Notes under the pieces: model-generated
What the model saw: only the letters and a program-made list of their open reading frames with translations
Database searches by the model: none
Told to the model about the DNA's origin: nothing
Translations under genes and position numbers: made by a program
Assembly: GCA_903936705.1 (NCBI GenBank)
Contig: CAIZWN010000035.1
Span: forward strand, 1 to 64,000
DNA: 64,000 nucleotides
Reading direction: 5' to 3'
Source: an uncultured Myxococcales bacterium
GTDB lineage: Bacteria; Myxococcota_A; UBA9042; DTJE01
In this document: piece by piece, positions 1 through 64,000 of the stretch
How the letters are laid out: each line of letters starts with the position of its first letter
How positions within the stretch are numbered: the first letter of the stretch is position 1

Positions 1-33
1 ATCCCTCGCCAGAACGGCGAAGGGACCGGAATA

Positions 34-420
34 TCAACAGATCGTGGAGGCCGACGCGAAGATACTCAGCAGCGCAGCGGCGTAGTCATCCTTGGAGACG
101 ACACGGTGAACGGCTCTTACACCACCTTGACGGACGTGACCAGGCCCGATCCCGGGAAGGCTCTGCAGTTCCTCGAAGGTAGCACGGTTTACCGCGACTA
201 TAATCGGGGCGGTTGGCTCGCCGTTTTGCGAATCGGCGGCAGTGCATGGAATCCCAGCCTTTTCGCTGGACGCCGCGCCTGCAATCCGGGCTTCGACTGA
301 TTGCGAGACAGGACCACGATCATCTGCAGACTGCCGAAAGCCCTCCCGGGCGGTCACTGGACACGGATGCCACAAGGCCAAGACCGAGGCAATTACCAGA
401 ACAATTGAAGGACCAGTCAT
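34..420 (-). CDS. Small secreted helix-hairpin-helix (ComEA-like) protein
   Basis: A 128-residue protein. The start was set at the ATG at 420 because a GGAGG lies 7 nt upstream and the first residues (MTGPSIVLVIASVLALWHPC) form a signal peptide; longer upstream starts lack this. Near residue 80 it has a helix-hairpin-helix core, VNRATFEELQSLPGIGPG, as in ComEA and other DNA-binding periplasmic proteins. ComEA normally continues into a second hairpin with a closing GIGP motif. Here the remaining 35 or so residues are unlike that and end in an odd Ala/Ser-rich tail, so the protein is either a divergent single-HhH form or a decayed one. It lies 163 bp downstream of the TatD-radical SAM gene on the same strand. 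A role in DNA uptake alongside the ComEC gene of this window is inference only. Confidence 0.6.
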   Translation of the reverse strand: MTGPSIVLVIASVLALWHPCPVTAREGFRQSADDRGPVSQSVEARIAGAASSEKAGIPCTAADSQNGEPTAPIIVAVNRATFEELQSLPGIGPGHVRQGGVRAVHRVVSKDDYAAALLSIFASASTIC

Positions 421-583
421 TCCAGCCTCCACAACCTGTTGAGACCGGTAAAATGCACCGTCCGTGCCTGGCAGGACAACGTTGCAATATCCAGGCATTC
501 CAGGCATTGCGGGACGAAGACCGACTGGACTGCGACTGGACAACGAACCAGACGTCCAACGAGATCCAATGTGGGAGAACGAC

Positions 584-1972
584 CTACCCCGGATCGTCCA
601 GCGGCCTGACGCGAAAACCTACACCCAGGTCGTCCTCGGCCAGATGCCGACACGCCTCGATGTCGAGGCCTGGCAGCCCGACAACGGTGGCCACGACCTC
701 GGGAATCACCTGATTCGCCCGTCGCAGGAACGCGCAGACAGCGTCGAACGCCCCCTCGCCATAGCGACTGGGACATGAGGCAATATAGGTGGCAGAGTCC
801 GCAGCATTCAGACTGACGCTGATTGAGTCAACCAGGCCGGACAGTGCCGCAGCCACGTCCCGGCCACTGACCAGGCTGGCCAGACCATCGGTGTTGACAC
901 GCACCCTGATTCCGCGTGCGTGAACGCGGGATGCCAGGTCCGCCACAACCTCCCATCGAAGCAGAGGTTCACCGTAGCCGCAAAAAACAACCTCGGCATA
1001 GCGCTCGAAGTCCGCGCCAATCAGGGCCTCCCAGATTGCGTCGGTCGATGGTTCGGACAACAGGCGCAGGTTGTGCCCCTTGACTACGAAATCCTTGAAC
1101 TTACTGCAGAATGCACAGCGAAGCGTACACCGGTTGGTCAGATTGACATAAAGGGAGTCGCGTATCGGATACACCAACCGAGGCACCATGGCCTCACCAA
1201 CCTCAATCCCGAAAATGCGCCGGGCAGTCAGCGCCGTGATACGCGCCACGTCATCCGGCCGCAGCCCCTTCAGCCTGGCGACGGCCTCGCCCACATGACG
1301 CACGAAAGCCGGTTCGTTCTTGCGCCCACGCAATGGCACAGGCGCCAGGAAAGGCGAATCGGTCTCGATCAGAAGATCCTCGGCGCGCAACCCAATCACC
1401 GCCTCGCGCAACGACCCGGCGTTCGGAAACGTTACAACGCCGGGAATGCTGATCTTGAACCCCAGCTCCACGTAGGCCCTGGCGGTATCCAGGTCGGCAG
1501 TGAAACAGTGAATAACGCCGGCTGGCCAGGGCAGCGGCTCGGACCGCAACAAAGCAAGACATTCGGCATGCGCATCCCGCACGTGGATTACAAGTGGCTT
1601 GCCGACTGACGCTGCCATCCTGATCTGCGCAAGAAACACTTCCTGCTGCCTACCCCTGGATGACAGGTCATAGTGGAAGTCCAGGCCGACCTCCCCCAAG
1701 GCGACGACCTTCGGATCAGAAAGCAGGCTCGCCAGCGTGGCAAATGTCTGGTCGCCAGCCTGGTCAGCCTCGTGCGGATGCACTCCCACCGCTGCCCAGA
1801 TGCACTCGTGAGCCCGTGCGACCTCGACGGCTGCGAGCATTTCGGCAGGATCTGCCGAAGCACCTATCGTGACGATGCCCTCGATGCCTTGGGCAAATGC
1901 CCTGGCGATGACTTCATCGAGGTCTTCGGGGAAGAATCGGCGGTCCAGGTGCGCATGGGAATCGAACCACAT
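584..1972 (-). CDS. TatD family nuclease fused to a TatD-linked radical SAM domain
   Basis: The N-terminal 260 or so residues are a TatD-type metal-dependent hydrolase, opening FDSHAHLD with the HxH metal motif and containing LGEVGLDFHYD, VIHVRDAH, IHCFTAD and LLIETDSPFLAP. The C-terminal 190 or so residues are a short radical SAM domain with the cluster motif CTLRCAFC (CX3CX2C), followed by FCGYGEP. TatD-linked radical SAM proteins are a known family and fusions occur, but their reaction is not established. The ATG at 1972 is used; an in-frame TTG at 1984 is an alternative, and neither has a strong ribosome site. The gene starts 15 nt after the stop of the PSP1-domain gene and is probably translated with it. 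TatD enzymes act as 3'-5' exonucleases or on D-aminoacyl-type substrates. Confidence 0.9.
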   Translation of the reverse strand: MWFDSHAHLDRRFFPEDLDEVIARAFAQGIEGIVTIGASADPAEMLAAVEVARAHECIWAAVGVHPHEADQAGDQTFATLASLLSDPKVVALGEVGLDFHYDLSSRGRQQEVFLAQIRMAASVGKPLVIHVRDAHAECLALLRSEPLPWPAGVIHCFTADLDTARAYVELGFKISIPGVVTFPNAGSLREAVIGLRAEDLLIETDSPFLAPVPLRGRKNEPAFVRHVGEAVARLKGLRPDDVARITALTARRIFGIEVGEAMVPRLVYPIRDSLYVNLTNRCTLRCAFCSKFKDFVVKGHNLRLLSEPSTDAIWEALIGADFERYAEVVFCGYGEPLLRWEVVADLASRVHARGIRVRVNTDGLASLVSGRDVAAALSGLVDSISVSLNAADSATYIASCPSRYGEGAFDAVCAFLRRANQVIPEVVATVVGLPGLDIEACRHLAEDDLGVGFRVRPLDDPG

Positions 1973-1987
1973 TTGGACTCGCAAATC

Positions 1988-2935
1988 TCAGTCTTCAAGC
2001 CCTTTCAGTTCCGCAGGATCATCAGTTTCGTCCTCGACCGGGGATGCATCTGAGGTCTTCCCGCCACCCTTCCACTGAACATCTGCAAGGGGAAATTCCT
2101 CGAACAGTCCAGGCCCCAGAGACACCTTCAGCGTCCCTCGAAGGATCTGCAATTCCTTGACCTTGCCCTCGCCCTTCGGCGTCAGGACCATCGCTCCCAC
2201 TTTGGGGAATGACTTCTGCATCTCGCAGTAGCAGGAATGTTCGTATGCGAGGCAGCACATCAGGCGCCCACACAGCCCGGAAACCTTGGCCGGATTAGGT
2301 ACCAGCCCCTGAACCTTGGCCATGCGAATCGTGACGGCCGTGAAGTCCCGCAGGAACGACGAGCAACACAGCGGAAGGCCGCACGGACCAAGCCCACCGG
2401 TGCATCTGGCCTCGTCCCGAACCCCGATCTGCCGAAGTTCAATTCTGGCACGCATCGCCACTGCAAGGTCACGAACCAGCCCACGGAAATCCACGCGACC
2501 CGGTGCCGTGAACGCGAAAAGAATCCTACCATCCTGCAGGATCTCGACGTCCGACAGGTGCATCTCGACGTCATGTTTGCGTGCCAGATCCACGAAGGCG
2601 ACGCGACCTTCCTGTTCGCGCGACTCGATACGCGCAAGCTGGTTCTCGGCCTCGGACGGGGACAGTCGACGCAGCACCCTCAGGAAGGCTTCCGGAGGAA
2701 GCGTACTTCGCAACGATGACTGAAGCGCCCTTACCAGCAAATCACCACGGTCGGTCCGGACCAGCAGAACATCGCCTTCAAAGAAGCGGATATCATCGGC
2801 CCCCAACAGGAACCTGCGGCCTGACCTTGGCCGGACCGCCCAGGCAGCCTCAACTACACGCAGCGTCGATCCCGGCAGGACGGCCGACAATCCGGTATCA
2901 ATCGGTTCGGCGTTCTTCTGGCAATCAGCGGGCAT
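1988..2935 (-). CDS. PSP1 domain protein, RicT/YaaT family
   Basis: A 315-residue protein with the Cys-rich PSP1 signature CTGGLGPCGLPLCC around residue 190, then CGRLMCCLAYE. In Bacillus the homologue RicT (YaaT) belongs to an Fe-S complex that modulates RNase Y-dependent RNA processing, sporulation and competence; the role in Gram-negatives is less clear. The conserved cysteines probably bind iron-sulfur clusters. The start at 2935 (ATG) has GGAG 5 nt upstream and lies 1 nt after the stop of the TPR/PEGA gene, so translational coupling is likely. An in-frame TTG at 2983 would overlap that gene and was rejected. Confidence 0.9.
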   Translation of the reverse strand: MPADCQKNAEPIDTGLSAVLPGSTLRVVEAAWAVRPRSGRRFLLGADDIRFFEGDVLLVRTDRGDLLVRALQSSLRSTLPPEAFLRVLRRLSPSEAENQLARIESREQEGRVAFVDLARKHDVEMHLSDVEILQDGRILFAFTAPGRVDFRGLVRDLAVAMRARIELRQIGVRDEARCTGGLGPCGLPLCCSSFLRDFTAVTIRMAKVQGLVPNPAKVSGLCGRLMCCLAYEHSCYCEMQKSFPKVGAMVLTPKGEGKVKELQILRGTLKVSLGPGLFEEFPLADVQWKGGGKTSDASPVEDETDDPAELKGLED

Positions 2936-2936
2936 T

Positions 2937-3776
2937 TCACTCCTGTCCCTTCGGGCGCTGCCGCCCGGTATCAACTGGCGCAACCGACGGCTCGAGCGCG
3001 GCCTGGACGATCTTCACCTTGTCGCGTTCCACAATGACGTTGCGAACCCACGGTTCGTATCCCTGCTTTTCAAGGCGCACGGAATGCTTCCGCGATTCCA
3101 GGCGCTGCTTCTCGACGGGAGTCTCCCCCAGCGACTGATCGTCCAGAAATACCTTGACCCCGTCCTTCGGTTCGGTCTCTATCTGCAGGAAACCAAAAGT
3201 CAGTTTCCTCACCAGCGCGACGTCCACCTCGGTGTCCTTTCCCTCGGTAATCACCACTTCGCGCGCAAAATCCTCGAAATCGGGACATGCACAGGAAACG
3301 GTCATACGGTAGGTACCCACCGGAAACTTCGATTTCGTCACTGGAGTGCGGGCCTGGAGGATACGGTCCAGCGCAACCTCGACGCCTTTCGGCTCGCTGC
3401 GCAGGGTCAAAGTCCCGGTGCCAGTCTTGGACTCGCAAGCAGTCACTGCCGCTTTTGCCTGGCGATCGTCATCGGTGCCAGGACTGAGGAACAGGAATCC
3501 CCGGAAGAACATCATCGTCTCGGGACATTTCTTCAGACGCTCGGCGACACTGCCGGCGTTGAAATACGCATCAATCCCGGTGGGATCCGCCCTTACGGCA
3601 TCGCCAAACGCCTCGAGCGCCCGCGGAAGGTTCCGCGCCTTGACAAAGCGGGCACCCTTCGACAGCAGATCGCCATACGATTCCTCGGCGGACGCCGGGG
3701 CAACGCCCCAGCCCAGTACCAGCAGCACAGCAAGGCCCGCCATTCGAAGCCGCGGGACACTGATGAACAGTTGCAT
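2937..3776 (-). CDS. Periplasmic TPR and PEGA-domain protein
   Basis: A 279-residue protein. A signal peptide (ending about ASAEE) is followed by a short tetratricopeptide region (residues 30-95, with FVKARNLPRALEAFGDAVRADPTGIDAYFNAG) and two PEGA-type beta repeats (GTLTLRSEPKGVEVALD and FLQIETEPKDGVKVFLDD). PEGA domains are found in surface and periplasmic proteins of deltaproteobacteria, and function is unknown. The ATG at 3776 has GGAGG 5 nt upstream, and its start codon follows the stop of the S41 peptidase gene by 2 nt. A second TPR/PEGA protein of similar plan is encoded at 42532-43803. Confidence 0.85.
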   Translation of the reverse strand: MQLFISVPRLRMAGLAVLLVLGWGVAPASAEESYGDLLSKGARFVKARNLPRALEAFGDAVRADPTGIDAYFNAGSVAERLKKCPETMMFFRGFLFLSPGTDDDRQAKAAVTACESKTGTGTLTLRSEPKGVEVALDRILQARTPVTKSKFPVGTYRMTVSCACPDFEDFAREVVITEGKDTEVDVALVRKLTFGFLQIETEPKDGVKVFLDDQSLGETPVEKQRLESRKHSVRLEKQGYEPWVRNVIVERDKVKIVQAALEPSVAPVDTGRQRPKGQE

Positions 3777-3778
3777 CG

Positions 3779-6700
3779 TCACCTCCCGCTCCGGGTTTCA
3801 CGAATGGCGCTGACTGCGGCCGGAGACGTCCAGAACCTTGAGAACCGCCTGACGGTAGTGCGATCCTTCCCCTCAATGGCAAAAACGGCCAGATCGTTCC
3901 TGCCATCAACAAGGGGAACAAATACGTCCAGATCGACTGATGCCTCGTTGGTAGGACCCTTTCTCGTCCAGAAGTAGACCTTATCATTGCCCCGGAATAT
4001 CAAGACCTTCCGACGCGCTTCCCCATCGTGTCCCACAAACTTCGCAGTCCCTGTCACCTTCAACCGCGCGCCCTTGCCGTCGACAGTCGCCGGGACCTCG
4101 ACCAACTTCAGATCCAGCGCAGGCACTACGTTGGGCGCCAGCGGTGACAGCGGCAGCGTGGAAAAGCGGACGTTACCCGACAAAGCCTCGCAATCGGCGG
4201 ACGCAACGAAAGCGAACCGTCCATTCTCCACCTCGACACGCAACCAGTCGCCTACTCGACCCTCGGACCGAAGAACGAAGCCGGCCGGGGCGTAGAACAA
4301 CTCGGGGGCATCCTTCATCGCAGCAGCCCTGAGAGCGACGCCTTCCCTGACCACCCGAACCGCCTGGGGATGAGCCTCGAAGGCGGGGCCGGGACTGGCT
4401 GCCATTGGAATGTTCACATCCTCGGAAAGGTACTCCCTAAGCGACATATCCAGGATTCCGATCTCGAGGGCCGAAGCCGTCCCGGTAGGCGCATGCTTCA
4501 GTTCGACCTTGAAACGCGCCTGGCCGGACCGACCGGGTGGCAGGCCGTCGGGCAACGTAAACCGTCCATCCCGGACAAACACGCCTCCCTTGCCAGCCTT
4601 GGCCCTCAGCGTAACTAGCACCTTGCGAGCGGCACCCTCTCCGTCGTTTTTCAGATCGGCCAGCAAAGTTGCCGTCTCGCCCGGATTCAGAATGCCATCG
4701 CCGTTGCCCTGGGCATCGATAATCTGGACACCCCACCCGAAACGAGGTCGAGGCAAGGACCGCGTGGAGACAGTCACCGGATCCGGCGAAAGCACCTCGG
4801 TTTCCCCCTGGAACAAATGGAAGGACACGCGGTCGTGTCGATCCCAGACATCGGCTGGAAGCTTGAAGGAAACCTCACGCGTCACAGCAGCACCAGGGTC
4901 CACTCGCCCGAAAACGAACTCGCGCCCGTCCAGCAAGCCGAATTCCGAGTCCGTCACGGCACGCACCCGATATACGGATTCAGGACCAGGATTCTTGGCC
5001 GTCATGCGAATGACAATCTTCGAGCCGGGAACCATTGGCTGAGGCCCGTCCACAGACCACGTCAGGCGCAGGCTGGCCCCTGGACGACGCGGACCGTCCG
5101 CCCAGTCGATCCCGCGAACCGCAAAGCGCTCGACTATCTTCGCGTCCTGTGCGCCGGCCCAGGCATCCACTTCGGAACTGGACGATGCCAACCCCTGCCC
5201 ACGAGTGGGGGACGCAAGTGCCTTCACGATCCTCTGGGCCAGGACAATCTCGTCGTCCTTCTTGAAAACCTCGTCATCCTTCAGCGGCACTTCCTCGTCG
5301 TCATCCGGCTCGCGCACATGGGCCTCGTCGGCCGATAGGTACCGCACCCGCCGCGAAGGCACGTCGTGGGCAACCTTGCCAAACGCTTCCAGCAGACGCT
5401 TCGGATCGTGCTCGCGCCGATCATCGCCGGAACCCAGCGACACGGCATCCGCAGAGGCACTAGCCGGAATCAATTCGATGTCTGGCACGATGCCCACAGC
5501 CTGGATGGATATGTCGCCAGGAGTAAGGTACTGCGCCACCGTCAACTTCAGCGCGCCTTCGCCAACCTCGTACATCACCTGGACGGTGCCCTTGCCAAAA
5601 GTAGTGGTTCCAATCAACGGCGCCCGATCATCGTTCTTCAGGGCGCCGGCAACGATCTCGGCAGCACTGGCGCTGCCGCCATCCACCAGGACGACCAGCG
5701 GAAGGTCCGCATGAGGCGCCCGTCCGTCCGCTTCGTACTCCTGGCGCATCCTTTTGCCATCGCCTTCGGTAATGACCAGGGATCCGGATTTTACGAACAG
5801 GTTGGCAACCTCGACCGACTGCTCCAGCAGACCGCCCGGATTCTGACGCAGGTCCAAAACCAGCCCCTTCAGCGCACCACGGGACTTCAACTCAGCAAGA
5901 TGCTTCTGCAATTGCGGCGCCGTGTCTTCCTGGAAGTTTCGGATGCGCGCGTAACCGATGCCATCTCCAAGCACCTCGCTGGTCACGCTACGAACGTGGA
6001 TCTCGGCGCGCTCCATCACAATCGGCTTCGGCTCGGACCATTCCTTCCGCTGCACAAGGATGGTGACCTTTGTCCCAGGGTCCCCGCGCAACTTCGAAAC
6101 CGAGTCAGACAGTCCCATGTTGATCGCCGACTCGTCTCCAATCTGGAGGATCTGGTCCCCGCTCTTCAAGCCAGCTTTGGAGGCTGGCGTATCGGGCATT
6201 ACCGACACGACCGTCACCAGGCCCTTCCTGGCCGAAATCACAATGCCAAGACCGCCAAAACGCCCCTGGGTGTCCAGTTGCATCTCCTGGTAGGACTCGG
6301 GTGTCAGATAGACCGAGTGCTCGTCCAGCGGAGTCAGCATCCCGTTTATTGCGGCGTACTCCACCTCCTCTCCCTTCACATCGGGGGGAAGATGGGCAGA
6401 CACGAATTCGAAGATGTCCACCAGAAGCCAGTTCATCTGGTAAAGGTCGGCGACCCCACCAATGTCGAAGTTACGAACGTTGTCTCCAACGCGAACCTCG
6501 ACCGACCCCACCTTCAGTGGGTCCTCGGAATCCGGGGTCACCATCATATCCGGAACGGCGTTCTCGGCGCCGCGCAATGCCCCAATCAGCAGCGCAGGCG
6601 GCTTGACACGCTGGGGCACCACGTAGTTCGAGCGAATGAAACCTATGCAGCGGGTCAGCAAACGAAGGTGCGAGAGTTCGGGGCCATGACGCTCGGCTGC

Positions 6701-6865
6701 CTGGGCGCTGGGGCTGCCAAAGGTTTCGAAAAGGGGCGACCTGGCCCCCAGATCCGCGGTGGTCAGACCCCACGCGACCAGCAGGGCGGAGAGCGCCACA
6801 ACCATCAGGCGAACAGCCCGCCTGATGCCACCTTCGCCACCACCTCTGTCGGCCAGCCGATGCAT
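3779..6865 (-). CDS. Long S41 (C-terminal processing) peptidase with PDZ domain and large C-terminal extension
   Basis: A 1028-residue enzyme with an N-terminal signal or anchor helix (about residues 17-36). A PDZ domain (FGGLGIVISARKGLVTVVSV onward, about 203-275) is followed by the S41 catalytic core. The nucleophile Ser is in DGGSASAAEI (about residue 400) and the general base Lys in FGKGTVQ (about 425), 25 residues apart as in Prc/CtpA. About 500 further residues follow, including Ig-like/CARDB-like stretches and an SH3-like segment, unlike ordinary 400-550 residue CtpA. Comparably long S41 proteins occur in Myxococcales. It probably cleaves periplasmic proteins from the C terminus. The ATG at 6865 is chosen over upstream starts at 6952 and 6979 because a -10 element lies 6 nt before it and the upstream starts overlap the divergent gene's promoter. 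Confidence 0.88.
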   Translation of the reverse strand: MHRLADRGGGEGGIRRAVRLMVVALSALLVAWGLTTADLGARSPLFETFGSPSAQAAERHGPELSHLRLLTRCIGFIRSNYVVPQRVKPPALLIGALRGAENAVPDMMVTPDSEDPLKVGSVEVRVGDNVRNFDIGGVADLYQMNWLLVDIFEFVSAHLPPDVKGEEVEYAAINGMLTPLDEHSVYLTPESYQEMQLDTQGRFGGLGIVISARKGLVTVVSVMPDTPASKAGLKSGDQILQIGDESAINMGLSDSVSKLRGDPGTKVTILVQRKEWSEPKPIVMERAEIHVRSVTSEVLGDGIGYARIRNFQEDTAPQLQKHLAELKSRGALKGLVLDLRQNPGGLLEQSVEVANLFVKSGSLVITEGDGKRMRQEYEADGRAPHADLPLVVLVDGGSASAAEIVAGALKNDDRAPLIGTTTFGKGTVQVMYEVGEGALKLTVAQYLTPGDISIQAVGIVPDIELIPASASADAVSLGSGDDRREHDPKRLLEAFGKVAHDVPSRRVRYLSADEAHVREPDDDEEVPLKDDEVFKKDDEIVLAQRIVKALASPTRGQGLASSSSEVDAWAGAQDAKIVERFAVRGIDWADGPRRPGASLRLTWSVDGPQPMVPGSKIVIRMTAKNPGPESVYRVRAVTDSEFGLLDGREFVFGRVDPGAAVTREVSFKLPADVWDRHDRVSFHLFQGETEVLSPDPVTVSTRSLPRPRFGWGVQIIDAQGNGDGILNPGETATLLADLKNDGEGAARKVLVTLRAKAGKGGVFVRDGRFTLPDGLPPGRSGQARFKVELKHAPTGTASALEIGILDMSLREYLSEDVNIPMAASPGPAFEAHPQAVRVVREGVALRAAAMKDAPELFYAPAGFVLRSEGRVGDWLRVEVENGRFAFVASADCEALSGNVRFSTLPLSPLAPNVVPALDLKLVEVPATVDGKGARLKVTGTAKFVGHDGEARRKVLIFRGNDKVYFWTRKGPTNEASVDLDVFVPLVDGRNDLAVFAIEGKDRTTVRRFSRFWTSPAAVSAIRETRSGR

Positions 6866-6871
6866 CGCAGC

Positions 6872-6900
6872 AACATACCCCAGCAGTATGGTTCCCGCAA
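6872..6900 (-). promoter_or_regulatory. Promoter of the S41 peptidase operon (leaderless arrangement)
   Basis: Reading the minus strand, TTGCGG (6900-6895), a 17 nt spacer and TATGTT (6877-6872) are followed by 6 nt and then the ATG at 6865. The start codon therefore falls at the expected transcription start, and no Shine-Dalgarno sequence fits between. Confidence 0.5.
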
Positions 6901-6946
6901 GCAGGTTGCCGGCCCCGTGGTTTAGGATGCCGCATCGAGGAACTGA

Positions 6947-6974
6947 TTGCATCCCAACTGGGAACCGGTAAACT
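6947..6974 (+). promoter_or_regulatory. Promoter of the Ig-like lipoprotein gene
   Basis: TTGCAT (6947-6952), a 16 nt spacer and TAAACT (6969-6974) resemble a sigma-70 promoter. The predicted start is about 34 nt upstream of the ATG at 7015, which is preceded by a GAGGTGAG ribosome site. Confidence 0.45.
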
Positions 6975-7014
6975 ATCACCGGTCACGAACCAATCTCGCG
7001 TATCGAGGTGAGCA

Positions 7015-10011
7015 ATGAGGATCTATTCGGCAATCATTGGAATCGCGGCAATGATCGCAGTGGGCTGTTCCAGCGGTAGCCCACAAGGCAACCCTGACGC
7101 GGTCAACAACGATTTGGGCGATGCCGACAGCTATTCGGTCGACACCGCGGTGTCTGCCGCCAGCGTCAGTATCGGTCAGGCAGTCACGGTCACCTGCACG
7201 GTCAACGGCCCCACGGGCGTGTTCCAGACGGCGACCACCATCACGGTAACCCCAGCCGAAGGTTGGACCCTGGACGGCACCAGCTTGACGTTCAGTCAGA
7301 CCGGTGAGTTCCAGGTCGCATGCTCAGCCCCGGATGTATCCGCCACCGACGAGACCCCAGCGACGGTCACGGTTTCGGAAGGACGTGCAGCCTCGGTTGA
7401 CACTGCAGTCGCTCCTGCATCAATCGTAGCCGGCGCCTCGGCCACGGCGACGTGCACCAGCAGCGACGCCTATGGAAATCCAGCCTCTGGCGCTACCGAA
7501 ATTCGCGTGACCCCAGCCGAGGGCGTGGTGGTCACGGCCGGGACAACGGCCGGGACATTCAAGATCGAAGGACGGACGGTGGGTAGCTACGCCGTGGCCT
7601 GCGCCCTTCTGGCGGATGGCACCGTCGATGGAACACCGGCCTCCCTGGCGGTAACCCCTGCCGACATGACCAAGATTGTCACCCTTCTCGATGGTGATAC
7701 CACCACGGCAGGCGTGTCCATGCCCGGCAAGTGCAAGGCATTTGACGCCTACGGTAACGAGCTTACCGGCATCGAGTTCGGTTTTGATGTCCCGGCCGAT
7801 CTTACGGTGACCAATTCGCCGCTGAGCTTCTCGGTAATGTCCACCAAGGCCGGCACCTACGACATCACCTGCAAGGCGGCTGACGGTTCGCCTGCTGCGC
7901 TGGAAAAGGACACCCTGAAGGTCGAGGCTGGTCCGTCAGTCGGCATCACGTTGAAGCTGATTCCCGAGAAACCGGTCTATCTGGTCACCAACCAGGTCAA
8001 GGTTGGCTTCGACCTCGTCGATGCCTACCAGAACCCCATTCCAGGCGGCGCCATCACGCCCCCGACTGTCGAGCCTCCCACAGGAACCACGGCGATTTCC
8101 ACGGACGAGTTCCAGTTCGATGCCGAAGGCAAGTTCACCTTCCACGCCTGTGACGCCACCAATGCCACCTTGTGCGACGACGTCGAGGCCTGGTGCGACG
8201 GCAGTGCGCCGGTCCTGGCAATCACGTACCCGCCGCGCGGCGCCACCATCGACGGGGACCGCAGCGTGGTGGTCACAGGAACCGTAACCGAAGCGACCAG
8301 CCAGGTGAAATCCCTGATCATCAACGGCCAGACGATCGAAATCGGCGCGGATGGTTCATTCCAGTTCCCGATCATTCCTGAACAGGGAATGAACCTGATC
8401 GACGCCACGGCAACAGACACTTTCGACAACGAATACCGTACGCTCCGGTCCTTCCTGTACAGCAGTTCGTGGTATCCGATGGACCAGCCGGACAATCCAC
8501 TGGCCGGCGTCGTCCCGAACGCCATCAAGGCGTATCTGGATGACAAGCTGTTCTTCAACGCCGATGCAACTGATGAGGCGACCATTTCGGCCATTCTTCA
8601 GATGGCACTGGCTGACCTGGACATTGGCTCCCTGCTTCCTCCCGGGCCGATCACGACGTTCTCCCAGAAGCTGGTTTTCCAGACTTGCACCTACGATATC
8701 TACCTGGACTCGCTGACATTCGGTCCACCCACGACAGAACTGACACCCGACTTTGGCGCACTGTTGATTCACGCAGTCGTACCGAACCTGAAGGTTGATC
8801 TTCGGCTGATCAGTGTCGGCTCCGGTTTTCCGTGTCCTGGCGACCAGGCTGGCACCGCGACCGCGACTGCTGTCGTTCTGGATTCGAAGATCAACATGGA
8901 TGTAGATCCTGCAACGCACCTGATTCGCATGTCGGCCGGTACCTCAACCCTGACTCTCGACGGCTTTGATGTCCAGATCGACAGCTGGTTCTACAACCTG
9001 ATCATCGGTCTGCTGAAGGGCACTCTGGAAAACATGTTGAAGGACCAGGTCCAGACCCTGCTGACCGACCTGATCAGCAGTCTGCCGCAGACGTTGAACG
9101 ACGCCCTGGCAAAGCCGATAGAATTCACGGTACCCGAGCTGCTGGCCGGGATGAACGCCGTCACCCTGAGATTCTCGCTTCAGCCCGAGACGATCGGCTT
9201 CACCCCAGAAGGCGGCGCAGTGGACATCAATGCCGCCATCAACGCAGATCACACAATCGACCGGACGATTCTGGGCTCGATTGGCCGCGCATCCTGCCTT
9301 GCCGGCTCCCCAGAGGCATTCGGTTTCGACATGGCCAACCCCGAGAAGCTGGCGCTGGCACTGTTCGACGACGTACTGAACGAGGCGCTCTACTCGCTGT
9401 GGGGCGGGCGTTTCCTGAACGTCCACCTGACGTCCGAGTCCCTGGGCAGCATTGCGGATCTTACGCAGTACGGCGTCGAGAACCTGGATGCGACCACCCA
9501 GGCGCTGATCCCGCCCGTCATCACATCGTGCAACCCGGCCGGCACGCTGACCGTTCAGGTTGGCGACCTGTACCTGGACGCGTCCATGAACCTGATGGGC
9601 GAGGCCGTCCACATGCACACGTTCCTGTTCCTGGGGATCGAAATGAACCTTGCGCTGGCTGAAGACCCCGAAAAGGGCCCAGTGATCGCGATCACTATCG
9701 GCGACCCGCCCAAGCTGGTGGACATGGATTTCGAACTGTTCGAGTCGGACTACTACTCCCAGAGCGAAATCAAGGACCTGTTCATTGTGACGATGCTGCC
9801 CATAGTGTTCCAGCAACTGGCTGCCAAGCCGATCACCTTTGCGATCCCGTCGTTCAACCTGGCAAGCCTGGCCGGCAGCAGCCTGCCGATCACCCTGCCG
9901 AACAAGGACCTCGTCATAGTCCCGAAGGCTCTGCAGCACGACAAGGGTTATCTGGATATCTCTGCGGACCTGGAATTGCGCGATCCGGTCGTCGTTCCCC
10001 CGACACCCTGA
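7015..10011 (+). CDS. Large lipoprotein with bacterial Ig-like repeats and an amphipathic C-terminal half
   Basis: A 998-residue predicted lipoprotein with signal peptide and lipobox AVGC (Cys18). Residues 45-370 carry about four Ig-like repeats, seen as recurring VDTAV..AS and (S)DAYGN/VDAYQNP motifs. Residues 390-470 are another beta domain (PVLAITYPPRGATIDGDRSV). The C-terminal half (about 500-990) is rich in long amphipathic segments, such as LKGTLENMLKDQVQTLLTDL followed by beta strands. This recalls tubular lipid-binding (BPI-like) folds, but that is a weak inference. No enzymatic motif is visible. The DNA of the last 370 bp or so, running on into coaX, is copied twice in decayed form at 44028-44395 and 45022-45236. 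Confidence 0.85.
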   Translation: MRIYSAIIGIAAMIAVGCSSGSPQGNPDAVNNDLGDADSYSVDTAVSAASVSIGQAVTVTCTVNGPTGVFQTATTITVTPAEGWTLDGTSLTFSQTGEFQVACSAPDVSATDETPATVTVSEGRAASVDTAVAPASIVAGASATATCTSSDAYGNPASGATEIRVTPAEGVVVTAGTTAGTFKIEGRTVGSYAVACALLADGTVDGTPASLAVTPADMTKIVTLLDGDTTTAGVSMPGKCKAFDAYGNELTGIEFGFDVPADLTVTNSPLSFSVMSTKAGTYDITCKAADGSPAALEKDTLKVEAGPSVGITLKLIPEKPVYLVTNQVKVGFDLVDAYQNPIPGGAITPPTVEPPTGTTAISTDEFQFDAEGKFTFHACDATNATLCDDVEAWCDGSAPVLAITYPPRGATIDGDRSVVVTGTVTEATSQVKSLIINGQTIEIGADGSFQFPIIPEQGMNLIDATATDTFDNEYRTLRSFLYSSSWYPMDQPDNPLAGVVPNAIKAYLDDKLFFNADATDEATISAILQMALADLDIGSLLPPGPITTFSQKLVFQTCTYDIYLDSLTFGPPTTELTPDFGALLIHAVVPNLKVDLRLISVGSGFPCPGDQAGTATATAVVLDSKINMDVDPATHLIRMSAGTSTLTLDGFDVQIDSWFYNLIIGLLKGTLENMLKDQVQTLLTDLISSLPQTLNDALAKPIEFTVPELLAGMNAVTLRFSLQPETIGFTPEGGAVDINAAINADHTIDRTILGSIGRASCLAGSPEAFGFDMANPEKLALALFDDVLNEALYSLWGGRFLNVHLTSESLGSIADLTQYGVENLDATTQALIPPVITSCNPAGTLTVQVGDLYLDASMNLMGEAVHMHTFLFLGIEMNLALAEDPEKGPVIAITIGDPPKLVDMDFELFESDYYSQSEIKDLFIVTMLPIVFQQLAAKPITFAIPSFNLASLAGSSLPITLPNKDLVIVPKALQHDKGYLDISADLELRDPVVVPPTP

Positions 10012-10045
10012 TCAACGGCCGCTTCATTAACGCAAACCGAGTCAG

Positions 10046-10813
10046 TCAGGCATTGCGCTCCCAGATCAACCGCAGCCCCTCCAGAGTCAGATCCGGAATG
10101 ACCTGATCGATCGCTGTCGAATCGCCACACAGCAGGGTCGCAAGGCCACCAGTCGCCAGAACCCGCACCGGTTCGCGCAACTCGGCCTTCATCCGGGTCA
10201 CCAGGCCCTCGACCATGGACAGGTATCCAAAGTAGGCGCCCGACTGGATGCTGTGGACGGTGTCGCGACCAATAACGGTGTCGGGACGCACCACATCAAC
10301 ACGCGGCAGCTTCGCGGTTCGCATGAACAGGGCGTCCAGCGAGACGGTGACGCCGGGAACAATGACGCCGCCAAGATACTCGCCGGCAGCGGTGATCGCA
10401 TCAAAGGTCGTTGCCGTACCGAAATCCACGATCACCAGGTCTGAGTCGGGATATCGGCGATGCCCCGCCACGGCATTCACGATACGGTCGGCACCGACAT
10501 CGCGAGGGCTGGAATACCGTACGACGATGCCGGTGTCGGTCCCCGGTCCCACCGCCAACGGTTCGACCTTCAGCCATCGCTGTGCCCACCCCGAAAAAAC
10601 TGCCGTCAGTGGGGGAACGACACTGGCCAAGACCGCAGCCTTGACGGCACCCGCCCCTATTCCCTCCATGCGCATCAGGCCTTCCATCAGGCACGCCACC
10701 TCGTCCGATGTCGAGGTCCGGTGGCTGGCCAGCCGGAATTGGGCAACAAGTCGATCGGCCTCGAAAAAGCCGATGACCGTGTTCGTATTGCCTACGTCAA
10801 TTGCTGCCAGCAT
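10046..10813 (-). CDS. coaX: Type III pantothenate kinase
   Basis: A 255-residue cytoplasmic kinase catalysing the first step of coenzyme A synthesis (pantothenate to 4'-phosphopantothenate). It has the family N terminus AIDVGNTNTVIG (phosphate-binding loop of the ASKHA fold), the central GADRIVNAVAG and VDFGTATTFD motifs, and GGVIVPG. The ATG at 10813 lies inside the 3' end of birA (17 nt overlap), which implies coupled translation. It ends 34 bp from the convergent lipoprotein gene. A partial decayed copy of its 3' end is present near 44300-44395. Confidence 0.96.
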   Translation of the reverse strand: MLAAIDVGNTNTVIGFFEADRLVAQFRLASHRTSTSDEVACLMEGLMRMEGIGAGAVKAAVLASVVPPLTAVFSGWAQRWLKVEPLAVGPGTDTGIVVRYSSPRDVGADRIVNAVAGHRRYPDSDLVIVDFGTATTFDAITAAGEYLGGVIVPGVTVSLDALFMRTAKLPRVDVVRPDTVIGRDTVHSIQSGAYFGYLSMVEGLVTRMKAELREPVRVLATGGLATLLCGDSTAIDQVIPDLTLEGLRLIWERNA

Positions 10814-11564
10814 CGTTCACCTCCCCGACAGACACCCGGACACGCGTCCCGCCCGGGACGTCAAGCTCCAGTTCGCCCAATTCCGTGATACCAACCGGTC
10901 TGCCACGCAAGCCATCAACCAGCACGTCCCGAGAACAGTCCAGCCACCGCGAGGCGCTCACGGGATCGACCGAAAGATCAATTGAAGTGTTCGCGCATGC
11001 ATTCACGACGGACACCAGAACATGTTCACACGTCTCCATCGGATTTGCGTCAACCGGAAGGTGCGCAGCCAGGCAGGTTGCGACGTCTGAAATCGCCCCG
11101 GGCAGTTCGTCCGAAAATGCCACGTTCAGCCCCAGCCCCAGCACCACAAAGCCCTCGTCCACCCTTGCCTCGGCCAGGAGGCCGGCAATCTTCCTGCCTG
11201 CAACGACGATATCGTTCGGCCACTTCACTCTGACTTCAGTCACGCCAGCCGCGTGCAGAGCCTGGGCCACCGCCGTACCTGCAAGCACCGACAGCGCCGG
11301 CCATGCGCCGGGTTGCGCAAGGGGGCGCAAGACAATGCTAGCGTAAAGGCCACCGGCAGGTGAATGCCACGAGCGTCCGACTCTTCCGCGGCCTGACGTC
11401 TGGCCGGATGCCAGCACCAGGGTCCCTTCCGGAGCACCGGTCAAGGCCAGCGCCATGGCCTCGTCCTGAGTACTCCCGACTGTTCCGAAAACGAGAATGC
11501 GGGGTATTGTTCCACGCCAACTCGCCAGGCGGCGAGCCAGGTCAACGAGGTCAAACCCCTCCAT
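10797..11564 (-). CDS. birA: Biotin-[acetyl-CoA-carboxylase] ligase
   Basis: A 255-residue ligase that attaches biotin to the carboxylase carrier protein via biotinyl-AMP. It carries the biotinyl-AMP loop GRGRVGR and the KWPNDIVV and GRKIAGLLAEA motifs. There is no N-terminal winged-helix domain, so it is the monofunctional form without repressor activity. The ATG at 11564 overlaps the 3' end of nadC by 14 nt and has GGTGGGG upstream. Gene order nadC-birA-coaX is a common cofactor operon. Confidence 0.95.
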   Translation of the reverse strand: MEGFDLVDLARRLASWRGTIPRILVFGTVGSTQDEAMALALTGAPEGTLVLASGQTSGRGRVGRSWHSPAGGLYASIVLRPLAQPGAWPALSVLAGTAVAQALHAAGVTEVRVKWPNDIVVAGRKIAGLLAEARVDEGFVVLGLGLNVAFSDELPGAISDVATCLAAHLPVDANPMETCEHVLVSVVNACANTSIDLSVDPVSASRWLDCSRDVLVDGLRGRPVGITELGELELDVPGGTRVRVSVGEVNDAGSN

Positions 11565-12414
11565 TAGAGGGCCCCACCAGGTCAAGGTACATCGCGAAAT
11601 CAAGCCACGGCGCAGAATGGGTCAGCGCGCCGGCCGATACGAAATCCACGCCCACCTGAGCAACTGCCCTCGCGGATTCCGGCGTCATGTTCCCTGACAC
11701 CTCAAGGGCGATATCGCCGTGACAGAAATCGACCACCGCGCGAACCTCGGCAAGTGACATGTGATCCAGCAACAGAACGTCCGCCCCCGAATTCACCGCC
11801 AACCTGACCTCATCCATGGTCCGCACTTCAACCTCGACCTTGCACAGGGAAGGGGCTCCGGCCCGAGCAAGGCGAATCGTCTCGCATATGTCTTCGCGCA
11901 TGGCCAGATGATTGTTCTTGACCAGCACACCTCCTGACAAACCGGTGCGGTGGTTACGCCCGCCGCCCATCCGGACCGCGTATTTTTCAAGCACGCGCAT
12001 GCCTGGATTCGTCTTACGCGTGTCCAGTACGGCGGTTGATGTTCCCTCAAGCGCATCAACGAACTCGCGAGTCTTCGTGGCGATTCCCGACAGACGCATC
12101 AGGAAGTTCAACGCCGTTCGCTCGGCAACCAGTACCGCCCTGGCAGGCCCTTCGATGTTCATCACCACCTGGCCAGGATGTACGACCGATCCTTCCTCGA
12201 CCAGCGATGTCGCCGATATGGAAGGATCAATCCGCTGAAATACAAGACGCACCAACGGAATACCTGCCAGGATTCCGTCTGCCTTGGCCATGACAACGCC
12301 ACGAACCCGTGCGCACTCCGGCACGCAGGCTTCGGTGGTCACGTCACCGGAGCCAAGGTCCTCGTCGATGGCCAGGTCCACGATCCGAAGCACCTGTGGA
12401 TTGAAATTCAACAT
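11551..12414 (-). CDS. nadC: Nicotinate-nucleotide pyrophosphorylase (carboxylating)
   Basis: A 287-residue enzyme of NAD synthesis that converts quinolinate and PRPP to nicotinate mononucleotide. Family motifs are DEDLGSGDVTTEA, ALNFLMRLSGIAT, LDTRKTNPGMR, YAVRMGGGRNHR and VSAGALTHS. The ATG at 12414 gives the standard N terminus MLNFNPQVL; the upstream in-frame start at 12480 adds residues not expected in the family. A -10-like element lies 7 nt upstream, suggesting a leaderless message. It is first in the nadC-birA-coaX operon. Confidence 0.96.
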   Translation of the reverse strand: MLNFNPQVLRIVDLAIDEDLGSGDVTTEACVPECARVRGVVMAKADGILAGIPLVRLVFQRIDPSISATSLVEEGSVVHPGQVVMNIEGPARAVLVAERTALNFLMRLSGIATKTREFVDALEGTSTAVLDTRKTNPGMRVLEKYAVRMGGGRNHRTGLSGGVLVKNNHLAMREDICETIRLARAGAPSLCKVEVEVRTMDEVRLAVNSGADVLLLDHMSLAEVRAVVDFCHGDIALEVSGNMTPESARAVAQVGVDFVSAGALTHSAPWLDFAMYLDLVGPSNGGV

Positions 12415-12421
12415 GGCGCAG

Positions 12422-12451
12422 ATGATACCCCACGCAACGGCAGGGTGCCAC
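12422..12451 (-). promoter_or_regulatory. Promoter of nadC operon (leaderless arrangement)
   Basis: On the minus strand a weak -35 (GTGGCA, 12451-12446), an 18 nt spacer and TATCAT (12427-12422) are followed by 7 nt and the nadC ATG. No Shine-Dalgarno sequence is present. Confidence 0.4.
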
Positions 12452-12537
12452 GCGCCTGATTGTGGAATTGAGGGATGCAATCAGAGAGGGCCACACCGAA
12501 AACACACACCGAGGCGCCGCGTGTCAGAAGCGCCGCG

Positions 12538-12566
12538 TTGACGCATCCCTTCGAAACGACTATCCT
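12538..12566 (+). promoter_or_regulatory. Promoter of the L,D-transpeptidase gene
   Basis: TTGACG (12538-12543), a 17 nt spacer and TATCCT (12561-12566) match a sigma-70 promoter. They give a short leader that contains the GGGAGGG ribosome site before the GTG at 12597. Confidence 0.55.
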
Positions 12567-12596
12567 CTGCCGCGAAAAGGGCGCCCGGGAGGGTCC

Positions 12597-14681
12597 GTGG
12601 TTGCGCGTCTGTTGTTTCTGGTTTTTTTCATGACGGTCGCAAGTTGCAAGACAGGCGGGCCGAAGGATCCCTCTCCCTACCTTGGTCGAGCCGTGGGTCC
12701 GACGATTGATAATGCCGGCAGTCCAACAGCCAAGCCATCTTCGGATCGCCAGGGTACCCAACCTTCCTCGGCCACCTCGTCCGAAGCAAAGGGTCAGGCG
12801 CCGAACATTGTTCCGACCCTGGCACCTTTGTTCCCGATAGGCACAGAGGTCCAGGACGAGGAGGCCGCAAGGAATGGTCCCTTCGAGACGGCCCTGCGCA
12901 TGTGGACCGTTCGCCAGTCCGTCGGATCCAGACTGGTTTCTGATTTGTCAGCCGGGGCAGTCTCCCAGCCATTGTTTTCATCCCTTATTGCTCGCGCGTT
13001 GTCGGCCCGCGGAAACGAGCCGCTGTTCACCACACAGGACGGGTCATCGCGTCAACTGGACGCCTTGCTGGGCGCCCTTGGAAGCGCCGCCGATCATGCA
13101 CTATCGGCTACCCGTCATGATCCGGCACCTCTGAAAGAGGCTCTTGCCAAGTTCACATCGTCGGCGGCTGCCGCAACCTCGGCACGTGTTGATCTCGAGC
13201 GCCTGCCGGCGTGGATTGCGCTGCGTGGACTTGCAATGGGTCGCCAACCCCCCGCCATGGATGAGGTGGATGGTCTGGACGATGCTGACCGCCTGGAAGG
13301 ACTGGACACGACGAAGTACCGTGAGGCACTTTCGGCACACGGGCGCGTTCTGGCTTCCGAGATGGCAGTCGGGATTGCGCGCAATCAGGTCGAGGTTCTG
13401 GCGCAGGCCGGATTCTTCCGCTGGGCGCTGGACATGAGATTTCGTATCGTGGCCGAGCCGTTCCGTGCCGACAAGGATGAGGCAACCGCCATTGCATCAC
13501 GATCGGACGACCTGATGAAGGCGTTTGAGGCCTTCGCTGCCGAACCTGTGATCGAACTGGCGATGCTGCCTCCGCAACACACGGACTACGCGGCGTTGCA
13601 GGCTGGCCTTGCCAGCTACCGTAGAATTGCGGCGGCCGGACCATTCACAGCAGTAACGGTCACCGGGTCGATGAAGCTGCGACGCGGGTCGCGCGGGCCC
13701 TTGGTAGAGGCCCTCAAGCAGCGCTTGGCGCAGGAAGGCTATTACAACGGCAGCATCGATCCCGTCTTTGACGCCGGTCTGGAGACCGCGTTCCGCGACT
13801 ACCAGTCCACACACGGCTTCGACCCCAAGGGTGAGGTTGAGGAACGGCACGCGCGTTCACTGAACATACCGATCGAACAGCGCATTCGTCAGATCGAACT
13901 GGGACTGCAGCGCTGGCGTGAAAGCGAGGTTCGCCCGGAAGAACCTCTTTACGTTCGCGTGAACTTACCGGAATTCATGATGGAAGTCCGCGAGGACGGC
14001 AGGCTGCTGACCCGCCACAAGATCGTCTGCGGCAACAACAATTGGGACACTGACCCGGACAACCGGCTCGAAGGTCGAATCAATCGCAGCAAGCTCTTTT
14101 CGGCCACGATCGAGCGAGTCATTTTGAACCCCAGATGGCACGTACCCAAGCGGATTCAGAAGCTGGAACTGGACTACGAACTCCTGCAGCAGCCCGACTA
14201 CTACCAGAAGCACAAGTTCGTCGTGAAAACACTGCCCGACGGTCGCGAGGAGATATACCAGGATTCGGGCGACTCGAACGCCCTGGGCCGGGTGAAGTTC
14301 GTCTTCCCGAATCCCTACGGGATCTTCATGCACGACACCAACCTGAAGGCGTTCTTCGATCGCGAGATCCGCGCCTTCAGCCACGGGTGCATCAGGTTGC
14401 AGAAGCCGTTCGAGATCATGGACCTGCTGCTGCAGAAGGCGGCCGGGATCAGCCCCGAGAACGGCCGCACGATCCTTGCGAAGGAGGAACTGCGCGACAT
14501 CACCCTGAAGACGCCCGTCCCCATTTTCGTCGAGTACAATTCCGTTGGCATCGATGCCCGCGGCCGCGTCATGTTCTTTTCTGACGTGTATGGCTATGAC
14601 AGGGACTACTTTGAAGGGAAGATTCCCTACTCGCCCGAGGAACTCAAACTGCTGACCCGAAAAATCACCAGGTTCGACTGA
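12597..14681 (+). CDS. Lipoprotein L,D-transpeptidase with peptidoglycan-binding domain (YcbB-like)
   Basis: A 694-residue predicted lipoprotein. The GTG at 12597, with GGGAGGG 5 nt upstream, gives a signal peptide ending in lipobox VASC. After a low-complexity linker and an alpha-helical region there is a peptidoglycan-binding domain (MKLRRGSRGPLVEALKQRLAQEGYYNGSIDPVFD, about residues 357-420). A YkuD catalytic domain follows, with active-site His in GIFMHDTN and Cys in FSHGCIRL. Such enzymes form 3-3 peptidoglycan cross-links in the periplasm. Its size and layout match YcbB (LdtD) rather than short YkuD proteins. The ORF could open earlier at 12462, but that start lies upstream of the promoter. 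Confidence 0.92.
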   Translation: MVARLLFLVFFMTVASCKTGGPKDPSPYLGRAVGPTIDNAGSPTAKPSSDRQGTQPSSATSSEAKGQAPNIVPTLAPLFPIGTEVQDEEAARNGPFETALRMWTVRQSVGSRLVSDLSAGAVSQPLFSSLIARALSARGNEPLFTTQDGSSRQLDALLGALGSAADHALSATRHDPAPLKEALAKFTSSAAAATSARVDLERLPAWIALRGLAMGRQPPAMDEVDGLDDADRLEGLDTTKYREALSAHGRVLASEMAVGIARNQVEVLAQAGFFRWALDMRFRIVAEPFRADKDEATAIASRSDDLMKAFEAFAAEPVIELAMLPPQHTDYAALQAGLASYRRIAAAGPFTAVTVTGSMKLRRGSRGPLVEALKQRLAQEGYYNGSIDPVFDAGLETAFRDYQSTHGFDPKGEVEERHARSLNIPIEQRIRQIELGLQRWRESEVRPEEPLYVRVNLPEFMMEVREDGRLLTRHKIVCGNNNWDTDPDNRLEGRINRSKLFSATIERVILNPRWHVPKRIQKLELDYELLQQPDYYQKHKFVVKTLPDGREEIYQDSGDSNALGRVKFVFPNPYGIFMHDTNLKAFFDREIRAFSHGCIRLQKPFEIMDLLLQKAAGISPENGRTILAKEELRDITLKTPVPIFVEYNSVGIDARGRVMFFSDVYGYDRDYFEGKIPYSPEELKLLTRKITRFD

Positions 14682-14682
14682 C

Positions 14683-14877
14683 ATGCCGACGCCACGCAGC
14701 GACGGATCGCTGGTTGCTCCCACGGAGATATCGGTGTTCATCGACGCGGACGGCAGCGTCACATTTTCGGCCATGCCTTCCGACCTCGTCGAAGTTGCGG
14801 CCATTCTTGGATCCTCGAACCAGCATGCCCCCGGTACCTTTGAATGCAGCCCCCGGGAACCAAGGGAGGTCGTGTGA
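14683..14877 (+). CDS. Small conserved-looking protein coupled to mtnA
   Basis: A 64-residue protein of unknown function. Its ATG lies 1 nt after the stop of the L,D-transpeptidase gene, and its stop overlaps the mtnA start (GTGA), so it fits exactly into the operon. Residues 16-42 (ISVFIDADGSVTFSAMPSDL, then VEVAAIL) look like a compact beta-strand plus helix unit. No zinc or catalytic motif is visible. The tight coupling at both ends supports real translation. Confidence 0.6.
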   Translation: MPTPRSDGSLVAPTEISVFIDADGSVTFSAMPSDLVEVAAILGSSNQHAPGTFECSPREPREVV

Positions 14878-15914
14878 GTGCGCCCCATGCAGTGCAACCG
14901 GTGGCCTACGACGGCGAGGCCGTCATCCTGCTGGACCAACGCCGCCTACCTGCAAGCGAGGAGTACCTGCGCTGTCGTACGCCGGAAGAGGTTGCCACAG
15001 GCATTAGGGACATGGTCGTACGCGGGGCGCCGGCAATCGGCATCACGGCGGCATACGGCGTAGCTCTTGCTGCGCGACTTGCCCCCGACGCTTCAGGCGA
15101 ATTTGGGGCTGCCATCGGCGAGGCCTGCCGGGTGATAGGTGCGTCCCGTCCCACGGCAGTGAACCTGCGCTGGGCAATCGACCGGATGCTGCGCCGGCTG
15201 TCCACCTTGGGCGACATGGGCATTGACCAGAAACGGGCAGCCCTGGATGCCGAAGCACTGGCGATCCACGAGGAAGATGTTGCGATGAACCGTGCCATCG
15301 GGCGCCACGGCAGCAGCCTGATTCCGGATGGCGCGACAGTCCTGACCCACTGCAATGCCGGAGCATTGGCCACTGGCGGTTACGGCACCGCCCTGGGAGT
15401 GATCCGTGGGGCACGCGACGCCGGCAAGTCGGTCCGTGTGATCGCCTGCGAAACGCGACCGTATCTCCAGGGTGCCCGTCTGACCGCCTGGGAACTGGTT
15501 CGGGACGGATTTGATGTGACCTTGATTACCGATAATGCCGCTGGTGCCCTGATGGCCCAGGGCCTGGTCACCTGCGCGGTCGTGGGTGCCGACCGCATCA
15601 CGGCTAACGGCGATACGGCCAACAAGATCGGCACATACACCCACGCGGTTCTGGCCGCACGTCACCAGATTCCGTTCTACGTTGCTGCGCCGTCAAGCAC
15701 GCTGGATCCGTCGATGCCCAACGGCCAACAGATTCCAATCGAGCAACGTCCCCCCGAGGAGGTTCTTTTCCTGCAGGGCCACCGCATCGCTGCCGAGGGC
15801 GTTCGCGTGATCAATCCATCGTTCGATGTCACGCCATGGTCCCTGATCAAGGCGATCGTCACCGAACGCGGGGTTCACCGACCGGGGCCACTGGGCTATG
15901 GTTTCAAAATATGA
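14874..15914 (+). CDS. mtnA: S-methyl-5-thioribose-1-phosphate isomerase
   Basis: A 346-residue enzyme of the methionine salvage pathway that isomerises methylthioribose-1-phosphate to methylthioribulose-1-phosphate. It has the eIF2B-like fold with family motifs VVRGAPAIGITAAYG, RPTAVNLRWAIDRM, LTHCNAGALATGGYGTALGV, the catalytic-region Asp in GADRITANGDTANKIGTY, and PFYVAAPSSTLD. The GTG at 14874 is preceded by GGGAGG at about 5 nt and overlaps the stop of the small upstream ORF. The ATG at 14844 is an unlikely alternative. No other salvage genes are in the window. Confidence 0.95.
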   Translation: MSAPHAVQPVAYDGEAVILLDQRRLPASEEYLRCRTPEEVATGIRDMVVRGAPAIGITAAYGVALAARLAPDASGEFGAAIGEACRVIGASRPTAVNLRWAIDRMLRRLSTLGDMGIDQKRAALDAEALAIHEEDVAMNRAIGRHGSSLIPDGATVLTHCNAGALATGGYGTALGVIRGARDAGKSVRVIACETRPYLQGARLTAWELVRDGFDVTLITDNAAGALMAQGLVTCAVVGADRITANGDTANKIGTYTHAVLAARHQIPFYVAAPSSTLDPSMPNGQQIPIEQRPPEEVLFLQGHRIAAEGVRVINPSFDVTPWSLIKAIVTERGVHRPGPLGYGFKI

Positions 15915-16017
15915 GTGGAACCAAGCAGATTTGTCCCAGGGCGGATTGACTGCCGATCGCCAGAACGCACCGACGCACCCCGGCGTCGCCGTCCCGCATT
16001 GACTTGAATTTCATGGC

Positions 16018-16092
16018 TGGTGGCCCTTACGGGAATCGAACCCGTCTCCCAAGATTGAGAGTCTTGTGTCCTAACCGATAGACTAAAGGGCC
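16018..16092 (-). tRNA. tRNA-Glu (CTC anticodon)
   Basis: The minus strand folds as a cloverleaf. The acceptor GGCCCTT pairs with AAGGGCC, the D arm contains ATCGGTTAG, the anticodon stem CAAGA/TCTTG holds loop CTCTCAA (anticodon CTC, reading GAG), and the T arm contains GGTTCGATTCC. The 3' CCA is encoded. It lies 76 nt downstream of tRNA-Gln, probably on the same transcript. Confidence 0.95.
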
Positions 16093-16168
16093 CCCGTTCT
16101 TTACCCATCGGGATCTCACCCCCGCGGGTGGCTCGCCTCTGGGGGGCGTGCCGGAACGAGTCGAAAAG

Positions 16169-16239
16169 TTCGGGGACAGGGATTCGAACCCCGACAGGCA
16201 GCTCCAGAGGCTGCAGTCCTACCGTTAGACGATCCCCGA
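16169..16239 (-). tRNA. tRNA-Gln (CTG anticodon)
   Basis: Acceptor TCGGGGA pairs with TCCCCGA. Anticodon stem GCAGC/GCTGC encloses loop CTCTGGA (anticodon CTG, reading CAG), and the T loop is GGTTCGAATCC. The CCA end is not encoded, unlike the neighbouring tRNA-Glu. Confidence 0.95.
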
Positions 16240-16300
16240 AATGCAAAGAACAACGCGCCCGGCGGCCAAATCCCACCGCCTGCGCCCGAAACCGGGAAGG

Positions 16301-16328
16301 ATTATAGAAACTCCTCCCGGCCAGTCAA
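16301..16328 (-). promoter_or_regulatory. Strong sigma-70 promoter for tRNA-Gln and tRNA-Glu
   Basis: TTGACT (16328-16323), a 16 nt spacer and a perfect TATAAT (16306-16301) on the minus strand start transcription about 55 nt before tRNA-Gln. The -35 begins 2 nt after the rplQ stop codon, so it sits exactly at the end of the ribosomal protein operon. Confidence 0.75.
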
Positions 16329-16330
16329 GC

Positions 16331-16738
16331 TCAATCTGCGCCAGCCGCCGCGCCCTTCGAGCCGCTGTCAGCCGCGCCCACGTTGGACCCGATGATTTCG
16401 ATAAGGCACATCAGGGCTGCATCGCCCTGGCGCTGACGGATCTTGACCGTCCGGGTAAAGCCGGACACGCGATCCGGGAACATCTTGCCCCACTTGTCGA
16501 ACAGCGCCTGCAACGGCAACGCACCGAACAGATCGCGCGCCGCCAAACGGCGGTGGTGCAGGTCGCCCTTGCGCGCCCATCCGATGAGGATGTCCGCACG
16601 GCGCTTCACTTCCTTGGCCTTCGCCTCGGTAGTGATGATGCTGCCGTGCTCGAACAGCGACGACAGTAGGTTCCGGAAAAGGGCACGGCGGTGCGAGGCG
16701 GTCCGCCCCAGTTTGACCTGCTTTCTATTATGCCGCAT
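16331..16738 (-). CDS. rplQ: 50S ribosomal protein L17
   Basis: A 135-residue L17 with the conserved start MRHNRKQVKLGRTASHRRALFRNLLSSLFEHGSI and the RADILI...KGDLHHRR region. The last 20 or so residues (GAADSGSKGAAAGAD) are a low-complexity tail beyond the core. It is the final gene of the ribosomal cluster, 66 nt after rpoA. Confidence 0.97.
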   Translation of the reverse strand: MRHNRKQVKLGRTASHRRALFRNLLSSLFEHGSIITTEAKAKEVKRRADILIGWARKGDLHHRRLAARDLFGALPLQALFDKWGKMFPDRVSGFTRTVKIRQRQGDAALMCLIEIIGSNVGAADSGSKGAAAGAD

Positions 16739-16804
16739 CGTCGAATTCCTCCGGACGCCCGCCAGTCGCTGCGCAACAGCGCACGACGCGCGAGCAGCAC
16801 CGCA

Positions 16805-17830
16805 TCAGACCCGGTTCGCCGGGTCGAATCCCTCGAGCCGCATACCCAGGGACAACCCCAGGTCCTGCAGCACGTCCTTGATCTCCTTCAGCGACTTGCG
16901 GCCGAAGTTCCGCGTCTTCAGCATCTCCTGCTCGGTCTTTTGTACCAGTTCGCCCACGTGGCGAATGCCTGCGTTCTGCAGACAGTTCTGGGCACGGACC
17001 GACAGGTCAAGCTCCTCGACCATGCGATACAACACATCCGACGTCGCGCCGTCAGCGGTGGCAACCGGGGCGTCCCCGTCATCAAGCGACGGCAACGCCA
17101 GGGCCCGGGGGTCGTCTTCCTCGCTCCCCTCGTCGAAGCTGATGAAGACCTGTACCTGCTCCTTCATGATCTTGGCCGCGATGGCCACCGCTTCCTGAGG
17201 GGAAACGGCACTGTTCGTCCAGACTTCAAGCGTCAGGCGATCGTAGTCCGTCATCTGCCCGACACGCGCGTTCGTAACCCTGTAGTTCACCTTTCGGATC
17301 GGCGTGAACACCGCATCCATCGGGATCGTCCCGAGAGGCGCGTTTGGATCCTTGTTGCGGTCGGCCGGCTGGTAGCCAAAACCTTCCTTGACTGTCAGCT
17401 CGATATCCAGCACTGCGCCAACGCCCATTGTGCAAATCACGCACCCGGGATTCAGCACTGTAACTTCGGGTCCCTGGAACAGGTCCGCCGCCGTGACAAC
17501 GCGCTCGCCTTCAAGCCGGACATGCACGTTCTTGGGGCCATCGACTTCGAGGCGCAGTTCAATACCCTTCAGGTTCAGCACGATCTCGGAGACGTCCTCG
17601 ACGATATCCGAAATCGTGGAAAACTCATGCAGAACGTTCTCTACACGAATCGCAGTCACGGCCGCCCCACGGACGGTCGACAGCAAAATACGGCGCAGGC
17701 TGTTGCCAAGAGTCGTGCCAAATCCCCGTTCCAGGGGCTCGGCGACGAACTTGCCGTAACGCTCGGTAAGCGAATCCGAATCGACAATAATCGACCTCGG
17801 ACGAATCAGTTCCCGCCAATTCCTCTGCAT
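16805..17830 (-). CDS. rpoA: DNA-directed RNA polymerase subunit alpha
   Basis: A 341-residue subunit with the N-terminal assembly domain (FVAEPLERGFGTTLGNSLRRILLSTVRGAAVTAI) and a C-terminal domain ending LKTRNFGRKSLKEIKDVLQDLGLSLGM, which contacts UP elements and activators. An acidic linker (EGSEEDDPRAL) joins them. The order rpsD-rpoA-rplQ is standard for the alpha operon. Confidence 0.98.
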   Translation of the reverse strand: MQRNWRELIRPRSIIVDSDSLTERYGKFVAEPLERGFGTTLGNSLRRILLSTVRGAAVTAIRVENVLHEFSTISDIVEDVSEIVLNLKGIELRLEVDGPKNVHVRLEGERVVTAADLFQGPEVTVLNPGCVICTMGVGAVLDIELTVKEGFGYQPADRNKDPNAPLGTIPMDAVFTPIRKVNYRVTNARVGQMTDYDRLTLEVWTNSAVSPQEAVAIAAKIMKEQVQVFISFDEGSEEDDPRALALPSLDDGDAPVATADGATSDVLYRMVEELDLSVRAQNCLQNAGIRHVGELVQKTEQEMLKTRNFGRKSLKEIKDVLQDLGLSLGMRLEGFDPANRV

Positions 17831-17876
17831 CGTGGCGCCTCCTGGCTGAAGCCGGTTCGGACTCCCTTCGGGAACC

Positions 17877-18533
17877 CTACTTGGAGTACAGCTCGACGAT
17901 CAGTTCCTGCCTGATGGCCCGACCCTCAACTTCCGACGCCGGCAGAAGATCCGAGAGATCCTCATGCTCCGGCAGGGAAGTAACGGTGGCCTTCATCTTG
18001 GCCCGATCGACTTCAAGCCACCGGACCGTGCGTGACCGTTCTGCAACGGCTGCCGCGGTGGTGACCCGCTTGATACCGGTAGACTTCGCCCGGACCTCAA
18101 TCACGTCGCCCGCCTTGACCACGTACGACGGAATGCTGACGCGCTTGCCGTTCACGTTCACATGCCCGTGCATGACCAGCTGCCTCGCGTCGGTGCGGTT
18201 GACCGCAAACCCGGCCCTATAGCAAACCGTGTCAAGACGAGTCTCAAGCAGGCGCAGCAGGTTGTCACCCGTGACACCCTTCATGCGCTCTGCACGCTCA
18301 AAAAACAGGTGAAACTGCCGCTCGAGCATGCCGTACATCCGGCGTACCTTCTGCTTCTCGCGAAGCTGGACGCTGTAGGGTGTCGGCTTCTTGCGCGCCT
18401 GGCCATGCTGACCGGGAGCGTAACCGCGCCGCGCAAAAGCGCATTTTTCGGTATGGCACCGCTCGCCCTTCAGGAAGAGCTTCATGCCTTCCCGGCGGCA
18501 AATTCTGCACTGACCGTCCGTGTACCTGCCCAC
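17877..18533 (-). CDS. rpsD: 30S ribosomal protein S4 (zinc-ligand form)
   Basis: A 218-residue protein that nucleates 30S assembly and binds 16S RNA through the S4 domain (LETRLDTVCYRAGFAVNRTDARQLVMHGHVNVNGK). The N terminus keeps four cysteines (CRIC and CHTEKC), the zinc-binding form. It starts with GTG at 18533 with AGGAGG 6 nt upstream. Confidence 0.97.
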   Translation of the reverse strand: MGRYTDGQCRICRREGMKLFLKGERCHTEKCAFARRGYAPGQHGQARKKPTPYSVQLREKQKVRRMYGMLERQFHLFFERAERMKGVTGDNLLRLLETRLDTVCYRAGFAVNRTDARQLVMHGHVNVNGKRVSIPSYVVKAGDVIEVRAKSTGIKRVTTAAAVAERSRTVRWLEVDRAKMKATVTSLPEHEDLSDLLPASEVEGRAIRQELIVELYSK

Positions 18534-18546
18534 GACAACCTCCTGA

Positions 18547-18933
18547 TCAGACGCGCCGACGCTTCGGGGGGCGGCACCCGTTGTGCGGGACCGGCGTCAC
18601 GTCGCGGATGTACGTCACGCGCAGCCCGGCTGCCGACAAGGCACGGATCGCTGATTCGCGACCGCCGCCCGGCCCCCGGACCAGGACCTGCACCGACTTC
18701 ATTCCAACTTCCTGGGCGCGCTTGGCCGCGTCCTCGGCCGCCATCTGCGCCGCGAACGGGGTCGATTTGCGCGAACCCTTGAACCCCCGCCGACCGGCAG
18801 AGGACCAAGCCACCACCGCACCATTCGGATCGGTGATGGTCACAATCGTGTTGTTGAAGGTCGCTGCGATGTGGACGACTCCCTGCGGGACGTCCTTGCG
18901 AACCTTCTTCTTGCCTGTCTTCACCTTGGCCAT
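18547..18933 (-). CDS. rpsK: 30S ribosomal protein S11
   Basis: A 128-residue platform protein of the 30S subunit. Conserved segments are [39 protein letters not shown] and the C-terminal [18 protein letters not shown]. It lies 13 nt after rpsM and 13 nt before rpsD. Confidence 0.98.
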
Positions 18934-18946
18934 GGTGCGGCTCCTC

Positions 18947-19315
18947 CTACTTCTTCTTCCGGATGGTCGCGCCGCGCTTGCCCTTGCGGGTACGGGCGTT
19001 GGTATGCGTCCGCTGGCCGCGTACGGGCAGGCCCTTGCGATGCCTCAGGCCGCGGTAGCATCCCATGTCCATCAGGACCTTGATGTTTGCCGACACCTCG
19101 CGGCGGAGGTCACCCTCTACCTTGTACCCGGCGTCGATCACCTCACGGATACGAGCAATCTCGCCTTCCGTAAGATCGTCCGTCCGCGTTCGGGGGTCCA
19201 CGCCCGCCTGGGCCAGGACGCGCAACGCGTTGGTCGGTCCGATGCCGTAGATGTACCGGAGGGCGATCCCAACCGGCTTCTTCCTCGGGAGGTCAACACC
19301 AGCGATTCGAGCCAT
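18947..19315 (-). CDS. rpsM: 30S ribosomal protein S13
   Basis: A 122-residue head protein contacting the P-site tRNA and 50S bridge. It begins [26 protein letters not shown] and ends in the basic tail with [16 protein letters not shown]. It sits 22 nt downstream of rpmJ. Confidence 0.98.
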
Positions 19316-19337
19316 GACGCCTCCAATCTCCCTGCAC

Positions 19338-19451
19338 TCAGCCCTGACGCTGCTTGTGCCGCGGGTTCTCGCAAATCACACGCACCACACCGCGGCGCTT
19401 GATGATCTTGCATTTCTCACAGATCTTCTTCACCGAAGCCTTGACCTTCAT
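19338..19451 (-). CDS. rpmJ: 50S ribosomal protein L36 (zinc form)
   Basis: A 37-residue protein, [20 protein letters not shown] and onward, with the zinc ligands C-X2-C...C...H intact. The ATG at 19451 has GAGGAGG upstream. Longer in-frame starts would read into infA and are rejected. Confidence 0.96.
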
Positions 19452-19500
19452 GGCCGCCTCCTCATCAACGCCCGGGACGACTCCGTCTCCGGCCGAGGCC

Positions 19501-19719
19501 TCACCGCACCCGGAAGACGATACGCCCACGGGTAACGTCATAGGGCGACAGTTCCACTCGTACCTTGTCACCCGGCAGAATCCGGATGAAATGCATCCTC
19601 ATCTTGCCGCAGACGTGCGCAAGCACGCGATGACTGTTCGCAAGCTCGACACGGAACATCGCGTTCGGGAGCGCCTCGACTACGACGCCCTCAACCTCGA
19701 TGGCCTCTTCCTTCGGCAT
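19501..19719 (-). CDS. infA: Translation initiation factor IF-1
   Basis: A 72-residue OB-fold factor ([23 protein letters not shown] and the [18 protein letters not shown] tail). It lies directly after secY; adk and map, which commonly separate the two, are absent here. Confidence 0.97.
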
Positions 19720-19756
19720 CCAGGACCCCTCGTTCTACAAGACGTGCATGCGTCCG

Positions 19757-21091
19757 TCAGTAGTTGTCCCTACGACCACGCACCCGAGGCCCGTGAGCCC
19801 CGGCAAATCCCTCGTATGACCGGCTGATCAGGTGCGACTCGATCTGCCCGGCAGTATCCATCGCGACACCGACGACAATCAGCAGCGAGGTGCCACCGAA
19901 GTAGAACGGCACCGAGAAGTGCTGCTGCATGATGGTCGGCAGCACGCAGATCACGCTGATGTAGATGGCACCGCCCACGGTGATCCGAGACAGCACACGA
20001 TCGATGTAATCCGCGGTCGCCTTGCCCGCACGAATACCAGGCACAAAGCCGCCGTTCTTCTTCAGATTATCAGCCACATCTACCGGGTTGAACGTAACCG
20101 CGGTGTAGAAGAAGGCAAAGAACACGATCATACCGACGTACAGGAAGTCGTAGAATAGACCACCCGGAGTCAGCGCGTTCTGCATCCACACGACCCAGGC
20201 CGCACCTGGGAACAGGTTCGACAAGGTAGCCGGGAACATCAGAATCGACGATGCAAAGATCGGCGGAATAACGCCGGCGGTGTTGACCTTCAGCGGAAGG
20301 TGCGTGGTCTGACCGCCGTAAAGCTTCCGACCAACCACCTTCTTGGCATACTGCACCGGAATCCGTCGCTGCCCACGCTCGAAGAACACGATCGCGCCCA
20401 TCGTCGCAAGGATCAAGACGAATATCATTCCCAGCGTCAGGGGTTCCAGACGTCCACCGGCCAAGGTCGACAACTGAAAAGTCTGAACCACGGCCTCGGG
20501 CAGACGCGCCACGATGCCCGCAAAGATGATCAACGATACGCCGTTGCCGATGCCACGCTCGGTAATCGACTCGCCCAGCCACATCAGGAACATGGTTCCA
20601 GTTGTCAGCGACAGGACGGTCAGGAACTTGAACATGAACGATGACATCCGGACGACGTTCTCGGTTCCCGCCTGCGAATTCAGCGACTGCAGCCAGACGG
20701 CGATACCAATGCCCTGCACCGCGGCAAGCCCGACCGCGGCGTAGCGTGTGTACTGGTTGATCTTCCGGCGACCGGCATCGCCCTCCTTCTGGAGACGCTC
20801 CAGGGCCGGGATGACCACGGCCAGAAGCTGGAAGATGATCGACGCGCTGATGTACGGCATTACGCCAAGGGCGAAGATCGACATCTGCGAGATGGCGCCG
20901 CCCGAGAACATATCAAAGAGCCCCAAAAGGCCCGTCTGTCCGTACTTGACGTAGTTGGCCATGATCTCGCGATCGACACCCGGAACGGTCACAAAAATGC
21001 CTATCCGGTAGACCGCAAGCATGCCCAGCGTATACAGCAGCCGCTTTCGCAGCTCGGGGACCTTTCCGAGTCCTTCCAGGCTGTGGGCCAC
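19757..21091 (-). CDS. secY: Preprotein translocase subunit SecY
   Basis: A 444-residue inner-membrane channel with ten transmembrane helices. It begins [31 protein letters not shown] and contains the plug-region segment [33 protein letters not shown]. The GTG at 21091, with GGAGG upstream, gives the canonical N terminus. The longer ORF start at 21193 overlaps rplO and is not used. Confidence 0.97.
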
Positions 21092-21116
21092 GTTCAACCC
21101 TCCGACACAGGGGCGA

Positions 21117-21584
21117 TCACGCCCCGGCTTCCTCGATCTCGACAACCAGGCGCGCCGTACCGCCAGCAGCAATAATCTTCTGGCGCGCAGCATCGCTGAA
21201 CGCGTGGGCGACGACGTCCAGCTTCTTAGCCAGATCGCCCGTTCCCAGGATTTTCACGCCGTCCCCAACCTTGCGAACAAGGCCGGCGGCCTGGAGAATG
21301 CCCGGGTCCACGCGGGTTCCGTCCGCAAAAATATCAAGCGAACCGACGTTGACAACGGCGAATTCGACATGCGACATCGCCCGAAATCCACGCTTCGGCA
21401 GCCGGCGCTGCAAGGGCATCTGGCCACCCTCGAAGTACGCCGGATGACCCTTGCCCGTACGAGCTCCGGTTCCCTTGTGCCCGCGACCAGACGTCTTGCC
21501 AAGGCCGGATCCATAACCGCGTCCGACGCGCTTGCGCGTCTTCGTCGATCCTGGGATCGGCGACAGCTTGGACAGCTCCTTCAT
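21117..21584 (-). CDS. rplO: 50S ribosomal protein L15
   Basis: A 155-residue protein with the conserved N terminus ([32 protein letters not shown]) and the GFEGGQMPL-like [17 protein letters not shown] segment. Its ATG overlaps the rpsE stop (ATGA), leaving no room for rpmD (L30), which usually sits between them. Confidence 0.97.
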
Positions 21585-22084
21585 CCAACTACCTCCTGAC
21601 GGAGACCACGCTTCTCGCGAGCCTCCTCCGGCGCCATCAGCAGGCGCAGGCCGGCGATAGTGGCCCGAACGACGTTGTGCGCGTTGCGGCTGCCGACATT
21701 CTTTGCCAGCACGTCCCGCACACCCGCCGCCTCAAGGACAGCGCGCGTTGCGCCCCCTGCGATCAAGCCGGTACCAGCCGACGCGGGACGAATGATGACA
21801 AGACCGGCGCCGTAGTGGCCGACGACCTCGTGCGGAAGCGTATTACCAGCAAGCGGTACGCGAATCATGTTCTTCTTCGCGTGTTCGCTGCCCTTGCGAA
21901 TGGCCTCCGGCACTTCCTGGGCCTTACCCAGTCCATAGCCTACCAGCCCCTCGCCGTTGCCGATGACCACGAGCGCCGCGAACGAAAATCGCCGGCCGCC
22001 CTTGACCACCTTGGCCACTCTGCTCAGGTGGACGATGTGCTCGGAGAATTCAAGCTTCTCCTGACCGTGCTCTTCATGGCTCAA
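21581..22084 (-). CDS. rpsE: 30S ribosomal protein S5
   Basis: A 167-residue protein with [30 protein letters not shown] and GARVVLEAAG-like [19 protein letters not shown] motifs. The start codon is TTG at 22084, supported by GGAGGT about 6 nt upstream and by family length; no ATG is available nearby. Confidence 0.97.
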
Positions 22085-22101
22085 AACGCCACCTCCATGG
22101 G

Positions 22102-22476
22102 TCAGAACTTAAGGCCAGCCTCGCGGGCCGCATCCGCCATTGCCGCAATCCGGCCGTGGTACAGAAACCCGTTCCGGTCGAACACGACGGTCTCGACCCC
22201 GACAGCCTTGCAACGCTCGGCGATCAGTGTCCCGACCTTCTTCGCAACGTCCATCTTGCCGACGTCGGGATTCGCAGTCGCGAATTCCTTGCCCTCGGAC
22301 GTGGCAGAACACAGCGTACGGCCAGCGTCGTCATCGACTACCTGGCACGAGATATGGCGGGTACTGCGAAAGACGACCAGCCGGGGACGCGTCGCGCTCC
22401 CCTCGACCTTCTTCCGGATCCGCGCCTTCCGATTCAGCCGGGCTGCGAGCCGGCGCTCAGCGTTCCGAACTTCCAC
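22102..22476 (-). CDS. rplR: 50S ribosomal protein L18
   Basis: A 124-residue 5S rRNA-binding protein, with [20 protein letters not shown] and the C-terminal [26 protein letters not shown]. It starts with GTG at 22476 behind GGAGGG. Confidence 0.97.
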
Positions 22477-22490
22477 GTTGCCCTCCGCCG

Positions 22491-23030
22491 CTACTTCGCA
22501 CCGGCCTTGCCGGCCTTCCGCTTGATCTTCTCGCCCTGGTAGGCGACGCCCTTGCCCTTATAGGGCTCGATCTCGCGCACCGCGCGGATCTTGGCGGCGG
22601 TGTCTCCCAGGGATTCCTTGTTGATGCTCTTCAAGGTAATCATTGTCCCCTTGGCCTCGACCGTAGCAGTCACATCGGCCGGCAAAGGGAAGCTCACGGG
22701 CTTGGAATAGCCCAGGTACAAGGTCAAACCCTTGGGGTCAGCCTCGACCTTATAGCCAGTTCCCGTGATCACCAGCGTCTTCGCGAATCCCTTGCTGACG
22801 CCGTCGACCATGTTCGCGACCAGGGTGCGCATCAGGCCGTGCAGGGATGCGGCCTTGATATGCTGCGGATCCGGGTTCACGACAATCTGCGTCTTCTCGA
22901 CCGCCAGCGTCACACCCAGAAGGTCCCTGGACAAAACACCCAGCGGCCCCTTGACCGTGACGGTTGGTCCTGCCGTCTTGATCTCCACGCCGGTCGGCAC
23001 CGGAATGGGCTTCTTACCGATTCGCGACAC
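22491..23030 (-). CDS. rplF: 50S ribosomal protein L6
   Basis: A 179-residue protein beginning SRIGKKPIPVPTGVEI after a GTG at 23030 that has GGAGG 5 nt upstream. The signature EPYKGKGVAYQGEKIKRKAGKAGAK ends the protein. The in-frame TTG at 23057 would add nine non-family residues. Confidence 0.97.
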   Translation of the reverse strand: MSRIGKKPIPVPTGVEIKTAGPTVTVKGPLGVLSRDLLGVTLAVEKTQIVVNPDPQHIKAASLHGLMRTLVANMVDGVSKGFAKTLVITGTGYKVEADPKGLTLYLGYSKPVSFPLPADVTATVEAKGTMITLKSINKESLGDTAAKIRAVREIEPYKGKGVAYQGEKIKRKAGKAGAK

Positions 23031-23108
23031 GGTACCCTCCGCATTCGTCGATGCCAACGGCAGGCGCCATCGCCGTACCCCGCCGCACCGCGCCCGTTCG
23101 ACCGGGCC

Positions 23109-23504
23109 TCACCAGATCGTCAGCAGAACTTCACCGCCAATACCCAGCTTCCGAGCATCGGCGTCCGCCATCAACCCCTGAGGGGTCGAAAGGATCGCCA
23201 GGCCCAAGCCTCGCTTGACGCGTGGAATGTCCCGCTTGCCGACGTACACCCGGCGGCCCGGCTTGCTCTCGCGACGAATGCCCGCAATAGCCGCGCGTTT
23301 CGGCGCGACATACTTCAGGTAGATCTTGAGGATCCCCTGCAGTCGGTCATCCATCACCGAGTAATCCTCGATGAAGCCCTGTTCCTTGAGAATCTCGGCA
23401 ATCCGACGCTTCACGTTGGAACTGGGCATCTCCAGCGACGAGAATCCGGCCTGAATGGCGTTCCGGATCCGGGTCAGCATGTCCCCAATGGGATCGGTCG
23501 TCAT
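23109..23504 (-). CDS. rpsH: 30S ribosomal protein S8
   Basis: A 131-residue central-domain 16S rRNA-binding protein. It begins MTTDPIGDMLTRIRNAIQAG and carries the C-terminal GLGLAILSTPQGLMADADARKLGIGGEVL signature. It lies 11 nt after rpsN and 78 nt before rplF. Confidence 0.98.
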   Translation of the reverse strand: MTTDPIGDMLTRIRNAIQAGFSSLEMPSSNVKRRIAEILKEQGFIEDYSVMDDRLQGILKIYLKYVAPKRAAIAGIRRESKPGRRVYVGKRDIPRVKRGLGLAILSTPQGLMADADARKLGIGGEVLLTIW

Positions 23505-23515
23505 GACACGCTCTC

Positions 23516-23701
23516 CTACCAGCTGGCCTTGATCACGCCGGGAAGATCCCCGCGCAGCGCCGCGTTACGGAAGCAGATGCGGCACATGTTGAACTTCCGA
23601 TAATATGCATGTGCGCGCCCGCACAAGGGGCATCGCCTATAGGCGCGCACCTTGAACTTGGGCTTCCGGGCCGCCTTGATCATCAACGACGTCTTAGCCA
23701 C
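23516..23701 (-). CDS. rpsN: 30S ribosomal protein S14 (type Z, zinc-binding)
   Basis: A 61-residue short S14 with two CXXC pairs (CPLCG and CRICF), the zinc-ribbon form. It starts with GTG at 23701 behind GAGGAGG. Proteobacteria mostly use the longer zinc-free form; the short form is common in deltaproteobacterial lineages and Gram-positives. Confidence 0.97.
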
Positions 23702-23713
23702 GCCTCAACCTCC

Positions 23714-24259
23714 TCACGCCTGCTTCCGGAAGGGCATCCCCATCCCCTTCAGCAGGGCGAACGCCTCCTCGTCGGTACCGGCGCTCGTCCCGATGGTGAT
23801 GTTCATCCCCTTGTACTTCTCGACCTTGTCGTAGTCGATCTCGGGGAAGATGATCTGCTCGCGCAGGCCCAGCGTGTAATCCCCGTGGCCATCAAAGGCC
23901 TTTGTGGAGACTCCACGGAAGTCGCGCACGCGCGGAAGGGCGATGTTCAGCAGCCGATCCAAAAACTCGAACATCCGCACACCGCGCAGCGTGACGCTGC
24001 ATCCAACGGCGTTCCCCTGACGGACCTTGAAGGCCGCAATCGACTTGCGGCACTTCGTCACTACCGGCTTCTGGCCGGCGATCAGCATCATCTCGGCAAC
24101 CGAGGTCTCGATCATCTTCGGCTGATGCGTCGCTTCGCCCAGACCCATGTTCAGGGTCACCTTCAGAAGGCGCGGCACCTGAAAACGGTTCGAATAGCCG
24201 AACTGCGTCATCAGGACCGGCACCACTTCTTCCTCGTACTTCTTGCGCATTCTGGTCAT
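23714..24259 (-). CDS. rplE: 50S ribosomal protein L5
   Basis: A 181-residue 5S rRNA-binding protein. Motifs are [35 protein letters not shown]-like [22 protein letters not shown] and FPEIDYDKV...[10 protein letters not shown]. It is followed by rpsN after 12 nt. Confidence 0.98.
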
Positions 24260-24299
24260 CGTTCCTTCCCCGCTCGCGCCGGGAGGCCCTCACGGCCCC

Positions 24300-24623
24300 C
24301 TAGTCGAAGACCTCGCCTGTCCTGGCAGCCACGCGAACCTTCCGCGTCTTTCCGTCAGACTCGCGCACCTCGATATGTACACGCACCGGCTTGCCATCCT
24401 TCTTGCTGGCGAGGGCCAGAGCACACATCGGAATCAAGGCCGCCTTCTCGGTGATGCCGGCCTTAAGGTTCTTGGCCGAACGCTTCTGATGCTTCTTCAC
24501 CAGATTCAGGCCCTCAACGATGGCCCGCTTGGTCTTGACGTCCACTTCAAGAATGCGGCCCTTCGAGCCGGCATCCTTGCCACGCATAACCACGACTTCG
24601 TCGTTCTTCCGGATCTTCAGCAT
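24300..24623 (-). CDS. rplX: 50S ribosomal protein L24
   Basis: A 107-residue KOW-domain assembly initiator: [28 protein letters not shown]. Its ATG shares one base with the rplN stop (TGATG), indicating coupled translation. Confidence 0.97.
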   Translation of the reverse strand: MLKIRKNDEVVVMRGKDAGSKGRILEVDVKTKRAIVEGLNLVKKHQKRSAKNLKAGITEKAALIPMCALALASKKDGKPVRVHIEVRESDGKTRKVRVAARTGEVFD

Positions 24624-24991
24624 CAGAGCACCTCCGGGGCCAGCGACACGATCTTCATGAACCGCTTCGCACGAAGTTCGCGCGCCACCGGCCCAAAAAT
24701 ACGCGTCCCGATCGGCTCCATCGCCGGGTTGACCAGAACCCCGGCGTTTTGATCGAACCGGATGTAGGTCCCGTCAGCGCGACCCACTTCCTTCGCGGTC
24801 CGGACGATCACGACCTTGACTACGTCGCCCTTCTTGACCTTGGAACGCGGCAGCGCTTCCCTGACCGAACACACCACGATATCGCCGAGGCTGGACGACT
24901 TCCGCCCGGATCCACCAAGACATCGGATAACCTGCAACAACTTCGCGCCCGAGTTGTCTGCCGAGATCAGGTAGCTTTCCTGTTGCAACAT
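24623..24991 (-). CDS. rplN: 50S ribosomal protein L14
   Basis: A 122-residue protein with [28 protein letters not shown] and the C-terminal [28 protein letters not shown]. It is 47 nt downstream of rpsQ. Confidence 0.98.
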
Positions 24992-25038
24992 AAGTTACCT
25001 CGCCCGAAACGGGTGTCCGCAATCAACGGACCCCGACA

Positions 25039-25311
25039 TCACGCCCCGGCCTTAGCTCCAGTAACAATGCGCCACCGCTTCTTGGCGGACAACGGACGGC
25101 TCTCCTCAATAATCACGTGGTCGCCAACAGCGGCCTTCGCGTGCTCGTCGTGAGCCATGTATTTCTTCACTTCGGTAATGTACTTGTGAAAGACCGGATG
25201 CTCGAAGCGCCTGGCCACCGCGACGATCACCGACTTCGCTCCCGAGACCGAAGTGACCGTTCCCGACAAGTGTCGCTTCCGCCGGACCGTCGTGTTCAAC
25301 TGCTGCTCCAT
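25039..25311 (-). CDS. rpsQ: 30S ribosomal protein S17
   Basis: A 90-residue OB-fold protein. The start is the ATG at 25311 (MEQQLNTTVRRKRHLSGTV), with GGTGGAG just upstream. It contains the family signature VGDHVIIEESRPLSAKKRW. A gap of 93 nt separates it from rpmC, the longest gap in this part of the cluster, and no clear signal was seen in it. Confidence 0.97.
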   Translation of the reverse strand: MEQQLNTTVRRKRHLSGTVTSVSGAKSVIVAVARRFEHPVFHKYITEVKKYMAHDEHAKAAVGDHVIIEESRPLSAKKRWRIVTGAKAGA

Positions 25312-25404
25312 CGCTCCACCTCGCTTACACCCAGACCGACTCCACAACCGGCGTGAGTTCCTCCGGGAACCCATCCCTTCCGGCAGCGTGCCCGGGCGAG
25401 CCCA

Positions 25405-25608
25405 TTACACGGCCTTCAGCCGCCGGTTCTGCTCGGTCAGGATCCGCGCCAGGTTCCGCTTCGTCGCGTTGATGTCCGCCATCTTGGACATCTGGCCAGT
25501 GGCCAGCCTCATGCGGATCTTGAACAGCGACTCCCTGGCCTCGTTCTCGCGCTGCACCAGCTCCCCAGGGGTGAGTGCTCGCAGCTCCTCGGTCTTCAGC
25601 GCCTTCAT
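25405..25608 (-). CDS. rpmC: 50S ribosomal protein L29
   Basis: A 67-residue helical protein at the exit tunnel ([39 protein letters not shown]). Its ATG overlaps the rplP stop by 4 nt. Confidence 0.97.
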
Positions 25609-26021
25609 CGGATCTCCCCCCGCATCAGCACCTTCGTATGGATCGGAAGCTTGTGGGAGGCCAGGCGGAAAGCCTCGCGGGCTATCGCCTCGTCCACGCC
25701 TTCAAGTTCATACAGAACCTTGCCGGGCCGAATTACGGCCACCCACTGCTCGGGAGCTCCCTTGCCGCGACCCATGCGGGTCTCGAGGGGCTTCTTCGAG
25801 ATGGGCTTGTCCGGGAAGATCCGGATCCACACCTGGCCACCACGCTTCACATAGCGCGTCAGGGCGATACGACCGGCTTCGATCTGCCGCGCCGTCAGCC
25901 AGCCGCACTCGACCGCCTGCAGTCCGAATTCGCCGAAGGAAACTTCGGACCCCCGGTACGCGGTTCCGCGCATCCGGCCCTTCTGCTGCTTGCGGAACTT
26001 CGTTCTCTTCGGGGACAGCAT
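25605..26021 (-). CDS. rplP: 50S ribosomal protein L16
   Basis: A 138-residue protein near the A site. Motifs are [58 protein letters not shown] and the basic C terminus. It contains the arginine-rich loop near the peptidyl transferase centre. Confidence 0.98.
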
Positions 26022-26082
26022 CGCACGTCCTCCCTTTCCAGGAAGCGTCAGCCGCCGGCCAATGGCCGCCAGCCGTCGGTTC

Positions 26083-26712
26083 TCACTTCTTCAAAATATC
26101 GCCCTTGTAGATCCATGTCTTGACGCCGATGACACCATAGGTCGTCTGCGCCTGGGCGAACCCGTAGTCCAGGTCCGCGCGGATCGTATGCAAAGGCACC
26201 CGGCCCTCACGGTACTGCAGGACACGCGACATTTCCGCGCCGCCCAGCCGTCCGGAGCATCGAATCTTGATGCCCTTGGCACCAAGTTTCATGGCCTGCG
26301 TAACCGCGCGCTTGGTAGCGCGGCGGAACGACACACGACGTTCCAGCTGCTGCGCCACAGACTCGGCGACCAGCTGCGCATCCAGTTCAGCCTTGCGAAC
26401 TTCCTGGATGTAGGGCACGACTTCGAGGGACGTCAACTTCGTCAGATCGCGCTTCAGATCCTCGATGTTCTCGCCCTTGCGACCGATTGCAATGCCGGGC
26501 CGCGCCGTGAAGATGTAAACCTTCACCTTGTTGGCGGTCCGCTCGATCTGGACCGACGAGATCCCGGCAGCGCCCATCTTCTGGCGAACGCGCTCGCGGA
26601 TCTGCATATCCTCGCGGGCCCACTGACCGTAGTTCCGGTCGGCGTACCAACGGCTGTTCCACGTCTTCACGTAGGGGATCCGAAATCCCACCGGATGCGT
26701 CTTCTGGCCCAC
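26083..26712 (-). CDS. rpsC: 30S ribosomal protein S3
   Basis: A 209-residue protein at the mRNA entry channel. It starts [24 protein letters not shown] (GTG at 26712) and contains the KH domain with [18 protein letters not shown]. It lies 9 nt after rplV. Confidence 0.98.
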
Positions 26713-26721
26713 GAAGTCCTC

Positions 26722-27066
26722 CTACTCCAACTCGCCGAGCACAACCGTCACATGACTGGTGAACTTGTGAATCTTGGTCACCATGCCGCGCGCCCTGGCC
26801 AGGCCGCGCTTCAGGGCAGGCCCCTGATCCACGAAGATCTCCTTCACGAACAGGTTGTCCAGATCGAAGTTTCCAGCCTGCTTCGCCGCGTCGATGGCGG
26901 TGTTCAGCACCTTCGTCACCGGCCTGACTGCGCGGCGCGGGATGAAGGACAACACGGCATTCGCCACGTCCACGCGCTTGCCGCGAATCGCATTGGCAAC
27001 CACGCGAACCTTGCGGGGAGCCATCCGGATGTAAAGGGCTTTGGCCCTTACCACGTGCTCTTCCAT
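26722..27066 (-). CDS. rplV: 50S ribosomal protein L22
   Basis: A 114-residue exit-tunnel protein. The ATG at 27066 (MEEHVVRAKALYIRMAPRKVR) has GAGGTGGGAG upstream; a GTG at 27075 is the alternative. The C-terminal hairpin is ARARGMVTKIHKFTSHVTVVL. Confidence 0.97.
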   Translation of the reverse strand: MEEHVVRAKALYIRMAPRKVRVVANAIRGKRVDVANAVLSFIPRRAVRPVTKVLNTAIDAAKQAGNFDLDNLFVKEIFVDQGPALKRGLARARGMVTKIHKFTSHVTVVLGELE

Positions 27067-27077
27067 CGCTCCCACCT

Positions 27078-27377
27078 CTACTTGCCGCCCTTCTTGCCTT
27101 CGACCTTGCCCTTCTTGTCACCGCCCGAATGGCCGTGGAAGGTACGGGTCGGGGCGAACTCGCCCAGCTTATGGCCGACCATGTTCTCCGTCACAAAGAC
27201 GGGGATAAACTTCTTGCCGTTGTGGACGGCGAAATTAAAGCCGACCATCTCGGGCAGAATCACGGACCGACGAGACCACGTCTTTATGGTCTTCTTCTGT
27301 CCGGACCTCAGCGACCCCTCGATCTTCTCGACGAGGTGCTTGTCCAGGAACGGGCCCTTTTTCACGCTCCGCGGCAT
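27078..27377 (-). CDS. rpsS: 30S ribosomal protein S19
   Basis: A 99-residue head protein ([20 protein letters not shown], then [45 protein letters not shown]). The C-terminal tail is Gly/Lys-rich. Confidence 0.98.
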
Positions 27378-27390
27378 GAATCCCTCCGTC

Positions 27391-28215
27391 CTACTTCGAG
27401 CGCCGCTTGACGATCAGGCGGTCTGTGCTCTTGTTGTGGCGCGTCTTGTAGCCCTTTGTCGGCCTGCCCCATGGCGTCGTTGGATGACGGCCGCCAGAAG
27501 TCTTGCCTTCACCACCGCCCATCGGGTGGTCGACGGGGTTCATGACGACGCCGCGGCTCTGCGGGCGGATGCCCTTCCAGCGGTTGCGGCCCGCCTTGCC
27601 AATCGAAACGTTCTCGTGGTCCGGATTGCTGACGTCGCCAATGGTGGCACGGCATTCCTCCCGAACCTTGCGCAGCTCGCCCGAGGGCAGCCGCAGCAGC
27701 GCATAACCGGACTCCCGAGCCATCAACTGCGCCGAGCCGCCCGCCGAACGGACAAGCTGGGCACCGTGGCCAGGCTTCAATTCCACACAGTGAATCATCG
27801 TGCCCTGCGGAATCGCCCGCAGCGGCAGTTGGTTCCCCGGGCGGATCTCGGCGTGGGAAGCGGCCATCAACTGGTCGCCGACCTTGATCTCGCGAGGCGC
27901 GATGATGTAGCGCTTCTCGCCGTCCACGTAATTCAGCAGGGCGATTCTCGCACTGCGGTTCGGGTCGTACTCGATCTCGGCCACAACCGCGGGCACACCA
28001 ACCTTGTCCCGCTTGAAATCAATCGTGCGGAACAAACGCTTGTGACCGCCACCCTTGTGCCGGGAGGTAATTCGCCCGTAGCAGTTGTGGCCGACCTTCC
28101 TCGTGTTCTTCGCGATCAGGCCCTTTTCGGGACCTTCACGCGTGATCTCGGAAAAATCGTACCCTTCCGCCGAGCGCCGGCCGGCTGAAGTCGGCTTGTA
28201 CTTGATGATGCCCAT
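27391..28215 (-). CDS. rplB: 50S ribosomal protein L2
   Basis: A 274-residue protein needed for subunit association and peptidyl transfer. Motifs are [19 protein letters not shown]-like [25 protein letters not shown] and [23 protein letters not shown], with the His of the active-centre region intact. Confidence 0.98.
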
Positions 28216-28246
28216 CGTTCCCGCTCCTTCCCGGTGCCGCTTACGT

Positions 28247-28537
28247 CTACTGGGCCTCGAAGATATCGATCGTGTCGCCCGCCTTGAGCGTCACAATCGC
28301 TTTCTTCCACGACGCACGCTTGCCGACGAATCGGCCCATGCGCTTCTCCTTGCCCCGGACGATCATGGTCCGCACGTCCTCGACGTGAACCTTGAATACC
28401 TTCTCGATCGCTTCCTTGATTTCCTGGCGATCAACGATCACCGGGACCTCAAAGTGGAACGTGTTGCGCCGTTCCTTGTCGATGTTGGCCTTCTCGGTAA
28501 TGAGAGGCCGACGAACAACGTCGTACGCACTCTTCAT
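28247..28537 (-). CDS. rplW: 50S ribosomal protein L23
   Basis: A 96-residue exit-site protein and docking point for trigger factor and SRP ([25 protein letters not shown]). Its ATG overlaps the rplD stop (ATGA). Confidence 0.97.
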
Positions 28538-29154
28538 GGCTTCATCGCTCCTTCGATCGCCTCGACGGCACCCCGCGTCAGGATCACGTGGTCGTACTTG
28601 AGCACATCGAAGAGGTTAAGCCCCTTCCAGCTCAGGTACTTGATCGCCGCGAGGTTCCGGCAGGACAGGGAAAGCGACCGGTTGGTCTCGTCGATCATCA
28701 GAACCGAGGTCAATTCGAAGCGGCCGAGAAACTCGACAACCTTCTTCGTCTTGATCTCCTCGGACGTCCAGCCGTCGAGGACCAGCAGGTGACCCTCGCG
28801 AAGCCGATCGGACAACGCCGACAGCAACGCCGCCCTCTTTACCTTCTTCGGTACCTTCACGTCCCAGTCACGAGGCATCGGTCCGAAGACCACGCCGCCG
28901 CGACGATAGATGGGAGCGCGATTGTCGCCATGACGCGACCGGCCCGATCCCTTCTGCTTGATGACCTTGCGCGTCGAACCCGAAACCTCGTCGCGCTTCT
29001 TGGTCTTTACGGTGCCCTGCCGCTTCGACAGAAGCTGGGCCCTGACCACTTCGTGATAGAGGTGCGGGCGGGACTCGGCTGCGAAGACCTCGTCCGACAG
29101 CGCAATCTCGCCAACCTTGCGGCGCGAGACATCGTAGACTTCCACGTTCGGCAT
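28534..29154 (-). CDS. rplD: 50S ribosomal protein L4
   Basis: A 206-residue protein with [43 protein letters not shown] and the central [24 protein letters not shown] loop. GAGGG lies 4 nt before its ATG. It follows rpsJ after only 17 nt, where rplC would normally be. Confidence 0.97.
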
Positions 29155-29171
29155 GATTCCCTCGTCCTCGC

Positions 29172-29480
29172 TCAGGCCTTGATCTCGACATCGACGCCCG
29201 GGCTCAGGTCCAGCTTCGTCAGCGCATCCAGCGTCTGCAGGGTCGGGTCCAGGATGTCAATCAGGCGCTTGTGTGTACGGATCTCGAACTGCTCGCGACT
29301 CTTCTTATCGCAGTGCGGCGAGCGCAAGACCGTGTAGCGACTGATCTTCGTCGGCAGCGGAATCGGGCCCGCGACTTTCGCGTCCGTCTTCCGGACCGTT
29401 GCGATGATCTCGCTGACGGACTGGTCAAGGATCTTGTGATCGTATGCCTTCAGCCGGATTCGAATCCTTTGGGTCCCCAT
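29172..29480 (-). CDS. rpsJ: 30S ribosomal protein S10 / NusE
   Basis: A 102-residue head protein that also acts as the antitermination factor NusE ([54 protein letters not shown]). It begins 2 nt after the fusA stop; tuf, normally present between them, is missing. Confidence 0.98.
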
Positions 29481-29482
29481 GG

Positions 29483-31576
29483 TCAGATGCTCCTCCCCGC
29501 GTTGATCACGCGCGTCTGGACGGCCGCAGGGGCCGGCGCGTAATGCAGGAACTCCATCGTCTGAGTGCCCCGGCCCTGGCTCATGGACCGGAGGTCCGTC
29601 ACATAACCGAACATCTCGCCCAACGGCACCTCGGCGCCCACTACGTGGAGGTTGTCCTGGGCGTCGACCTTTGCCACACGTGCACGCCGCGTCGCCAGGT
29701 TCCCAAGGACATCGCCAAGATACTCGGACGGAACGATCACCTCGATCAACATGACCGGTTCGAGAATGACCGGATTGGCGCGCGCTACCAGGTCCTTCAG
29801 ACCCATGGAAGCCGCCACGCGGAACGCCAGGTCCGACGAGTCAACCTCGTGGTAGGACCCGTGCAACAACGACAACTTCACGTCCACGACCGGGAATCCA
29901 GCCAGGATGCCCAACTGGGCGGCCTCGCGGATACCGCGCTCGATCGACGGAATGTATTCACGTGGGACAACGCCGCCAACGGTCACGTCCTCGAATATCA
30001 GGCCCGAGTTTCGCGCCATCGGCTCGATGCGCAACACCACGTGCCCGTACTGTCCGTGCCCACCCGACTGCTTTATGTACTTGCTCTCGGCCTCGACGGT
30101 GCGTGTGACCGTCTCGCGGTATGAAACCTGCGGACGACCAACGCGACCGGCAACCTTGAACTCGCGCAGCAGCCGATCGACGATGATCTCTAGGTGCAAT
30201 TCGCCCATGCCGGACACAATGGTCTGGCCTGTCTCCTCGTGCACCCGGAACTTGAACGTCGGATCTTCCAAAGCCAGGCGACGCAGGGATGCAAACAGCT
30301 TTTCGCTGTCGCCCTTCGAGTCGGCCTCGAGAGCCACATCGACCACCGGATCCGGGAACCGAACGGACTCCAGACGAATCGGGTGTTCCTGCGAACACAG
30401 GGTATCGCCGGTCACAGAGACCTTGAGGCCAACCACACCGCCGATGTCACCGGCGCGCAGCTCCTTGACTTCCTCACGCTTGTTCGCGTGGATGCGAACC
30501 AGGCGGGTCGCCCGTTCCTTCTTGTCCTGCGCCGGATTCAGAACCTGCTCGCCAGCCTTCAAAACGCCCGAATAGACGCGAACGAAGGTCAACTGACCGA
30601 CGAACGGGTCGTTCATCAGCTTGAATGCCAGGCCGCAGAACGGCGCGTCATCGCTGGCCGGGCGCTCGACCTCGACTGCGTGACCATTCGACTTGTACGG
30701 TTCGACACCGACGACCGGCGGAAGGTCCGCAGGCGACGGCAGGTAATCAACGACCGCGTCCAGAAGTGCCTGGACGCCCTTGTTCTTGAATGACGATCCG
30801 CAAGCCACCGGGATGATCCCGTTCGCCAGCGTTGCCTTTCGGACCAGCATCTTCAGGACTTCGACGGTGGGTTCGATTCCAGCGAGGTAGTCTTCCATCG
30901 AGGCGTCGTCGTATTCGGCGACCGCGTCGATGAGTTCGGAGCGGGCCTTCCGGGCGGCTTCGATATAGTCCGCCGGAATCTCCCGCACCGTGTAATCCGA
31001 GCCAAGGGTATCCTTGTCCCAGACCAGGGAGCGCATCTCGATCAGATCGATGCATCCCCGGAACGACGACTCGCGACCGAGGGGGATCTGCACCGGGATG
31101 GCGTGCGCCTTAAGGCGCCCACGCATCTGTCCGACGCATCGCCAAAAATCTGCCCCGGTCCGGTCCATCTTGTTGACAAACGCAAGGCGGGGAACCTTGT
31201 ACCGATTGGCCTGACGCCAGACCGTCTCGGACTGCGGCTGAACCCCGCCGACTGCGCAGAACACTACTACTCCACCGTCCAGGACGCGCAGCGAGCGCTC
31301 GACTTCCACTGTGAAGTCGACGTGTCCAGGGGTGTCGATGATGTTGACCTGGTGGCCACGCCATTCGCATGTGGTCGCGGCAGACGTGATTGTGATGCCA
31401 CGCTCTTGTTCCTGCTCCATCCAGTCCATCTGGGTGGTGCCGGAATCGACATCGCCAATCCGATGCGAAACGCCTGTGTAGTACAGGATTCGCTCGGTGG
31501 TCGTGGTCTTACCGGCATCAATGTGGGCCATGATGCCGATATTCCTGACCTTGGCGATGTCCATGGTACGTGCCAC
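29483..31576 (-). CDS. fusA: Elongation factor G
   Basis: A 697-residue translocation GTPase with G1 [13 protein letters not shown]2/switch [15 protein letters not shown]3 DTPGHVDF and G4 NKMDRTGAD. Domain IV ([15 protein letters not shown]) and domain V follow at full length. It lies between rpsG and rpsJ as in the str operon. Confidence 0.98.
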
Positions 31577-31600
31577 TCTAGCGTTCCACCCTTCCTGAGC

Positions 31601-32071
31601 CTACCAGCGGTAATGAGCAAAAGCCTTGTTGGCTTCGGCCATGCGGTGCGTGTCGTCGCGCTTCTTGATCGCGTTTCCGCGGCCATTGAAAGCATCGATG
31701 ATTTCCGCCGACAACTTGTTCGAGAAACCCTTCTCGGAGCGACCACGGGCGTAGCTGATCAGCCAGCGGATAGCCAGTGCGGTCTTGCGCTCGGGACGAA
31801 TCTCTACGGGTACCTGGTACGTTGCGCCGCCGACGCGCCGGGACTTGACCTCGACCTGCGGCTTCACGTTCTCGAGAGCCCGCTTGAAAATCTTTAGCGG
31901 GTCCTCGCGGGTCTTCTTGGCGATCTGATCCATCGAATCGTAGAAGATGCCCTCGGATATCGACTTCTTGCCGCGGGTCATCAAGTAGTTGACGAACTTC
32001 GCGACCAGCCAGTCGTTGAACCTTGCGTCCGGGAGGATTTCCCGCTTTTCTACTACTCTGCGCCTGGGCAT
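31601..32071 (-). CDS. rpsG: 30S ribosomal protein S7
   Basis: A 156-residue head-assembly protein: [40 protein letters not shown], with [17 protein letters not shown] and the C-terminal [15 protein letters not shown]. It lies 15 nt after rpsL. Confidence 0.98.
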
Positions 32072-32086
32072 CGGATGCCTCCGTCC

Positions 32087-32470
32087 TTACTTCACGCCCT
32101 TGGGCTGCTTCGCGCCGTACTTCGAACGGCTGCGCCGCCGTGCGTCCACGCCCTTGGCATCCATCGTGCCGCGGACAATGTGGTAGCGCACGCCGGGAAG
32201 ATCCTTCACGCGTCCGCCGCGAACCAGAACCTGCGAGTGCTCGCTGAGGTTGTGGCCCTCGCCCGGAATGTACGCGATGACCTCGAAACCGTTCGTCAAG
32301 CGGACTTTAGCAACCTTCCGCATGGCCGAGTTCGGCTTCTTGGGCGTCGTCGTGTACACACGAGTGCAGACACCGCGCCGCATTGGGCACGAGGCCAATG
32401 CGGGAGACTTGGACTTGTACTTCGCGGGCGACCGCCCTTTGCGAATCAACTGGTTGACCGTCGGCATCAT
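32087..32470 (-). CDS. rpsL: 30S ribosomal protein S12
   Basis: A 127-residue decoding-centre protein ([39 protein letters not shown] with the streptomycin-relevant Lys present; [16 protein letters not shown]). Two adjacent ATG codons at 32470 and 32467 could start it; GGAG lies 4-7 nt upstream. First gene of the ribosomal cluster. Confidence 0.98.
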
Positions 32471-32930
32471 GGTCTCCGTACGGGCCCGAACCGAGATTCC
32501 ACCACCGACGAACTGGCAATCTCTGCCGGTTCGCGAGGGTGACTATTCTAGGCCGATTGAGTCTGGTGTCAAGCCGCTTTTTTCGCAGGGCACAGAACTT
32601 CGCGGGAAGGGCATGATTCTCTGCGGGCCAAACCGGGGTGTCAAGATGAATTTTCAACCTGAATCCCCAATGGTATCCGACTGGAATGATCAAGTTCAGA
32701 ACTGGCGGCCTGGCGTTCACCTGGGTTGGAGAAAACCTGATATTTCACGAAAGTCGATGAATTTGGATCGGCAGAAGAACCAATTTTTGACGTCGCCGTG
32801 ACCTGTCAACAGCCACGGTAGATCCGCTTTCCCGTCTTTCGGACCAAATTTGAGCTTGCATCCTCGCTGGTTTCTGTAAAATATGCCGACTTCCGGTTTT
32901 TTCGGAAACGGATTCGGGCAGCACGAGGTG
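32471..32930 (+). other. 460 bp intergenic region between divergent rpsL and VWA lipoprotein gene
   Basis: This stretch holds the rpsL promoter on the minus strand and probably a plus-strand promoter near 32857-32885 (TTGCAT, 15 nt, TAAAAT; poor spacing). The plus-strand gene has GAGGTG directly before its ATG at 32931. The open frames crossing it in both directions have no ribosome site or family match. No RNA gene or repeat was recognised. Confidence 0.5.
32544..32571 (-). promoter_or_regulatory. Promoter of the str-S10-spc-alpha ribosomal cluster
   Basis: TTGACA (32571-32566), a 16 nt spacer and TAGAAT (32549-32544) on the minus strand give an almost consensus sigma-70 promoter, with a leader of about 67 nt before rpsL. 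Confidence 0.75.
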
Positions 32931-35900
32931 ATGAATATGAAGACCATGCGGCTAATGATGTTGGGACTGGCTGTTTCCATGATGATAGGACCGCTTGGAA
33001 CAGGCTGTTCGTGCAAGAGCGGCCAGAGGTCGGCCGACTTGGACCTGCTGGCGACTCCGTCCACGCTGGTCTTTGGAACGGTGGAGCTGGGGTCCAGCCT
33101 GCCGCTGTCGGTTGAGTTGAAGCACATCGGCACGGAAGGCACGGTCGACATCTCCAGCATGGTCCTTGACGACCTGACCAACGAGTTCGTTGTCAAGTTG
33201 CCCGAGAAGATGACACTGGCCGTCGGTGAATCGGTATGGGTGACCGTGACTTACACGCCGACAGGCGCCTCGGCCAGCGACGGAGCCCTTTTGATCAACC
33301 ACAACGTGGCCAGCCGCGGCAACGTCACCCGAATCCCGATTACGGCGAACGGTCGCGTAGGCGATCTGCTGGTGGATCCCAATCCGATTGATTTCGAGCA
33401 GGTTGAATCGGGCAAGGACTACATGCTTGATGTAATGGTGCAGAACTACGGTTCCGCGCCGATCACGATCTCGTCAATGAACCTGCGTCTTGACGGCAGC
33501 ACCGACTTCACTATCGAAGCGTACCCAGAAGGCAAGACGTTCCCGTTCGAACTGGCCCCGACCGAGAAGGTCTTCCTTGTCATGAAATACGCGCCGACGA
33601 ACGGAGGCAACGACGAATCGAAACTGGTAGTCGAGGGCGATTCGGAAGGACAGCGCCGATCCTGGTCGTTCGATGTGATCGGCGAGGAGATGGGACCGCT
33701 GCTCGAAGCAATGCCCGGCGAACTGCACTTCGGGGCGGTCAAACTGCACGAAGAGAAAGTATTGTTGCTGGAGATCAAGAACAACGGGAACGCCGACCTG
33801 ATTATCGGAGCCGGTGGTTTTACGCTGTGGCCGCCAAACACGGTCTACAATATCGTTGTCAAGAACCAGCCGACCGAAGAACTGCGAATTGCACCTGACA
33901 GCGAACCGGTCCAGTTCCAGATTGCGTGGACCCCTGGTGAAGCCACCCCTGATGATGGCAACCCATTGTGTTCATTGATGATCGCCAGTAACGATCCGAT
34001 GAAACAAACACTGATTCCTGTGTTTGGAACCGTTGACGCCCCCAAGTTGATCGTTATTCCCGACTCGATCGACATGGGATTCGGCGCCCTGATGACCCCG
34101 GTCGAGCGGCAGGTGACGCTGCAGAACGCCGGATCGGGAACCCTGCACATCACGAAACTGGAAGTCGTTGACGCGTCCGACACCCAGTACGGGGTCGAGT
34201 TCGCGATCAGTTCGATCGCCTGCACCACCGATTCGGGCGACGCCTGCACAATCGCCGGCAACACATCCACCCCGGTGAAGGTAATCTTCACCAACCGCGG
34301 TCCTGCCACCGGCGAGGTCACGGCCAAGCTGCGGATCACATCGAACTATGCCGACAACGAAATCATGGATGTGCCGATAATAGTTCGGCGTTCGGGCGCG
34401 CCTGTCTGCACCGTGGCTTTGTCGCCACCTGGCATCAGTTTCGGCACCGTCGCGATTGGATGGCCGGCCGAAAAATTCATGAGCCTGGTCAACGTCGGTA
34501 CCGGTCCTTGTACCTTTATTGCCGCCAAGTTAACCGACTGCTCCGCTGGATTCATGGGCGGCACGACCTGCAACACACCGATGGTCGGTGGCCAATCGCA
34601 GATCTTCCAGTTAAGGGGCGTACCTGCAACCAACACTGAACTGGCGGCCGGATCGACAACGACGATGACGGTTCGCTTCAACCCGCCGCCGGCCAGCCCG
34701 CTGTTCGGCCTTCTGAACCAGTATTTCGGGTTGCTGGGCGTCCAGGTGAAGGCTCCTGGGTCGGCGGTGACCACGACGCTGCCCAAGGCCAACGGCACGA
34801 CCTACCTGTCAAACGTCCAGGGGGCATCGGGCCTTGCGAAGATCAGCGTTCTTCCCGGAGAACTGAAGTTCGGCGTGACCACCATCGGCTGCTTCAGCAA
34901 GACCTACAAGGTCTGCATCTACAACTCGGGCAATGCGCCGCTGATGGTGAACGACATCTCGCTGAAGGGTTGTTCGCCCGAGTTCAAGGTCAAGAACATT
35001 CCGAAACTGCCGATGGCAGTTCCGAACGGCGCGCCGAAGTGTATCGAGGCTGTGTACGCGCCTCAGGACGAGGGCCCGGACACCTGCTCGATGCAGATCG
35101 CCGCAACCGACAGTTCGTCGCCGAACGTGCTTGTGAAATTGTCTGGTTCGGGGACCTACGAGACTCACCAGACGGACGAATTCACGCAGGTCACAGGCCA
35201 GGAAGTAGACATCCTGTGGATCATCGACGACTCGGGCTCGATGTGCGAGGAGCAGGATCGCCTGAACCAGTCTTTCAGTGATTTCATTGCGAACGCGAAC
35301 GTGTGGAAGAACGACTACCACATGGGTTCAATCAGCGTGAACGTAGTCGATGATAAGGTGATGGGGCGTCTGAACCGCGGTAAGACATCGATTACTCCGC
35401 GCTACATGACCAAGACCAACGGAGGCTCGTTTGCCCAGTTGACCGACTACGGCTGCGACGGCGGTTCCGATGCCCAGGAATCCGGACTGCAGGCGGCCCA
35501 GACGGCCTTGTCGGCCCCCCTGGCCACCGACACGGGCATCTCGTGCTCGTCGCCTGCCGACTGCACCTCGGACCCGAACATCTGTCCCGACCCTGCCAAA
35601 TGCGCCTATTCCTGCGTCGAGGGCAAGTGCGGCGGGTTCAATGCCGGGTTCCTTCGCGAGAACGCACAACTGGAACTGGTTGTACTGTCGGACGAAGAGG
35701 ACCAGTCGCCTGGCGGGCTGCCCTTCTACATCGACTTCCTGAAGAACATCAAGGGCTGGTACAACGTCGAGATGATGCACTTCAACGCCATCGTGGGCAT
35801 ATACGGAGTGCCTAACACGCCTTCCGGCGGCAGTTCATCTGAGACCGGCGATTGCGTGTCCTCGGACGGTGGCACCGCCTGGAACGGCGATCGCTATCTC

Positions 35901-36191
35901 CAGGTCGCATCGGATACCAAGGGCCAGGCCGGTTCGATTTGCGAATCCTCTTACAGCAACATCATGCAAAAGATTGGCGACGTCACATTCCGTCCGAAGA
36001 TCCAGTTCTTCCTGACGCGCCTTGCGGATCCATCGACCGTCACCGTCAAGGTGAACGGGACATTGTGCAGTTCGGGTTACCGCTATGACGCGCCATCCAA
36101 TTCGGTCATCTTCGATACCGCGGGATCGTGCATGCCTGGACCTGGCGACAAGATTTTGATCGACTACGAAACGCTGTGTCTTACCTCGTAG
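32931..36191 (+). CDS. Large lipoprotein: choice-of-anchor-D repeats plus von Willebrand A domain (paralogue 1)
   Basis: A 1086-residue predicted lipoprotein with an ATG at 32931 behind GAGGTG and lipobox GTGC. It has several choice-of-anchor-D/ASPM-type beta domains with recurring (I)DFGxV..G or LxFGxV starts (for example ATPSTLVFGTVELGSS, PNPIDFEQVESGKD, PGISFGTVAIGW, PGELKFGVTTIGC). A von Willebrand A domain begins near residue 760 with the metal-binding DDSGSM and a later LSDEEDQSP. A Cys-rich insert (CSSPADCTSDPNICPDPAKCAYSCVEGKC) lies inside it. The protein is probably exposed at the cell surface, with a binding or adhesive role inferred from domains only. It is closely related to the protein at 39502-42501, which lies in the opposite orientation, and has one extra N-terminal beta domain. 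Confidence 0.85.
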   Translation: MNMKTMRLMMLGLAVSMMIGPLGTGCSCKSGQRSADLDLLATPSTLVFGTVELGSSLPLSVELKHIGTEGTVDISSMVLDDLTNEFVVKLPEKMTLAVGESVWVTVTYTPTGASASDGALLINHNVASRGNVTRIPITANGRVGDLLVDPNPIDFEQVESGKDYMLDVMVQNYGSAPITISSMNLRLDGSTDFTIEAYPEGKTFPFELAPTEKVFLVMKYAPTNGGNDESKLVVEGDSEGQRRSWSFDVIGEEMGPLLEAMPGELHFGAVKLHEEKVLLLEIKNNGNADLIIGAGGFTLWPPNTVYNIVVKNQPTEELRIAPDSEPVQFQIAWTPGEATPDDGNPLCSLMIASNDPMKQTLIPVFGTVDAPKLIVIPDSIDMGFGALMTPVERQVTLQNAGSGTLHITKLEVVDASDTQYGVEFAISSIACTTDSGDACTIAGNTSTPVKVIFTNRGPATGEVTAKLRITSNYADNEIMDVPIIVRRSGAPVCTVALSPPGISFGTVAIGWPAEKFMSLVNVGTGPCTFIAAKLTDCSAGFMGGTTCNTPMVGGQSQIFQLRGVPATNTELAAGSTTTMTVRFNPPPASPLFGLLNQYFGLLGVQVKAPGSAVTTTLPKANGTTYLSNVQGASGLAKISVLPGELKFGVTTIGCFSKTYKVCIYNSGNAPLMVNDISLKGCSPEFKVKNIPKLPMAVPNGAPKCIEAVYAPQDEGPDTCSMQIAATDSSSPNVLVKLSGSGTYETHQTDEFTQVTGQEVDILWIIDDSGSMCEEQDRLNQSFSDFIANANVWKNDYHMGSISVNVVDDKVMGRLNRGKTSITPRYMTKTNGGSFAQLTDYGCDGGSDAQESGLQAAQTALSAPLATDTGISCSSPADCTSDPNICPDPAKCAYSCVEGKCGGFNAGFLRENAQLELVVLSDEEDQSPGGLPFYIDFLKNIKGWYNVEMMHFNAIVGIYGVPNTPSGGSSSETGDCVSSDGGTAWNGDRYLQVASDTKGQAGSICESSYSNIMQKIGDVTFRPKIQFFLTRLADPSTVTVKVNGTLCSSGYRYDAPSNSVIFDTAGSCMPGPGDKILIDYETLCLTS

Positions 36192-36233
36192 TTCGGGACT
36201 ATTCTTTCTGCTGATCAATTATTGGAGTTACGC

Positions 36234-36887
36234 ATGCGCTGGGAAATCCTTGTTCCGGTGGCACTCCTCTTAGGCGGCACGGCATCCGCCCATCCCGGAA
36301 CTCTTGGTAGGGACGGCTGCCATGCTTGCCGGCACAATTGCGAAAAGCTGGGCCTGGTTGCCGGTGCAAGGCATTGCCACCCCGAGCGCAACGAACAATC
36401 GATGACGGCTGCGACGGCGGCAACCGGCCACAAAGGTTCTGCGGACAAGGCGGAAACCAGGAACGTAGCGCCCGAGCCTGTCCAGGAACGCATTGCAGCA
36501 TTCGTCGTAAGGGTCACCGACGGCGACACGTTTGTCGTCAAGACCTCCGAGGGCGAAGACAAGATTCGAATCCTGGGCATCGACTGCCCCGAGTCTTCCC
36601 ACAATGCAAAGTGCGAGCGCGACGGGAAGCAGGGCCGGCCAAGTTGCGACGCGCAGGTACCTCGAGGCGTGGATGCAAAGCGGGTGGCCCAGAATCTGGT
36701 CGAGGGGAAGAGCGTGACGCTGGAAGGCCCGTTCTCGCGCGATCCCTTCGGACGACGACTGGCCTACGTCCGCCTGGCCGACGGACGCGACTATGGACTG
36801 TTGATGGTGCGCGAGGGCCGATGCGAGGACTTCGGCTGGAAGTATCCGCATCCCAGGTCGGCGGCCTACCGCAGCCCCACGCCCTGA
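36234..36887 (+). CDS. Secreted thermonuclease-like protein with N-terminal YHYH domain
   Basis: A 217-residue protein. The ATG at 36234 has GGAG 7 nt upstream and starts a signal peptide (cleavage near TASAHP). Residues 22-52 form a YHYH-type Cys/His motif (GRDGCHACRHNCEKLGL...RHCHPE), followed by a linker. A staphylococcal-nuclease (SNase) domain occupies about 85-210, with VTDGDTFVV, RILGIDCPES, RDPFGRRLAYV and a GREDYG-like GRDYGLLMVREG stretch. The catalytic Arg and Asp/Glu positions appear present. It probably degrades nucleic acid in the periplasm or outside the cell. It follows the VWA lipoprotein gene by 42 nt and runs convergently into comEC, ending 13 nt from it. Confidence 0.85.
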   Translation: MRWEILVPVALLLGGTASAHPGTLGRDGCHACRHNCEKLGLVAGARHCHPERNEQSMTAATAATGHKGSADKAETRNVAPEPVQERIAAFVVRVTDGDTFVVKTSEGEDKIRILGIDCPESSHNAKCERDGKQGRPSCDAQVPRGVDAKRVAQNLVEGKSVTLEGPFSRDPFGRRLAYVRLADGRDYGLLMVREGRCEDFGWKYPHPRSAAYRSPTP

Positions 36888-36900
36888 ATCTGTTCACTGG

Positions 36901-39345
36901 TCATGGCTTTGAAGGCACCGCAGGCTTGAATCGAGGCCCCGGGGTCCTGGTTCCACCTACGGTGATCGACCCATCCGATTCCACCACCGCCGTCACATCG
37001 CCGACCTCGGTGGTCGCCAACAGGTTCGCCCCAACCGCATGGACCCTGCCGGCAGTCCGGGGCGAAAGTTCGCGCTGGCGCCTGGTTCGATAGCCCGACA
37101 CCACTACAACCTCCGGGCGCACGGCTTCAAGGAACGCGGGACTGGACGCCCCCGGGCTGCCGTGATGACCCAGCTTCAGAACGTCTGCGTGCAGGTCGAT
37201 TCCGGAGTCCACCAGCGCCTCTTCGCCATCAATTTCCAGGTCGCCGGTCATCAGAATTGAACGGCCTTTCCAGGCCAGACGAAAAACCAGCGAGGCCGCG
37301 TTGCCTTTTGCTGGCACAAATGGCGCCGGCGAAAGTACCGGCGATGGATCTACGCACCCGGGCATCGGGTCCACGCCCTCGATTGCACACCTTACCGGAA
37401 TGCCCATTTCGCGCGCCCCTGCCAGCATCCCGGCAAGAGGTTCCACGTTCATGGCTGGGCAGGACGGGATTACCTCACCGATGGACAGGGCCCGCAGCAA
37501 AAAAGGGACTCCTCCGACATGGTCCTCGTCAGCGTGAGTCAGCACCAGCCCGTCCAGCCGGTCGATTCCGGCGGCGCGCAGTTTTGCGACCAGACCTGAC
37601 GGGCGTTCGGCGATTCGTCCCTCACCTGCATCCACCAGAAAAGTGCGGCCAGTCGGACAGCGAACCAGGACGGCATCCCCTTTTCCAACGTCCAGAAAGG
37701 TGATCACCAGCGACTCGTCAGACGGTCGGGGCGTTCCTGGAAGCGCCAGTGCAAGTGCCAGCCCGGCCAGGGCCGCCAAAATTGTCGAGCCCGGTCGCGG
37801 CCTGGCGAGGAAGGCAATGGCCGCGAAGGACAGGGACAGTACCGCGGCAAACACCAGAAGATGCGGCGCGACCAGATTTGGCAGCGCCCGCGCGGCCACA
37901 CGCTGGGTCCACAGGAAGGCATCAAGAATCCACCCAACCGGCGGCGCGGCCAGGGACATCAGACCCGGCGCGACGCCAGCCACGACAACCAGTCCCAGGG
38001 CGGCCGGCATCACGATCAACGTTGTCGCGGGAATGGCGAACAGGTTGGCCAGCGGACCGGCTGGGCCAGTCTGACGAAACGCCAGCAGCGTCAGCGGAGT
38101 CGTGGCCAGGGTCGCCGCAATCGACGACGCGAGGGCGATCAACATAACCCTCGCAGTCCTGACAGGCCACGCAAGATCCCCGGCAGGAACTTCCCGCCAC
38201 CGCACCGGCAGCATCATGGCTACAAGGGGCGGCCCCAGGAATGCCAGGCCAAGGATCGCGCCGTACGACAGAAGAAACGAGATCGACATGGCATCACAGG
38301 GCCAGACAATCAGGGACGCAAGACCTGTCGTGGCGACTGCCGTCTCGACCGCCTGCGGCCGTCCCAGAAGCGCTCCGAAGGCAGCCATTGTGAACATGCC
38401 GGCCGATCGCACTGCCGGCGGCGGCGAGTTCGCCAACAGCGACACTCCCCACGCTGCCAGGATCGCGGCGCCCATGTGCCAGGCCACAAGGTTCACTGAC
38501 GGCTGCACGCGAACCAGGATCGGCCCCAGCAGGCGCACTACCACCAGGCCCACGAGAAAGGCCGCGGCGGCCACGTGCAGACCAGACACGCTAAGCACGT
38601 GGGCAGTGCCAAGGGCTGCAAGATCGGCTCGCGTACCGGCATCAATCCCGTTCCCCTCGCCCAGCAGCACCGCCAGGGCAAAGTCCGCAGCCGGACCGTC
38701 CAGGTGCTGACGCAGGCGCGTGGCCAGAAGCGACCTGACCCTGTCCATCGACCGCTCGTCAGGCAGGCCGGGCCCAGCCAAAACAACGACATCGGACTCG
38801 GCCACAATGGCCAGGCTCGGCCTGGGCGGGCCTCGCGGCCATGCCGGCGAGACGGCATCGGTTGGACGAGACGGGGGCAGCCACCAGGCGCGCAAACCGA
38901 CCACTCGCCCCTCCGGCAGGTCCAGAAACCCCGAAAACCGGATGCGAACCGCACCATCGTCAGGCGGCAGTGCCATGCCCGACGGGTCCCACATCTGCAG
39001 AAGCTGCGCGTCGGCCTGCGTCGCCATCCGATGCCGCTGGACGACTCGAGTGATCAGAACCTCGGCCCGGATGGCCTCGGAAGGCGGCGGCATCCCGGCA
39101 CCTGGCGCCGGTGCGGCAACATCGATGCCCCCCCGCAAGGCCCCCAGTACAACCATGGCCCACAGAGGCGCGAAGACCCTTGGCGGACGCAATCGGCAGG
39201 CAAACAGAACAAGCCTGGTTATGAAAGCGACGCATGCTATTTGGGCAATGGCCAGCACCGGCCCGAACAGCCCGGACAACAGTATCCCGCCCAGCAAGGC
39301 CAGGAACGCAGACAAGGCAAGGGGTACTGGAGGTCGCCGATTCAC
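36901..39345 (-). CDS. comEC: DNA uptake channel protein ComEC/Rec2
   Basis: An 814-residue inner-membrane protein. It has N-terminal helices, an OB-like DUF4131 region (about 90-190) and the competence core with GEGNGIDAGTRADLAALGTAHVLSVSGLHVA. Many transmembrane helices follow (about 260-520). A C-terminal metallo-beta-lactamase domain (about 545-780) carries FLDVGKGDAVLV, THADEDHVGG, MTGDLE and LKLGHHGS. ComEC carries single-stranded DNA across the inner membrane during transformation, and the C-terminal domain is thought to degrade the other strand. The GTG at 39345 is the annotated start; no clear ribosome site is seen, so it is uncertain. Confidence 0.93.
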   Translation of the reverse strand: MNRRPPVPLALSAFLALLGGILLSGLFGPVLAIAQIACVAFITRLVLFACRLRPPRVFAPLWAMVVLGALRGGIDVAAPAPGAGMPPPSEAIRAEVLITRVVQRHRMATQADAQLLQMWDPSGMALPPDDGAVRIRFSGFLDLPEGRVVGLRAWWLPPSRPTDAVSPAWPRGPPRPSLAIVAESDVVVLAGPGLPDERSMDRVRSLLATRLRQHLDGPAADFALAVLLGEGNGIDAGTRADLAALGTAHVLSVSGLHVAAAAFLVGLVVVRLLGPILVRVQPSVNLVAWHMGAAILAAWGVSLLANSPPPAVRSAGMFTMAAFGALLGRPQAVETAVATTGLASLIVWPCDAMSISFLLSYGAILGLAFLGPPLVAMMLPVRWREVPAGDLAWPVRTARVMLIALASSIAATLATTPLTLLAFRQTGPAGPLANLFAIPATTLIVMPAALGLVVVAGVAPGLMSLAAPPVGWILDAFLWTQRVAARALPNLVAPHLLVFAAVLSLSFAAIAFLARPRPGSTILAALAGLALALALPGTPRPSDESLVITFLDVGKGDAVLVRCPTGRTFLVDAGEGRIAERPSGLVAKLRAAGIDRLDGLVLTHADEDHVGGVPFLLRALSIGEVIPSCPAMNVEPLAGMLAGAREMGIPVRCAIEGVDPMPGCVDPSPVLSPAPFVPAKGNAASLVFRLAWKGRSILMTGDLEIDGEEALVDSGIDLHADVLKLGHHGSPGASSPAFLEAVRPEVVVVSGYRTRRQRELSPRTAGRVHAVGANLLATTEVGDVTAVVESDGSITVGGTRTPGPRFKPAVPSKP

Positions 39346-39501
39346 AAGATACTATCGGCCCAACCAACCGATTGTTCCGCCCGATTCTTGTGATGAAATT
39401 TGGGAAGAATCAGGCTGTCTTCCCTGGACCGAAGCAAACTGGTACAAAAGGCCAACACCCTGGAATTGGCCAACTAAGACGACATCACAAATGCCAATCG
39501 T

Positions 39502-42501
39502 CTAGGTCGTCAGGCAGAGGGTCTCGTAGTCGATCACGAACCTGTCGCCCGCGCCGGGCATGCACGTTCCCGCGGGATCGAAGATAACCGAGTTGGATGG
39601 CGCGTCGTAACGGTAACCCGAACTGCACAAGGTTCCGTTCAATTTAAGCGTAACGGTCGCCGGATCTGCAAGGCGAGTCAGGAAGAACTGGACCTTCGGG
39701 CGGAAGGTGACGTCGCCAATCTTCTTCATGATACTGCTGTACGAGGATTCGCAAATCGAACCGGCCTGGCCATTGGTATCAGTCGAAACCTGCAGATAAC
39801 GGGCTCCGTTCTCGGCCGTACCACCGTCGGCCGCGAGGCAATCGCCACCACCAGTTGCCGGCACGCCCGTGACGCCAACTATCGAGTTGAAGTGCATCAT
39901 GTCGGTGTTGTACCAGCCCTTGATGTTCTTCATGAAATCGATGTAGAAGGGCAGCCCGCCAGGCGACTGGTCCTCCTCGTCCGACAGGACCACCAGTTCC
40001 AACTGTGCGTTTTCGCGGAGGAACCCGGCATTGAATCCGCCGCACTTGCCCTCGACGCAGGAATAGGCGCACTTGGCAGGGTCGGGACAGATATTCAGGT
40101 CGCCCGTACAGTCGATATCTACCTTGCATGCGATACCGGTGTCTGTTGCCAACGGTGCGGACAAGGCGACCTGGGCCGCCTGCAACCCGGATTCCTGGGG
40201 ATCGGAACCGCCGTCGCAGCCATAATTGGTCAACTGGAGGAAGGATCCACCGTTGGTCTTGGTCATGTACCGAGGCGACACTTGGACATCTCCACGATTC
40301 AGTCTGCCAAGCACTTTTTCAATAACCACGTTCACGCTCACTGAACCCATGTGGTAGTCGCTGTTCCATATGTTCGCGCTAGCCATGAAGTCGCTGAAGG
40401 ACTGGTTAAGGCGAACCTGTTCCTCGCACATCGAGCCCGAATCGTCGATGATCCACAGGATGTCGACTTCCTGGCCTGTGACCTGCGTGAACTGTTCCGT
40501 CTGGTGCGTCTCGTAGGTACCCGAACCCGATAGATTCACCAGTACGTTCGGCGATGAGGTGTCGGTCGCGGAGATCTGCATCGAGCAGGTGTCCGAACCC
40601 TCGTCCTGGGGGGCGTAAACGGCCTCGATACACTTGGGAGATCCGTTCGGAACCGCCATCGGCAGCTTCGGCATGTTCTTGACCTTGAACTCGGCTGAAC
40701 AACCATTCAACGCAATGTCGTTCACCATAAGCGAGGCATTGCCCGAGTTGTAGATGCAGACCTTGTAGGTCTTGCTGTAGCAACCGATGGTGGTCACTCC
40801 GAACTTGAGCTCGCCGGGCAGGACACTGATCTTCGCGATACTCGATGCCCCCTGGATGTTCGGCCGATAGGTCAAGGGAGCGCCTGTTCCAGCAGGCAAC
40901 CTGATGATATCGGCGGACACTGGGTCCCTCACTTGAACTCCCAGCAACGCGAAATTCAGATTCGTCAGTCCGAATAGCTGGCTGGACGACGGCGGGTTGA
41001 AGCGCACCGTCATCGTGGTGGTCGAGCCGGCCGCCAGTTCAGCGTTGATCGCGGGCTCGCCACTCAACTGGAAAATCTGCGATTTGCCGCCAGTCATCGG
41101 CTCTGGACATGTTGCGCCGCCAAACATATCAGATGGACAATCTGCAATCATGGCTGCGACATATGAACATGGACCGGTTCCCACGTTCACCAGGTTCATC
41201 GGTCTCTCGGACGGCCATCCGATTGCGACGGTACCGAAGTTCAGGCCCGATGGAACCAACGCCATCTTGCAAACCGGAGCGCCTGACCGCGTGACGGTGA
41301 TGGGAACGTCCATGGTTTCGTAGCCGGCGTAGTTCGAGATGATCCGCAATTTCGCAGTGACCCCGCCCGTGTCGGGACCGAGGTTGGTGAACACTACCTT
41401 GATGGCGCTGGACGTGTTGCCCTGGATCGTGCAAACGTCGCCTGAATCGGCGGCGCAGGCAGTCGAGTTGATCGCGAACTCGACTCCGTACTGGGTATCG
41501 GAAACCTCAACGATCTCCATCTTGGTGATATTCAGAACGCCCGAGCCAACGTTCTGCAGGGTTACCTGGCTCTCGACAGGGGTCCTCAGGGCACCGAAGC
41601 CAAGGTCTATCACGTTTGGTACGACGACCAGCTTGGACGCATCGACACTTCCGTACACCGGAACGAATGTCTGCTGCATCGGGTCGTTACTCGCGATCAC
41701 CAACGAGCACAATGGATTGCCGTCATCGGGCGTGACCTCGGTCGGGGTCCACGCAATCTGGAACTGAACCGAGCCGCTGCCAGGGGCAATGTGAAGATCC
41801 TCGGTCGGCTGGTTCTTCACAACAACCTTGCAGATTGTTTCGGGTGGCGACAGAGTCAGTCCGCCAGCAGAAATCACCAGGTCGATGTTCCCCTGGTTCT
41901 GGACCTCCAGCAGCAACGTCTTTTCCTGGTTCAGCTTAACCAGCCCGAAATGCAATTCTCCCGGCATTGCCACCAGCAGAGGGCTCAGCTCACCACCGGT
42001 AACATCGAATGATGCGGCCTGCCGCTGGCCCCCCGAGTCGCCCTCGACTACCAGCTTCGATTCGTCACTGCCTCCACCGGTCGGCGCATACTTCATCACA
42101 AGGTAGACAATCTCGGCCGGGGCCAACTCGAACGGGAACGTCTTGCCTTCAGGATACTGTTCGATAGTGAAATCAGTGCTGCCGTCAAAACGCAGGTTCA
42201 TCGACGAGATCGTGATCGGCGACGACCCCGAGTTCTGCAGCTTCACTTCCAGAATCAGACTCTTGCCGGATTCGATCTGCCCGAAATCGATCGGGTCTGG
42301 ATTTGCGACGATGTTCGCCGGCGGCAATACGACGTGGATTTCGCTGTCCAACCCTAAATCCGCAGCATCAGCAGGAAGATCCTGGACTTCACCAGGCAGG
42401 TCACGGGCGTCGTCGCTGGACCCAGGCCGGGTTGGCGCAAACATGCAACCCGCAAAAGCAAACCCCAACAACCCGACGACAAGACCAAGGTGCCTGTGCA
42501 T
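39502..42501 (-). CDS. Large lipoprotein: choice-of-anchor-D repeats plus von Willebrand A domain (paralogue 2)
   Basis: A 999-residue predicted lipoprotein starting at the ATG at 42501, with GGGAG upstream and lipobox FAGC. An Asp-rich linker (DDARDLPGEVQDLPADAADLGLD) precedes choice-of-anchor-D repeats (PNPIDFGQIESGKS, PNVIDLGFGALRTP, PSGLNFGTVAIGW, PGELKFGVTTIGC). The von Willebrand A domain has DDSGSM near residue 684, a Cys-rich insert and LSDEEDQSP. From about residue 50 it runs in parallel with the 32931-36191 protein at very high identity to the C terminus (YETLCLT). It is inverted relative to that gene, and comEC and the nuclease lie between them. TPR/PEGA gene 42532-43803 is just upstream. 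Confidence 0.87.
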   Translation of the reverse strand: MHRHLGLVVGLLGFAFAGCMFAPTRPGSSDDARDLPGEVQDLPADAADLGLDSEIHVVLPPANIVANPDPIDFGQIESGKSLILEVKLQNSGSSPITISSMNLRFDGSTDFTIEQYPEGKTFPFELAPAEIVYLVMKYAPTGGGSDESKLVVEGDSGGQRQAASFDVTGGELSPLLVAMPGELHFGLVKLNQEKTLLLEVQNQGNIDLVISAGGLTLSPPETICKVVVKNQPTEDLHIAPGSGSVQFQIAWTPTEVTPDDGNPLCSLVIASNDPMQQTFVPVYGSVDASKLVVVPNVIDLGFGALRTPVESQVTLQNVGSGVLNITKMEIVEVSDTQYGVEFAINSTACAADSGDVCTIQGNTSSAIKVVFTNLGPDTGGVTAKLRIISNYAGYETMDVPITVTRSGAPVCKMALVPSGLNFGTVAIGWPSERPMNLVNVGTGPCSYVAAMIADCPSDMFGGATCPEPMTGGKSQIFQLSGEPAINAELAAGSTTTMTVRFNPPSSSQLFGLTNLNFALLGVQVRDPVSADIIRLPAGTGAPLTYRPNIQGASSIAKISVLPGELKFGVTTIGCYSKTYKVCIYNSGNASLMVNDIALNGCSAEFKVKNMPKLPMAVPNGSPKCIEAVYAPQDEGSDTCSMQISATDTSSPNVLVNLSGSGTYETHQTEQFTQVTGQEVDILWIIDDSGSMCEEQVRLNQSFSDFMASANIWNSDYHMGSVSVNVVIEKVLGRLNRGDVQVSPRYMTKTNGGSFLQLTNYGCDGGSDPQESGLQAAQVALSAPLATDTGIACKVDIDCTGDLNICPDPAKCAYSCVEGKCGGFNAGFLRENAQLELVVLSDEEDQSPGGLPFYIDFMKNIKGWYNTDMMHFNSIVGVTGVPATGGGDCLAADGGTAENGARYLQVSTDTNGQAGSICESSYSSIMKKIGDVTFRPKVQFFLTRLADPATVTLKLNGTLCSSGYRYDAPSNSVIFDPAGTCMPGAGDRFVIDYETLCLTT

Positions 42502-42531
42502 TGCATCAACTCCCGCCAGCAATCCGGAAAT

Positions 42532-43803
42532 TCACCACCGAACCAGGGCGGTCAAACCGGGAGTTCCGCCCGGCCCAGCGGGGGCCACTGCCGCCTTTTT
42601 CGAATCAGGCACGAAGTACAGGATTATCCCTGTCAGCAGTGCTGCGCCACCTACAGACCACAACCCGATCGAGACATCCCGCTTCAGCTTGGCGCTGTCG
42701 AACTTTGATTGAACCTTGTCCCACTCCCTTTCCCAGTCCAGCTTGTTCATCGCCTGGTAATCGCCATAGCCAAGACCGTAGGTAACACCGCCAGCCACCG
42801 CCGCTGCGATGCCAGTTGCAATGCAGGTCCAGGCCGCGATACGCATTGGCTTCATGCCGGATGCAGCACGGACAGTCTGAACCGCTGCTCTGCTGGACGC
42901 GCCGGAGGGCTTTACCGCCGATGGAACCGCGTCAGGCTTGGCCGCAACGGCCCTTGCCGGTACTGCTGCAATCGCCTCGACTGGTGTCGCTGCCTGAGGT
43001 GGCTTGGCTGCCGCGGTCGATGGCGCTGTCGAAACCGGCCGGGCCACCGCAGCCGAAGACACAGCAGCAGGCGCCGGCACGACTGCCGGAGCAACCAGGA
43101 CCGCCGGGGCCGCTGAAGCTGCCGGAACTGCCCGACCTGCCGAAACTACCGGGGACGCCGGGGCTGCCGGCGTGGCCGGAACCACAACAACCACCTTGGC
43201 TGCAGCAGACGACGTGACAGGCGGCGCTGAAGGCTGCGCGGCAAGAACCTTCAACGCAAAACCCACCCGCACCTCATCCCCTGAATTCAAGACTACGGTC
43301 CGGCGTTCAGGAAGGTGATTGTCAAGACGGACAATCACCTCGTGCCGGCCTCGGACCAGGTCCAGGGTGGCAGGCGTTTTTGAGGAGGCCACTGTATTTC
43401 CATCGATCTCGATCGATGCCCCCGGCGGATTTGACTCGACCCACAACTTCCCGGGGATCCTGTCCAGGACTGCGTCCAGGCGCAACTGGCCCTTCGCCCG
43501 CCGCTCGGAGTCAGGTTCGCGAGAAACATATTTTTCGTAGTAGGTCCGAGCTTTTACGACGTCTCCCTTCTTGTCGTAAAGCCGGCCGATGTTGTACAGC
43601 AGCGTCGGCGCAGGATCCAGAGCGTAGGCCCTCTCGAACAGACCAAGCGCCTCGTCAGCCTTCCCTTCTCCCGCCAAAACCTCGGCAATCAGCGCCATGG
43701 CTCGAGCCGTCTCGACAGGTGTCTCGGCAAAAGCCACGCTGGAACCGGCCAGTCCCAGTACTGCAACCAGAATCATCAACCAGCGCCAGCTTTGATTCAG
43801 CAC
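42532..43803 (-). CDS. TPR/PEGA protein with Pro/Ala linker and C-terminal membrane helices
   Basis: A 423-residue protein. The GTG at 43803, with AAGGGG 9 nt upstream, gives a signal peptide (WLMILVAVLGLAGSSVAFAE). A tetratricopeptide stretch (ADEALGLFERAYALDPAPTLLYNIGRLYDKKGD) and a PEGA repeat (GKLWVESNPPGASIEIDG) follow. A Pro/Ala/Val-rich linker of about 140 residues leads to two hydrophobic segments near the C terminus (WTCIATGIAAAVAGGVTYGLG and IGLWSVGGAALLTGIILYFV). Proteins of this plan are frequent in Myxococcales, and function is unknown. It is probably co-transcribed with the lipoprotein gene 30 nt downstream. Confidence 0.82.
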   Translation of the reverse strand: MLNQSWRWLMILVAVLGLAGSSVAFAETPVETARAMALIAEVLAGEGKADEALGLFERAYALDPAPTLLYNIGRLYDKKGDVVKARTYYEKYVSREPDSERRAKGQLRLDAVLDRIPGKLWVESNPPGASIEIDGNTVASSKTPATLDLVRGRHEVIVRLDNHLPERRTVVLNSGDEVRVGFALKVLAAQPSAPPVTSSAAAKVVVVVPATPAAPASPVVSAGRAVPAASAAPAVLVAPAVVPAPAAVSSAAVARPVSTAPSTAAAKPPQAATPVEAIAAVPARAVAAKPDAVPSAVKPSGASSRAAVQTVRAASGMKPMRIAAWTCIATGIAAAVAGGVTYGLGYGDYQAMNKLDWEREWDKVQSKFDSAKLKRDVSIGLWSVGGAALLTGIILYFVPDSKKAAVAPAGPGGTPGLTALVRW

Positions 43804-44027
43804 GATGAAACCCCTTTTGAACAAACCGCACCCATTGTTCACACGCCAACCAAGCATGACGGCAGGTCTGCGACATAGTCTAGACCACATGGCCGCAATG
43901 GTCGATAACGACCTTGCGACCGGGTCGATGGTCGTGCAACCGAGATTAATCCAAGCACCCAAGCCACCGATACTTTGCTTCCGCGCCTGAAGATTATTTG
44001 TCGGTTTGCAGTGGAGGCAACCGTGCG

Positions 44028-44395
44028 AATCCTGTTCCTGGCGATCGGGATGTACCTTGCGCTGGCTGAAGACCCCGAGAAGGGCCGGGTGATCGCGATC
44101 ACTATTGGCGACCCACCCAAGCTAGTGGACATGGATTTCGAACTGTTCGAGTCGGACTACTACTCCCACAGCGAAATTTGAGACCTGTTCATTGTGACGA
44201 TGCTGCCCATAGTGTTCCAGCAACTGGCTGCCAAGCCGATCACCTTTGCAATCCCGTCGTTCCCCCGACACCCTGATCAATGGCCGCCCCGCCAACGCAA
44301 ACCGAGTCAGTCAGGCATTGCGCTGCCAGATCAACCGCAGCGCCTGCAGGGTCTGATCCAAAATGGCCTAGTTGATCGCTGTCGAATCGCCGCAC
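44028..44395 (+). pseudogene. Decayed copy of the 3' end of the 7015-10011 lipoprotein gene plus the end of coaX
   Basis: This block aligns with about 9624-10132. It carries the frame coding ALAEDPEKG...IAITIGDPPKLVDMDFELFESDYYS, then a TGA where the parent has lysine (SEI followed by stop, against SEIKDLF). After GTCGTTC (44256-44262) exactly 142 bp of the parent (between GTCGTTC at 9849 and GTCGTTC at 9991) is missing. The block then continues through the parent's stop into the coaX 3' end. It is therefore a DNA segment copy that crossed a gene boundary, not a gene family member. Confidence 0.8.
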
Positions 44396-44458
44396 CGCCG
44401 GGTGGAACTCAAACCTCGGATGCGCTACCCTTTCAGAGGCACGAACAGGAAACCGAAC

Positions 44459-44683
44459 GTGAGTGCGGCACGCGCGAAACTACACGAGATTGCGGACAAG
44501 TTGACGGAGGAAGATGCAGCGCTCGTGCTGACCATTGCGCGGACACTGGCCCGCCGTCGCAAGCCGAGAATCCCTGTCGAGATTCCGACCCGCCAGGAGG
44601 CCGCGGAAATCCGTCAACGTCAGGCTGAAGCCCGCAATGGAACTGAGCCATTTGAGGACGTGTGCCGGGAACTAGGTTATTGA
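44459..44683 (+). CDS. Putative antitoxin of a RelE-type pair
   Basis: A 74-residue protein (SAARAKLHEIADKLTEEDAALVLTIARTLARRR...EIRQRQAEARNGTEPFEDVCRELGY). It is helical and charged, as small antitoxins are, and resembles the antitoxins found before RelE/ParE toxins that start with a helical pair and end in a toxin-binding tail. The GTG at 44459 has AGGA 8 nt upstream; an ATG at 44420 would give 87 residues. It ends 3 nt before the toxin gene. DNA binding is inferred only. Confidence 0.65.
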   Translation: MSAARAKLHEIADKLTEEDAALVLTIARTLARRRKPRIPVEIPTRQEAAEIRQRQAEARNGTEPFEDVCRELGY

Positions 44684-44686
44684 CGC

Positions 44687-44944
44687 ATGGCATACTCTGT
44701 CGAGATCCCGAAGTCTGTGAAGAAAGAACTTGAGGCACTTCCCAGGCAGATCGGCGAACGGGTGGTTGCCGCGGTCCGCAAACTCACAGTTGATCCGAGG
44801 CCCGAAGGTTGCGTCAAACTGGCGGGGTTCCGGGACACCTATCGGATCAGAGTGGGAGACTACCGCGTGGTCTATGAAATTCACGACCTGATCTTGCGGG
44901 TATTGCTCTTGAAGGTCGGACACCGGCGCGAGGTCTACCGTTGA
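44687..44944 (+). CDS. RelE/ParE superfamily toxin
   Basis: An 85-residue protein: YSVEIPKSVKKELEALPRQIGERVVAAVRKL...KLAGFRDTYRIRVGDYRVVYEI...LLKVGHRREVYR. This is the full RelE signature, including the RIRVGDYRVVYEI strand and the C-terminal HRREVY with catalytic-type Arg/His/Tyr. Members cleave mRNA on the ribosome or, for ParE relatives, target gyrase. The pair lies between two decayed copies of the same parent sequence. Confidence 0.88.
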   Translation: MAYSVEIPKSVKKELEALPRQIGERVVAAVRKLTVDPRPEGCVKLAGFRDTYRIRVGDYRVVYEIHDLILRVLLLKVGHRREVYR

Positions 44945-45021
44945 GTCCCGACCCTGGCCCGCGGACTGCTACCTCGTTTGCTACCCCCTGCCCGGCCCAA
45001 AGGCCGAGAAGTGACCATTTC

Positions 45022-45236
45022 ACCTGTTCCTGGTGACGATGCTGCCCATAATGTTCCAGCAACTGGCTGCCAAGCCGATCACCTTCGCAATCCCGTCGTT
45101 CAACCTGGCAAGCCTGGCCGTCAGCAACCCGCTAATCACCCTGCCGAACAAGGATCTCGTCATAGTCCCGAAGGTTCTTCAGCACGACAAGGGTTATCTG
45201 GACATCTCGGCGGACCTGGAATTGCGCGATACTGTC
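45022..45236 (+). pseudogene. Second decayed copy of the lipoprotein gene 3' region
   Basis: Aligns without gaps to 9776-9990. The reading frame TMLPIMFQQLAAKPITFAIPSFNLASLA...KDLVIVPKVLQHDKGYLDISADLELRD is open, with about 15 base differences, and ends at a nearby stop (45242-45244). There is no signal sequence or ribosome site, so this is a remnant. It overlaps the first copy (44028-44395) over the parent interval 9776-9855, so the two cannot be halves of one simple split gene. Confidence 0.8.
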
Positions 45237-45367
45237 TTGAACTGATTAGGCAAACCAGGTTTCTAGCTGGTACGGATCAAGACTTCTCTTTACACACGAT
45301 GCCGGTACAATGGCTTCCATACTGGCACTGGGCATAATCATTCCTTCTTGTTGGTGGAGGTCAACTC

Positions 45368-46048
45368 ATGGCACGCGTAGCATTCGTTCCTGTTCTGTTT
45401 GTAATTCTTGTGGCTTTACCTTCCTGTTACACCCAGCACAAGTCTGCAAGTCTTTCCGCGGATTGCGGAAACCGCAGGATCGGGGTGCTGGTCCTGGACG
45501 ACAACCAGCGCCCAATGAACAGCCCGCTCACTCATGTCTACGATGCCTTGAACATCTCGGGTTTCCAACCGGTTCTTCTGAACGAAATGGCATCAAAGGC
45601 TCTTCTTCAGGAACTGAAGTCAACAAGCTTGGTTGTTTCGTACTCGGCCGGTGTCTTGAAGGCAACGAGCAAGGCAGAAGTGAAGCTTGATCGGCTTGTT
45701 GAGAACTTCTCGGGCCAGATGGGTTCTTCCGCCGTTGTAAGCGAGTCTGCGGCCGAGCTCAAGAGAATCGCGACCGAACTCAAGCTTGACCTGATCCTGC
45801 TGCTCACCAATACGTCCGTCAGCAACCTCGATTTTGACGCCACGGCCATAATCTTTCGTACCGACTCATTCAACATTCTCGCCTCCTGGTCCATGCGACG
45901 GTCCGGTCATACGGCAGGCCTAGCGGTCGGAGCCATGTTCACTTGGGGCCTTGCAGGATTCGGGTTCATAGGCGCGGAAAGCAAGTCAATGGCGCTTCTG
46001 ATGGACAAGGTCGCAGAGAATGTTCGAGGCTTTCGGTGTTCACGCTGA
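45368..46048 (+). CDS. Lipoprotein of unknown function
   Basis: A 226-residue protein with a clear GGTGGAGGTC ribosome site before the ATG, a signal peptide and lipobox LPSC. The body starts CGNRRIGVLVLDDNQ and alternates strands and helices (SKALLQELKSTSLVVSYSAG, ELKRIATELKLDLILLLTN), then a Gly-rich hydrophobic stretch (HTAGLAVGAMFTWGLAGFGFIG). No family was recognised. Base composition is visibly less GC-rich than its neighbours, which suits recent arrival next to tRNA-Phe. Confidence 0.7.
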   Translation: MARVAFVPVLFVILVALPSCYTQHKSASLSADCGNRRIGVLVLDDNQRPMNSPLTHVYDALNISGFQPVLLNEMASKALLQELKSTSLVVSYSAGVLKATSKAEVKLDRLVENFSGQMGSSAVVSESAAELKRIATELKLDLILLLTNTSVSNLDFDATAIIFRTDSFNILASWSMRRSGHTAGLAVGAMFTWGLAGFGFIGAESKSMALLMDKVAENVRGFRCSR

Positions 46049-46258
46049 TTCACCCTAATTCGCCGCTGAACCACACCACACCGGATGACATGATTGCCAA
46101 GGAAGATCGTTTCATGGCTGCAATTTCTTGGGGTGTGCCCGAATTTGTGCCGTTTGCTACCCGGTTGCTACCCCGATAGGGCCTAAAACGGCCCAATTCA
46201 GGCTAGGCGACAGACTTGCCGCGTCAGCGGCTTAGTCTTGAATTTATTGGGGTTTTCT

Positions 46259-46334
<76 letters not shown>

Positions 46335-46354
46335 GTAGTCGTCAAGGCGGGTGT

Positions 46355-46383
46355 TTTTAACGCAGAGGCTGACCGGGTGTCAA
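46355..46383 (-). promoter_or_regulatory. Promoter of tRNA-Phe
   Basis: TTGACA (46383-46378), a 17 nt spacer and TTAAAA (46360-46355) on the minus strand lie immediately upstream of tRNA-Phe. Confidence 0.6.
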
Positions 46384-46405
46384 TACCAAAGTTCAAAAAG
46401 CCATC

Positions 46406-46434
46406 TTGAACCATTGGGGCCGGACGTGTAGAAT
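46406..46434 (+). promoter_or_regulatory. Promoter of tRNA-Pro
   Basis: TTGAAC (46406-46411), a 17 nt spacer and TAGAAT (46429-46434), ending 17 nt before tRNA-Pro. The tRNA-Phe and tRNA-Pro promoters diverge back to back in 80 bp. Confidence 0.65.
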
Positions 46435-46451
46435 CCGGGCGCTTTGGGAAC

Positions 46452-46525
46452 CGGGGAGTAGCGCAGCCTGGTAGCGCACCTGCTTTGGGAGCAGGACGTC
46501 GTCAGTTCGAATCTGGCCTCCCCGA
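46452..46525 (+). tRNA. tRNA-Pro (TGG anticodon)
   Basis: Acceptor CGGGGAG pairs with CTCCCCG; anticodon stem CCTGC/GCAGG holds loop TTTGGGA (anticodon TGG); the T loop is AGTTCGAATCT. CCA is not encoded. Confidence 0.96.
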
Positions 46526-46602
46526 CTTGATTTCAATAACTTACGCGAAGGTTGATGGGGCTGCCTTCCCTCATCGAACCTGGCATGTTTCAGCCTGTCC
46601 GA

Positions 46603-46630
46603 TTGCCTATCAACGCTAATCCGATATAAT
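46603..46630 (+). promoter_or_regulatory. Promoter of the cation efflux gene
   Basis: TTGCCT (46603-46608), a 16 nt spacer and perfect TATAAT (46625-46630). The leader before the GTG at 46655 is short and contains AGGA. Confidence 0.65.
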
Positions 46631-46654
46631 TTCTCCGCGTTTGTAGGAAATGAC

Positions 46655-47578
46655 GTGGGCACCAACGACATTCATCACGGGCACGAGGGACAGGATCTTG
46701 CGGGCTGCCACGGAATGAAGACCGGGCAAAGACTCGGAGCCACGCTTGGAATAATCCTGCTGTACATGGCAGTCGAGGTTGCCGGCGGTATATGGACCGG
46801 GTCGCTGGCCCTGCTGTCCGACGCCGGACACATGGCGTCGGATGCGGCGGCACTTGGCCTGTCCCTTTTTGCCTTGTGGATAGCCCAGCGCCCGCCGACA
46901 CCTCACCGCACGTTCGGCTACTACCGCGCCGAGATTCTGGCCGCACTGGTCAACGCAGCGGCACTATTCGCCGTGGCGGTCCTGGTCATCATAGCCGCCG
47001 TTGAACGGTTGCAGGCACCCAGGATGGTCATGGGCGGACCCATGCTGGCGATCGCGACCGGCGGCCTTCTTGTCAACCTTGCTGGCCTGGCTTTACTGCA
47101 CGGCGTAAGAGGCCAAAGCCTGAATATTCGTGGCGCATTCCTTCACTTGCTGGGAGACACCCTTGGCAGTCTGGGCGCCATGTTGTCGGGCGCTGCCATC
47201 CTGGGCCCGGGTTGGACTTGGGCTGATCCTGTCGCATCGATCGTGATCGCGACACTGATCGTGTTCTCGGCATGGCGACTGCTGAAGGACGCATTATCCG
47301 TGCTGATGGAGGGAACGCCCGCCCATGTCGATCCCGATCGCCTGCGCACGGCGATCCAGGAAGTGCCAGGTGTCTGCGAGATCCATGATCTGCACATCTG
47401 GACCATAGGCAGTGGCCTGCACAGCCTGTCGTGCCACGTTCTAGCGGATCGCTCCCGCCCCTACGAAGACCTGCTGGCTGGCATCCGCAGCGTTGTGGCG
47501 GCATCCAATATCGGCCACGTGACAATCCAGATCGAATCCCGGAATTGCGGACTGGACTGCCAGGCCCCCCCCGGCTAG
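46655..47578 (+). CDS. Cation diffusion facilitator (CzcD/ZitB-like)
   Basis: A 307-residue inner-membrane metal/proton antiporter with six transmembrane helices and the metal site HMASDAAALG (His and Asp of the HxxxD helix) paired with LGDTLGSLGAM (LGDxxxS). A His-rich start (HHGHEG) and a cytoplasmic C-terminal domain (EVPGVCEIHDLHIWTIGSGLHSLSCHV) are typical of zinc or cadmium exporters. It starts with GTG behind AGGA and ends 4 nt inside the convergent MMPL gene's stop. Confidence 0.93.
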   Translation: MGTNDIHHGHEGQDLAGCHGMKTGQRLGATLGIILLYMAVEVAGGIWTGSLALLSDAGHMASDAAALGLSLFALWIAQRPPTPHRTFGYYRAEILAALVNAAALFAVAVLVIIAAVERLQAPRMVMGGPMLAIATGGLLVNLAGLALLHGVRGQSLNIRGAFLHLLGDTLGSLGAMLSGAAILGPGWTWADPVASIVIATLIVFSAWRLLKDALSVLMEGTPAHVDPDRLRTAIQEVPGVCEIHDLHIWTIGSGLHSLSCHVLADRSRPYEDLLAGIRSVVAASNIGHVTIQIESRNCGLDCQAPPG

Positions 47579-50058
47579 CCAGCCTTCGCGCGACTCATCA
47601 CGAACTTCGGGCGGAAGATCCAGATCAGCGTGGGCAGCAGCAGCAGCGAACCGATCATCGACATCGACATCCAGAACACCAGAAGAAGGCCCATGTCGGC
47701 CTGGAACCGCAGGAACGAGAACGTCCAGAACACGACGCCCGCAACCATCGTCATCGCGGTCACCACGACCGCCTTGCCCGACGTCGCCATTGCCGTGACT
47801 ATGGCCTCGGCCAGATCACCGCGGATACGAACCTCTTCCTCGATGCGACTGACTACGTACAGGCCGTAATCCACGCCTAATCCGACGCCAAGTGCCACGA
47901 TGGGCACCGTATTCACGTCAAGGCCTATGCCACGCAGGCCCATCAATGCGTATGTAAGATAGTTGGACACTACCAGTGGAATCATGAAGAACAGACCCGC
48001 CAGCACCGACCGATACGAGATCGCGCACACCAGGAACACCACCAGGAACGCCATCAGCGTAACCAGCGCCTCGGTGCGCATGACCACCTCGTTCACCGCC
48101 GACAGAAGTCCCGCGAACCCACCGGCCAGACGGAACCTGGCCCCCGGCTCGACCCGCGGACACTCGTCGCTCGCCCCAGCAACTGGCTTCTCGCCCTCCT
48201 CGGCAATCATACCGGCCTCGGCAGTCGCACCGGCATCGCCGCCAGCCGGCGGCGCCTTCTGGGCACACGCCTCGGCTGCAGCCAGGGCCGCCGGGTCGGC
48301 CATCTTCATCGGATTCGCCTCGACGAAGGCCCTCAGCTTCTCGACCACCTTTCGCAACGTCTCGCCCTTGTGGTCCTTCAAATAGATCGCGATGTTAGCG
48401 TTCCGGCTGTCAGGGGTCACGAAACGCGACAGGTCACCCGGCTCGCTGGCACCATAGATCATCTCGAGGAAGAAGCCCGACTCGCGACCGTCCGTCGGAG
48501 TCAGTTCCCACCTGGGATCGCCGCCATGCATCGCCCTTATGATCGGCGGGATCAAATCGCCAATCGACGAAGTGCCGCCTACCTCCGGCAGCAACGACAT
48601 CTCGCGCTGCAACATCTGTATCTTGGACAGAACGTCGGGACTCTTGATGGCGTTCCACGCCTGGCCTTCGACTATGACGTTCAGGATGTCGGTGTTGCCG
48701 AACTTGCGCCCGATCGCCTCGGTATCCTGGTTGTAAGTCGAGTCAGGCCACAGCATCGGCGTGCCTGGATAGACATCGCCGATCTGAACCGTCCGGGCCG
48801 CCAGGAAGCCGCCAATTCCAAGGACGACCGTGCCGGCCAGGATCGTCCACTTGCGCGGCCCGATGGAAAACCGACCTACGGCCGCCAGGAACCGCGCCAG
48901 GGGGCCCCATTCCGCCGATGGCAAACGCTTCGGCGGTGGCAGGTAGGACAGCAGCACCGGGTTGAAGACCAGGTCCGTGACTACGATGCTCATGCCCCAG
49001 AAGGCGCCCATCACGGCAAGCTTCTGCATCAGTGGAATAGGCGTCAGAAGCACTGCCAGCATCGCCAGCACGTCGGCCAGAATGCCTACGAACCCAGGCT
49101 CCCACAGCCCGGCCAGCGTCCTCTCGGCCGCCACCCGCGTGTTGGTCGAAATCACGTACTCCTCGTTATAGCGCTCGATCAACTGAACCGAATGCGACAA
49201 CGCTCGAGCACTTATGATGAATGGCACGACCAGGATCAGCGGATCGAAGTTGTATCCCAGCACCCCCATGAAGCCCAGCGACCAGACTGCACTAAGGACT
49301 GCCGTCAGCGTTGGGATCAGCACGCCACGCAGGTCCCGGAAATTGATCGCCAACAGCAGGATCATCGCAACAATTGTAGCGATGAACAGCCACGTCAACT
49401 GGTTGTAATGGTTCAGGATATACCCCAACATCACAGGACGACCGATGATGTGGACCTGAGTGTTGGCGTCCTCGACCTTTCCACCGATCTCATGGAGGCG
49501 CTGGTACACCTCCTTGACGTCCATCTGATCCTCGAAGAAACCTGCGACAATAAGCGCCGCCTTGTCGTCCTTTGCCACCAGCGACCCGTGAAGACGCGGG
49601 TTCGTGTGAACAAGGTCCTTCAGCGCCTGGATCCCTTCCTCTGTTCGCGGGATCTCGGGCCACATGATCGGCGAAGCCTGGAACCCGGCAGTCGAATCGA
49701 CCGTGATGTTCTTGACCTTCCGCTGCGCCAGCGACAGGACCTGGTAGTTGTTGATTCCGGGCAAAAGCTCCAGTTCCTTGGTGATACTGCGGATCTTCTC
49801 CAACACCGCCGTCTGGAAGATGTCCCCTTCCTTGACTTCGATGTCCATGATGACCGCGTTCGCACCACCGAAGACGTCCTGGAATTCCTTGTACGTCTCG
49901 ACAAACTCGTGGTCCTCGGGGAACAGGTCGATCAACTGGCTGGCGACCTTGACCTTGGGAATCTGCGTGGCAAACCCGGCGGTCACCACCACGGTCAGGA
50001 TCAGGAAAAACAGCCGATACTGCATGACGAACCGCGCAAGGCGGCCAGAGAAGTTCAT
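47575..50058 (-). CDS. MMPL/RND family transporter
   Basis: An 827-residue inner-membrane protein with the RND repeat plan: an N-terminal helix (LFFLILTVVVTAGF), a large periplasmic loop, about five helices (LFIATIVAMILLLAI onward), a second helix and loop, then five more helices (ALVTLMAFLVVFLVCAISY onward). It lacks MFP or outer-membrane channel partners. Relatives of this type export lipids and other hydrophobic compounds (HpnN-like), so a hydrophobic cargo is a reasonable inference. Its ATG overlaps the YCF48-like gene's stop (ATGA), and it is last in an operon with DUF1302 and DUF1329 genes. Confidence 0.9.
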   Translation of the reverse strand: MNFSGRLARFVMQYRLFFLILTVVVTAGFATQIPKVKVASQLIDLFPEDHEFVETYKEFQDVFGGANAVIMDIEVKEGDIFQTAVLEKIRSITKELELLPGINNYQVLSLAQRKVKNITVDSTAGFQASPIMWPEIPRTEEGIQALKDLVHTNPRLHGSLVAKDDKAALIVAGFFEDQMDVKEVYQRLHEIGGKVEDANTQVHIIGRPVMLGYILNHYNQLTWLFIATIVAMILLLAINFRDLRGVLIPTLTAVLSAVWSLGFMGVLGYNFDPLILVVPFIISARALSHSVQLIERYNEEYVISTNTRVAAERTLAGLWEPGFVGILADVLAMLAVLLTPIPLMQKLAVMGAFWGMSIVVTDLVFNPVLLSYLPPPKRLPSAEWGPLARFLAAVGRFSIGPRKWTILAGTVVLGIGGFLAARTVQIGDVYPGTPMLWPDSTYNQDTEAIGRKFGNTDILNVIVEGQAWNAIKSPDVLSKIQMLQREMSLLPEVGGTSSIGDLIPPIIRAMHGGDPRWELTPTDGRESGFFLEMIYGASEPGDLSRFVTPDSRNANIAIYLKDHKGETLRKVVEKLRAFVEANPMKMADPAALAAAEACAQKAPPAGGDAGATAEAGMIAEEGEKPVAGASDECPRVEPGARFRLAGGFAGLLSAVNEVVMRTEALVTLMAFLVVFLVCAISYRSVLAGLFFMIPLVVSNYLTYALMGLRGIGLDVNTVPIVALGVGLGVDYGLYVVSRIEEEVRIRGDLAEAIVTAMATSGKAVVVTAMTMVAGVVFWTFSFLRFQADMGLLLVFWMSMSMIGSLLLLPTLIWIFRPKFVMSRAKAG

Positions 50059-51017
50059 GGCTCACCCCATCGTTTCCAAGTCCGCCCGCCATCGGTCGTT
50101 CTCAAAACCAACGACCTCCCGCCAACCAGAAACCCCTTCCCATCCTGGCCAACCTGTGCGCCGCCCAACCAGAAGTGACTGGGCGCCTTCCATGCGACGA
50201 ACGGCCCCTGCGGCGCTTCGGCCGAAAGAAGTATCCCGCCGTTGCCGCTGACCAAGGTACGCGCCCCTGCTCCGGTGATGCGGAACAGGTGCTGTGTCGT
50301 CCCCGTCTCGACCGTCGAAAACGTCTTCCCGGCATCGGTGCTGAGAACCAGGACCCCGCCCGCACCGGCTGACATCACTGCACCACCCGGCAGGACCGCC
50401 ACGCCGAACAGGCTGTCATTGACCCCGCTTGAGACCGACTCCCACGTTACCCCGCCGTCACCGGTCCGGAAAATGGTCCCAAACTCGCCTACGACAATCG
50501 CCTCGGTCGACGAAATCATCGCCACGCCGTTCAGCGACGGGTCTTCTCCCTCGGGAGCCACCCTGACCGGCACCCACGTTGCACCGCCATCATCGGTTCG
50601 CATTGCCGTCGCGAAGTTTCCGACTGCCATGCCGTGAGTGGCATCGACAAAATCGATCGCAAGAATCGGCTCGGTCGTGGCAGTCGCCTGCTGAACCCAG
50701 GTTGCGCCACCATCCCTCGTGGCAAGAATCTTGCCGCCGCGGCCCGCGATCCAACCGGTCGACTCATTCACAAAGTCCACGGCAAAATAGGCCGACCTGT
50801 CTGGCTTGCCCTGGGACTCGAATGTCGCCCCGCCATCGCCCGAGTGCAGCACGGTCCCAGGAAAGCCCACGATCCACACGTGCTTGCCCTTGACCGCCAC
50901 ATCGAACAACGGATCGGCCGGCGCCACGCCCGGAAGACCCACGGCCGCCAGGGCCGGCGTAACAACAAGGATCACAACGATCCACGCCGCCAGGAACAGT
51001 GTTTGGCGGATACCCAT
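50055..51017 (-). CDS. YCF48/BNR-repeat periplasmic beta-propeller protein
   Basis: A 320-residue protein: signal peptide from the ATG at 51017 (AAGGAG 6 nt upstream), then repeated Asp-box/YCF48 blades with the D-GGATW motif (SGDGGATFE, TRDGGATWV, TDDGGATWV, TGDGGVTWE, TTDGGRTWK). These domains form propellers; YCF48 helps assemble photosystem II in cyanobacteria, but non-photosynthetic homologues next to RND transporters are of unknown function. It sits between the DUF1329 gene (66 nt) and the MMPL gene (overlap). Confidence 0.88.
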   Translation of the reverse strand: MGIRQTLFLAAWIVVILVVTPALAAVGLPGVAPADPLFDVAVKGKHVWIVGFPGTVLHSGDGGATFESQGKPDRSAYFAVDFVNESTGWIAGRGGKILATRDGGATWVQQATATTEPILAIDFVDATHGMAVGNFATAMRTDDGGATWVPVRVAPEGEDPSLNGVAMISSTEAIVVGEFGTIFRTGDGGVTWESVSSGVNDSLFGVAVLPGGAVMSAGAGGVLVLSTDAGKTFSTVETGTTQHLFRITGAGARTLVSGNGGILLSAEAPQGPFVAWKAPSHFWLGGAQVGQDGKGFLVGGRSLVLRTTDGGRTWKRWGEP

Positions 51018-51083
51018 GCCAATCTCCTTGCAAGAAGCGATTCGTTGATTCAAGACTCGCGGGAAAATATCACAAGCGACCGA

Positions 51084-52379
51084 CTATTTCCCCATCTTCT
51101 GCAGATTTGACAGGGAGAACTGGGCAGGGTCCAAACCCTTGTTCGCGAAAGCGTTATAGGATGGGAACGCCGTCGCGTGTTCGGCCTGCAAGTCGATCGT
51201 CAGCGAGGTGCCGATCGGTGGCGGGTACTTGTCCATGTCAGGACATTCGTTATAGGCGTTGAAGATCACCTTCCACAGCTTGCCCTTCTTGTCGTAGGTC
51301 TCCTTGAACGGGATGTAGAAGGTATCGGCGTCGAAATAGAACACCATCTTGCTGTATGGATAGTCCTTGAACTTGGGAATGGCTTCGACCACGTAGACGG
51401 CCCGCGGCTCCCACTTGGCCTTGAAGTTCCAATGCGGCGGGGTCTTGAAGTCAAACGTGCGGTCCCGGCCTTCCTTGCCAGCCTGAATGGCTGAGTGCAT
51501 CGGCGCCAGGATGGTGGTCTTCTTGATCAGTTTCCAGCTCATCCACTCGGGGTAGCCCATGAACCCACGAACGTCCTCGTAGAGCATGTCCGTACTGTTC
51601 CAGGCGTCACCACGCGTTCCGAAGGACGCCTTCATCGTGCGGCGCATGGTCGGGATATAGATCCAACCCTCCTGGTCCTTGGGCTCGACATAACGAGAGT
51701 ACAACGCGCCAAAACCGGCTTTGTCGTACGGCTCGATCGCCCAGGTCATGGAGGTGTACTGGACGTTCTTCTTCTGGAATTCGGGAATATGGGGCTTGGG
51801 CGCCAAATCGGTGCGGAACATCGCGCGGATGATGTACAGCCAACGCCACTCCTCCGACCGCTCGACACCGCTCTTTGCGCTGATCCAGTAGACGCCGTAA
51901 TGGAAACCACCGTCATCGCCGTTGTATGAATACTGGTAGTTCCACGCGACCTCGATGCCGCTCTGTGGGTCTGGGAACGGCAGTCCAGCCGAGTACCCGG
52001 TAAGACCCAGCTTTCGCGGATTGTCGCCGGAGTCGATCAGCGTCGCCTGGTTCGCGTACTTGTTGGAAGCCTCGATATAACCGACGGACGGATGGATCGG
52101 CTTGTACTTCGTGGTCCACATCTTCAGACCGTATTTTTCCAGCAGCAGGCCCAGCGCAGCCGGTATGTATTTCTCCCACTTCTTGTAGTTCGTGCCGTCC
52201 AGAACATCACCGGCAGTGTACCCGGCCAGATCGGGCGCAAAGCCGACGGCTTCGGTCCAATTGTCCTTCGTCAGGGTAACGCCTGACTTCAACTTCGCGG
52301 ATGCTCCACCGGCAGTAAAGACCAGCGCCGTCGCCAGCACCACGGCCATCCCACGCGTCATGCGCCCAGCTTCCATCAT
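51084..52379 (-). CDS. DUF1329 (LolA/LolB-fold) periplasmic protein
   Basis: A 431-residue secreted protein, start ATG at 52379 with AAGGAG 4-5 nt upstream, signal peptide to ASA. It has the family's characteristic aromatic beta-rich body (GYPEWMSWKLIKKTTILAPMH, YVVEAIPKFKDYPYSKMVFYFDADTFYIPFKETYDKKGKLWKV). DUF1329 proteins are structurally related to lipoprotein-carrier folds and are usually encoded with DUF1302 outer-membrane proteins. This one lies 66 nt downstream of such a gene. A shuttle for hydrophobic material across the periplasm is inferred. Confidence 0.88.
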   Translation of the reverse strand: MMEAGRMTRGMAVVLATALVFTAGGASAKLKSGVTLTKDNWTEAVGFAPDLAGYTAGDVLDGTNYKKWEKYIPAALGLLLEKYGLKMWTTKYKPIHPSVGYIEASNKYANQATLIDSGDNPRKLGLTGYSAGLPFPDPQSGIEVAWNYQYSYNGDDGGFHYGVYWISAKSGVERSEEWRWLYIIRAMFRTDLAPKPHIPEFQKKNVQYTSMTWAIEPYDKAGFGALYSRYVEPKDQEGWIYIPTMRRTMKASFGTRGDAWNSTDMLYEDVRGFMGYPEWMSWKLIKKTTILAPMHSAIQAGKEGRDRTFDFKTPPHWNFKAKWEPRAVYVVEAIPKFKDYPYSKMVFYFDADTFYIPFKETYDKKGKLWKVIFNAYNECPDMDKYPPPIGTSLTIDLQAEHATAFPSYNAFANKGLDPAQFSLSNLQKMGK

Positions 52380-52445
52380 CGTCTCCTTCATTCCAGGCCC
52401 GGACTGGTTGAAACCCCACACCCGGGCAAATCCATAAAGGTCGCC

Positions 52446-54323
52446 CTAGAACTGGTAACGGACCCGGACGTTCACCTCGTCGCGATCACGGAACATGCCC
52501 AATCCCTTGTAGGGATTGTCCCCGAAGAACTGGTTCACGGCCATAAGGATGCGCCAATGGTTGCCAATGGCTACATCCAACTGCAGGCTCATGAAGCCTC
52601 CATTACCGGGAAGCCATGCGCCCAGGATGCGAGGGGTCAGCATCCCGTGCAGGTAGGACGTGAACAGCGCACCGACCAGGCGGAAGGAATGCTCCTGCGC
52701 CTGCGTGCTGTCGTACCCAGGAATCTCGAGTATTGAATCGCCTCCGTGAGTCTTGCCATACGCATCCACCCAGTGACGCTGGTAGTCAGCGATCCACGTG
52801 TGCATGAACTGCAAGACGAACATGAAGGACTGCTCGGGGTTCAGTACCCGTATCCTGGTCGGCCGCTGCAACGTCAGCGCCCACGAGAAAACCTTGCGCT
52901 TGGGCTGGTCGAAGAAGAGCACCGTCCCCTTGGGTCCCACGAGATCCTCGGCAACCTCTGGCGATGCCGCGATACGCTTGGTCAACGAATTTACCGGGAA
53001 GGTGCGGTCAGGCTCGAAAGCGGCCTCCAGTTTCACGTTCATGGTCACCGGACTGGGGATGGTAGTTTCCAGCGATGCGCCCACGATGTGCTGGCGCGGG
53101 AAGCCCAGATAGACGTCATACCCCTGGGTCCCCGAGTTGAAAGGTATCGCCACAAAGTTCGGAATCGGCGGACTCTGGACATGGTTCCAGAAATAGGCCA
53201 GCGTGTACGTGAAGTTGCCAGCCTCGCCACGCCAGCGTGCGCCCACACGGCTGTTTCGAACATCGCGCCCGGGGTACTGGAAGATCTTCTGGTTGATCGC
53301 CAGCGGATGAACCGAAGCGTCTCCCTGCTGGGGCGTCGGAGGCAGGCCCCACGCCCCTACAAAGGTCAGTGGCACCGTCACGGTGTCCTCGGGATTGTCC
53401 AGCATCGGCACCCAGACAGCCTCCAGCGACCCCTGCATCGCGGGAATTTCCAGTTGCGCCTTCAGCATCCACTGGGGAATGCGCTGATCCTCGTACGACT
53501 CCAGCGCACCAAAGTGCCAGGTGCTGTTGGTCGGATTGATCACGTCCAGCAGCCGGAACTGTCCAGTTTCGCCCCACGATACCTGCTGGCGGCCGACCCG
53601 GAAGTTCAACAGCTTGTGTGCCTCGATATCGACGTACAACTCGCGGATGGCCAACTCGTTGTAGTAACGGTCACGCACCCACTGGCGCCGCTTCTTGTCC
53701 TCGCCAAGATAGCCCGCCCCCGGTACCTGGGCATCGCGGTCCGACGGCAGTTCCGAGCTGAGCACTCCGCGCAGGATCGTGTGCAGCGCAATCCACTTCG
53801 TCGGCTGCCAGTCGGCCTCGATCTGCAGTGTATTTCGCAGCATCGACATCTGACCGAGCTTGCCACCGTGGTCCGTGGGATACGTCTTGTTGGCCTTCTC
53901 ATCAACCTCGTAGCGATTCTTTTCCCAGCCGAAGAAGACTCCGAACTGGCTCTGAATGTATCCGTTGATCTGGAATTTGGAGGCCTCCGCTGCCCCGCCT
54001 TCTGCACCGCTTGCGCCACCACCACCGGAGGCAAACGGATCACCCCCGGCCGCTGCCGCTGCGCTGTCGGACACAGGCTCGGGAAACGGCTCGCTGTACT
54101 CGGGTTCGGCGCCACCATCCTTGGCAGATGCCTCTGCATCCGATGCCACAGGCACTTCGACACCCGTCCCGGCGGGGGGCTGCGGCTCGACCGTAGGCAC
54201 CGCAGACCCGGGCGCTTGCGCACCACTGGCCACTGCAGGCATCGATCCGGCCACAAGCACAAACGCGGCCGCGAGGGCCGCCAAAATACCGGAGACAGAG
54301 AAGGGACGCGACTGGCCGTGCAC
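52446..54323 (-). CDS. DUF1302 outer-membrane beta-barrel protein
   Basis: A 625-residue protein. The GTG at 54323 has GGAGG 6 nt upstream. A signal peptide and a 100-residue Ala/Pro/Gly-rich linker precede the barrel, which begins near INGYIQSQFGVFFG. It contains ELYVDIEAHKLLNFRVGRQQVSWGETGQFRLLDVINP, the DUF1302 signature, and many alternating strands ending in RYQF, the outer-membrane C-terminal Phe. It heads the DUF1302-DUF1329-YCF48-MMPL operon. Confidence 0.9.
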   Translation of the reverse strand: MHGQSRPFSVSGILAALAAAFVLVAGSMPAVASGAQAPGSAVPTVEPQPPAGTGVEVPVASDAEASAKDGGAEPEYSEPFPEPVSDSAAAAAGGDPFASGGGGASGAEGGAAEASKFQINGYIQSQFGVFFGWEKNRYEVDEKANKTYPTDHGGKLGQMSMLRNTLQIEADWQPTKWIALHTILRGVLSSELPSDRDAQVPGAGYLGEDKKRRQWVRDRYYNELAIRELYVDIEAHKLLNFRVGRQQVSWGETGQFRLLDVINPTNSTWHFGALESYEDQRIPQWMLKAQLEIPAMQGSLEAVWVPMLDNPEDTVTVPLTFVGAWGLPPTPQQGDASVHPLAINQKIFQYPGRDVRNSRVGARWRGEAGNFTYTLAYFWNHVQSPPIPNFVAIPFNSGTQGYDVYLGFPRQHIVGASLETTIPSPVTMNVKLEAAFEPDRTFPVNSLTKRIAASPEVAEDLVGPKGTVLFFDQPKRKVFSWALTLQRPTRIRVLNPEQSFMFVLQFMHTWIADYQRHWVDAYGKTHGGDSILEIPGYDSTQAQEHSFRLVGALFTSYLHGMLTPRILGAWLPGNGGFMSLQLDVAIGNHWRILMAVNQFFGDNPYKGLGMFRDRDEVNVRVRYQF

Positions 54324-54404
54324 GTTCGCCTCCAGGCAAGAAGATCACGCCGGGGCGCGAGACATCAACAGCCCCGCGCCCCGGCGATCAGGTTCTCGAA
54401 AACA

Positions 54405-55343
54405 CTAGTTGGCGCAATCGACCGGAGTGGGATTGGTCGCCGTGTTCACGTAAATGTTGCTGATGCAGATGCTCTCTGGGAAGGAGAAGATGTCGACCGA
54501 ACCGACCTCGACATCATTCACCAGCGCGCTCATCCTGATCTTGCCTGTCGAGTCGATGGCGACGTTGCCCGCCAGGACGTACGACAGATTCTTGCTGGTG
54601 GTGGGGAAATCGGCGATCGGGCCTGGGAGGCCACTGGACGGGTTGAAATACCGGTACTCGCCAGCCGGATCCGTCGCGATCGTGGCGCAACCGACCTTTT
54701 CTTCCTCGCCGTCATCGATCTTGTCATTGCCGTTCAAGTCGTTGAAGAAGTACACGCCGCCCGCCACGATCCCCTTCGACGAATCGACCGTCAGGCCGGC
54801 CGCCGCAGGAGCAAGCACGTACGTGGTTTCGGATACCAGCCACAGCGTCTCGTCCTGGGCCTCTGAATCGATACCGAACTGATAGGTGTCGCGGCTGTCG
54901 GCCATGGAAACCTTGAAACCTACCTTGATGCCCTTTTCCAGTTCGATGGACACGGCGCCGTCCGCTCCCGACATTACGGACTCACCGGTCGCAATACCGG
55001 TCAGGTTGTCGAGAACCTCGACTTTCGCGCCTTCGACTGCGGACTTGGACTGGAAGTCCTCCAGAATCGCCTTGAAGGTGCCCTTCACAACGACCGGAAC
55101 GTCCACGGCCACATCGGCAACCACCACGTCGACGGCGACTTCGGCTACAACATCCGCAGCCACTTCGGCAACGACATCTGCGGCCACTTCGGCCACTACG
55201 TCCTTGGCCACATCGGCAGGTACGTCACCGGTGTCGGTAACCGGCACGAAATTGTCGGTGCCACTGTCGCTGCTGTCGCAGCCTGCCATCACGAACGGAA
55301 AAGCAACCAACACCAGTACAGGAAACAGACGATTCTTGACCAT
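54405..55343 (-). CDS. Lipoprotein with Asp/Val/Ala repeat region
   Basis: A 312-residue predicted lipoprotein (AGGAGG before the ATG; lipobox MAGC). Residues 40-83 repeat DVVAEVAA-type units, followed by a beta-rich domain with a Ca-binding-like loop (DLNGNDKIDDGEE) around residue 205. No function is recognised. It is 81 nt upstream of the DUF1302 gene and may belong with that operon. Confidence 0.78.
   Translation of the reverse strand: MVKNRLFPVLVLVAFPFVMAGCDSSDSGTDNFVPVTDTGDVPADVAKDVVAEVAADVVAEVAADVVAEVAVDVVVADVAVDVPVVVKGTFKAILEDFQSKSAVEGAKVEVLDNLTGIATGESVMSGADGAVSIELEKGIKVGFKVSMADSRDTYQFGIDSEAQDETLWLVSETTYVLAPAAAGLTVDSSKGIVAGGVYFFNDLNGNDKIDDGEEEKVGCATIATDPAGEYRYFNPSSGLPGPIADFPTTSKNLSYVLAGNVAIDSTGKIRMSALVNDVEVGSVDIFSFPESICISNIYVNTATNPTPVDCAN
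55095..55226 (-). repeat. Tandem repeat coding Asp-Val-Ala-Glu units
   Basis: Within the lipoprotein gene the sequence around DVVAEVAA recurs about five times with a 24 nt period (DVAKDVVAEVAADVVAEVAADVV and onward). It encodes a low-complexity spacer between the lipid anchor and the folded domain. Confidence 0.6.
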
Positions 55344-55415
55344 GAGTTCATCCTCCTATGCGGAAAACCATCCAGGCACAATCCTGTTGAGCGCGTCTAG
55401 ATTCGTCCATTTGCA

Positions 55416-55427
55416 TGACAATTGTCA
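55416..55427. promoter_or_regulatory. 12 bp perfect palindrome upstream of the repeat lipoprotein gene
   Basis: TGACAATTGTCA is a perfect inverted repeat 73-84 nt before the ATG at 55343, and on the minus strand it overlaps a TTGACA hexamer. It could be a dimer-binding operator at a promoter, but no good -10 sits at 16-18 nt, so the assignment is weak. Confidence 0.3.
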
Positions 55428-55526
55428 AGTGTCGTGACGGTTATCGTTTGCCTTTTCGAGCAACCTTGCCCCGACAAGCCGCCGGAGAAACGAGCCGAAT
55501 GCATACCTGGACTTGACTTGCCTGCT

Positions 55527-56303
55527 CTAGCCGACGTTCGGAAGTTGGCCACCAGCCGCCCGACGGGCACACAATAAAGCAGCGCCAATCGCGGTGACAC
55601 GCTGCGGGGAAGGAGGCACCGAAACCGGCACGCCGAGGGCCAACGAAAGTGAGCGAACAACCGCCCGAGACTGGACGGTCCCGCCAGTGCAGACAACCGG
55701 GGCGACCATTCCAACCTGGCGTCCAAGTGACGCGACCCGGCTGCAGACCGACTGCAAGACTCCCTTCAGAATGCGGGCTGGCGGATGGCGCAGGGACAAC
55801 AACCCCACGACCTCGGACTCGGCAAACACCGTGCACGTGCTGGTCACAGGCAGCGGTTCGACGTCCTCGGATGCGACGTCGTCGAACTGGTCAAACGGCA
55901 CGTGAAGAACGCGGCTCATCACCTCTAGGAAACGACCGGTGCCTGCCGCACACCTGTCATTCATCGCGAAGTCCAGGACTCGGCCCGCCTCGACGCGAAC
56001 CACCTTGCTGTCCTGTCCGCCAATATCCACGACCGTCGCGGCATCAGGCGCAACCAGACCGACGCCGGCTGCCAGCGCGGTGATCTCGCTGACCTGCCCC
56101 AGACGCGGTTCGTGGAGAGCTCGGCCGTAGCCAGTGGTAATTACCGGCAGACCCTCGGCCCCGCATTCACGCAAAGCGTTTTCGGCCGCAAGACGCATGT
56201 CGGGCATGGACGGAAGAACCACCGTCATCACGACTCGGCCGTCCTCGATGACGGCACACTTGGTCGCTGTCGATCCGATATCAAGTCCGGCAAACCGACT
56301 CAT
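55527..56303 (-). CDS. 2-hydroxyacyl-CoA dehydratase activase (BadF/BadG/HgdC family)
   Basis: A 258-residue ASKHA-fold ATPase with FAGLDIGSTATKCAVIEDG (phosphate loop), GYGR, VVDIGGQDSKVV, the cluster-ligand cysteines in NDRCAAGTGRFLEVM and STCTVFAESEV, and CTGGTVQSRAVV. It uses ATP to inject an electron into the dehydratase. The ATG overlaps the preceding gene's stop (ATGA). Confidence 0.95.
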   Translation of the reverse strand: MSRFAGLDIGSTATKCAVIEDGRVVMTVVLPSMPDMRLAAENALRECGAEGLPVITTGYGRALHEPRLGQVSEITALAAGVGLVAPDAATVVDIGGQDSKVVRVEAGRVLDFAMNDRCAAGTGRFLEVMSRVLHVPFDQFDDVASEDVEPLPVTSTCTVFAESEVVGLLSLRHPPARILKGVLQSVCSRVASLGRQVGMVAPVVCTGGTVQSRAVVRSLSLALGVPVSVPPSPQRVTAIGAALLCARRAAGGQLPNVG

Positions 56304-57499
56304 CCATTTGCCCCAAGCACCTCGAAGAACGGCACCAACCGCTGCTGGAGGTTGTCGAACGATACCGATCTCGGGTCGGCCATGTCCGCCTCGATTACCA
56401 CGCCGGCAGCACCGGTTTCGGCCGTCAGCGCCGTCTTTACACCGAACTGCCCCAGCGAATAGCGCTTGCAGGATCGGTTCGAGTGCAGAACGAATCCACC
56501 GGCACCAAACTTCTTGATCATATTCGACAAAACCTTAACCCGGTGGGCCGCGCCATGGTTCAGAATGATGTCCGTATAGACCCGGGCCAGACTGGAGAAC
56601 GGGTCGGAAGGATCGAGGTTCTCGATCGTCCACGCACTGGTGTAGGTGTCGGCGACCAACGAGACATGGTAGTTCTCGAACAGCTTCTTCAACTGCTTGT
56701 GAGCGGGCCAGATGGCGATGTTGTCCCAGACCACGCGGGCCCTCTCGTCGGGTACCGACGAAACTCCGGCGCTGGCCCGCTGTTTCACCTCGTCACGCAA
56801 CTGGCGGTAGTAGGAAATGCATCGCCTGGTGCCACGCATCGAGACGATCGGCGCCATGTGAACGAATGCGTCAAACGAGGTGAACGGGGCCGGGTGTTCC
56901 GCCGCCATGTCCAGAACCTCGGCCCACAGTCCCAGCGCCGACCTTGACCTTTCGACTACAGCACCCAGGCGCTTCTCGGTCACGGTCCGGATGCCCAGCC
57001 GGGACAACTCGGCCGCGATGTGGACCAACTGGTCGCGAACGTACGCAACGTCATTTTCGGTAGGAGCGGCGTCGTTGAAAGGGGTGTCCAGAAACAGCAG
57101 CGGGACGTTGAACCGCTCGGCCGTGACCCTAAACCAGTTCTGCACCGTCCCGCAGATGTTGTTCGACACCAGGACAACGTCTGGAGGAACCAACCGTCCC
57201 AGCGGGGTGTTTCCGCTGATCTGGCTGCCGACGTCCACGCGGAAATAGCTGCACAAATCACGCGAGTACCCCAGTGCCTCGGTCTGCTCGGCCATCCCCA
57301 GCGCCATCCCCCTGGCCGAACAGATGGCCGCGTGGTTCTCGGGATAGAAGGGAATGAATCCGGCGGCCAGCACCATCTCGACCGGCGAGCCGGACGTGAC
57401 CCATGCGACCGGGCGCCCGATTCGCGACCCCAGGCGCGTCCAGAGGACCTGGTTTCGGATGGTGGTCTGCAGGCGCTTGTTTGCACGCAGTTTGATCAC
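56300..57499 (-). CDS. 2-hydroxyacyl-CoA dehydratase-type subunit (HgdB/BcrB family)
   Basis: A 399-residue iron-sulfur protein of the 2-hydroxyacyl-CoA dehydratase/benzoyl-CoA reductase family. It keeps Cys residues suited to a [4Fe-4S] cluster (SRDLCSYF, SNNICGTVQ and HSNRSCKRYS). It starts with GTG overlapping the partner's stop. Substrate cannot be told from sequence; the family covers lactyl-, 2-hydroxyglutaryl- and phenyllactyl-CoA dehydratases and aromatic-CoA reductases. Confidence 0.85.
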   Translation of the reverse strand: MIKLRANKRLQTTIRNQVLWTRLGSRIGRPVAWVTSGSPVEMVLAAGFIPFYPENHAAICSARGMALGMAEQTEALGYSRDLCSYFRVDVGSQISGNTPLGRLVPPDVVLVSNNICGTVQNWFRVTAERFNVPLLFLDTPFNDAAPTENDVAYVRDQLVHIAAELSRLGIRTVTEKRLGAVVERSRSALGLWAEVLDMAAEHPAPFTSFDAFVHMAPIVSMRGTRRCISYYRQLRDEVKQRASAGVSSVPDERARVVWDNIAIWPAHKQLKKLFENYHVSLVADTYTSAWTIENLDPSDPFSSLARVYTDIILNHGAAHRVKVLSNMIKKFGAGGFVLHSNRSCKRYSLGQFGVKTALTAETGAAGVVIEADMADPRSVSFDNLQQRLVPFFEVLGANG

Positions 57500-58599
57500 G
57501 GTAACGACTCCAGCAAAGTCTGCACGCGGGTCCGGTCCCCTCCTGTCAAAGTCGTCTGACGATCGACCTCAAGGAGGACCGAGGGAATGCCGACCTCGCG
57601 CAGGGCGGCGACCAGGGACGGTGCCTCGAAGGCGCTGGGATCGCAGAACTTGTAGTGCAATAGAATGGCGGCCTTGGCCCCGGCAGCGCGCGCCCGTCCC
57701 GCAACACCACGCGGGCGGCCAGACACGAAACGTTCGGGGCTGTGAACCGGGCGATGCACCAGACTGTCGGCAATCGCCTTCAGACGATTAGGTTCTTCCG
57801 CGCGCACGCGCCGTCCGGCCTCGCGGGAACCGGTATTCGTGTCGTCGCTAACAACGGACGCCCCCATTTGCTCCAGGTCCCGAATCCACTGGACCGAAGG
57901 CACCAGTTCGCCAGACAGCAACACCGGAATACCCTCGCTGCCTGCCGATGAAACGGATGCCGAGAATGCCTCGTCAAAAGCGGCCAGGAAGCTTTCTACG
58001 TCCATGACCTGCGCGGCGATTGCGGCGGCGTAGACCCGCGAGGCCTGAACATCGCGGGACGGCAACCCGGCGAACAGGCCGTCCAGCCGAACGCGAACGG
58101 CCTCTCGACCAAGTATGGCTGCATCAAGTGCAGCCGCGTCAATCGGGCGCCCAAGGATTGCCTGAACCTCGCGGCACAAATCCTCAAGAACCACGGCTGC
58201 ATGGCGACCAGCCGCGTCCGATTCGACGCCCACTGGCAGACGGAAGGTCACGACAGGCAGGGTTGGAATCGCCGCATCAAGAATGCCTGGCACAGTCGTC
58301 AGCGCATCGCACCCACTGGTGGCCCCGACAAGGCCGACCGGAAGATCCCGACGCAGAAATGTTTCGCACATGGAACGAACCACCGTGCAAGCAAATGTCT
58401 GCAGAATCCCGTCGCCAAGCGGATACCCGTCCATCGGACGAGGCGGCATTCGAATGCCAGCCAGACCGAAGGCGTCGAAAATTTCCAGTGGGAAGTACGA
58501 CGACAAGCCGATTCCCAAAGGCCGTCCCTCCGAGGCTGCACGGCTCTGTGCCTCGGCAAACGGGTCCTGCGCAACACGTTCCAGTCGGTTCGAGCCCAT
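57496..58599 (-). CDS. 2-hydroxyacyl-CoA dehydratase-type subunit (HgdA family)
   Basis: A 367-residue partner of the preceding subunit, opening IGLSSYFPLEIFDAFGL, with cluster-type cysteines in FACTVVRSMC, ATSGCDALTT and HYKFCDPSAF. The ATG at 58599 has GGAGGT 7 nt upstream; a GTG at 58608 lacks this. Together with the next two genes it forms a coupled three-gene unit of two dehydratase subunits and an activase, without a CoA-transferase gene. Confidence 0.85.
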   Translation of the reverse strand: MGSNRLERVAQDPFAEAQSRAASEGRPLGIGLSSYFPLEIFDAFGLAGIRMPPRPMDGYPLGDGILQTFACTVVRSMCETFLRRDLPVGLVGATSGCDALTTVPGILDAAIPTLPVVTFRLPVGVESDAAGRHAAVVLEDLCREVQAILGRPIDAAALDAAILGREAVRVRLDGLFAGLPSRDVQASRVYAAAIAAQVMDVESFLAAFDEAFSASVSSAGSEGIPVLLSGELVPSVQWIRDLEQMGASVVSDDTNTGSREAGRRVRAEEPNRLKAIADSLVHRPVHSPERFVSGRPRGVAGRARAAGAKAAILLHYKFCDPSAFEAPSLVAALREVGIPSVLLEVDRQTTLTGGDRTRVQTLLESLP

Positions 58600-58744
58600 G
58601 CCCTGCACCTCCGTCGCGGTAGTATGACATCGGTTATCGCGCGGTCAAGGCTCCCTTTGGCGCAATGCGGCTTGACTTGCAACGAGGGGAACGAAATACT
58701 TACCGCCACGGTACAAGTGTTAGCCGGGTCGATGGGACCTGCTG

Positions 58745-59716
58745 ATGGAACAGGAGATTGTGGTGATGAAAAAGAACCCGTCGCCCGTTGCTTCCCCCGG
58801 GAAGGTACCAGTCAAGGCCTCGGTACAGGCAACCTCTAAGAAGCCTGTGCCAGCACCTGTCAAGGCGAAGCCCGCAGCAGCCGAATCGAAAGTTGCGGCA
58901 AAAAAAGCAGCAACACCTGCGCCTGCTGCGATCAAGCCGGCAAAGGCGGCACCTAAGGTCGAGGCAAAGAAGGCGCCTGCCCCTGTGCCTGCCAAGCCGG
59001 CAAAGGCAGCACCCAAGGTCGAGGCCAAGAAAGCGCCTGCCCCTGCGCCTGCTGCGGTCAAGCCGGCAAAGGCGGCACCCAAGGTCGAGGCCAAGAAAGC
59101 GCCTGTCCCTGCGCCTGCTGCGGTCAAGCCGGCAAAGGCGGCAACCAAGGTCGAGGCCAAGAAGGCGCCTGCACCTGTCGCGGTCAAGCATGCCAGGCCG
59201 GTGTCAAAGGTCGTGGACCCCAATGTCGAAGTTGATGACCAGTTCGAGGAAATGGAAGAACCGGTAATTCGCCACGCGGTAAAGAAGGCTGCACTGTCGG
59301 GTACAGACGAGGAAATGAAGCGTCTATCATCGCAGGAAATCAAAGAGTTCTGCGACATCCTGCAAGAGAAGCGCGGTGCATTGATCGAGTCAGCCCGAGA
59401 CACCCTGGCCGCTCAGGAGGAACTCGAGGTTCGCGCTCCCGACGAGGTTGATCAGGCTTCGACCGAGTACGACCAATCGTTCGAGTACCGCATGCGCGAC
59501 CGCGAGAAGTTCCTGTTGCGCAAGATCGAGAAGGCCCTGGCGCGAATCGACGAAGGAGAATACGACCTTTGCGAGTCGTGCGGGAATCCGATCGGTCGCA
59601 AGCGCCTGATGGCGCGACCCGAGACAACTTATTGCATCGTCTGCAAGGAAGACCAGGAGCGCCAGGAAAAGATGTTCCAGAAAAAGCGCCAGATGCGCGC
59701 CACACTGGAATTCTGA
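58745..59716 (+). CDS. DksA/TraR-type C4 zinc-finger protein with long Ala/Lys/Pro N-terminal tail
   Basis: A 323-residue protein. Residues 1-155 are Ala/Lys/Pro-rich with four near-identical repeats (KPAKAAPKVEAKKAPAP and variants), resembling histone-H1-like tails. Residues 175-323 are a DksA-type domain: a coiled coil (EIKEFCDILQEKRGALIESARDTL...FEYRMRDREKFLLRKIEKALARI) then the zinc finger CESCG...CIVC. DksA binds RNA polymerase and, with ppGpp, alters transcription. The coiled-coil tip carries DEVDQAST, where DksA has its acidic tip residues. ATG at 58745 is used, or the ATG at 58766 behind AGGAG. Confidence 0.85.
   Translation: MEQEIVVMKKNPSPVASPGKVPVKASVQATSKKPVPAPVKAKPAAAESKVAAKKAATPAPAAIKPAKAAPKVEAKKAPAPVPAKPAKAAPKVEAKKAPAPAPAAVKPAKAAPKVEAKKAPVPAPAAVKPAKAATKVEAKKAPAPVAVKHARPVSKVVDPNVEVDDQFEEMEEPVIRHAVKKAALSGTDEEMKRLSSQEIKEFCDILQEKRGALIESARDTLAAQEELEVRAPDEVDQASTEYDQSFEYRMRDREKFLLRKIEKALARIDEGEYDLCESCGNPIGRKRLMARPETTYCIVCKEDQERQEKMFQKKRQMRATLEF
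58934..59188 (+). repeat. Tandem repeats of about 60-66 nt in the DksA-like gene
   Basis: Four copies encode KPAKAA(P/T)KVEAKKAP plus a variable Pro/Ala/Val stretch (residues 64-148). The third and fourth copies differ from the second by only a few bases, so recent duplication is likely. Confidence 0.8.
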
Positions 59717-59744
59717 AACCTGTCTGAATCTGGGTAGAACCTGA

Positions 59745-60656
59745 TCATCCCCGCAGGAACTTCTGGGCAACAACCAGCGCCTCTGTCCAGCCGGACGACG
59801 CGTCCAGCCGGTGACCAATTTCGCGGTTCAACCACGTAAGCTGGCGCTTGGCGTAGTTGCGATGCCCTCGAGCCACCTGTTCTCTCATTTCCGCCTCGTC
59901 GCATCGTCCCTGAAGATGATTGACGACCGGAACATAACCGGCTGTTCGCAGCGGCCTCACGTCAGGCGCGAATCCGGACGCAAGAACTGATCGCACTTCG
60001 TCGACCAGACCATCGCTAAACATCCCGGCAGCACGGTCGTCAATCCTGCGATACAGCGATTCGCGGGGCAGCATTGGCACCAGGCGCAGCACTTCTGCAT
60101 CGACTGCCGGACGGGGCGGCTGCGCCAGAAAATGGGACATCGGCAGACCCGTAGCCTCAAGGACCTCCAGGGCACGGGCTATGCGCTGGGTATCGCCTGG
60201 GGAAAGGCGACTCGCTGCAAGAGGATCCCCGGCCCGAAGCCTGTCGTAGGTTGCCTCGACACCCGCCTGCGCCATCCAGGCCAGGACCTTGGCACGGACA
60301 TCGGCGGGCACCCGAGGAATGTCAGAAAGACCCTCGAAAAGCGCTCGCATCCAGAAGAAACTGCCGCCAACAACAACCGGCACGCGGCCTCTGGCATGAA
60401 GATCGGCAAGCACGATCGCCGCCCGACGCGCCCACTCGGCTGCATCTGGTTCCTGGTCCGGGTCAAGCCACGCGAACAGGTGGTGCGGACACGCCGCCAA
60501 CTGCTGTGGGCTGGGCGCGGCCGTTCCTATCGGCAAGTGCCTGAATACCTGCATCGAATCGGCGTTTACGACCTCGCCGCCCAGTGAACCGGCCAGTGTC
60601 ACAGCAAGATCGGACTTGCCTACGGCGGTGGGACCCATCACGCACAGGACGCGCAT
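59745..60656 (-). CDS. miaA: tRNA dimethylallyltransferase
   Basis: A 303-residue enzyme that adds the dimethylallyl group to A37 of tRNAs reading codons that start with U. It carries the P-loop GPTAVGKSDLA, the conserved NADSMQVF, VVGGSFFWMRAL and RRIDDRAAGMF-like RRIDDRAAGMFSDGLVDEV. It lies 6 nt after mutL, the common mutL-miaA pairing. Confidence 0.96.
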   Translation of the reverse strand: MRVLCVMGPTAVGKSDLAVTLAGSLGGEVVNADSMQVFRHLPIGTAAPSPQQLAACPHHLFAWLDPDQEPDAAEWARRAAIVLADLHARGRVPVVVGGSFFWMRALFEGLSDIPRVPADVRAKVLAWMAQAGVEATYDRLRAGDPLAASRLSPGDTQRIARALEVLEATGLPMSHFLAQPPRPAVDAEVLRLVPMLPRESLYRRIDDRAAGMFSDGLVDEVRSVLASGFAPDVRPLRTAGYVPVVNHLQGRCDEAEMREQVARGHRNYAKRQLTWLNREIGHRLDASSGWTEALVVAQKFLRG

Positions 60657-60662
60657 CCCGAA

Positions 60663-62420
60663 CTACCTCCCAAACCAGCGCAGAACCGTTCCAATCGGGT
60701 GGACAACCACCGCCTGGCGGCCATGGGGACAATAAGCCGCCAGGTCGTCCACCCCGTCCATGGAATGCAGCAACGCCCTGGCTTCGGCTTCGGAGAGCGG
60801 GTCACCTGCGCGAATGGAGGCATGGCAGGCCACTGTTGCAACCAACCGGTGCAACAGTTCGGTACCATGACCGGCCACCTCGTCCGATGCGGCAGCCAGG
60901 CATTCCTTTACCACATGCGCCACCGAGCGCCCGCGCATGACGGCAGGAACGCCCCTCACCGCAACTGCGTCACCCGAGTAGGGTTCCAGATCAAAACCCA
61001 GCCTCGCTAGAACCTCGGAAGCCGCCTCCAGCCTACCTGCTTCCAACGGATCCAGGGCCACCACCTCGGGAAACAACATTGCCTCGACCGCCACCCGGCC
61101 GGACTGAAGGCTGGACCACAAACGGTCGAAGTTCACCCGTTCGTGTGCCGCATGCTGGTCGATTAACACCAATGTTCCGGCACCTTCGCAAACCAGGACC
61201 GTATTGGCCACCTGGCCCACGTAGCGCAGCGCCGCCATCCCCTTCAGAAGTGGATCGGCCGGGAACAGACCGGCGACGCCCGGTTGAGACGACGACACGT
61301 CCCCCCAGGCACCAGTTTCACGCACACCCGACGCAGAATGTGCCGATGGCCCCCGCGATTCTGGTGATTCATCTGCCCCGGTCAAAACGTGCAAGACGGG
61401 CAGGCCGTCACCGCCGGCAGCAATCCATGGCGTACCGGCCATGCCGGCATGCACCGCCTCGAAAACGGCTGCAGCAACATCGCGAGGACGCTGAAAGCGC
61501 ACCTCTGTCTTCCTGGGATGCACGTTCACATCCACATCGGCAGGGTCCAGATCCACGCGAATCACAGCCACCGGGAAACGCCCCTGCGGCAGCAGAACGG
61601 AATATCCCTGAATCACGGCCCTGCGCAGGGCCATGTCGGTAACGGGTCTCCGGTTTACCATGACCGCAAGACGCGAAGGATCAGCGCGCGCAAGACCTGG
61701 CGGAGCCGCGACGCCGGTAACGTGGATGCCGTCGCGCTGGAAATCCAGATCAACAAGTCCGGTCGTTGCCTCGCGCCCGAAGGCGGCAGCGACCCGGTCA
61801 GGAAACCGCACGCAAGGGGGAAGGTCCAGGACGCGGCGCCCGTTCGCATTCAGAACGAAGTGCACATCCGGCCAGGCCAGCGCCGCCTTGACCACCACAT
61901 CAGCGATGGCGGCAGACTGCGACCTCTCGCCCTTCTGGAACTTGAGGCGCGCGGGCACGTTGAAAAACAGGTCGTCGACCGTCACCGCGGTGCCACGCGG
62001 GCACGCCTCGGGTCGCTGCCCGAAACTGCCGCCCTCGACCGAGACCCTTGTTCCAACTTCGTCCTCGGTCCGTCTCGTCACCAGCGAAAAGCGCGACACC
62101 GACGCAATGGACGGCAACGCCTCACCCCGGAATCCCATGGTCCTGATAACGTCCAGGTCCGATGATTGGGCGATCTTGCTGGTTGCATGACGTCGCAGCG
62201 CCAGAACGGCCTCGTCCGCAGACATGCCGCCACCGTCGTCCACAACCCTGACGCGCGCCAGGCCGCCACGATCAGCCTCAACTACAATGCGTGTCGCGCC
62301 GGCGTCGATGGCGTTTTCCAACAACTCCTTGACTACCGAAGCGGAATTTTCGACAACCTCGCCGGCTGCGATCTGGTTGATGAGGTCATCTGGCAGAACC
62401 CGAATGCGGGACGTATTCAT
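60663..62420 (-). CDS. mutL: DNA mismatch repair protein MutL
   Basis: A 585-residue GHKL ATPase: N-terminal motif I/II (INQIAAGEVVENSASVVKELLENAIDAGAT, DDGGGMS), FRGEALPSIASVS, then a linker and a C-terminal dimerisation domain (LVCEGAGTLVLIDQHAAHERVNFD, CHASIRAGDPLSEAEARAL). The protein has the QHAAHE motif but no clear DQHAX2EX4E metal site beyond that, so endonuclease activity is undecided. The ATG at 62420 gives the canonical start; the longer ORF to 62936 is antisense to dnaB. Confidence 0.95.
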   Translation of the reverse strand: MNTSRIRVLPDDLINQIAAGEVVENSASVVKELLENAIDAGATRIVVEADRGGLARVRVVDDGGGMSADEAVLALRRHATSKIAQSSDLDVIRTMGFRGEALPSIASVSRFSLVTRRTEDEVGTRVSVEGGSFGQRPEACPRGTAVTVDDLFFNVPARLKFQKGERSQSAAIADVVVKAALAWPDVHFVLNANGRRVLDLPPCVRFPDRVAAAFGREATTGLVDLDFQRDGIHVTGVAAPPGLARADPSRLAVMVNRRPVTDMALRRAVIQGYSVLLPQGRFPVAVIRVDLDPADVDVNVHPRKTEVRFQRPRDVAAAVFEAVHAGMAGTPWIAAGGDGLPVLHVLTGADESPESRGPSAHSASGVRETGAWGDVSSSQPGVAGLFPADPLLKGMAALRYVGQVANTVLVCEGAGTLVLIDQHAAHERVNFDRLWSSLQSGRVAVEAMLFPEVVALDPLEAGRLEAASEVLARLGFDLEPYSGDAVAVRGVPAVMRGRSVAHVVKECLAAASDEVAGHGTELLHRLVATVACHASIRAGDPLSEAEARALLHSMDGVDDLAAYCPHGRQAVVVHPIGTVLRWFGR

Positions 62421-62426
62421 GCGGCG

Positions 62427-62455
62427 AAGGTACGGCCTGCAGCGCCGGGCGTCAA
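62427..62455 (-). promoter_or_regulatory. Promoter of mutL (leaderless arrangement)
   Basis: On the minus strand TTGACG (62455-62450), a 17 nt spacer and TACCTT (62432-62427) are followed by 6 nt and the ATG of mutL. No Shine-Dalgarno sequence is seen. Confidence 0.45.
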
Positions 62456-62483
62456 CGGTCTCTCCAACTTGCAGCCGAGGTCC

Positions 62484-62513
62484 TTGACCGGCGGGCAACG
62501 GGGCCGGTATTCT
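62484..62513 (+). promoter_or_regulatory. Promoter of dnaB (leaderless arrangement)
   Basis: TTGACC (62484-62489), an 18 nt spacer and TATTCT (62508-62513) are followed by 7 nt and the dnaB ATG. The two divergent promoters overlap little and face apart in 100 bp. Confidence 0.5.
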
Positions 62514-62520
62514 CGCCGCC

Positions 62521-63924
62521 ATGAACAGGAAACGCACCGCTGGCGGAACTGATGCATTGACGCTGAACATCCGTCCTGGAGAAGTGCCGCCGCCCAGCAG
62601 TCCCGAGGCTGAAACCGCCTTGCTGGGCACGATTCTTGTGGACCAGACAGCATTTCCATCGGCGGCGGAACATATTCGGTCGGAGGATTTTTTCGCACCG
62701 GCCCACCAGGCTATTTTCGATGCCATGACCCGTCTGTTCGAAATCGGGTCAGGCATTGATCCAGTAACGGTCGCCAACGCGCTGAGGACCCACGGGCAGC
62801 TAGAGGCAGCGGGTGGAATGGCCCGACTGTCCGCGCTGATCAACGATGCCGCACCATCGACCTCGGCCGAACACTTCGCGAAGATCGTCAAGGACAAGGC
62901 GCTGGTCCGGAACATGATCGCCACCGCCAGCGCCATCGTTTCCGAAGGTTACGGGGCCGAACTGGAACCCAAGGAGTTTCTGGACCGCGCCGAATCGAAG
63001 CTGTTCGCGGCAGGCGAGGCGCGACCGACCGGGACCATCAAGCGCCTGGATGAGGCGCTGGATGCGGCCATGTCCCGCATCGAACACCAGTACCTGCATC
63101 GCACCCATACGACAGGCATACCTACCGGATATCGCCATCTTGACGGCAAGTTGCTGGGACTTCAGAAATCCGATCTGATCATCATTGCGGCCCGCCCGTC
63201 GATGGGAAAGACATCCTTCGCCCTGAACCTGGCCCTCAACGCATCGCGTGCCGAACCACACCATCGGACGCTGTTCTGTTCACTTGAGATGTCCGAGCCG
63301 CAAATCACCGACCGCCTGCTGTGCATCCAGTCAATGGTCGAATCGGGGCGCATCCGCAAGGGCTGGCTGGTCCCGGCCGAACTGGAACACCTGCGATCGA
63401 CCAGGGAATTCATGCGGGACATCCCGATGTACATCGACGATTCGCCCAAGCTGACGGTTTTGGAACTGCGGGCAAAGGCCCGTCGAATGGCCAGACGCGA
63501 CGGCCTGGACCTGGTAATGGTTGACTACCTCCAGTTGATGGACCCGACCGACAAGAAAGTCAGCCGAGAACAGCAGATCAGCGAGATTTCACGGTCGCTG
63601 AAGGCACTTGCAAAGGAATTGCAGATTCCGGTCGTGGCGCTGTCCCAGTTGTCACGCGCCCCGGAACAGCGCCCAGGCAAGGATAAACGGCCGATCCTTT
63701 CGGACCTTCGTGAATCTGGAGCTATCGAACAGGACGCGGACGTCGTCATGTTTCTTTACCGTCCGGAATACTACGAACGCGAGGCGACGAAGGAAGAGGA
63801 CCGGAACGTCCTGGAAATCATTGTTGCCAAGCAACGAAACGGCCCCACGGGCAAGGTCAGGCTGACCTTCCGACCAGACACGATGACTGTTGCCGATCGC
63901 GAAGAAGAGGCCACTGAAGACTGA
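62521..63924 (+). CDS. dnaB: Replicative DNA helicase
   Basis: A 467-residue hexameric helicase: N-terminal collar domain (SPEAETALLGTILVDQTAF...FFAPAHQAIFDAM), linker, and RecA-like domain with Walker A ARPSMGKTSFAL, Walker B LVMVDYLQLM, LSQLSRAPEQR and the Arg-finger region FRPDTM. It is not interrupted by an intein. It starts at an ATG 7 nt after a -10 element and is divergent from mutL. Confidence 0.97.
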   Translation: MNRKRTAGGTDALTLNIRPGEVPPPSSPEAETALLGTILVDQTAFPSAAEHIRSEDFFAPAHQAIFDAMTRLFEIGSGIDPVTVANALRTHGQLEAAGGMARLSALINDAAPSTSAEHFAKIVKDKALVRNMIATASAIVSEGYGAELEPKEFLDRAESKLFAAGEARPTGTIKRLDEALDAAMSRIEHQYLHRTHTTGIPTGYRHLDGKLLGLQKSDLIIIAARPSMGKTSFALNLALNASRAEPHHRTLFCSLEMSEPQITDRLLCIQSMVESGRIRKGWLVPAELEHLRSTREFMRDIPMYIDDSPKLTVLELRAKARRMARRDGLDLVMVDYLQLMDPTDKKVSREQQISEISRSLKALAKELQIPVVALSQLSRAPEQRPGKDKRPILSDLRESGAIEQDADVVMFLYRPEYYEREATKEEDRNVLEIIVAKQRNGPTGKVRLTFRPDTMTVADREEEATED

Positions 63925-63961
63925 CGGTCGCCTCCAGTCAGAGTTTGCAAACCGTCAGTAC

Positions 63962-64000
63962 ATGTTGTTGTCGGAACTGCGCATCCGCGGCCGCTCGGAA
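63962..64000 (+). CDS. Possible start of a RecN-like gene, cut by the window end
   Basis: Thirteen codons, MLLSELRIRGRSE, start at an ATG 38 nt after dnaB and run off the window. A start such as ML(x)EL(x)IRN is typical of RecN repair ATPases, but 13 residues cannot prove it and no ribosome site is seen. Confidence 0.25.
   Translation, partial: MLLSELRIRGRSE

Follow-up and report, generated by a model that had tools for sequence, protein, structure and literature searches.

We report that an AmeABCD-type transport operon in an uncultured Myxococcales bacterium begins one gene earlier than its four-gene core, at the gene of a lipoprotein (here LP), and that LP is a lineage-specific member of the operon. 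The four-gene core (DUF1302, DUF1329, YCF48 and MMPL) is of a known kind, AmeABCD, described in 2018; what is new here is the addition of LP, together with a further operon that lacks the pump and has a ceramidase-like gene. The window, i.e. the whole stretch of 64,000 nucleotides that was analysed, is part of contig 35 in a genome of 4.85 Mb (96% complete), and its features of interest are collected in Table 1. In our reading the operon probably encodes a proton-driven shuttle of the AmeABCD type that moves hydrophobic molecules between the inner membrane and the surface, with LP as an outer, lipid-binding partner.

Table 1. Coordinates and profile matches of the operon and its immediate surroundings in the window
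Feature	Position	Strand	Evidence and remarks
MMPL/RND inner-membrane pump, AmeD-like	47575..50058	-	PF03176 2.9e-27
YCF48/BNR propeller, AmeC-like	50055..51017	-	PF14870 (PSII_BNR) 7.8e-26 and BNR repeats
DUF1329, LolA-like periplasmic carrier, AmeB-like	51084..52379	-	PF07044 4.8e-51; PF17131 LolA_like 2.2e-18; PDB 3bk5 E 1.4e-6
DUF1302 outer-membrane beta-barrel, AmeA-like	52446..54323	-	PF06980 5.7e-28
GC-rich hairpin between LP and DUF1302	54349..54385	-	RNA fold -42.3 kcal/mol, z -5.1 versus shuffles
LP lipoprotein, 312 aa	54405..55343	-	Lipobox Cys22; linker of Asp/Val-rich repeats; two beta domains; directly upstream of DUF1302
Promoter-like site upstream of LP	55399..55428	-	TTGACA 55428-55423, 18 nt spacer, GAATCT 55404-55399
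HGD-D, HGD-D, acyl-CoA dehydratase activase	58608-55527	-	Pfam, NCBIfam; directly upstream of LP

The first-pass annotation had described a unit of four co-directional genes with 66-nt gaps and an ATGA overlap, and reading frames, sequence and Pfam matches bear this out exactly on the minus strand: two gaps of 66 nt separate DUF1302 from DUF1329 (52446/52379) and DUF1329 from YCF48 (51084/51017), and an ATGA is common to the YCF48 stop and the MMPL start. The genes and their order are thus real; the boundary drawn around them was incomplete, LP being a fifth co-directional member. Ribosome-binding-like sequences precede the starts of DUF1302 (GTG, with GGAGG just 5' of it), DUF1329 and YCF48 (both ATG). 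The stop/start overlap of YCF48 and MMPL (ATGA or GTGA) is kept in 7/7 loci checked and the gene order in all ten cassettes of close relatives (see below), which together argue that the set is more than chance. The gene for a CDF cation-efflux protein (46655-47578, plus strand) meets the operon tail to tail, its 3' end overlapping the MMPL stop by four bases.

All four core Pfam families score above their cut-offs, and the earlier assignment of DUF1329 as LolA-like is upheld by the LolA_like profile (67 bits versus a cut-off of 30) together with the PDB match in Table 1. NCBIfam models score lower: the Ycf48 model reaches 95 bits on the propeller gene (cut-off 326), and the best model of the pump, HAE3 (TIGR00921, 1.2e-47), reaches 162.5 bits (cut-off 351.9). 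The DUF1302 protein ends in VRYQF and its AF2 model, mainly of long strands, is of low-to-middling confidence (pLDDT 68, pTM 0.67); the best Foldseek matches are AlgE and OmpF-type porins (E approximately 1e-10 to 1e-8, TMq 0.28-0.41), and a PDB sequence search gave a chance match only. That the model is like ordinary porins and unlike a lipid-specific channel counts against the shuttle proposed here.

LP matched no family in Pfam or NCBIfam, and we found no description of it in the literature, where the searches covered the DUF, MMPL, YCF48, HAE3 and nanopod names; LP itself has no name. In an alignment of 15 sequences (A2) the lipobox Cys is at least 90% conserved, Cys 219 and Cys 310 are invariant, and the repeat-rich linker varies in length between rows. 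Gene set, order and the upstream LP recur in 10/10 pump-bearing cassettes of close relatives (the window and L053-L061), and LP is present at 24 of the 29 nearest loci from the named genome set (L097-L125), two counts that are not independent because L097-L125 lie partly on the same contigs as the close-relative loci. At four of the five near loci lacking LP (L109, L115, L120, L121) the contig ends before its expected place; where the DNA reaches that place LP is found in 24/25, the sole exception being L116, with 10 kb upstream free of DUF1302 and LP. LP stands beside the cassette in 0/51 distant loci, which together with the 29 nearest make up the 80 DUF1329 loci kept of 217 confirmed matches.

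The AF2 model of LP, built from 15 sequences, has a mean pLDDT of 81.2 and a pTM of 0.70, with values >90 over most of residues 81-310 and a disordered linker. Its top Foldseek match is the lipase of Archaeoglobus fulgidus, and VIA-align superimposes both LP domains on the C-terminal part of that enzyme (residues 242-474; Z 11.7, rmsd 3.7, 174 aligned residues), a likeness of fold only at an identity of approximately 10%. Transthyretin-like, SusC-NTE and CnaB domains, some with equal Z, match the first LP domain only. The C-terminal domain of the A. fulgidus lipase serves long-chain substrates. It has been described, in the part of the literature used here, as a unique domain with a small lid (PMC6501381). 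On the strength of the modelled fold LP may bind lipid.

CTTGAC occurs in 9/14 LP upstream regions versus 0.51 expected from shuffles, and because of this enrichment we place the operon promoter before LP. The motif is absent upstream of LP in L055, L058, L059, L064 and L067, where L058 has TTGACA and L059 a variant; with a two-box promoter score the site in the window is not significant (p 0.11), nor are most single loci. A perfect palindrome, TGACAATTGTCA, at 55416-55427 overlaps the -35-like box of LP, is also present at the same-genus locus L054 and is a possible operator. A hairpin comparable to that between LP and DUF1302 was seen in the window and L056 only among 14 usable junctions (the L060 interval fell inside LP); we have considered it as a device that sets the level of LP.

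Directly upstream of LP stands a trio of genes (two HGD-D and an activase) that NCBIfam scores as relatives of 2-hydroxyacyl-CoA dehydratase/benzoyl-CoA reductase, with only the activase passing the cut-off (TIGR00241); two of the three HGD-D matches in the genome lie here. The trio was rejected as part of the unit, being found in only 3/10 cassettes. One could still imagine that the cassette is tied to these genes and moves their substrate out or in: the trio immediately precedes the cassette in the window and at L058 and L059 (whose two contigs are also those of L097 and L098), and genes of these three types occur approximately 3.6 kb downstream of the cassette on the Azoarcus KH32C plasmid, whose pump belongs to another subclade. 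We regard such a tie as improbable, given that the trio was not found at the cassettes of 7/9 relatives (some on short contigs), including the same-genus L054, that no HGD match appears in any of the 51 distant loci among the matches listed, and that the promoter-like site stands between the trio and LP. From sequence, the trio hints at a CoA-linked anaerobic metabolism of the cargo, a hint insufficient to name it. Further along, an ORF on the plus strand (58745-59716, 323 aa) has an N-terminal half of Ala/Lys/Pro repeats and a C-terminal part that by eye resembles a DksA/TraR zinc finger.

The genes of the cassette are inherited together. The closest DUF1329 matches among named genomes come from uncultured Myxococcota or 'Deltaproteobacteria', and the pump shares 91% identity with its counterpart in 'uncultured Myxococcales bacterium Loclat_bin-06029'. 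In a pump tree of 34 rows the 30 cassette pumps form one clade (support 100/99), apart from the outgroups, four further MMPL genes from the same genome as the window, which sit on long branches; the window pump is one of 12 in a clade with 100/100 support whose members all come from LP-bearing loci. The window pump may belong to the AmeD lineage, for which these cassette pumps served as stand-ins. Pairwise distances among the four core proteins correlate at 0.94-0.98 (49 cassettes) and those between LP and the other cassette proteins at 0.70-0.87 (13 cassettes), values that include shared species history and do not prove contact between the proteins. At 31 of the 51 distant loci DUF1302, YCF48 and MMPL accompany DUF1329 within 8 kb and in the same orientation; at L139, L142 and L171 all partners are found on the opposite strand, along with a second DUF1329, and the other 17, several on short contigs, are without one or more partners.

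Besides LP at the start of the operon, the first-pass annotation, confined to the window, had overlooked a second operon of this genome, on contig 68 (L020), in which LP, DUF1302 and DUF1329 occur without YCF48 and MMPL. The same pump-less arrangement is present at seven loci of relatives (L063, L064, L066, L067, L068, L069 and L070), and at L062 and L065 the contig is cut before LP. A gene for a ceramidase-like lipoprotein follows 3' of DUF1329 in 7/10 of these loci (L020, L064, L065, L066, L068, L069, L070) and its start is visible at the contig end in an eighth (L067, the contig of L112); at L063 none was found before the contig end, and at L062 the gene that comes next has the opposite orientation. 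We call the gene 'ceramidase-like' only, since neutral ceramidase (PF04734) scores 31.5 bits on the L020 gene, just below the cut-off of 32.1; one distant homologue (L217) passes with 34.6 bits and the L064 gene has no Pfam match. Genomes with the pump-less operon mostly also have the pump-bearing one; the single DUF1329 of genome G001 is of the pump-less type. The ceramidase-like lipoprotein at L020 (contig 68 of our genome, G000, positions 8374-10062) lies directly 3' of DUF1329 and is kept in relatives (alignment A5); its Asp/Val/Ala repeat linker resembles that of LP.

The pump-less operon bears on the direction of transport. For the pump-bearing operon we incline, by a small measure, to efflux or outward transport, while our reading of the pump-less paralogue beside the ceramidase-like enzyme leans towards uptake. 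If uptake were the task of the whole system, LP would capture fatty-acid-like products, DUF1302 and DUF1329 would carry them inward, and MMPL would retrieve or protect. That an operon of LP, DUF1302, DUF1329 and a ceramidase-like lipoprotein does without a pump fits such a scheme, as does the resemblance of LP to the C-terminal part of a lipase, but the ceramidase match in this genome is weak (see above) and RND pumps are not known to act as importers. The published phenotypes, as far as given in the parts of the papers used here, point both ways: Pseudomonas putida requires its homologues (PP_0765/PP_0766 and PP_2018/PP_2019) to grow on Tween 20 (PMC10866462), but deletion of AmeABCD lowers tolerance (PMC6394551). 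Taken together, we consider uptake by the complete system rather doubtful.

The cassette is not the only setting of LP, as shown by orphan LP genes without adjoining cassette genes on contig 8 of our genome (L220) and in G052 (L226). Homologues were found in 86/377 genomes of the phylum; matches stronger than 1e-55 occur in 14 of these 86, all 14 of which have a DUF1329 match (strong in 12). DUF1329 itself is patchy (151/377 genomes), and many genomes have it with LP absent. Profiles detected no DUF1302, DUF1329, YCF48 or MMPL at 12 loci with weaker LP homologues (L210-L219, L228, L229), nine of which have another kind of barrel-like protein nearby and four a ceramidase-like gene, so that LP is paired with a ceramidase-like gene next to each of two barrel families. 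One such barrel, when tested, scored 109.7 bits with TIGR04551, below the cut-off of 300; homology between this barrel family and DUF1302 that sequence profiles can detect was rejected (hhalign probability 4.7%). At L211, L213, L215, L216, L218, L219 and L228 a conserved barrel-like protein (alignment A4) comes after the LP homologue, and a HEAT-repeat protein is also present in several loci with this pair; these loci look like another conserved surface operon. We tentatively raise the possibility that LP marks an undescribed surface lipid module of Myxococcota, composed of a lipid-binding surface lipoprotein, barrels from two or more unrelated families and often a secreted ceramidase-like lipoprotein, which here would be joined to an AmeABCD pump to give a complete lipid route from the surface to the inner membrane.

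For the shuttle that we favour, we infer the protein locations, the proton drive, the order of hand-over and the place and ligand of LP as follows. The MMPL/RND pump would take a small hydrophobic or amphipathic molecule from the inner membrane or periplasm, driven by the proton gradient, with the YCF48 propeller serving as a putative scaffold on its periplasmic face; the LolA-like DUF1329 protein would ferry the molecule through the periplasm to the DUF1302 barrel, and LP, probably at the outer membrane, may bind lipid or gate the barrel in this lineage. An unlikely variant would have the pump and DUF1329 bring a self-made lipid to the outer membrane in the manner of HpnN or BstA, the catabolic neighbours being incidental. 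HpnN and MmpL3 are among the MMPL relatives whose structures have been solved, DUF1329 is LolA-like, and no catabolic gene constantly adjoins the cassette in the lineage of the window; the HpnN, BstA and MmpL3 models of NCBIfam, however, reach only 51.8, 32.6 and 20.3 bits on the pump (cut-offs 751.85, 1400 and 1400), and the patchy distribution of DUF1329 would be odd for a structural lipid. The window pump shares the MMPL-type RND fold with these lipid pumps but lies far below their family cut-offs, and we know of no DUF1302 or DUF1329 partners for any of the three. Published phenotypes of homologues, in the parts of the papers used here, moreover involve foreign or growth substrates.

How Gram-negative bacteria can move very hydrophobic molecules across two membranes without a sealed tunnel is a question for which AmeABCD-type shuttles are good and little-studied candidates. 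The LP lineage, with its natural pump-less paralogue beside a hydrolase, gives a means of telling the outer half (LP, barrel and carrier) apart from the energised inner half, and it makes LP a testable partner for the DUF1302 barrel.

The four-gene set is by now documented in several bacteria, and the accounts that follow draw on parts of the respective papers (further background in PMC7012976, PMC3110197 and PMC3958437). The central idea of the first-pass annotation, a trans-envelope pathway without the usual MFP and TolC parts, remains the best reading, no MFP or outer-membrane efflux family being matched by Pfam among the 10 proteins from 45368-58608; it had already been published in substance for AmeABCD (PMC6394551), as also follows from the P. 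putida, ORM2a, phenol-regulon and Delftia papers. The set was accordingly rejected as undescribed. The remark in the first-pass annotation that the cargo is unknown is too strong for the family, where mutant phenotypes involve monoterpenes, Tween 20 and, second-hand, phenanthrene. Literature searches joining Myxococcota with these families gave a single paper, in which Myxococcota are not named, and a locus-tag search for the P. putida genes gave the Foldy paper alone as relevant.

In Betaproteobacteria, operons of DUF1302, PF07044, COG4447 and COG1033 belong to the AphR, AphS and AphT regulons and were proposed to act against toxic aromatics and solvent stress (PMC6449761); they share the four families in one operon with the window and differ in their phenol-pathway regulators, with no LP in the part of the report used. 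The 'nanopod' cluster of the benzene degrader ORM2a encodes a porin-like protein, DUF1329, YCF48 and MMPL and was proposed to move benzene in a direction unknown, its DUF1329 protein being among the most detected (PMC13101534); it differs in an extra universal stress protein and another hypothetical gene, again with no LP in the account available. Nanopods of Delftia hold DUF1302 and DUF1329 proteins, a YCF48 gene mutant there forms fewer vesicles, and deletion of the DUF1329 gene is reported, second-hand in PMC13101534, to affect growth on phenanthrene. In P. putida the families also act together, and published AF2 contacts suggest a periplasmic bridge; its genes lie at two separate loci, and the portion of the report used mentions no LP (PMC10866462). 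Plasmids carry further arrangements: YCF48-MMPL-DUF1302-DUF1329 in Aromatoleum aromaticum EbN1 (L092, amid acyl-CoA genes), the A-B-C-D order in Azoarcus KH32C (L094) and P. putida YC-AE1, DUF1329-DUF1302-YCF48-MMPL adjoining an aromatic meta-pathway segment in Vibrio alfacsensis (L096), and yet another in a Methylibium plasmid record; those of Aromatoleum, Azoarcus and Vibrio adjoin acyl-CoA or aromatic genes.

Among the closest known counterparts is AmeABCD of Castellaniella defragrans 65Phen, comprising AmeA (DUF1302), AmeB (DUF1329/LolA), AmeC (COG4447) and AmeD (RND/HAE3), whose deletion lowers monoterpene tolerance and alters the net influx of Nile Red; its composition and order are, according to the authors, conserved across a lineage (PMC6394551, Puentes-Cala and Harder 2018). 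As in the window, four families stand in the same order, the RND pump has a single partner in the outer membrane and two in the periplasm, and genes of the classical MFP or TolC type are absent from the cassette in the description used here. The authors suggest a possible MFP role for AmeB and AmeC themselves (PMC6394551), whereas for the DUF1329 protein we favour a carrier; no monoterpene island was seen around the window cassette, and in contrast to the four genes described for Castellaniella the Myxococcales system has LP in front and, elsewhere in the genome, a pump-less operon with a ceramidase-like gene.
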